IMG/VR virus record: IMGVR_UViG_3300047551_000886
Span: 1-21,727 of that record
Strand: one strand, 5' to 3'
DNA length: 21,727 nucleotides
From: a virus
Position numbers and translations under genes: made by a program. Numbering within the stretch: the first letter of the stretch is position 1; every line of letters begins with the position of its first letter. The notes beneath the pieces were generated by a model. That model was not told where the DNA came from. It ran no database searches and worked only from the letters and a program-made list of their open reading frames with translations. Shown here one piece after another: positions 1-21,727 of this stretch.

Positions 1-326
1 CAGACACTCAGGGAGTGGATGAGAACGGAAACCCGATAACCATCGTAGGTAAGAGTATCTACATTCACGGAACAGATATTGAACTGACAACTATTTATGC
101 CCGTATGCAGTTCACTGCTAACCCTGACGGGCGTACTATTGTGGCATCGTTTAAGACGTACCTTAACCATGATAGATTCCTTGCAGATGATGAACTCAAT
201 ACAACGGTGCATTCGTTGAATTTCGATTTTGTTATCCTTGAAACAGAGGTGCAATCTTTGGAGGTTGCTTTGAATTATTCGGTTGTCAAATTTGTTGAAT
301 TAGGATATAGTGCTATTATAGTTTAG
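1..326 (+). CDS. C-terminal part of small structural-type protein (5' truncated)
   Basis: The reading frame is already open at base 3 and continues to a TAG at 324-326, so the gene begins upstream of the window. About 107 residues are visible. They contain a motif TIYARMQF, then a polar stretch FKTYLNHDRFL and an ending rich in alternating hydrophobic residues (ALNYSVVKFVELGYSAIIV). This looks like a small beta-rich phage protein; similar short proteins recur in virion gene clusters of Bacteroidota phages, but I cannot name a function. A GTG at 15 could act as a start, but the frame stays open to the window edge, so that is not preferred. The gene converges on the minus-strand regulator, with overlapping stop codons. 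Confidence 0.6.
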   Translation, partial: DTQGVDENGNPITIVGKSIYIHGTDIELTTIYARMQFTANPDGRTIVASFKTYLNHDRFLADDELNTTVHSLNFDFVILETEVQSLEVALNYSVVKFVELGYSAIIV

Positions 327-811
327 TAGCTCCTAACCTTATACCCAACCTTCTTTCTTACTTCCTCGTTGAATTTCTTTATGGACATCGCCAGGACTTT
401 ATCTGAATAACGGCCCGTCTTTCTGAAGATCTTGCTTCTTAACGGATTTTCCGGAATCTCTTTCTCCATATGCATGTACTTATACATGTTGGTTATCATG
501 TGTCGGCATTTGCGCGTCACCTCGTACAGTCGGTATTCATTTCGATCTTTCTCACGGAATAGATGTATCATACCTTTGTCGGTAAGACGTTTGAAGCGCG
601 TCTTGTCCCAACCAAATACATTGGAGTACTCAACGAACTTATAGTAGTTGAACAGTCCTTCTGAGTAAAGATAAAGCAGCATCTCAAGGTCTATCTCTGA
701 CACGTCGTACTCTGTTTGTATGTACTTACGGATGACACGCCAGTATTTCAGGCAGTCTGTAGATGGCTCTCTACGGGTGTATTTCTTGATTATACTCTGT
801 TTAATTGGCAT
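323..811 (-). CDS. winged-helix DNA-binding protein, candidate late regulator
   Basis: This 162-aa protein is the only convincing minus-strand gene in the window. Residues about 40-105 fit a MarR-like winged helix. A first helix (DLEMLLYLYSEG) is followed by a probable recognition segment (FGWDKTRFKRLTDKGMI), then a charged wing (REKDRNEYRLYEV). The ends are strongly basic. It starts at ATG 809-811, which lies a few bases after a minus-strand TAAATTTG -7 box, so its mRNA may have almost no leader. That promoter interlocks with the promoter of the rightward operon, so the product may control its own gene and that operon; this is inference. It could instead be a DNA-binding virion or packaging accessory. 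No catalytic motif is visible. Confidence 0.72.
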   Translation of the reverse strand: MPIKQSIIKKYTRREPSTDCLKYWRVIRKYIQTEYDVSEIDLEMLLYLYSEGLFNYYKFVEYSNVFGWDKTRFKRLTDKGMIHLFREKDRNEYRLYEVTRKCRHMITNMYKYMHMEKEIPENPLRSKIFRKTGRYSDKVLAMSIKKFNEEVRKKVGYKVRSY

Positions 812-833
812 AGCAACAAATTTACTATCTTTG
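805..833 (+). promoter_or_regulatory. rightward Bacteroidota-type promoter (TTG-18-TATCTTTG)
   Basis: A -33 TTG at 805-807 and a -7 box TATCTTTG at 826-833 are separated by 18 bases. This matches the known Bacteroidota consensus TTG-N17-23-TAnnTTTG. The first ATG of the rightward operon is at 842, only 8 bases after the box. It is the best-matched promoter in the window. The -33 element lies just inside or beside the start of the divergent regulator gene. Confidence 0.75.
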
Positions 834-847
834 CATCAGATATGCAA
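817..847 (-). promoter_or_regulatory. leftward Bacteroidota-type promoter (TTG-20-TAAATTTG)
   Basis: Read on the minus strand, TTG (complement of 845-847) is followed after 20 bases by TAAATTTG (complement of 817-824). The regulator ATG (809-811) comes 5 bases further on. It fits TAnnTTTG exactly and overlaps the rightward promoter, whose -7 box sits within the spacer of this one. Confidence 0.55.
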
Positions 848-1042
848 ATCATTAGAAAGCATAAAGGTCTTGGCGACACAGTTGAGGCTGTGGCGAAATC
901 GATGTATGCTGATAAGATTGCAGAGGCTATTGCTCAAGGTGTAGGCGCTGAGGACTGTGGATGTGCAGCTCGTAAAGAGAAGCTGAACGACCCTGAGCTG
1001 TGGATAAACAAGATAATGTATGGGTCAAAGCAAGACAAGTAA
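842..1042 (+). CDS. small DCGC-motif phage protein, first gene of rightward operon
   Basis: This encodes 66 residues from ATG 842. An upstream extension of the frame to 716 would run back through the promoter and into the divergent regulator, so 842 is preferred. The protein has an N-terminal KGLGDTVEAVAK segment, a probable short helix, and then DCGCAARKEKLN (Cys39 and Cys41). I recognise GLGDT...DCGC..R..KLN as a pattern recurring in small proteins of Bacteroidota phage virion clusters, with unknown role. The paired cysteines could bind metal or form a disulfide. It is the first product of the switch region and overlaps the next gene by 23 bases. Confidence 0.65.
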   Translation: MQIIRKHKGLGDTVEAVAKSMYADKIAEAIAQGVGAEDCGCAARKEKLNDPELWINKIMYGSKQDK

Positions 1043-1280
1043 GTACTACGCAAAGAATCCTGAAGCGGCAGAGAAGCGCAGAGAGGATCAGCGTGAGCGA
1101 AACAAAGACCCTGAAAAGAAAAAATATCGAGCGCAACTTAATAAAGAGAGGCGCAAAAGAGGAGTTTACGGAAAAGGGGGCGCTGACATGTCTCATACAA
1201 AGGACGGAAAGTTGGTAGCAGAGAAGCCTTCACGTAATAGAGCAAGGAATGGATCTAACGGAAAAAGTACAAAGAAATGA
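1020..1280 (+). CDS. very basic small conserved phage protein
   Basis: This 86-aa product is exceptionally rich in Lys and Arg. Visible motifs are KTSKYYAKNPEA at the start, KKYRAQLNKERRKRG in the middle and DMSHTKDGK followed by NRARNGSNGK near the end. The same motif order appears in small proteins of many marine and flavobacterial phages; I know no function for them. The charge suggests nucleic-acid binding, either in packaged DNA or with host targets. The start at 1020 lies inside the preceding gene in another frame, and its stop overlaps the next start as ATGA at 1277-1280, indicating translational coupling. Confidence 0.6.
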   Translation: MGQSKTSKYYAKNPEAAEKRREDQRERNKDPEKKKYRAQLNKERRKRGVYGKGGADMSHTKDGKLVAEKPSRNRARNGSNGKSTKK

Positions 1281-1552
1281 GTGTAAGAGCATGGCATGAG
1301 ATCGTAACGGCAGCAGCAGGAACGGTAATATTGAACGATACGACTGCATACACAGATCCTATTAGCGCTATCTATGTGCTTGAGGACACTGTGTTCAATG
1401 TATTGACAGACGACGCTGGGAATGTTAAGGGCGACTATATTACTACTGCTGCAACGGCAGTTAAGGCAGGAGCTCTTATCACTCCATTTGATAAGCAGAA
1501 ACCATTTGTTAATATTGACCTCACTTCAGGGTCTGTAGTTTTGATTAAATAA
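1277..1552 (+). CDS. small virion-like protein, beta-rich
   Basis: This encodes 91 residues, rich in Thr, Val and Ala and poor in charge. The core reads AIYVLEDTVFNVLTDDAGNV, then TTAATAVKAGALITPFD and a hydrophobic end. The pattern of an IYVLEDTVF strand followed by KAGALITP looks like small decoration or fibre-associated proteins of Bacteroidota phages. I infer a virion role from composition and neighbours only. It is coupled on both sides: its ATG overlaps the upstream TGA, and its TAA overlaps the next ATG (TAATG at 1550-1554). Confidence 0.5.
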   Translation: MSVRAWHEIVTAAAGTVILNDTTAYTDPISAIYVLEDTVFNVLTDDAGNVKGDYITTAATAVKAGALITPFDKQKPFVNIDLTSGSVVLIK

Positions 1553-1797
1553 TGACAGCACTAGACGTACTTGAGTCTATAAAGAAACATGGATTTACTG
1601 GAGCAACAGTTATAGCCTTGTTTTGGATGAATAATCGTTTATCATCAGTTGAGTCACGTTTGTACGATTGCTATGATGATCTACGTCATACTGAAATAAG
1701 GATGCCGGATAGGAAAACTGAGCCATTGACGCACAATCCTAAACGGCTATTAGCAGTTTTGCCGTCAGATCGTAAGATAAAGAAGAATGTATGTTGA
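1552..1797 (+). CDS. holin-like/BhlA-like small membrane protein
   Basis: This encodes 81 residues. An N-terminal amphipathic stretch (LDVLESIKKHG) leads into one hydrophobic segment at about residues 14-26, followed by NNRLSSVESRLYDCYDDL, a short coiled-coil-like cytoplasmic part. This one-TM-plus-charged-helix layout resembles BhlA/UviB-type holin-like proteins. Placement directly before a two-TM membrane protein and upstream of a muramidase supports a lysis role. The C-terminal third (from about residue 50) is basic and unlike those families. The function is inference; an uncharacterised membrane anchor is possible. Confidence 0.5.
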   Translation: MTALDVLESIKKHGFTGATVIALFWMNNRLSSVESRLYDCYDDLRHTEIRMPDRKTEPLTHNPKRLLAVLPSDRKIKKNVC

Positions 1798-2024
1798 GTC
1801 TGATACGAATGCTTATTGCAGACATTGCTGTAGACACGCTAATGCGTGATGGTAAGTGGTCGCGTACGTCTTTAACTATGTTTACAGCTTGGCTGTTTGT
1901 AATTCTTATCGCTGTGATCGACTACATTCGGACAGGTTTTCATTTTGAGGTTTGGTGTACAATGGTTGCCGTTTCGGTAGGTGTTAAGGTAACTGACGCA
2001 TGGAGTAAAAAAATACAGAAGTAA
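1791..2024 (+). CDS. candidate holin (two membrane segments)
   Basis: This encodes up to 77 residues with two predicted membrane spans, roughly residues 26-45 (around AWLFVILIAVIDYI) and 51-68 (around CTMVAVSVGVKV), and a basic C-terminus (SKKIQK). Between the N-terminal helix and the first span is DGKWSRTS, a motif I recognise from small holin-like proteins of Bacteroidota phages. The start is ambiguous: ATG 1791 overlaps the preceding gene by 7 bases, whereas ATG 1812 would begin after its stop. The small size, two spans and linkage to spanin and muramidase genes support a holin or holin/antiholin pair with the preceding gene. Confidence 0.55.
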   Translation: MLSLIRMLIADIAVDTLMRDGKWSRTSLTMFTAWLFVILIAVIDYIRTGFHFEVWCTMVAVSVGVKVTDAWSKKIQK

Positions 2025-2635
2025 TGTACGGATACGGAGGAAAACTTATTGTTGTAAGTGGAGATGTGCCAGTAGGCGCAACGCTTATGAAGACGGGTCA
2101 AACAACGTCTTACAGGACGGGTGACGATGGAGATATCGAAGCAGGTCGGGCAACTTCATTCACGGTGCTTTCATCAAACAATCCTTTCGGTAACACCAAC
2201 CGATTTACAGACGAGTTAGGAGGTCAAACGTACACGAATACTATCGTTGTTGATTGGTCTACTTATGACGGCTCAACTGTGTTGGGGTGGAGAAAAACAA
2301 AGTCCACAGGTTATACAAATTGGAATACAGCTATTGACAATGCCCTTGCTTTAAGTATTGGCGGTTTTGCAACTGGTTGGAGGCTTCCAAATAGAGGGGA
2401 GCTATTCAGTATACTGAATCACGGTGTAGCCACATCTGTATTGAATTATGCACCTTTCAGCATCACGGCTGACACAAATATATGGACGGGAACAACAAAC
2501 AACATAACAACAGCTAACGCGTTTGTTTTAGCGTCAACAGGGACTGGTTCTATGGGTGCTTTTGATAAAACATCAGTAGCAGCAGAATACATTCCTTGCA
2601 GAACATTTACCGTATCAGGAACAACACTTTCATAA
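2024..2635 (+). CDS. DUF1566/Lcl-C domain protein, putative adhesin or virion surface protein
   Basis: This encodes 203 residues. From about residue 85 the sequence fits the DUF1566 (Lcl C-terminal) domain: a WN.AIDNA helix, then GWRLPNRGELFSI and later IWTGTT and a C-terminal strand region. This domain has a C-type-lectin-like fold and occurs in phage and bacterial surface adhesins. The N-terminal part has SYRTGDDGD and NTNRFTDELGG, which I associate with Bacteroidota phage versions. It starts at TAATG with the holin candidate. A host-surface or glycan-binding role is inferred. It is odd to find it within a lysis cluster, so it may decorate the virion. Confidence 0.6.
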   Translation: MYGYGGKLIVVSGDVPVGATLMKTGQTTSYRTGDDGDIEAGRATSFTVLSSNNPFGNTNRFTDELGGQTYTNTIVVDWSTYDGSTVLGWRKTKSTGYTNWNTAIDNALALSIGGFATGWRLPNRGELFSILNHGVATSVLNYAPFSITADTNIWTGTTNNITTANAFVLASTGTGSMGAFDKTSVAAEYIPCRTFTVSGTTLS

Positions 2636-2636
2636 T

Positions 2637-2864
2637 ATGAACTATCAATTTTCACAATTCGCAGGAACGATCATTAATCCTACCGTTGAAGTAGTAGGTG
2701 TTCACGATAACATTCAGAACAAGACTTGCTCTGTGTCAGTAGTGCTTTCTAATGCAGGAGGCAGTTACGGCATTAATCTTTCAGGCTTTACATACACGGA
2801 AACTTGGGAGGATGCCGATATTGAAGCATGGGTAAGTTCTGAACTTGATGGTTACGCAATTTAA
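2637..2864 (+). CDS. small conserved virion-like protein
   Basis: This encodes 75 residues beginning MNYQFSQFAG, with a beta-rich centre (TCSVSVVLSNAGGSYGINL) and an acidic tryptophan-containing end (TETWEDADIEAWVSSEL). The product has no membrane span and no signal peptide. The core pattern of VEVV...DNI..KTCSVSVVL with a W-E-D motif recurs next to DUF1566 proteins in Bacteroidota phages, suggesting a partner of the upstream protein; no function is known to me. The ATG lies one base after the upstream stop, and the TAA overlaps the next ATG (TAATG at 2862-2866). Confidence 0.5.
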   Translation: MNYQFSQFAGTIINPTVEVVGVHDNIQNKTCSVSVVLSNAGGSYGINLSGFTYTETWEDADIEAWVSSELDGYAI

Positions 2865-3382
2865 TGAACTACCTAAAAGGCATATTGTTATACGTTTTGT
2901 CGATGATTGCAGTCGCTCTGTTTGTGTTGGCAATGTCAGGCTGTGACGCATCCAAGCAACAACAGAAAGGCTGGAATAAGTTCGTTAAGTACGGAGGCAA
3001 AATAGATACGGTCAAGCAGACGGTAAACGTTCCTGTATATATTAAGGGGAAGGACGGTAGGGATAGCTTGATTTATGTAGAGAAGGAGATCGATTGTCCG
3101 GAGCCGAAGATAGAGTACAAGGACAGATGGCATGTAAGGCGTTTGGACAAGAGGGAGAGAGATAGCTTGAAGCATGTAAAGAAGATGGCAAAGATTCATG
3201 CAGATCTGACAATCGATAGTTTGAATAAGGTCATAAAGATAGAGCGTCAGAAGAAGGGTCAGGCAAGGCATGAAGCTAAAGAGGCTAAAAACGCTAAGTC
3301 AGGCGGATGGTCTAATCCGTGGATATGGGTAATCATAGGTGCTATGGTAATAACTTCAATCTATTTAATTAAGAAGCAATGA
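2864..3382 (+). CDS. candidate unimolecular spanin (lipoprotein signal plus C-terminal TM)
   Basis: This encodes 172 residues. The N-terminus is a hydrophobic signal segment (about residues 4-23) ending in AMSGC, a lipobox-like motif with Cys27 as the lipidation site. The middle is charged and periplasmic in type: first beta-prone (TVNVPVYIKGKDGRDSLIYV), then a long helical Arg/Lys-rich stretch (about residues 90-145). A C-terminal span follows (about residues 149-168, WSNPWIWVIIGAMVITSIYL) with a short KKQ tail. An N-terminal lipoprotein with a C-terminal membrane anchor is the layout of u-spanins, which join outer and inner membranes at the end of lysis. It overlaps the muramidase start (ATGA at 3379-3382). 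The family itself is not recognised; the call rests on topology and context. Confidence 0.6.
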   Translation: MNYLKGILLYVLSMIAVALFVLAMSGCDASKQQQKGWNKFVKYGGKIDTVKQTVNVPVYIKGKDGRDSLIYVEKEIDCPEPKIEYKDRWHVRRLDKRERDSLKHVKKMAKIHADLTIDSLNKVIKIERQKKGQARHEAKEAKNAKSGGWSNPWIWVIIGAMVITSIYLIKKQ

Positions 3383-3942
3383 GCAATATACAGAAGTACG
3401 TAGAGTTTGTAAGAAAGTGGGAGGGATCTCACGGAAGAAGTACAAATGATGTGAGTGCTGCAAAGTTTCCATGCCCTACACCATTTAAGGGCAAGACAGG
3501 ATGGCATACCAGTTCAGGAGTCACTTACAAAGTTTGGGTTTCTGAATATGGAACAGGCAGAGATGCTGAGTTTTTCTCTATGCCAACAGACATGTGGTGG
3601 AATATTTTCAAGAAACGATTTTGGAATAAGGTGTCTGCTGACAGTTTTAATTTCGGTATAGCCGTATTGCTTACAGACTGCGCATGGATGAGTGGAATAT
3701 CTGAGGGTGTTGACACGTTGCAAGATGCGTGTATTGCTCTTGGTTCAAAAATAAAGGACGATGGAGATATGGGGCCAAAGACAATAGCTGCTGCCAATTC
3801 TCACGATCCAAGGAAACTGTTCGACGAGATGTATAAAGTACGTGCTGCATTCTACAAGCAGATAGCTGTGGGTAAGCGCGCTGTTTATTACAACGGTTGG
3901 ATGAATAGATTGAACGACATCAAAGATAAATTCAGACCATAA
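3379..3942 (+). CDS. endolysin, GH108-type N-acetylmuramidase
   Basis: This 187-aa protein would cut the glycan strands of host peptidoglycan. Residues 7-17 (YVEFVRKWEGS) contain the probable catalytic Glu15 of the GH108 EGG motif, here EGS. A short motif GWHTSSGVTYKVW follows at 41-53, in the place of the family's G.T..GIT segment. A C-terminal peptidoglycan-binding part (about 125-180) carries DDGDMGPKTIAAAN. Its length matches single-domain phage muramidases. There is no signal peptide or membrane anchor, so it needs the holin. It follows the spanin candidate with an ATGA overlap. I am confident of the muramidase class and less so of substrate details. Confidence 0.85.
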   Translation: MSNIQKYVEFVRKWEGSHGRSTNDVSAAKFPCPTPFKGKTGWHTSSGVTYKVWVSEYGTGRDAEFFSMPTDMWWNIFKKRFWNKVSADSFNFGIAVLLTDCAWMSGISEGVDTLQDACIALGSKIKDDGDMGPKTIAAANSHDPRKLFDEMYKVRAAFYKQIAVGKRAVYYNGWMNRLNDIKDKFRP

Positions 3943-4079
3943 TGGCAAAGAAGGCAGACTCTGTAGTAAAGTTGCAGAAACCGAAGGTAAGCAGACCAGG
4001 TGTACATTCAAAATGCAGGTCAAGCAAGCTTAAGTCAAGCAAGAACTACAAAAAGAGATATCGCGGACAAGGAAGGTAA
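3942..4079 (+). CDS. 45-aa basic conserved phage protein (RPGVHSK motif)
   Basis: The gene begins in a TAATG overlap with the endolysin stop and encodes 45 residues. The protein is Lys/Ser-rich with the motif RPGVHSKCRSSK and an ending NYKKRYRGQGR. I recognise this signature as a tiny protein recurring in marine and Bacteroidota phage structural clusters. Its role is unknown; high charge suggests binding to nucleic acid or to a virion surface. It ends the first transcriptional block, since a new promoter begins 12 bases later. Confidence 0.6.
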   Translation: MAKKADSVVKLQKPKVSRPGVHSKCRSSKLKSSKNYKKRYRGQGR

Positions 4080-4090
4080 ATAAAATTGTT

Positions 4091-4121
4091 TATCTTTGTA
4101 CCTAATCTAATTTAATTCAAA
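4091..4121 (+). promoter_or_regulatory. promoter -7 box TATCTTTG with A/T-rich leader
   Basis: TATCTTTG at 4091-4098 is an exact TAnnTTTG box in a true intergenic space. No clear -33 TTG is visible at the expected distance. The leader to the ATG at 4122 is about 20 bases, A/T-rich, without a Shine-Dalgarno sequence, and ends AATTTAATTCAA. It probably drives the packaging genes. Confidence 0.6.
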
Positions 4122-4382
4122 ATGACAAAAATCAAAAATCTGAAGGATAACTCTACGCCTTCAAAAATCACATCAGAAGAACTTTCTGAAATGCAGGGCT
4201 TGAGCCGTGCATACAATCAGGTTAGAGCCAAGGTTGCTGACCTATCGTTCATGCATTACCAAGCACTACGCAACATGGAGGCGATGGAAGCTCGTATGGG
4301 TAAGTTCAATGAGGACATTACCAAGAAGTACAAGCTGAAAGAAGACGCGAAGATCGATCAATTAACAGGTGAGATAAAATGA
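4122..4382 (+). CDS. small coiled-coil phage protein
   Basis: This encodes 86 residues, mostly helical. The sequence begins ITSEELSEMQGL, then has heptad-like hydrophobics through about residue 70 (NQVRAKVADLSFMHYQALR, MEARMGKFNEDITKKY). No catalytic or membrane features are seen. Similar small coiled-coil proteins occur between the lysis and terminase genes of Bacteroidota phages. It is the first gene after the promoter at 4091, and its stop overlaps the next start (ATGA at 4379-4382). The role is unknown. Confidence 0.5.
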   Translation: MTKIKNLKDNSTPSKITSEELSEMQGLSRAYNQVRAKVADLSFMHYQALRNMEAMEARMGKFNEDITKKYKLKEDAKIDQLTGEIK

Positions 4383-4597
4383 CAATCCGGAAGATATCGG
4401 TAGGTACTGACCCACTGAAGGCTATGCACTATCAGTTGGGTTCTTATGTGATGAATGGCACGCATGAGATACAGTACATTGAGCTTACCGACTTCGGATT
4501 TGACATTTGGATAAAGAATGGTGCCAACGAAATATTGAAGTGGAAGACCATTAATCTTTACATGCCTGTAATAATCGAACACAATCTTGAGTTTTAA
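4379..4597 (+). CDS. small conserved phage protein (AMHYQLG motif)
   Basis: This encodes 72 residues with a beta-rich pattern: RKISVGTDPLKAMHYQLGS, then IQYIELTDFGFDIWIKNG and a final LKWKTINLYMPVIIEHNL. The MHY, IWIKN and MP..IEHN blocks are in the same order as in a short protein I associate with flavobacterial phage packaging clusters. No enzymatic motif is present. It is coupled to both neighbours (ATGA upstream, TAATG downstream). A structural or packaging accessory is possible; no better call can be made. Confidence 0.5.
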   Translation: MTIRKISVGTDPLKAMHYQLGSYVMNGTHEIQYIELTDFGFDIWIKNGANEILKWKTINLYMPVIIEHNLEF

Positions 4598-5172
4598 TGC
4601 GCTCACTGAATAGCTTTATTTGCAGACCAAAGAACGATAGACGGTACGAGAACACAAAAGAGATCGAGGGGAAACAAGTAGTTACATCATCAACCGACGA
4701 GGATCATCTTGCTGTAAACCGTATCGCTATCGTTGAGTCTGTTCCTATTAACTATAACGGCCCTATAAAGGATGGTGACGAGATAGTTGTGCATCATAAC
4801 ATCTTCCGTCTGTATGGAGACATGAAGGGTCGCGAGAAATCGTCATATGCCTTCCTGTTTGACAACAAGTTTGTTATTGACTACATTGACATATTTGCAT
4901 ACAGACGACCTGAAGGCAAGTGGTGCGCTATTGCACCATACTGCTTTGTAGCACCTGTTGACAAGGTGGGTAGTCAAGGATTTGATGAAAGTGGTCAATA
5001 CGAACCTCATCGCGGAGTGATAGTCTATCCTAACGAAGAACAGAGAGACCTTAATCCAGGTACTGAGATTATCTACCGTCCTCATATTGAGTATGAATTC
5101 AATATTGACGGTAAGAAGTTATATCGAATGAAAACGCATCATGTATGTCTGATAAACGAAAGGAAATCTTAG
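4597..5172 (+). CDS. conserved phage protein, possibly GroES-like
   Basis: This encodes 191 residues. The part at about 40-70 reads NRIAIVESVPINYNG, then GPIKDGDEIVVHHNIFR, like the K-x-GD-x-V turn of GroES/Cpn10 proteins. A later FVIDYIDIFAY and CFVAPVD could be the closing strands of the same barrel. The C-terminal third (about 120-190) is unfamiliar, with IVYPNEE and a conserved-looking YEFNIDGKKLYRM. If it is a co-chaperonin it would help fold the capsid protein with host GroEL; this is inference by pattern. Length is about twice that of GroES. It overlaps the following gene by 28 bases. Confidence 0.42.
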   Translation: MRSLNSFICRPKNDRRYENTKEIEGKQVVTSSTDEDHLAVNRIAIVESVPINYNGPIKDGDEIVVHHNIFRLYGDMKGREKSSYAFLFDNKFVIDYIDIFAYRRPEGKWCAIAPYCFVAPVDKVGSQGFDESGQYEPHRGVIVYPNEEQRDLNPGTEIIYRPHIEYEFNIDGKKLYRMKTHHVCLINERKS

Positions 5173-5429
5173 AGGCAGGCCGAGTGGCTGTTGACGAGCT
5201 TATTCGCGTACTGCGTGACCCTATTATTACTGGAGGAGATAGCGATCTGTCGGCAGACAAGATGAAGACTGCTGCTGCGGCAAAGCGTTTGGCATTTGAG
5301 GACGCTCTGGCTATGCTTGACAAGATAGAGCAAGAGGAGCCAGATCCAAATCAAGCTGAGATAGCAAAGAAAGCTGAGTCAATACCTGTATCATTTGTTG
5401 AGTCTAAAGCAAAAGGTAAAGAACGGTGA
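5145..5429 (+). CDS. candidate small terminase subunit
   Basis: This encodes 94 residues, largely helical and acidic at the C-terminus. An N-terminal KRKEILEAGRVAVDELIR is followed by DSDLSADKMKTAAAAKRLA and EDALAMLDKIEQEE. Its position directly before the large terminase, overlapping it by GTGA at 5426-5429, suggests the small subunit that recognises and presents phage DNA. I do not recognise a helix-turn-helix, and the protein is shorter than most small terminases (usually 140-200 aa), so the role is inferred from place. ATG 5145 gives a 28-base overlap with the previous gene. Confidence 0.45.
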   Translation: MSDKRKEILEAGRVAVDELIRVLRDPIITGGDSDLSADKMKTAAAAKRLAFEDALAMLDKIEQEEPDPNQAEIAKKAESIPVSFVESKAKGKER

Positions 5430-7633
5430 GTCTATACTCAGTCATAGAGAACTATATTGACGGACGCGCTCGTGCAGCTCACAAGTGGGAGTACGGCTAT
5501 GACGAGAAGTACGACATGGTTGTTATCTCAAAAGATGGTACATTAGGAGAGGTATATGAGATTAACGGTCTCAAGATAGGTCTTCCTAGCTTACCAAAAG
5601 GTAACTTGCCAAAAGGTAACAACAGATGGCAGCCGAAAGAATATCCTAAAGAACTGTCGCGCATCAAGTCTATCTTTGAGTGGAACTCTATGTCTACCGA
5701 GTTTAAGGTAAAATGGGTAGACTACATACAGGCAGAGTTTGAGAAGCGTGAAAACGGTTATTGGTTTCTGAATAACGGTAAGCCGACATACGTTACAGGC
5801 AGTCACTACATGTACCTACAGTGGTCAAAGATCGATGTAGGTATGCCTGACTTTCGTGAGTCCAATAGGATATTTTGGATATTTTGGGAGGCATGTAAGG
5901 CTGACGAGAGATGTTTCGGAATGTGTTATCTAAAGAACCGTCGTTCCGGATTCTCTTTCATGTCGTCAGGTGAAACTTCAAACCTTGGTACTTTGGCGAA
6001 AGACTCCAAGCTTGGTATTCTGTCAAAGACGGGTGCTGATGCCAAGGAGATGTTCATTAACAAGGTGGTACCTATCGTAAGGAACTACCCGTTCTTCTTT
6101 AAGCCTATACAGGACGGATCTGACAATCCAAAGACTGAGCTATCGTTTAGATTACCTGCAAAGCGTATCACTCGTAAGAACATGTCAGAGACTGACACTG
6201 AGGATATCACAGGTCTTGACACAACTATCGACTGGCTAAATACGGCAGATAACTCATACGATGGTCAGAAGCTTCTACTATTAGTTCATGATGAGAGCGG
6301 TAAATGGCTCTTACCAAACAACATACTTAATAACTGGCGCGTAACAAAGACATGTCTTCGTCTTGGTAGTCGCATTGTAGGTAAGTGCATGATGGGGTCA
6401 ACCGTTAACGCACTTGCTAAAGGTGGTCAGAACTTTAAAGATTTGTATCTTGACTCAGATCCACGAAAGCGAAATGCAAACGGTCAGACAAAGAGTGGTC
6501 TTTACTCGCTGTTCATACCTATGGACTACAACATGGAGGGCTTCATTGATGAGTTTGGTCATGCTGTAATTGAAGACCCAGCAAAGCCTGTCATGGGTAT
6601 TGATGGCCGTCAAATAAAGATGGGCGTTGTGACTTATTGGAACAATGAAGTTGACGCACTAAAGCATGACCCTGATGCATTGAATGAATTCTATCGTCAG
6701 TATCCACGAACTGAGTCACACGCATTCAGGGATGAGTCTAAGCAGTCATTGTTTAATCTGACGAAGATCTATCAGCAGATAGACTATAATGACGGTCTGA
6801 TTAGAGACAGAGTGATTACACGCGGAAGTTTCCATTGGAAGAATGGAGACAAGGACAGTGAGGTAGTATGGACTCCTGACCCAAGAGGCAGGTTTGTCGT
6901 TGCATGGCTACCACCTAAAGAGATGCAGAACCGTTTTGTTATGAAGAACGGAAAAAAGTATCCAGGCAACGAGGAGTACGGAGCATTTGGATGTGACCCG
7001 TATGACATCTCAGGAGTTGTTGGTGGAGGTGGATCGAACGGAGCCTTACATGGGCTTACTGGATTTACGATGAATCCACAGATACCATCAAACTTCTTTT
7101 TCCTACAGTATATCGCTCGTCCTGCAACAGCGGAGATATTCTTTGAGGATGTGCTGATGGCCTGTGTGTTTTACGGCATGCCTTTACTTGCAGAGAACAA
7201 CAAACCAAGACTACTTTATCACTTTAAGAACAGAGGGTATAGAGGTTACTCTATGAATAGACCTGACAAGCATATCACTCAGTTGTCAAAGACGGAGCAG
7301 GAGCTTGGTGGTATTCCAAACACGTCTGAGGACATTAAGCAGACGCATGCCTCAGGTATTGAGTCGTATATAGAACAATATGTTGGGTATGACGTTGAAG
7401 GCGAGTATCGTAGTTCTGATGATTGTGGAAACATGTACTTCAATCAGACGTTAGAGGATTGGGCAAGATTTGATCCTAACAACCGAACGAAGCACGATGC
7501 ATCTATCTCATCAGGTCTTGCTATCATGGCAGTCCGTAGGCACACGTTCCGCACTGAAACTAAGAAGTCCAAAATTTCCGTATCTTTGTCGAAGTACAAT
7601 CAAGACGGAAGTTCCAGTCAACTGATCAGATGA
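5426..7633 (+). CDS. terL: terminase large subunit
   Basis: This 735-aa protein is the packaging motor: an N-terminal ATPase and a C-terminal nuclease. A deviant Walker A loop sits at residues 170-177 (KNRRSGFS), Walker B at 283-290 (LLLLVHDE, with D289 and E290). The RNase H-like nuclease starts at GCDPYD (first Asp near 524), and HDASIS near 691 is the likely final metal ligand. The length is typical of crAss-like and related Bacteroidota phages. Start is GTG at 5426, overlapping the preceding stop. Residues about 55-64 carry a duplicated LPKGN. The gene overlaps the portal gene by ATGA at 7630-7633. The call is firm. Confidence 0.93.
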   Translation: MSLYSVIENYIDGRARAAHKWEYGYDEKYDMVVISKDGTLGEVYEINGLKIGLPSLPKGNLPKGNNRWQPKEYPKELSRIKSIFEWNSMSTEFKVKWVDYIQAEFEKRENGYWFLNNGKPTYVTGSHYMYLQWSKIDVGMPDFRESNRIFWIFWEACKADERCFGMCYLKNRRSGFSFMSSGETSNLGTLAKDSKLGILSKTGADAKEMFINKVVPIVRNYPFFFKPIQDGSDNPKTELSFRLPAKRITRKNMSETDTEDITGLDTTIDWLNTADNSYDGQKLLLLVHDESGKWLLPNNILNNWRVTKTCLRLGSRIVGKCMMGSTVNALAKGGQNFKDLYLDSDPRKRNANGQTKSGLYSLFIPMDYNMEGFIDEFGHAVIEDPAKPVMGIDGRQIKMGVVTYWNNEVDALKHDPDALNEFYRQYPRTESHAFRDESKQSLFNLTKIYQQIDYNDGLIRDRVITRGSFHWKNGDKDSEVVWTPDPRGRFVVAWLPPKEMQNRFVMKNGKKYPGNEEYGAFGCDPYDISGVVGGGGSNGALHGLTGFTMNPQIPSNFFFLQYIARPATAEIFFEDVLMACVFYGMPLLAENNKPRLLYHFKNRGYRGYSMNRPDKHITQLSKTEQELGGIPNTSEDIKQTHASGIESYIEQYVGYDVEGEYRSSDDCGNMYFNQTLEDWARFDPNNRTKHDASISSGLAIMAVRRHTFRTETKKSKISVSLSKYNQDGSSSQLIR
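5590..5619 (+). repeat. 15-bp imperfect tandem duplication inside terL
   Basis: Two adjacent copies, cttaccaaaaggtaa (5590-5604) and cttgccaaaaggtaa (5605-5619), differ at one base. They encode LPKGN twice in an N-terminal linker before the ATPase domain. Confidence 0.8.
7581..7588 (+). promoter_or_regulatory. possible intragenic promoter box before portal gene
   Basis: TATCTTTG lies within the last codons of terL, 42 bases before the portal ATG. The match to TAnnTTTG is exact, but no -33 TTG is visible and the bases are also coding, so this is a weak call. Confidence 0.3.
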
Positions 7634-10074
7634 GTGAAAAGAAAGTAGAACTAAAGGTATCGGCTACCTCGTTTCCGGATATTAATGCTTCGACCCAAGT
7701 AAAGGAGTCTGAGGCGTATGGTTTGCAAGTAGCAAGAGCTATTGAGGGTGAATGGTTTAGGCGAGCAGGTAATTCTTGCCGTTATTATGACCAATATGCT
7801 GAGTTCCATAGAAGAAGACTTTACGCTCGTGGCGAACAGGCGATAGGCAAGTATAAGAACTTGCTTGCTGTTGACGGAGACCTTTCGTACATGAACATCA
7901 ACTGGGACATCGTAAAGATCGCCCCAAAGTTCGTTGACATTGTTGCAAACGGTATGGCTGACCGTTTGTATAAGGTACGGGCTACTGCTCAGGACGCTAT
8001 GTCTGCTGAGAAAAAGAACCTGTTCCAAGATATGATCGAGGCCGACATGGTCGCTAAGGACTTCCTTACGATGACCAAAGAACAGTTCGGTGTTGACGCA
8101 TTCAATGTAGATCCTAAAGACTTACCTCAGACAGATGACGAGCTTGCTCTGTATATGGAGCTTCGATACAAGCCGTCTATCGAGATTGCTGAGGAGATAG
8201 CTATCGACAATATTTTTGAGATGAACGACTTCCAGGTTGTTCAGCGTAGATGCGATCTTGACCAAATTACTTTAGGTCTGTCGTTCACTAAGCATGAGTT
8301 CTCAAAGAATGAAGGGCTTTTAGTTAAGTATGTCGACCCTGCCGCTATGGTATGGAGCGAGACAGAGGAGCCTGACTTCAGCGATTGCTTCTATTTTGGA
8401 GAGATAAAGAATGTACACTATACAGAGCTTCGTAAGATAGACCCAACTATAACTGACGAGCAGCTTAAAGAGATACAGCAATTTGGATCTGCATGGTACA
8501 ACAATTACTCTATTGTCCGGCAGTATTACGACAGTGCATTCTTGAATGAGACTGTCACACTACTCTACTTCAACTACAAGACTGAGAAGAAGTTTGTCTA
8601 CAAAGAGAAAATTACAAAGCAGGGTGGTAAGAAGGTTATTGCTAAGGATGACTCTTTCGTTAATGCTGAGAGTGAGAACTTCCGAGTTGTGGAGATTCCT
8701 AAAGAAGTATGGTACGAGGGAATATTAGTTGCTGGTTCTAATCATTTGCTGAAGTGGAACATGATGAAGAATATGGTTCGTCCTAAGTCTCCATCACAGA
8801 AGGCGCTTCCTAACTACATTGGGTATGCACCACACATGTACATGGGCAGGTTCGACTCATTGGTCAATAGAATGGTTCCGTTCCTCGACAACATTCAGCT
8901 TATACATATCAAACTTCAGCAGATTCAGGCTCGTATGGTTCCTGACGGTGTATTCATCGATGCTGACGGACTGAACGACATTGACCTCGGAAAAGGCGCT
9001 AACTACAATCCGGAGGAAGCGCTGAAGCTGTACTTCCAGACAGGTAGTGTTATTGGTCGTTCGTATACACAGGACGGAGAGTTCAACAACGCTCGCGTTC
9101 CAATTCAAGAGCTACAATCCAATAGTGGATTCAATAAGATACAGGCGTTAATCACTGCCTACAATCAGAATCTTAACATGTTGCGCGATGCCACAGGTCT
9201 TAATGAGGCCCGTGACGGATCGATGCCTAAAGCTGACGCACTTGTTGGTGTTCAGAAGTTAGCGGCATTGAACAGTAACACTGCAACACGACACGTACTT
9301 GACGGGCGACTGTTAATGGTTAGAAGACTTGCTCAGGCTCTGTCATTACGCATGGCAGACATTCTTGAGTACGCTGACTTTAAGGAGCAGTTTGCAATGC
9401 AGATAGGTAAGTATAATTTGGCTATCCTTGAGGACGTTAAGAACTTATACCTACACGACTTTGGTATTTATGTTGACTTGCTTCCTGACGAGCATGAGAA
9501 GGAGATGCTTGAGGCAAACATTCAAGTATCTCTTCAGCGAGATCAGATAGACCTTGAGGACGCTATTGACATTCGTAACGTGAAGAACATCAAGCTTGCT
9601 AATGAGCTTCTAAAGATGAAGCGCAGACGTAAGTTGGAGGACTTGAGAGCGCGTGAGGATCAGCAACAGCAGATGCAAGCTCAGATAAATATGCAGTCTC
9701 AGCAGATGGCAGCTCAAGCTAAGATGGAGCAGGCACAGATGGAGGCTCAATCAAAGATATCTATCAAAGAGGCTGAAACGAACTTTGAGATGCAGAAGAT
9801 GCAGTTTGAGGTTGAGAAGAAGAAAGAGCTTATGGCACTTGAGTTCCAGTACAATATGGAGCTGAAGGGTATAGAGACAGACGGACTGATGAAGCGTGAG
9901 AGCGAGAAGGAGAAAGCCAAGGACAAGCGAGTTGACTTACAGGCTACCCGTCAGTCTGAACTGATTGAACAAAGACAGAAAGGTCTTCCTGCAAAGAACT
10001 TTGAGAGTTCCGGTAACGACATTATTTCAGGTGGTGGAGGAGCGTTCGACCTTGAGACATTTATGCCTAAGTAA
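7630..10074 (+). CDS. portal protein
   Basis: This 814-aa protein forms the DNA entry and exit ring at one vertex of the head. Its position right after terL, its length and its overall pattern match portals of crAss-like and podoviral Bacteroidota phages. Residues about 515-580 (LRDATGLNEARDGSMPKADA onward) form the conserved core that follows the membrane-like wing region in this family. From about 675 to 780 the protein turns Gln/Met-rich and helical (QQQMQAQINMQSQQMAAQAK), a long C-terminal coiled coil that probably forms or extends the barrel. The last 25 residues are glycine-rich. It is coupled to terL by an ATGA overlap. Confidence 0.88.
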   Translation: MSEKKVELKVSATSFPDINASTQVKESEAYGLQVARAIEGEWFRRAGNSCRYYDQYAEFHRRRLYARGEQAIGKYKNLLAVDGDLSYMNINWDIVKIAPKFVDIVANGMADRLYKVRATAQDAMSAEKKNLFQDMIEADMVAKDFLTMTKEQFGVDAFNVDPKDLPQTDDELALYMELRYKPSIEIAEEIAIDNIFEMNDFQVVQRRCDLDQITLGLSFTKHEFSKNEGLLVKYVDPAAMVWSETEEPDFSDCFYFGEIKNVHYTELRKIDPTITDEQLKEIQQFGSAWYNNYSIVRQYYDSAFLNETVTLLYFNYKTEKKFVYKEKITKQGGKKVIAKDDSFVNAESENFRVVEIPKEVWYEGILVAGSNHLLKWNMMKNMVRPKSPSQKALPNYIGYAPHMYMGRFDSLVNRMVPFLDNIQLIHIKLQQIQARMVPDGVFIDADGLNDIDLGKGANYNPEEALKLYFQTGSVIGRSYTQDGEFNNARVPIQELQSNSGFNKIQALITAYNQNLNMLRDATGLNEARDGSMPKADALVGVQKLAALNSNTATRHVLDGRLLMVRRLAQALSLRMADILEYADFKEQFAMQIGKYNLAILEDVKNLYLHDFGIYVDLLPDEHEKEMLEANIQVSLQRDQIDLEDAIDIRNVKNIKLANELLKMKRRRKLEDLRAREDQQQQMQAQINMQSQQMAAQAKMEQAQMEAQSKISIKEAETNFEMQKMQFEVEKKKELMALEFQYNMELKGIETDGLMKRESEKEKAKDKRVDLQATRQSELIEQRQKGLPAKNFESSGNDIISGGGGAFDLETFMPK

Positions 10075-10084
10075 TAACATACAC

Positions 10085-10456
10085 ATGAAAACAGATAAAG
10101 AAAAAAGAGCTGCAAAAAAAATGGCTAAAGTTGAGTCTATAGATAGCAATAAGAGGCTTAACAAAGTAGTTGACAGAAGGTATAAAAAGTTAGACCGTAG
10201 ATACGATAGAGCTGCTGGTAATGAAAGGAAGACTGCTAAAATTGATAAGAAGTATGGATACGACTATGAGTCAGCTAAGAAATCTGGAATAACTCCAGAC
10301 TCAACCGGACACATGGGATCTATAGGTAATGATGGACTTATATTGAAAGGTAAAAAACATCCTTCAATGATAAAAACTAAAAAAGTAGAGAGACTTTTAG
10401 GTAACAAGATAGTAAGGAAGGATAGTAGGCTATACACTAAGCCTAAAAAACAATAA
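10085..10456 (+). CDS. basic conserved phage protein (PDSTGHMGS motif)
   Basis: This encodes 123 residues from ATG 10085; extending the frame upstream would overlap the portal gene by over 100 bases, so this start is chosen. The N-terminal half is a charged helix (KRLNKVVDRRYKKLDRRYD). The C-terminal half carries YDYESAKKSGITPDSTGHM and then GLILKGKKHPSM, a motif pair I have seen in small phage proteins from diverse environmental phages. Function is unknown; position between portal and scaffold suggests a head-internal or assembly protein. The DNA is visibly more A-rich than the portal gene. Confidence 0.6.
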   Translation: MKTDKEKRAAKKMAKVESIDSNKRLNKVVDRRYKKLDRRYDRAAGNERKTAKIDKKYGYDYESAKKSGITPDSTGHMGSIGNDGLILKGKKHPSMIKTKKVERLLGNKIVRKDSRLYTKPKKQ

Positions 10457-10458
10457 TA

Positions 10459-10752
10459 GTGAGTTTGGACAAGAAATCAATGAAGTGTAACTCTCCGAAG
10501 AAGACACCTAGTCATCCAACGAAGAGTCATGTAGTTAAGGCGTGCGAGAACGGCAAGGAGAAAGTAATCCGATTTGGACAACAAGGTGTTAAGACAAATC
10601 AAACAGCAGGTCAGCGAGAAGCTTTCAAATCTAGGCATGCTAAGAATATATCTAAGGGTAAATTGTCGGCAGCATACTGGGCTGATAAAGTAAAATGGAG
10701 TCCAAGCAAGACAGCTCAACCTAAGAACAAGAAATGGGTGAAAGGATCATGA
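10459..10752 (+). CDS. basic conserved phage protein (RFGQQGVKT motif)
   Basis: This encodes 97 residues from GTG 10459, two bases after the previous stop; the alternative ATG 10480 would remove SLDKKS, which resembles the N-terminus of relatives. The protein is highly basic, with KCNSPKKTPSHPTKSHVVKA, then KVIRFGQQGVKT and RHAKNISKGKLSAAYWADKV. This block order is one I recognise in an uncharacterised protein of phages from many hosts. The high positive charge and conserved K/R spacing suggest contact with DNA or RNA, possibly packaged. It overlaps the next gene by ATGA at 10749-10752. Confidence 0.65.
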   Translation: MSLDKKSMKCNSPKKTPSHPTKSHVVKACENGKEKVIRFGQQGVKTNQTAGQREAFKSRHAKNISKGKLSAAYWADKVKWSPSKTAQPKNKKWVKGS

Positions 10753-10976
10753 AAAAGATTTCAATACAAGGAGTTAATCACTTGGTGAAAAAAAATAAAA
10801 ATGGTGATATTGTTGTAGAACATACCAATATAAAGAATGGTAAATACGACAAAATCAATTTAACTAAAAAAACAAAGGCAAAGACAGTATCAGAAGGAAT
10901 CAAGTCAACCAAAGAATGGCATAAGGAGAATCCGTATCATGAAAAAACCAAACGATCAAAAGTTACCAAAAGGTAA
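10749..10976 (+). CDS. small lysine-rich conserved phage protein
   Basis: This encodes 75 residues, about one third Lys/Arg. ATG 10749 overlaps the upstream stop (ATGA), better than in-frame ATG 10734. The protein has KKISIQGVNHLVKKNKNGD, then IKNGKYDKINLTKK and a helix EGIKSTKEWHKENPYH. The GKYDKINLTKK..AKT...G...TKEWHKENP pattern is known to me from small Bacteroidota phage proteins of unknown role. Its C-terminal 13 codons overlap the start of the following gene by 38 bases in another frame. Confidence 0.55.
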   Translation: MKKISIQGVNHLVKKNKNGDIVVEHTNIKNGKYDKINLTKKTKAKTVSEGIKSTKEWHKENPYHEKTKRSKVTKR

Positions 10977-11070
10977 GTCTGAATCAAAAAAGACAAACAA
11001 TATACCAATGGGGTATCATGTTATGCCTGATGGAAAAGTAATGAAAAATTCAGCTCATAAAAAGAGGTAA
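10939..11070 (+). CDS. 43-aa small phage protein (MPDG motif)
   Basis: The ATG at 10939 begins inside the preceding gene in another frame. The 43-residue product is Lys-rich and ends YHVMPDGKVMKNSAHKKR. The H.MPDG..M..S.HK motif is one I recognise from small phage proteins located before capsid genes, function unknown. The conserved motif and its setting in a cluster of overlapping small genes argue that it is translated. There is no membrane span. Confidence 0.5.
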   Translation: MKKPNDQKLPKGKSESKKTNNIPMGYHVMPDGKVMKNSAHKKR

Positions 11071-11090
11071 AAAACATATTACGTTTTTTT
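11069..11090 (+). terminator. weak A/T hairpin with T-tract
   Basis: AAAAAAC (11069-11075) can pair with GTTTTTT (11083-11089) around a 7-base loop, followed by more T. The stem is almost entirely A-T, so termination would be weak. It lies between the small-gene cluster and the next promoter. Confidence 0.35.
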
Positions 11091-11093
11091 TGT

Positions 11094-11122
11094 TAATTTT
11101 GTAACAATTTAATTCAATTTAT
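11094..11122 (+). promoter_or_regulatory. promoter box TAATTTTG before scaffold gene
   Basis: TAATTTTG at 11094-11101 fits TAnnTTTG, and the leader to ATG 11123 is A/T-rich, without a Shine-Dalgarno sequence, and contains AATTTAATTCAA as in the leader at 4109. No clear -33 TTG is seen. It would start the scaffold-MCP unit. Confidence 0.5.
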
Positions 11123-12220
11123 ATGGAAATCAAAGGTATGCGCCTTGTAGATGAAGAGCCTAAGTCAAAGGCCGAAATCGAACAGGAGCTTATTGAAAAA
11201 CACGAGGAGGAGGTAGCAGCAAAGCAAGATGCTATTGTTGAAGATAAGCCGATCGTGGAAGAAGTGAAGCCAGAGACTACGACTCTTGAGCTTGACGACG
11301 AAAAAGTTCTTTCATTTATTAGAGAGAAGAAGAACCTTGAGATAGGTTCTTTAGACGAATTTGAGGAGCTTCTTAAAAAGAGGAACACTCCACAGGAAGA
11401 GATCGATGAAGTTGCGCTTGCATACAATAAGTACAAGCGAGAGACAGGTCGTTCTTTAGAAGACTTTATCCAACTACAAAAAGATTGGTCTTCAGAAAAG
11501 CCTGAGGTTACTCTTCGCGAGTTCTACAAGCAGCAGGATCCTGACTTGACTGAGCGTGAGCTTAACGCTATGATGAAGCAGTTCAGTTATGATGAAGATC
11601 TTGATGACGAGGACGAGATCGCTGAGAAGCAAATCAAAATGAGAAAAGAATTGAAGGATGCAGTAAAGTTCTTCGATCAGCAGAAGGATCAGTATAAGTT
11701 GCCTGTCGCGTCGGCAGATAACTTTGTTCCGGAGGGTGAGAGAGAACATTACAAGTCCTACAAGCAATACGTTGAGTCCTCATCTGCTATTGAGCAGGAG
11801 AACAAGAAGCGTTCTGAGTTCTTTGCAGACCAAACGAGTAAGCTATTCAGCGACCAATTTGAAGGTTTCAAATTTAAGGTTGGTGAGTCAGAGTTGAAGT
11901 GGAAGCCTGCGGAGCCGTCGGCAATGAAGTCAGCACAGTCTGACGTATCTAAGTTCCTTGGTTCATTCCTTGACGACAATGGGTACGTTAAAGACGTTGA
12001 GGGCTTTCATAGGGCAATAGCTGGTGCTATGAACATCGACAAATTAGTTTCTTTCGCTTATGAGCAAGGTAAGGCTGATGGTATCGGCAATCTTGAGAAA
12101 GAGGCTAAGAATCTTGATGTAAATGTAAGAGAGACACCGAAAGTTGCCAACGACAAAGGTATCAGAATGCGAATTGTTGATGATGGACAGCCAACGTTTA
12201 AGATAAAGGGTAAATTATAA
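11123..12220 (+). CDS. putative capsid scaffolding protein
   Basis: This 365-aa protein is strongly acidic and mostly helical, lies between the portal and small-gene cluster and the major capsid gene, and starts after a new promoter box. The N-terminus is rich in Glu/Lys (AEIEQELIEKHEEEVAAKQD), the middle carries a very acidic block DEDLDDEDEIAEKQIK (about residues 155-170), and the C-terminus has a basic end (IRMRIVDDG, KIKGKL) that could contact the capsid shell. Coiled-coil-like composition, acidity and gene order are those of tailed phage scaffolds that guide MCP assembly and then leave. No sequence family is recognised, and no protease motif is seen. Confidence 0.68.
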   Translation: MEIKGMRLVDEEPKSKAEIEQELIEKHEEEVAAKQDAIVEDKPIVEEVKPETTTLELDDEKVLSFIREKKNLEIGSLDEFEELLKKRNTPQEEIDEVALAYNKYKRETGRSLEDFIQLQKDWSSEKPEVTLREFYKQQDPDLTERELNAMMKQFSYDEDLDDEDEIAEKQIKMRKELKDAVKFFDQQKDQYKLPVASADNFVPEGEREHYKSYKQYVESSSAIEQENKKRSEFFADQTSKLFSDQFEGFKFKVGESELKWKPAEPSAMKSAQSDVSKFLGSFLDDNGYVKDVEGFHRAIAGAMNIDKLVSFAYEQGKADGIGNLEKEAKNLDVNVRETPKVANDKGIRMRIVDDGQPTFKIKGKL

Positions 12221-12244
12221 ACAACAAGCTAAAAACAAACAAAA
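12221..12244 (+). promoter_or_regulatory. A-rich leader without Shine-Dalgarno before MCP
   Basis: The 24 bases between scaffold stop and MCP start are almost entirely A and C, and end acaaacaaaa. No GGAG-like site is present. A-rich leaders with A at -3 and -6 are known to support strong translation in Bacteroidota. Confidence 0.45.
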
Positions 12245-13645
12245 ATGGCTGGATCTATTACATCGGGGTCGATATCACTAACCCCAAGTGCAGTTAAGGC
12301 GACATTGTCGTCTAACTACATCTCTACATTCGACTTGCTCGATCAGTATTTGCCTGATCTTCAGGAGCAAGAATTTGCACGTTACGGTGAGCGTACTATC
12401 AAGGGATTCCTTGAGAAGATGAGTGCTGAAATGCCTTCTAACTCTGACCTTATCCGTTGGACTGAGGAAGGTCGTCTTCACACTAAGTACACTTCTGTTT
12501 CTACTACAACAGCGGTTGTGTCTGGTCAGCAGACATTTGACATTGGCGCATCAAACCATAACTTCCGTCTTAACGAGACAGTTATTCTTTCTTCTGCTTC
12601 AGGAGGTAAGGCTGAGAAGGCTATTATTGTAGACATCGCTCCAGGATCTCCTGCTGACCCTACTCAATTTACAGTAGCTTACTATTCTGCAGTAACTCCA
12701 GGGTTTTCTAATCCAACGACAGATGTTATCGTATTTGTTTACGGTTCTGAATTCAAGAAGGGTGATAACGGAATGCAGGGATCTTTAGAGGCTGAAACAG
12801 AAGTGTTTTCAGTTAAACCTGTAATCATCAAAGATCGTTTTGAAATCGCTGGTTCTGACATGGCTCAGATTGGATGGGTTGAAGTTGAAACTGACCAAGG
12901 TCTTTCTTACCTTTGGTACTTGAAGTCTAAGTCTGATACTCGTAAGCGTTACGACGACAAGCTTGAAATGATGATGATCGAACATGTTGATGCTGATCCT
13001 TCTTCAGGTGTTGATACATATTTTGGTACTTCTGGTACATGGGGATCAATGGGTCTATTCGAATCTATTGAAACTCGTGGAAACGTATGGTCAGGTGGTA
13101 CTCCATCTACTCTTGCTGACTTCGATGATATCCTTGAGCAGTTAGATGGTCAGGGTGCTATCGCTGAGAACACTCTTTTCGTTAACCGTGCGTTCGCTCT
13201 TGCTATCGACGATATGCTTGCAGCTCAGAACTCTTACGGTGTTGGAGGTACTTCTTACGGATTGTTCGACAACAACGAGAAGATGGCATTGAACCTTGGA
13301 TTCACAGGATTCCGTCGTGGTTCTTACGACTTCTATAAGACTGACTGGAAATACCTTAACGATGCTACTACTCGTGGTGGTCTTGTTGGTGGTAAGGTTA
13401 ATGGAGTACTTGTTCCTGCTGGAACTATGAACGTATACGATGAGGTGATGGGTAAGCGAGTTTCTCGTCCGTTCCTTCACGTTCGTTACCGTGCTTCTGA
13501 GACTGAGAACAGAAAGTATAAGACCTGGATCACTGGTAGTGCAGGTGGTGCTACAAACAGCGATGTTGATGCAATGTATGTTAACTTCTTGTCAGAGCGT
13601 GCGCTTTGTACATTGGGAGCTAACAACTTCTTCATCTTCGAGTAA
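12245..13645 (+). CDS. major capsid protein
   Basis: This 466-aa protein would form the icosahedral shell. The call rests on its position after the scaffold, its length and a capsid-like pattern: an N-terminal arm with DQYLPDLQEQEFARYGERTI (about 31-50), a central region with an inserted beta-rich segment (about 88-170) and a compact C-terminal part ending LCTLGANNFFIFE. Codons are strongly biased to CGT, GGT, TCT and GAC/TAC-type choices, unlike neighbouring genes, as expected for the most abundant virion protein. It follows the scaffold by 24 bases and precedes a strong terminator. An HK97 fold is expected but cannot be shown from sequence alone. Confidence 0.85.
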   Translation: MAGSITSGSISLTPSAVKATLSSNYISTFDLLDQYLPDLQEQEFARYGERTIKGFLEKMSAEMPSNSDLIRWTEEGRLHTKYTSVSTTTAVVSGQQTFDIGASNHNFRLNETVILSSASGGKAEKAIIVDIAPGSPADPTQFTVAYYSAVTPGFSNPTTDVIVFVYGSEFKKGDNGMQGSLEAETEVFSVKPVIIKDRFEIAGSDMAQIGWVEVETDQGLSYLWYLKSKSDTRKRYDDKLEMMMIEHVDADPSSGVDTYFGTSGTWGSMGLFESIETRGNVWSGGTPSTLADFDDILEQLDGQGAIAENTLFVNRAFALAIDDMLAAQNSYGVGGTSYGLFDNNEKMALNLGFTGFRRGSYDFYKTDWKYLNDATTRGGLVGGKVNGVLVPAGTMNVYDEVMGKRVSRPFLHVRYRASETENRKYKTWITGSAGGATNSDVDAMYVNFLSERALCTLGANNFFIFE

Positions 13646-13654
13646 TGAATACCA

Positions 13655-13694
13655 AAGGGGAGGGGTAGTAATATCTCTCCCCTTATTTTTTTTT
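13655..13694 (+). terminator. strong intrinsic terminator after major capsid gene
   Basis: AAGGGGAG (13655-13662) pairs with CTCCCCTT (13677-13684), then A and nine T (13686-13694). The stem is 8 bp with a 14-base loop. It lies 10 bases after the MCP stop and should end the scaffold-MCP transcript. Confidence 0.9.
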
Positions 13695-13718
13695 GTAATC
13701 TAAATCATATCAAATAAC

Positions 13719-14450
13719 ATGAAAACGTATCTTTTGAAGCGTGATAAAACGCCAGTATCTTTTATCCTTCAAGCGAGGGATTTACCAACAAAAAGACTTT
13801 TGTATTATGATGAATCAAAAAACAAGAACAGAAGTCTTAGATATGCATCAAATCAGGATTCACCATTTGTAGACGAGCAAGATAATGATAGCGTTATCCT
13901 TGAGCCTATTGTATTTAGAGATGGTGTTCTTAGTGTTGATGACAAGAATCCAGTATTAATAAAGTTTCTTGAATGTCATCCTGACAATGGAAAGACTTTT
14001 TATGAATTTGACCCAATTAAAGAGGCAGAGGAATTCATTAAAAATGAAGAGCTTATTCTAGATGCACAGATTGCGTGTAGAGAACTTCCTATTGAAAGAA
14101 TGGCATCTATGCTACGTATTTTTACAAATAGAAATGTAGATAATATGGACGCTAAGACGATAAAGTGGGAATGTATGCAACTTGCTAAGTCAATGCCAAC
14201 AGAGTTCTTGGAAGCTATTGACGATCCTGAGTTAGAGCTTGACGATATTGCTGTACGAGCTATCAATGATGGATTTGTTTCTATCCGTAACAACGGACGC
14301 GACATCCACTACAATCTAAAGGACAACAAGAAGCGACTAATGACTGTCCCTCTGAACGAACGACCGGAGTCAGCACTTGCTGCATGGTTGCAATCAGATG
14401 ACGGGCTTGAGTTCTTCCAATACTTGAGAAACCACTACGATAACGAATAA
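13719..14450 (+). CDS. conserved structural-cluster protein after MCP
   Basis: This encodes 243 residues. The N-terminal third is beta-rich (MKTYLLKRDKTPVSFILQAR), the centre has VLIKFLECHPDNGKTFYEFD (about 93-112), then a helical part (MASMLRIFTNRNVDNMD) and a C-terminal TVPLNERPESALAAWLQSDD. The HP-x-NG and TVP...P.SALA..L patterns recur in a protein following the MCP in many Bacteroidota phages. A head-completion or capsid-accessory role is plausible from position; no enzymatic site is visible. It starts 24 bases after the MCP terminator with no exact TAnnTTTG box, so it may depend on read-through. Confidence 0.55.
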   Translation: MKTYLLKRDKTPVSFILQARDLPTKRLLYYDESKNKNRSLRYASNQDSPFVDEQDNDSVILEPIVFRDGVLSVDDKNPVLIKFLECHPDNGKTFYEFDPIKEAEEFIKNEELILDAQIACRELPIERMASMLRIFTNRNVDNMDAKTIKWECMQLAKSMPTEFLEAIDDPELELDDIAVRAINDGFVSIRNNGRDIHYNLKDNKKRLMTVPLNERPESALAAWLQSDDGLEFFQYLRNHYDNE

Positions 14451-14455
14451 ATGAA

Positions 14456-14480
14456 GGCCGACAGAGATGTCGGCTTTTTT
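14456..14480 (+). terminator. intrinsic terminator with GAGA tetraloop
   Basis: GCCGACA (14457-14463) pairs perfectly with TGTCGGC (14468-14474) around a GAGA loop, followed by six T. It ends the preceding gene and directly abuts the next promoter. Confidence 0.92.
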
Positions 14481-14483
14481 GTT

Positions 14484-14491
14484 TATCTTTG
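14484..14491 (+). promoter_or_regulatory. promoter box TATCTTTG of one-gene unit
   Basis: TATCTTTG begins three bases after the T-tract of the upstream terminator and 38 bases before the next ATG. No -33 TTG is visible; the hairpin occupies that region. Confidence 0.65.
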
Positions 14492-14521
14492 TGGCATTAT
14501 TAACCATTAAAAGTTTTACGA

Positions 14522-15037
14522 ATGGCAAAGTTTATCAAAATTAGAACACAAGTTCTATTGCAAGCTGGTACTGCAGGTACAACAGTAACAAACAAATTAA
14601 CAGTAGTTAGCTCGGCTGGTCTTTCAGTTGGGGATATTATCTATAATACAAGTGATAATACTTTTGCTACTATAACTTTAATTGACTCAGCTACATTGGT
14701 TACGTTGAGTGCTGATATCATGGCATCTGGAGAGACTTACTCTGCGTACAGCGCAACCGAGTATGTTGATAAGCCAGTACTTGCTGAGGGTGTAGCGTTG
14801 GTAAAGAGATCTGCGACTAAAAACTATGAGACAACTATTAATTATGCTTCTAATAGTACTGGTACTGATATTGTAACTGTTCTTCATCAGCCAGTTTCAT
14901 CAGTATATGTTACTACTGTTGAGCAAGCTGTAGATAATGCAATATTAGATGTTCATTCAAATGGCAATAGGCCAGATGTCGCTAAATTAGTATCTATGCC
15001 TACTGGAATAAAGGCATTAGCGGTTACCATTGGTTAA
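14522..15037 (+). CDS. virion protein, probable capsid decoration or head-fibre component
   Basis: This encodes 171 residues, rich in Thr, Ser, Val and Ala, with few charges and no membrane span. The N-terminal half has a small beta-domain pattern (LSVGDIIYNTSDNTFATIT, then LVTLSADIMASGETYSAYSA), a motif common in virion surface proteins. The C-terminal half (about 95-171) is a second beta/alpha unit (NYETTINYA, DIVTVLHQPVSSVYVTT, VEQAVDNAILD). The gene has its own promoter box and is bounded by terminators on both sides, so it is probably expressed strongly and alone. A decoration, cement or head-fibre role is inferred from position, composition and regulation. Confidence 0.55.
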   Translation: MAKFIKIRTQVLLQAGTAGTTVTNKLTVVSSAGLSVGDIIYNTSDNTFATITLIDSATLVTLSADIMASGETYSAYSATEYVDKPVLAEGVALVKRSATKNYETTINYASNSTGTDIVTVLHQPVSSVYVTTVEQAVDNAILDVHSNGNRPDVAKLVSMPTGIKALAVTIG

Positions 15038-15058
15038 TTACTGTGACTAAGTCCTAAG

Positions 15059-15090
15059 AAAGAGGGTCGACATAACGTTGACCCTTTTTT
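15059..15090 (+). terminator. intrinsic terminator
   Basis: GGGTCGA (15064-15070) pairs with TTGACCC (15078-15084), with one G-T pair, a 7-base loop and six T after it. The A-rich upstream bases extend pairing with the T-tract. It ends the 171-aa gene unit. Confidence 0.85.
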
Positions 15091-15092
15091 CT

Positions 15093-15100
15093 TATCTTTG
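15093..15100 (+). promoter_or_regulatory. promoter box TATCTTTG immediately before connector gene
   Basis: The box starts two bases after the terminator T-tract, and the ATG at 15105 lies only 4 bases beyond it, so the transcript would be leaderless or nearly so. A TTG at 15078-15080 is only 12 bases away, too close for a standard -33. Confidence 0.65.
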
Positions 15101-15104
15101 CACT

Positions 15105-15848
15105 ATGATCAATACCATCCGAAATACCGTCCTGTCGATCGTCAGTAAGGACAACCGTGGGTACATCACGCCAGAGGAGTTCAATCTGTTTGCACGACAG
15201 GCACAACTTGAGCTTCACGGTCAGTACATGTATGACTACAGTATGGCTATCGCAAAGCAGAACGGCAGGCTTCATGGAAGCGGATATGCTGACATTCCGG
15301 AGTTACTGCATGAGGTTCTTGATAGATTCTTGATAACAGATGTGCTTGTATATGATGCGACTCCTGACAAGTTCTATATGCCAGGAGACAACCCATCGAA
15401 TCCAAACGAACCAAAGGCATATAAGGTTATCGAGTTACTGTACAACAACACTACACCTATAGAGAAAGTACCACCGCATAAGGTAAGGTACCTTCTTAAC
15501 TCAAGTCTTATTGCTCCTACTACAGAATATCCTGCATACGTTCTTGACGAGCATGGTACTGAGGGGGATACTGGCATTCAGGTATATCCAACGACAATAG
15601 TGTCGAATGTTACTATGACGTACATTAGGTATCCAAGAGATCCAAAGTGGACGTATCAAACACTATCAGGAGGAGAGCCATTATTTAATCCATCTCAGGC
15701 TGATTACCAAGACTTTGAGCTGCCTATTAGTGACTCACCGCGTCTAGTTACTCTTATCTGTAAGTACGCAGGTGTATCTATTCGAGAGGCTGATGTAGTT
15801 CAATTAATGCAGGGAGACGAGGCTACAGATATTCAACAAAAGGCATAA
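15105..15848 (+). CDS. head-tail connector/ring protein
   Basis: This encodes 247 residues from ATG 15105; a TTG extension to 15078 would start inside the terminator hairpin and is rejected. The N-terminus INTIRNTVLSIVSKDNRGYI is followed by TPEEFNLFARQAQLEL, a pattern common to connector proteins of Bacteroidota podophages. The C-terminal part has TYIRYPRDPKW and FELPISDSPRLVTLICKYAG (about 205-224), then a helix on which oligomers may pack. Gene order (MCP, accessory, this, next connector, muzzle) matches ring proteins that seal the portal of crAss-like and T7/P22-like tails. The specific ring number cannot be assigned. Confidence 0.6.
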   Translation: MINTIRNTVLSIVSKDNRGYITPEEFNLFARQAQLELHGQYMYDYSMAIAKQNGRLHGSGYADIPELLHEVLDRFLITDVLVYDATPDKFYMPGDNPSNPNEPKAYKVIELLYNNTTPIEKVPPHKVRYLLNSSLIAPTTEYPAYVLDEHGTEGDTGIQVYPTTIVSNVTMTYIRYPRDPKWTYQTLSGGEPLFNPSQADYQDFELPISDSPRLVTLICKYAGVSIREADVVQLMQGDEATDIQQKA

Positions 15849-15851
15849 TAG

Positions 15852-16730
15852 ATGACCGAACAAACATACTATCAGAACGACGAGAATTGGGGGAGTTATC
15901 AGTTCGTGTCTCTTTCAGAGGTTGTAAATAACTTCATGCTGATCAATAACGGCAACGATACGCTTGTCAATAATGTTCCGCGTCATAAAGTTCTGTTCTA
16001 CGCTAAGGAGGCTATTAAGGAATACAACTACGACGCAGCGAGAGAGCCAAGGGTGTTTGAGTATATCGTTCAGGACGACTTAAAGATGATTATTCCACAT
16101 GACTGTGTAAACTACGTTCGTTTGTCACTTGAGGTCAATGGACAGTTGTTCACTATGTACGAGAACTTGCAGGCTATATCTGCAACAGCTTATGACCAAG
16201 ACACAAACGGAGACCTTCAATTCGACATCAATGGTAATGTGCTTACGACTACATCCCAACTCGATACCTCACGTCTTGACCAGTCTATATACTATGGCCC
16301 CGGTATCTATAACGGTTGTTCCGGCTGGTGTGTTGATGATGTTTGGTACTTCGGATACGCCCGTGGTGGTTATTATGGACTTGAGACAGACAGAGCGAAT
16401 TCCAATCCGTCCTTCAGAATCAACAAAAAATCCGGAGTCATAGACTTCGACTCAAATATCTCAGGTCAGCGCGTGGTGCTTGAGTACATCTCAGACGGAC
16501 TGTATGGTGGTGACTCAGAGACGTATGTACATAAGTTGGCTGAGAAGTGGATCTATGCTTACATTCGTTGGGCTATTCTTGACGACAAGGTTGGAGTGCA
16601 GGAATATATTGTGCGACGAGCGAGAGAGAAGCAGTCAGCGCTTTTGAGAAATCTGAAGATAAGACTTAGCAACATCAATGCAGGTAGGTTGTTGATGGTA
16701 ATGAGAGGCAAGGATAAAACATTGAAGTAA
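15852..16730 (+). CDS. second connector/tail tubular-like protein
   Basis: This encodes 292 residues. Blocks seen are AKEAIKEYNYDAAREPRVFE (about 51-70), a following DDLKMIIPHDCVNYVRLSLE, a central polar loop region, then SGVIDFDSNISGQRVVLEYI and a helical C-terminus rich in Lys/Arg (LLRNLKIRLSNI). These blocks are typical of a structural protein found just before the muzzle-type protein in Bacteroidota podophages, corresponding in position to tail tubular/ring proteins. It starts three bases after the previous stop and ends in TAATG with the next gene. I place it in the connector; the exact equivalent is not certain. Confidence 0.6.
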   Translation: MTEQTYYQNDENWGSYQFVSLSEVVNNFMLINNGNDTLVNNVPRHKVLFYAKEAIKEYNYDAAREPRVFEYIVQDDLKMIIPHDCVNYVRLSLEVNGQLFTMYENLQAISATAYDQDTNGDLQFDINGNVLTTTSQLDTSRLDQSIYYGPGIYNGCSGWCVDDVWYFGYARGGYYGLETDRANSNPSFRINKKSGVIDFDSNISGQRVVLEYISDGLYGGDSETYVHKLAEKWIYAYIRWAILDDKVGVQEYIVRRAREKQSALLRNLKIRLSNINAGRLLMVMRGKDKTLK

Positions 16731-19700
16731 TGGCAGACCTGAAGAATACATTCATACAGGGTAAAATGAACAAAGACCTTGACGAGCGCTTGGTGCCTCA
16801 AGGTCAGTACAGGGATGCACAGAACATAACTGTTGAGACATCTGAGGGATCAAATGTTGGTGCTGCTCAGAACTCTTTGGGGAATACGCTTGCAGACTTT
16901 GAAGATAAGTTGATAAGCGATATTGCTGGGTCTTCTGTTAGTCCTAATGCAAGATGTATAGGAGCTGTGGCTTATGAAGCAGGAAACAAGATATATTACT
17001 TTGTGGCTTCAGATGAATTTGACGGAATATATGAGTATGATGATACGACTGGAGAGAACAGAAGGGTTCTTCAGTCAATGAAGGTAACTCCATCAACTCC
17101 TTCTAAATTAAACTTTAGAAAAGAGTACTGCATAACAGGAGTCAATCACATACTTGGCCCAAACGGAAATACCTTCCTTTATTGGACAGACGACTACAAT
17201 CCTCCGCGAAGGATAAACATTGGTAGGTGTATTTCTGACTTGAACGGTACAAGTGGATATGCTATTGACGATCCACGCATTGACTACGACATTGACGTAA
17301 TTCTTGAGCCGCCGTTATATGCTCCTCACATTGAGCTTGTCAATGACGAGAGTGAGGAGGCAAATAACATGGAGGAGAAGTTCCTGTATTTCGCCTACAG
17401 ATATCTTTATATTGACAATCAGTACAGCTCTTTATCTCCGTTCTCAGCAGTGGCATTCCATCCGGATGCTTACGAAATTGAGTATGGTGCAGGAAACAAT
17501 AAATCAATGACCAATACCTTTAACTCAGTAAAGGTATCATTTGAGACAGGAAATGAGTTTGTGGAAGCCGTTCAGTTGGTCGTAAGGGATACACGTAGTA
17601 TTAACGTTGGTATTGTAGACACATACTACAAGGACGAGCTACAGGGCTTTGCTCAAACAGGAGACTCGGCTACTATTACTTTCCGTAATAACAAAGTATT
17701 GGCAGCTCTTCCGACAGATCAGGTTACTAGACTGTTTGACAATGTGCCTCTACTTGCTAAGGCTCAGGATGTTATTGGAAATAGACTTGCGTACGGAAAC
17801 TATGTACAGTTCAGAGATATAACAGAGTGCGACGGTGACGAGATATCGATCGACTATACGCTAAAGATAAAAACTCCTGCTGAGGAGCCAACCGTTAATG
17901 CACCACTGTCTACATGGCGCTCTGACAGAGATTATGAGTTTGCATTGCTTTATACAGACGAGTATGGACGAATGACTACAGCTCTGACGTGCGATACGAA
18001 TTCTATTTATGTTCCGGCATCTGCAAGTGTGAACGCCAATCAGATAGTAATGACCATCAACCATCAGGCACCATGTTGGGCTACTCACTATAGGATTGCA
18101 GTTAAGGAGTCAAAGGGCAAGGTATACAATATATTCCCACTTCTGTACTATGTTAGCGGTATGTATCGCTACTTCCTTATCAACCAGTCTGACGTTGACA
18201 AGATTAAGGTTGGAGAGTATGTTATCTTCAAGTCAGATACTGACGGTGAGACGTTGAGCAACAAGAAATACAAGATACTTGAGGTAGATGTTAAAGCTAG
18301 CGATTTTCTTGGGTCTAACAGTGTAACTGAGATAAGTGGCGTTTACTTTAAAATAAAGGTTGACCAGTCATCAGAATTTCCATCATCTGCAGTAAATATA
18401 GTAACTGCAGAAACGGTTGGTGTTGGTGTGTTTGATTCAAATGAATATGGGAATCCGGTAAGAGACAGATTTGCTACAGTAGAGAGACCTATACATTACG
18501 GTGATGGAGATCCTAACGTGCTGAATATAAATTCAGCAAACTCATATGTATCATCATACATAAGAGATACTAGATTCACGATTGAAGTTATAGACCAGAA
18601 CACTTTCAAGTACACATCACAAGTAGACGCTGCTGGTGGTTGGTCTCAGCCTACATCTATGAACATTGGGTCTCCTGTTTTGCTATACAGGGACTCAGGT
18701 TCTACTTCTCCATCAGTTGGAGTTTGTAGTATTGTTTGGGGCGCTGGATATAAAACTCCAGGTGATAGGTGGAAAGTCAACTTTAGAAATAACTCTCATC
18801 TGCAGTCCTCAGGTGGCGGAAACTACTTTGGAGGAGTAGGTCTTCCTAATGGCCCATACGCAAGCGGTGACTATGGGGGAGGTGCTATTGTAAACAAAGG
18901 ATTCACTGATCCAGTATATCCAGGTGCAATAATTACTATGCAGGTGGTAGAAGACGTCCTAAATAGTAATCAACAATTATTGTCTCAGCAGTTTCCACCA
19001 TCTCAAGCATATTATGAAAACATAGAGGAATGGTTTGTTGAGTCAGGTGCATATCTTCAGTTCCAACAGTTTGACATAAATGGAGTCAATATAGGGTCAC
19101 AAGGCATTTCGTTCCGACGAGGATCTTCTTTTACTCAAACATATGTGGCTGGCGCTCCATACGATGAAATAATACAAGGAGGCCCTACAGACCCAATGTA
19201 TATGATAATGCAGGGATTTGGATTTAGTGGAAATGATGTAAACAGAATTAGTGCAAAGTTCACTATATCCCAAATCGACACTCCTCTCATTTGCGAGACT
19301 GAAGCTAAGTCTACAGACGCGGAGATATACAGAGAGTTAATGCATACGTATCCGATTGACGGAAGCGGAAACCATCTTGTTAATTGGGAGTTCAGCACAT
19401 CGGAAGAGGTGCTTACAGGACAGTTATCAGGAAAGACGAGATTGAAGCTGACAGATAAGTCAAGACCGCACTATTTTACTGTAAATAATTCAGTTTTAGT
19501 AGACGGTAATGTCTATGCGGTTCTTGCTACAAGAGACAGATATCAAATGGTTATTGACAGGGTATGGACTGGATCTGTACCAGCAGGATCAGTTATATTG
19601 GACGGTTCAGACAACCAAGATCAAAGTGGCACTTTCACTCCGGCTGTCATTGAGATAAATACGCCTGACAATAGCAACTGCGACTTTAATGCATGGTCGT

Positions 19701-20677
19701 GGGGTAATGGCCTTGAGTCTGATAGGATACTTGATGACTTTAACGCCACAACGCTTGACTTCTCACCAAGAGCTGTTGGTATCATTGAGAACTATAAGCA
19801 GATACGAAATGATGCATCAGTTTGCTACAGCGGTATCTATAACGAGAATACGCAGTACAACAGACTGAACGAATTTAATCTCAGCCTTGCGAACTTCAAG
19901 TATTTAGACAGAGAGTTTGGAAGTATACAAAAGCTTTATGCGAGAGATACAGACTTGTTGGTATTCCAAGAGAATAAGATATCGAGGGTTCTGTATGAAA
20001 AGAACGTTCTTGCTGACTCAGCAGGGGGAGGTCAGGTAGTATCTATTCCTGAGGTTCTTGGTACACAGGTAGCATATCCAGGTGAGTACGGCATCAGCAA
20101 GAACCCAGAGTCATTCGCTCAATGGGGCAATCAAATATTCTTCACTGATGCTAGAAGAGGTGTTGTCCTTGCGATGTCTAATGACCAAAGATCAGCTTTC
20201 AATGATCAGTTGTACGAGATCAGCTCTTTTGGAATGCGTGACTACTTCAGAGACTTAATGAAGGACAATCCGACAACACAAAAGCTTGGTGCTTACGATC
20301 CTCACAATCATAACTATGTGTTGGCTAACACTGATCAAAGAGCGCTTCCATGTAGTCTGTCTATTAGCAGAACGTCACTGTCTGTACCTAAGGACAATCT
20401 CGGATATATTATGTTCGCTATTAACACAGATGTTGCATGGACGATGGCTGCTGTAAGTACAGGTAGTGGCACTAACTGGGTTGCTGACTATCCTACTGAG
20501 GGTAACGGTAGTCAGAATGTTGGTGTAACTGTGTCGGCAAACTTGACAGCTTCAAATAGAAGTGTTAACTTTGTAGTCACTTATTGCGACGGTCTCACTG
20601 AGACGTTTACATTAACTCAGGCAAGAGGTAAGAAGCGAACGCTTGTTCCCATTGTCTTTAATAGCGTGGTTCAATAA
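16730..20677 (+). CDS. tail muzzle/nozzle-like structural protein with C-terminal BACON domain
   Basis: This 1315-aa protein is the largest in the window and would form the tip of the short tail. The N-terminal block GKMNKDLDERLVPQGQYRDA (about 11-30) and the later IPEVLGTQVAYPGEYGISKN (about 1105-1124) are typical of the nozzle/stabilization-type protein of podophages; the second probably lies in a beta-propeller. Middle segments include an extended region (about 520-860) that looks different in codon use, and ETEAKSTDAEIYRELMHTYP near 870. Residues about 1206-1300 match a BACON domain: NTDVAWTMAA, then VGVTVSANLTAS and TETFTLTQARG. BACON domains are associated with carbohydrate or mucin binding, and occur in the crAssphage tail. 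It ends in TAATG with the next gene. Confidence 0.75.
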   Translation: MADLKNTFIQGKMNKDLDERLVPQGQYRDAQNITVETSEGSNVGAAQNSLGNTLADFEDKLISDIAGSSVSPNARCIGAVAYEAGNKIYYFVASDEFDGIYEYDDTTGENRRVLQSMKVTPSTPSKLNFRKEYCITGVNHILGPNGNTFLYWTDDYNPPRRINIGRCISDLNGTSGYAIDDPRIDYDIDVILEPPLYAPHIELVNDESEEANNMEEKFLYFAYRYLYIDNQYSSLSPFSAVAFHPDAYEIEYGAGNNKSMTNTFNSVKVSFETGNEFVEAVQLVVRDTRSINVGIVDTYYKDELQGFAQTGDSATITFRNNKVLAALPTDQVTRLFDNVPLLAKAQDVIGNRLAYGNYVQFRDITECDGDEISIDYTLKIKTPAEEPTVNAPLSTWRSDRDYEFALLYTDEYGRMTTALTCDTNSIYVPASASVNANQIVMTINHQAPCWATHYRIAVKESKGKVYNIFPLLYYVSGMYRYFLINQSDVDKIKVGEYVIFKSDTDGETLSNKKYKILEVDVKASDFLGSNSVTEISGVYFKIKVDQSSEFPSSAVNIVTAETVGVGVFDSNEYGNPVRDRFATVERPIHYGDGDPNVLNINSANSYVSSYIRDTRFTIEVIDQNTFKYTSQVDAAGGWSQPTSMNIGSPVLLYRDSGSTSPSVGVCSIVWGAGYKTPGDRWKVNFRNNSHLQSSGGGNYFGGVGLPNGPYASGDYGGGAIVNKGFTDPVYPGAIITMQVVEDVLNSNQQLLSQQFPPSQAYYENIEEWFVESGAYLQFQQFDINGVNIGSQGISFRRGSSFTQTYVAGAPYDEIIQGGPTDPMYMIMQGFGFSGNDVNRISAKFTISQIDTPLICETEAKSTDAEIYRELMHTYPIDGSGNHLVNWEFSTSEEVLTGQLSGKTRLKLTDKSRPHYFTVNNSVLVDGNVYAVLATRDRYQMVIDRVWTGSVPAGSVILDGSDNQDQSGTFTPAVIEINTPDNSNCDFNAWSWGNGLESDRILDDFNATTLDFSPRAVGIIENYKQIRNDASVCYSGIYNENTQYNRLNEFNLSLANFKYLDREFGSIQKLYARDTDLLVFQENKISRVLYEKNVLADSAGGGQVVSIPEVLGTQVAYPGEYGISKNPESFAQWGNQIFFTDARRGVVLAMSNDQRSAFNDQLYEISSFGMRDYFRDLMKDNPTTQKLGAYDPHNHNYVLANTDQRALPCSLSISRTSLSVPKDNLGYIMFAINTDVAWTMAAVSTGSGTNWVADYPTEGNGSQNVGVTVSANLTASNRSVNFVVTYCDGLTETFTLTQARGKKRTLVPIVFNSVVQ

Positions 20678-21727
20678 TGCAGGCAAACCAAAGATTCAGT
20701 TATACAGGTAGTTCTACATACAGTTTAGAGAATGTGCAGCTACAGAACGGAGGGGTAGCTCTGTTTGACGCAAGGACAGGTATTGGAGGTATTGACTACA
20801 TGCCTGCCGACGGTGACACAGTAACTGTTGTTGCCGGATATACTACTAAGGTGAATAATCAGACGTTCCAGCCTGGAATGAACAACAACGTTTACTACCT
20901 TGTTTCAGACACTCTATATACATCTGCTGACAAAAGGCTTATACTTCAACAGGCAACGCCTATACCTGTTGTATACGTTGCTCTATCTGGCGGGTATTAT
21001 CAAGGTACTTTTGTGTTCTCAAACCCAAATGACTTTGAGTATCTATATCTGATTTGGGATTATTCTGATGATTTTAACGACGGGTCGATCTCTTACTATG
21101 GGGACGCATCAGAACGTATTATTGAGGCTTACTTTGGGGCTAACAAGGGTAATGCGGGTGTAAACTATGTTGTTCCTGATAGACCTGTTAGAATACAAGT
21201 GAAATGGAATGGTGTTATTGTAGGTGACACTGGATATGTTGGTCTTAACTCTGTAGCAAACTATAATGCTCTTGTTGCAGCAGGAATTGATGCGGCAGAC
21301 ATAGCATTGTCATTCCCATACAATGGTCTTGTAAATAATGGTACCGGAACAATAAGATTCAATAAATACCTAACTGATGGTGACGCTGTTGTGTATGCGT
21401 CAGTCATCAGAGATACTACATCTTTCTTCTTAGAGGAGGTAGATCCATCTCTTACAGGATTCTATATCGATGTGGACAACGGGACGTTAGCGAACGTGTG
21501 TTCTCAAGTTGCCGACACTCAGTACTACCATGATGGAGCGAGTGCATTGCCAACTATCGGTGACAGGATATATGTAGACTCAGGGGGATCTACATTGTTT
21601 GATGGAGGAAATGCATACCATCAGACAAGTACTACTCTTCTTGTTGTTCCTCCTGTATCCGGAGGTACATACGTTGCTATTGACAGTAACGGCGTTGTGT
21701 ATGAGGCGGGGTCGTGCGACTGTGCTG
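20677..21727 (+). CDS. tail-associated or fibre-type protein, 3' truncated
   Basis: The gene begins in a TAATG overlap with the muzzle gene; 350 codons are open to the window edge. The N-terminal part is beta-rich (RFSYTGSSTYSLENVQL, then GYTTKVNNQTFQPGMNN). From Cys275 to Cys347 there is a unit with YYHDGASALPTIGDRIYVDS, a central GGSTLFDGGNA and a final AIDSNGVVYEAGSCDC. That C...Y..GD..Y.D..G...G...V..C layout is a repeat seen in Bacteroidota phage and surface proteins. Together with position after the muzzle gene it suggests a tail fibre, spike or adhesin. Further copies of the repeat probably lie beyond the window. Confidence 0.65.
   Translation, partial: MQANQRFSYTGSSTYSLENVQLQNGGVALFDARTGIGGIDYMPADGDTVTVVAGYTTKVNNQTFQPGMNNNVYYLVSDTLYTSADKRLILQQATPIPVVYVALSGGYYQGTFVFSNPNDFEYLYLIWDYSDDFNDGSISYYGDASERIIEAYFGANKGNAGVNYVVPDRPVRIQVKWNGVIVGDTGYVGLNSVANYNALVAAGIDAADIALSFPYNGLVNNGTGTIRFNKYLTDGDAVVYASVIRDTTSFFLEEVDPSLTGFYIDVDNGTLANVCSQVADTQYYHDGASALPTIGDRIYVDSGGSTLFDGGNAYHQTSTTLLVVPPVSGGTYVAIDSNGVVYEAGSCDCA

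Follow-up and report, generated by a model that had tools for sequence, protein, structure and literature searches.

The 21,727-base DNA analysed here (G000), referred to as the window, is a virus record from IMG/VR. It carries genes for a terminase large subunit (TerL, 5426-7633), a P22-like portal (7630-10074) and a virion structural protein (12245-13645), and domain matches (Glyco_hydro_108 and PG_binding_3) identify a GH108-type endolysin on the + strand (3379-3942). Near the left end, a gene on the - strand (323-811) encodes a putative regulator of 162 residues that belongs to phrog_17028, a family without an assigned function. It diverges from a + strand series that begins with a gene for a 66-residue protein (842-1042), which has a conserved cysteine pair and an RK-x-x-LN-like end and is predicted to be expressed from a near-leaderless mRNA. 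The second gene of the series belongs to phrog_6437 (1020-1280), likewise without an assigned function. At its other end, the regulator gene is convergent with a virion-side ORF, and the two ends overlap at 323-326. Only weak terminator-like sites are present there, so that any late transcript reading through would run antisense to the regulator gene.

By terminase, the closest named relative is the uncultured podovirus MW202828 (65.9% identity). Other named relatives are Elemovirus phages of Flavobacterium and, at a greater distance, Cellulophaga phages, and because of this neighborhood the host of the window phage is probably a member of Bacteroidota. The complete genome of MW202828 consists of two oppositely oriented arms. 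Its regulator, annotated as 'repressor protein', is a solitary opposite-strand gene within the late arm and adjoins groES/groEL. The late arm of MW202828 closes with one gene for a 3,860-residue protein (741-12320), the sole annotation of which is reticulocyte binding/rhoptry protein.

The AlphaFold2 model of the regulator (45 sequences) had a mean pLDDT of 88.6 and an order of helix-helix-helix-helix-strand-strand-helix-helix. The best Foldseek match was the MarR-operator DNA complex 5h3r (E 5.6e-4). With VIA-align, the best match was the transcriptional regulator Tm0710 (2a61; Z 9.4, rmsd 3.4 over 105 residues), and MarR-family proteins came next, matches within 1 Z being counted as tied. 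A profile search against solved structures returned a MarR protein at E 0.039. Pfam gave no family at the cut-off for the window regulator and no MarR match, and weak matches to SarA/Rot, PadR and HTH_34 were found in three, two and two of the 45 family members, respectively. Judged from the predicted fold, the leftward product is a MarR-like winged-helix protein, which bears out the winged-helix assignment of the first-pass annotation; a shared fold alone is no proof of function. Two other roles were considered and rejected. As a small terminase the regulator is a poorer candidate than the 94-residue gene product encoded directly before TerL (5145-5429), which suits that position better. A role like that of T4 MotA was suggested by the MotA activation domain (Z 8.4) among the tied matches; the late promoters, inspected by eye, have no shared upstream box.

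The junction between the two divergent genes holds two opposed predicted promoters. On the + strand, the -7 element TATCTTTG (826-833) lies 18 nt beyond a TTG at the -33 position (805-807), which is weak, reading ATTG (804-807) instead of TTTG. On the - strand, a full TTTG (848-845, its TTG at 847-845) falls within the second and third codons of the rightward gene and is followed after 20 nt by the -7 element TAAATTTG (824-817). The first-pass annotation had given TTG-18-TATCTTTG at 805-833 and TTG-20-TAAATTTG at 817-847, and both assignments are exact. The opposed -7 elements are separated by 1 bp, and both fit TAHHTTTG and match in sequence the Bacteroidota housekeeping -7 element (TAnnTTTG). 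The first-pass annotation did not mention a perfect dyad at 830-848, with the arms TTTGCAT and ATGCAAA around a 5-nt spacer (CAGAT). This candidate operator joins the end of the rightward -7 element to the opening codons of the gene that follows it.

According to the available text of a study of Flavobacterium johnsoniae (PMC6847099), the Bacteroidota housekeeping sigma factor has the -33/-7 consensus TTTG/TANNTTTG. In that species the -7 element was refined to TAHHTTTG with a nearly invariant last G, the -33 element is weak as well, and AT-rich positions are reported at about -18 and -28. Transcription starts 4-5 nt past the -7 element, and by this rule the starts at the junction are predicted at 838-839 (+) and 812-811 (-), leaving short leaders of 3-4 nt and 0-1 nt, respectively. 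The predicted start sites (TSSs) are thus 26-28 bp apart, and the predicted spans of the two promoters from -35 to +20 overlap across about 45 bp.

A simple sigma-70 scan of the window detected neither junction promoter because it relies on the E. coli consensus. The Bacteroidota motif was enriched: the whole window contains 28 TANNTTTG sites against 16.6 +/- 4.2 expected from Markov shuffles, and 11 TTG-N16-22-TANNTTTG sites against 2.2 +/- 1.5. There are 23 TAHHTTTG sites, six of them intergenic by our own gene list. All six precede a gene start, with predicted leaders of 0-26 nt, and two of the six are the junction pair.

Relatives of the regulator were drawn from viral contigs, TerL relatives, phage records and six bacterial metagenome-bin loci. 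The profile search found 194 regulators, and 110 with distinct start regions were kept after dropping regulators below 100 bits, starts less than 150 bases from a contig end and regions more than 93% similar. Two opposed TAnnTTTG elements within 21 nt were present in 51 of the 110 start regions; in shuffles the mean number was 0.29 and the maximum 2. Repeated at six shifted control positions, the test gave 0/109, 0/109, 0/109, 2/110, 1/110 and 0/110 (3/657 in total). An earlier pass had found pairs in 43 of 86 distinct start regions (TAHHTTTG alone 40/86, shuffles 0.13); pair counts depend on our own choice of start codons, for which some earlier counts used another rule than the count of 110 regions. 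In three loci (L064, L041 and L042), pairs appeared only once the starts were corrected. Among the 59 regions without a pair, 20 were scored as co-directional with the ORF just 5', and the 39 not so scored include wrongly called starts and near misses, namely TAATTTTA or GAAATTTG on the regulator side in the window clade and TATCTTTA in the L040 group. Only 31 of the 102 promoters at the paired junctions have a TTG around -33.

Tight opposed pairs (within 20 nt) are rare, with one to five per genome in six long or complete genomes, and in five of the six the regulator junction is among them. Tight pairs with an offset of 13 in four genomes were set aside, since the recurring stretch, as judged by eye, is the 3' coding end of TerL. 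The overlapping divergent promoters proposed by the first-pass annotation are therefore borne out by motif match and conservation (51/110 against 0.29). The check by conservation in relatives that the first-pass annotation had named turns out in favor of the overlap, which is better supported than it had claimed. In many related phages the overlap is kept and the exact spacing varies, falling into three groups. This persistence suggests, from sequence comparison, a real shared control point.

The window clade comprises 13 rows, counted by eye with near copies included; a 14th, L193, was excluded, as its junction adjoins another gene and has a spacing of 19. In all 13 the operon -7 element stands 8 nt 5' of the ATG (with ATGCAAA or ATGCAAATG-like starts), reading TATCTTTG in 10 and TAAATTTG in three. 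The regulator-side element is strict in three and has one mismatch in 10, mostly through loss of the last G, at unchanged spacing. The dyad arms match at 7/7 positions in four rows, 6/7 in eight and 4/7 in one. In L199 the junction ORF is just a few codons long. The first gene begins ATGCAA in all 14 distinct junction copies. As codon 2, CAA thus occurs in 14/14 junction copies; elsewhere it occurs in three copies, and AAA (14) and AGA (6) lead the commonest codons listed. The bias fits a constraint at the DNA level, with the reservation that the junction copies all belong to one clade. As a proven operator the dyad was rejected, because its arms are explained by ATGCAAA as codons 1-3 and by the TTTG end of the -7 element plus a common CA; moreover, the match falls to 4/7 in L203 and is weak in L017. 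The flanks TGTCRCAAA/TTTGYGACA, nearly unique to the junction in MW202828 and G005, were not seen at the other junctions and were likewise discarded.

The paired elements occur in two orders: back-to-back, as in the window, with the operon -7 element upstream of the regulator -7 element, and face-to-face, the reverse. On a quick maximum-likelihood tree of the regulator (85 rows), at least four switches between the orders were counted. The predicted TSS separations of the 51 pairs were -3 to 9, 26-28 and 36-38 bp, with none at 10-25 or 29-35 bp, and 14 of the pairs had a separation of 7 or 9 bp. In the back-to-back class, which forms 12 clusters at 70% identity, the offset was 9-11 in eight and 19-21 in four, with none at 12-18. 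An offset of 9-10 puts the partner -7 element at about -18 and one of 19-20 at about -28, so that the two could be mutual upstream AT elements. Each -7 element may thus act as the upstream AT element of the other, a post hoc phasing argument from 12 clusters. Dyad symmetry beyond the -7 elements was not significant in the back-to-back flanks (26/60 matches against 21.7 +/- 3.6 in shuffled flanks, P 0.15), and a family-wide shared operator is therefore not supported. The corresponding tests in the face-to-face class were void because both flanks overlap.

Further -7 elements precede late genes of the window. On the + strand, TATCTTTG (4091-4098) lies upstream of the terminase and portal genes, before 4122, and TAATTTTG (11094-11101) upstream of the capsid genes, before 11123. 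By our own gene list, TAHHTTTG sites also lie at 14484, before 14522, and at 15093 (TATCTTTG), before 15105, a start that is our own call. Among homologues of the 11123 gene, 21 of 28 distinct start regions contain a -7 element at a distance of 15-23 nt; for the 4122 gene the distance is 17-23 nt and the count six of eight, and for the 14522 gene the count is one of three. In MW202828, 13 -7 sites, the junction included, lie shortly 5' of late-strand gene starts. By sequence, the junction promoter thus shares its class with the late promoters, and it is one of many. The first-pass annotation had described the layout of a mutually exclusive switch at the start of the small-protein, lysis and virion-associated operon; a switch for the whole virion operon is not supported, because the late genes have predicted promoters of their own at 4091, 11094, 14484 and 15093, two of them conserved in relatives.

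At 15093-15105, the TSS predicted from TATCTTTG is the A of the ATG of a 247-residue tail-region gene, giving a predicted leaderless mRNA. The -7 element is kept at 4-5 nt in 5 of 25 distinct start regions of its homologues, and ORFs of 240-245 residues with a -7 spacing of 4 occur in four of the six long genomes. At 14457-14491, a terminator-like hairpin (GCCGACAGAGATGTCGGC) with its T-run runs directly into the -7 element TATCTTTG. Similar fusions of T-run and -7 element are seen at 11094 and 15093 and in MW202828 (23378 and 24213).

Promoter-plus-ORF sites in the six long genomes number 9, 10, 14, 9, 5 and 10 on the TerL strand and 2, 2, 5, 3, 2 and 2 on the other; in four of the six, the regulator -7 element is among the two to five sites off the late strand. 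The scarcity of host-type -7 elements there (before 5-14 ORFs on the late strand against 2-5 on the other in these genomes, L169-L190) suggests that early genes use another promoter or polymerase. A giant virion polymerase was considered as the cause of the missing early promoters and rejected: the D-[FYLVI]-D-x-D motif is absent from the 3,860-residue protein of MW202828. In L173 (about 18409) and L177 (about 18415), a -7 element off the late strand lies 5 nt 5' of an ORF of 55-57 residues, possibly a conserved leaderless early gene.

The regulator is not always divergent from its neighbors. It lies on the TerL strand in 15 of the 21 TerL-bearing loci that have it, mostly from one long-branched clade, and no -7 pair was seen in these lineages. 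In the Elemovirus record it stands directly 3' of late-strand genes. That the regulator needs a divergent layout is accordingly not supported. In Elemovirus and Maribacter phage Panino (L007, 11560-12525; L006, 11641-12459), the cultivated relatives identified here, the regulator is co-directional with the ORF just 5'. The end of that ORF in Elemovirus resembles the phrog_6437 protein of the window, and the two genes therefore seem to stay neighbors despite the orientation flip. The absence of visible lysogeny genes remarked on by the first-pass annotation concerns a 21.7-kb fragment; among 17 longer relatives, a tyrosine integrase (PF00589) was found in one and a serine recombinase (PF00239) in none. 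Taken together, the several late promoters and the co-directional regulators weigh against a master switch.

The reading preferred here takes 805-848 as a single promoter of the bidirectional type that would be used by the housekeeping polymerase of the host (sigma-ABfr type). Its leftward face would start the regulator (323-811) and its rightward face the first small late gene (842 onward), both mRNAs being nearly leaderless if the published spacing applies. With 1 bp between them, each -7 element is found about 9-10 bp upstream of its partner, where the AT-rich -18 position falls, and may there help the other promoter. Given the overlap, one polymerase would be bound at a time. By analogy, the regulator would most likely bind in or near the junction, limit its own synthesis and tune the small-protein/lysis segment. 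Exclusion would matter only if one side were strongly driven, for example late in infection, as can be argued from the E. coli cases below. Since later virion genes have their own promoters, the junction would exert control locally rather than act as a master switch. The promoter anatomy is very probably correct. Action of the regulator at the junction is more tentative, falling a little short of an even chance. The explanation as a whole, a compact and probably autoregulated bidirectional-type promoter serving the regulator and the small-protein/lysis genes, is rather probable. A bolder version is distinctly unlikely. It would have the interlocked sigma-ABfr -7 elements activate each other through positions -18 and -28, the symmetric block serve as the operator of the MarR-like protein encoded there, the phage clade keep the interlock while its geometry flips, and the whole hold a self-limiting ratio of regulator to small-protein/lysis products during the lytic cycle. 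If true, such a mutual-activation junction would be a previously undescribed promoter type.

The overlap might instead result from genome packing only, with two promoters squeezed into a short gap, exclusion incidental and the regulator acting elsewhere or not here. Basal activity left no room for competition, being too low, at the five bidirectional promoters tested in E. coli, as far as the accessible part of PMC12825309 describes them, and this agrees with packing, as do the lack of extra dyad symmetry in the back-to-back flanks and the retention of the regulator, with no pair seen, in the lineages that have it on the TerL strand (15/21 loci). Nevertheless, the overlap survives at least four changes of geometry with its spacing limited to three groups, and pairs of comparable tightness are otherwise rare in these compact genomes, so that packing alone is rather unlikely. 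The low basal firing in E. coli also means that occupancy exclusion is not per se a switch. Of the mutually exclusive switch proposed by the first-pass annotation, the exclusion of two polymerases stands as a probable consequence of geometry, and the switch itself is not supported.

A bistable switch between the regulator and the late/virion operon would draw on the same blocked simultaneous binding, on a MarR-like regulator transcribed away from an operon that may be its target, and on the precedent of plasmid pLS20, where overlapping divergent promoters form one (PMC4207663, available text). It is very unlikely in view of the further promoters within the virion region, the co-directional arrangement of regulator and TerL in 15 of 21 loci, the 16 of 17 long relatives without a recombinase, and a regulator -7 element that shares the promoter class of the late genes while being among the few off-late-strand sites in four of six genomes. 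Alternatively, only the rightward promoter might be active, the leftward TAAATTTG serving mainly as its AT-rich -18 element and the regulator being transcribed from another start. The degenerate regulator-side element in 10 of 13 window-clade rows, mostly without the last G, points that way. This is also very unlikely. In the window, the leftward element matches fully, has a TTTG at -33 and lies before an ATG that is one base away from the expected TSS. Among the relatives, 51 of 110 start regions have a full match in both elements, and the next upstream -7 element on the regulator strand is no nearer than 2482.

In the open-licence literature, no paper was recognised by title or abstract as describing the junction or the regulation of this aquatic phage group, and the available parts of PMC8375218 and PMC7077304 do not describe the junction. 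Bidirectional promoters have been described for -10 elements with sigma-70-type symmetry; a bidirectional promoter with asymmetric Bacteroidota -7 elements would reach a similar outcome, in a phage setting, with one conserved regulator and discrete spacings that suggest helical phasing. The 51 junctions form a comparative set for asking whether core elements can replace the upstream elements of the opposite promoter. The junction is also a candidate site for the control of the late and lysis genes of this aquatic phage group.

The junction and its regulator resemble MarR-family autoregulators that are divergent from their target in the predicted winged-helix fold, the divergent gene order and the short shared intergenic region. 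The arrangement differs in that the regulator has no Pfam MarR match and the first target gene varies between lineages. In the switch regions of phage 186 and lambda, the promoters of regulator and operon overlap or point towards one another. Unlike in those two systems and in pLS20, the operon here has further downstream promoters. The likeness to the pLS20 conjugation switch, as far as the available text covers it, again lies in regulator and operon promoters that overlap or face each other (PMC4207663). With the sigma-ABfr promoters of PMC6847099, as presented in its accessible sections, the junction shares the TAHHTTTG match of both -7 elements and the leftward -33 TTTG; the leaders are predicted to be shorter here (0-4 nt) than in F. 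johnsoniae, where those of 87% of the predicted transcripts exceed 10 nt. A further parallel in arrangement is with the E. coli and Salmonella bidirectional promoters of Warman, Grainger and colleagues, which, in the portions of PMC12825309 and PMC10268837 available, have divergent TSSs and overlapping core elements, often lie between divergent genes, and admit one polymerase at a time, as the overlap would impose here. At such promoters in E. coli, one side can be repressed when the other is strongly activated (PMC12825309, same portion). Their TSSs are 7-25 bp apart, with spacings of 10 and 23 bp also common, in contrast to the predicted 26-28 bp in the window and -3 to 9, 26-28 and 36-38 bp in its relatives. 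Moreover, these enterobacterial promoters share a near-symmetric -10 element of the TATAAT type, whereas the junction has two complete, asymmetric copies of the sigma-ABfr -7 element.
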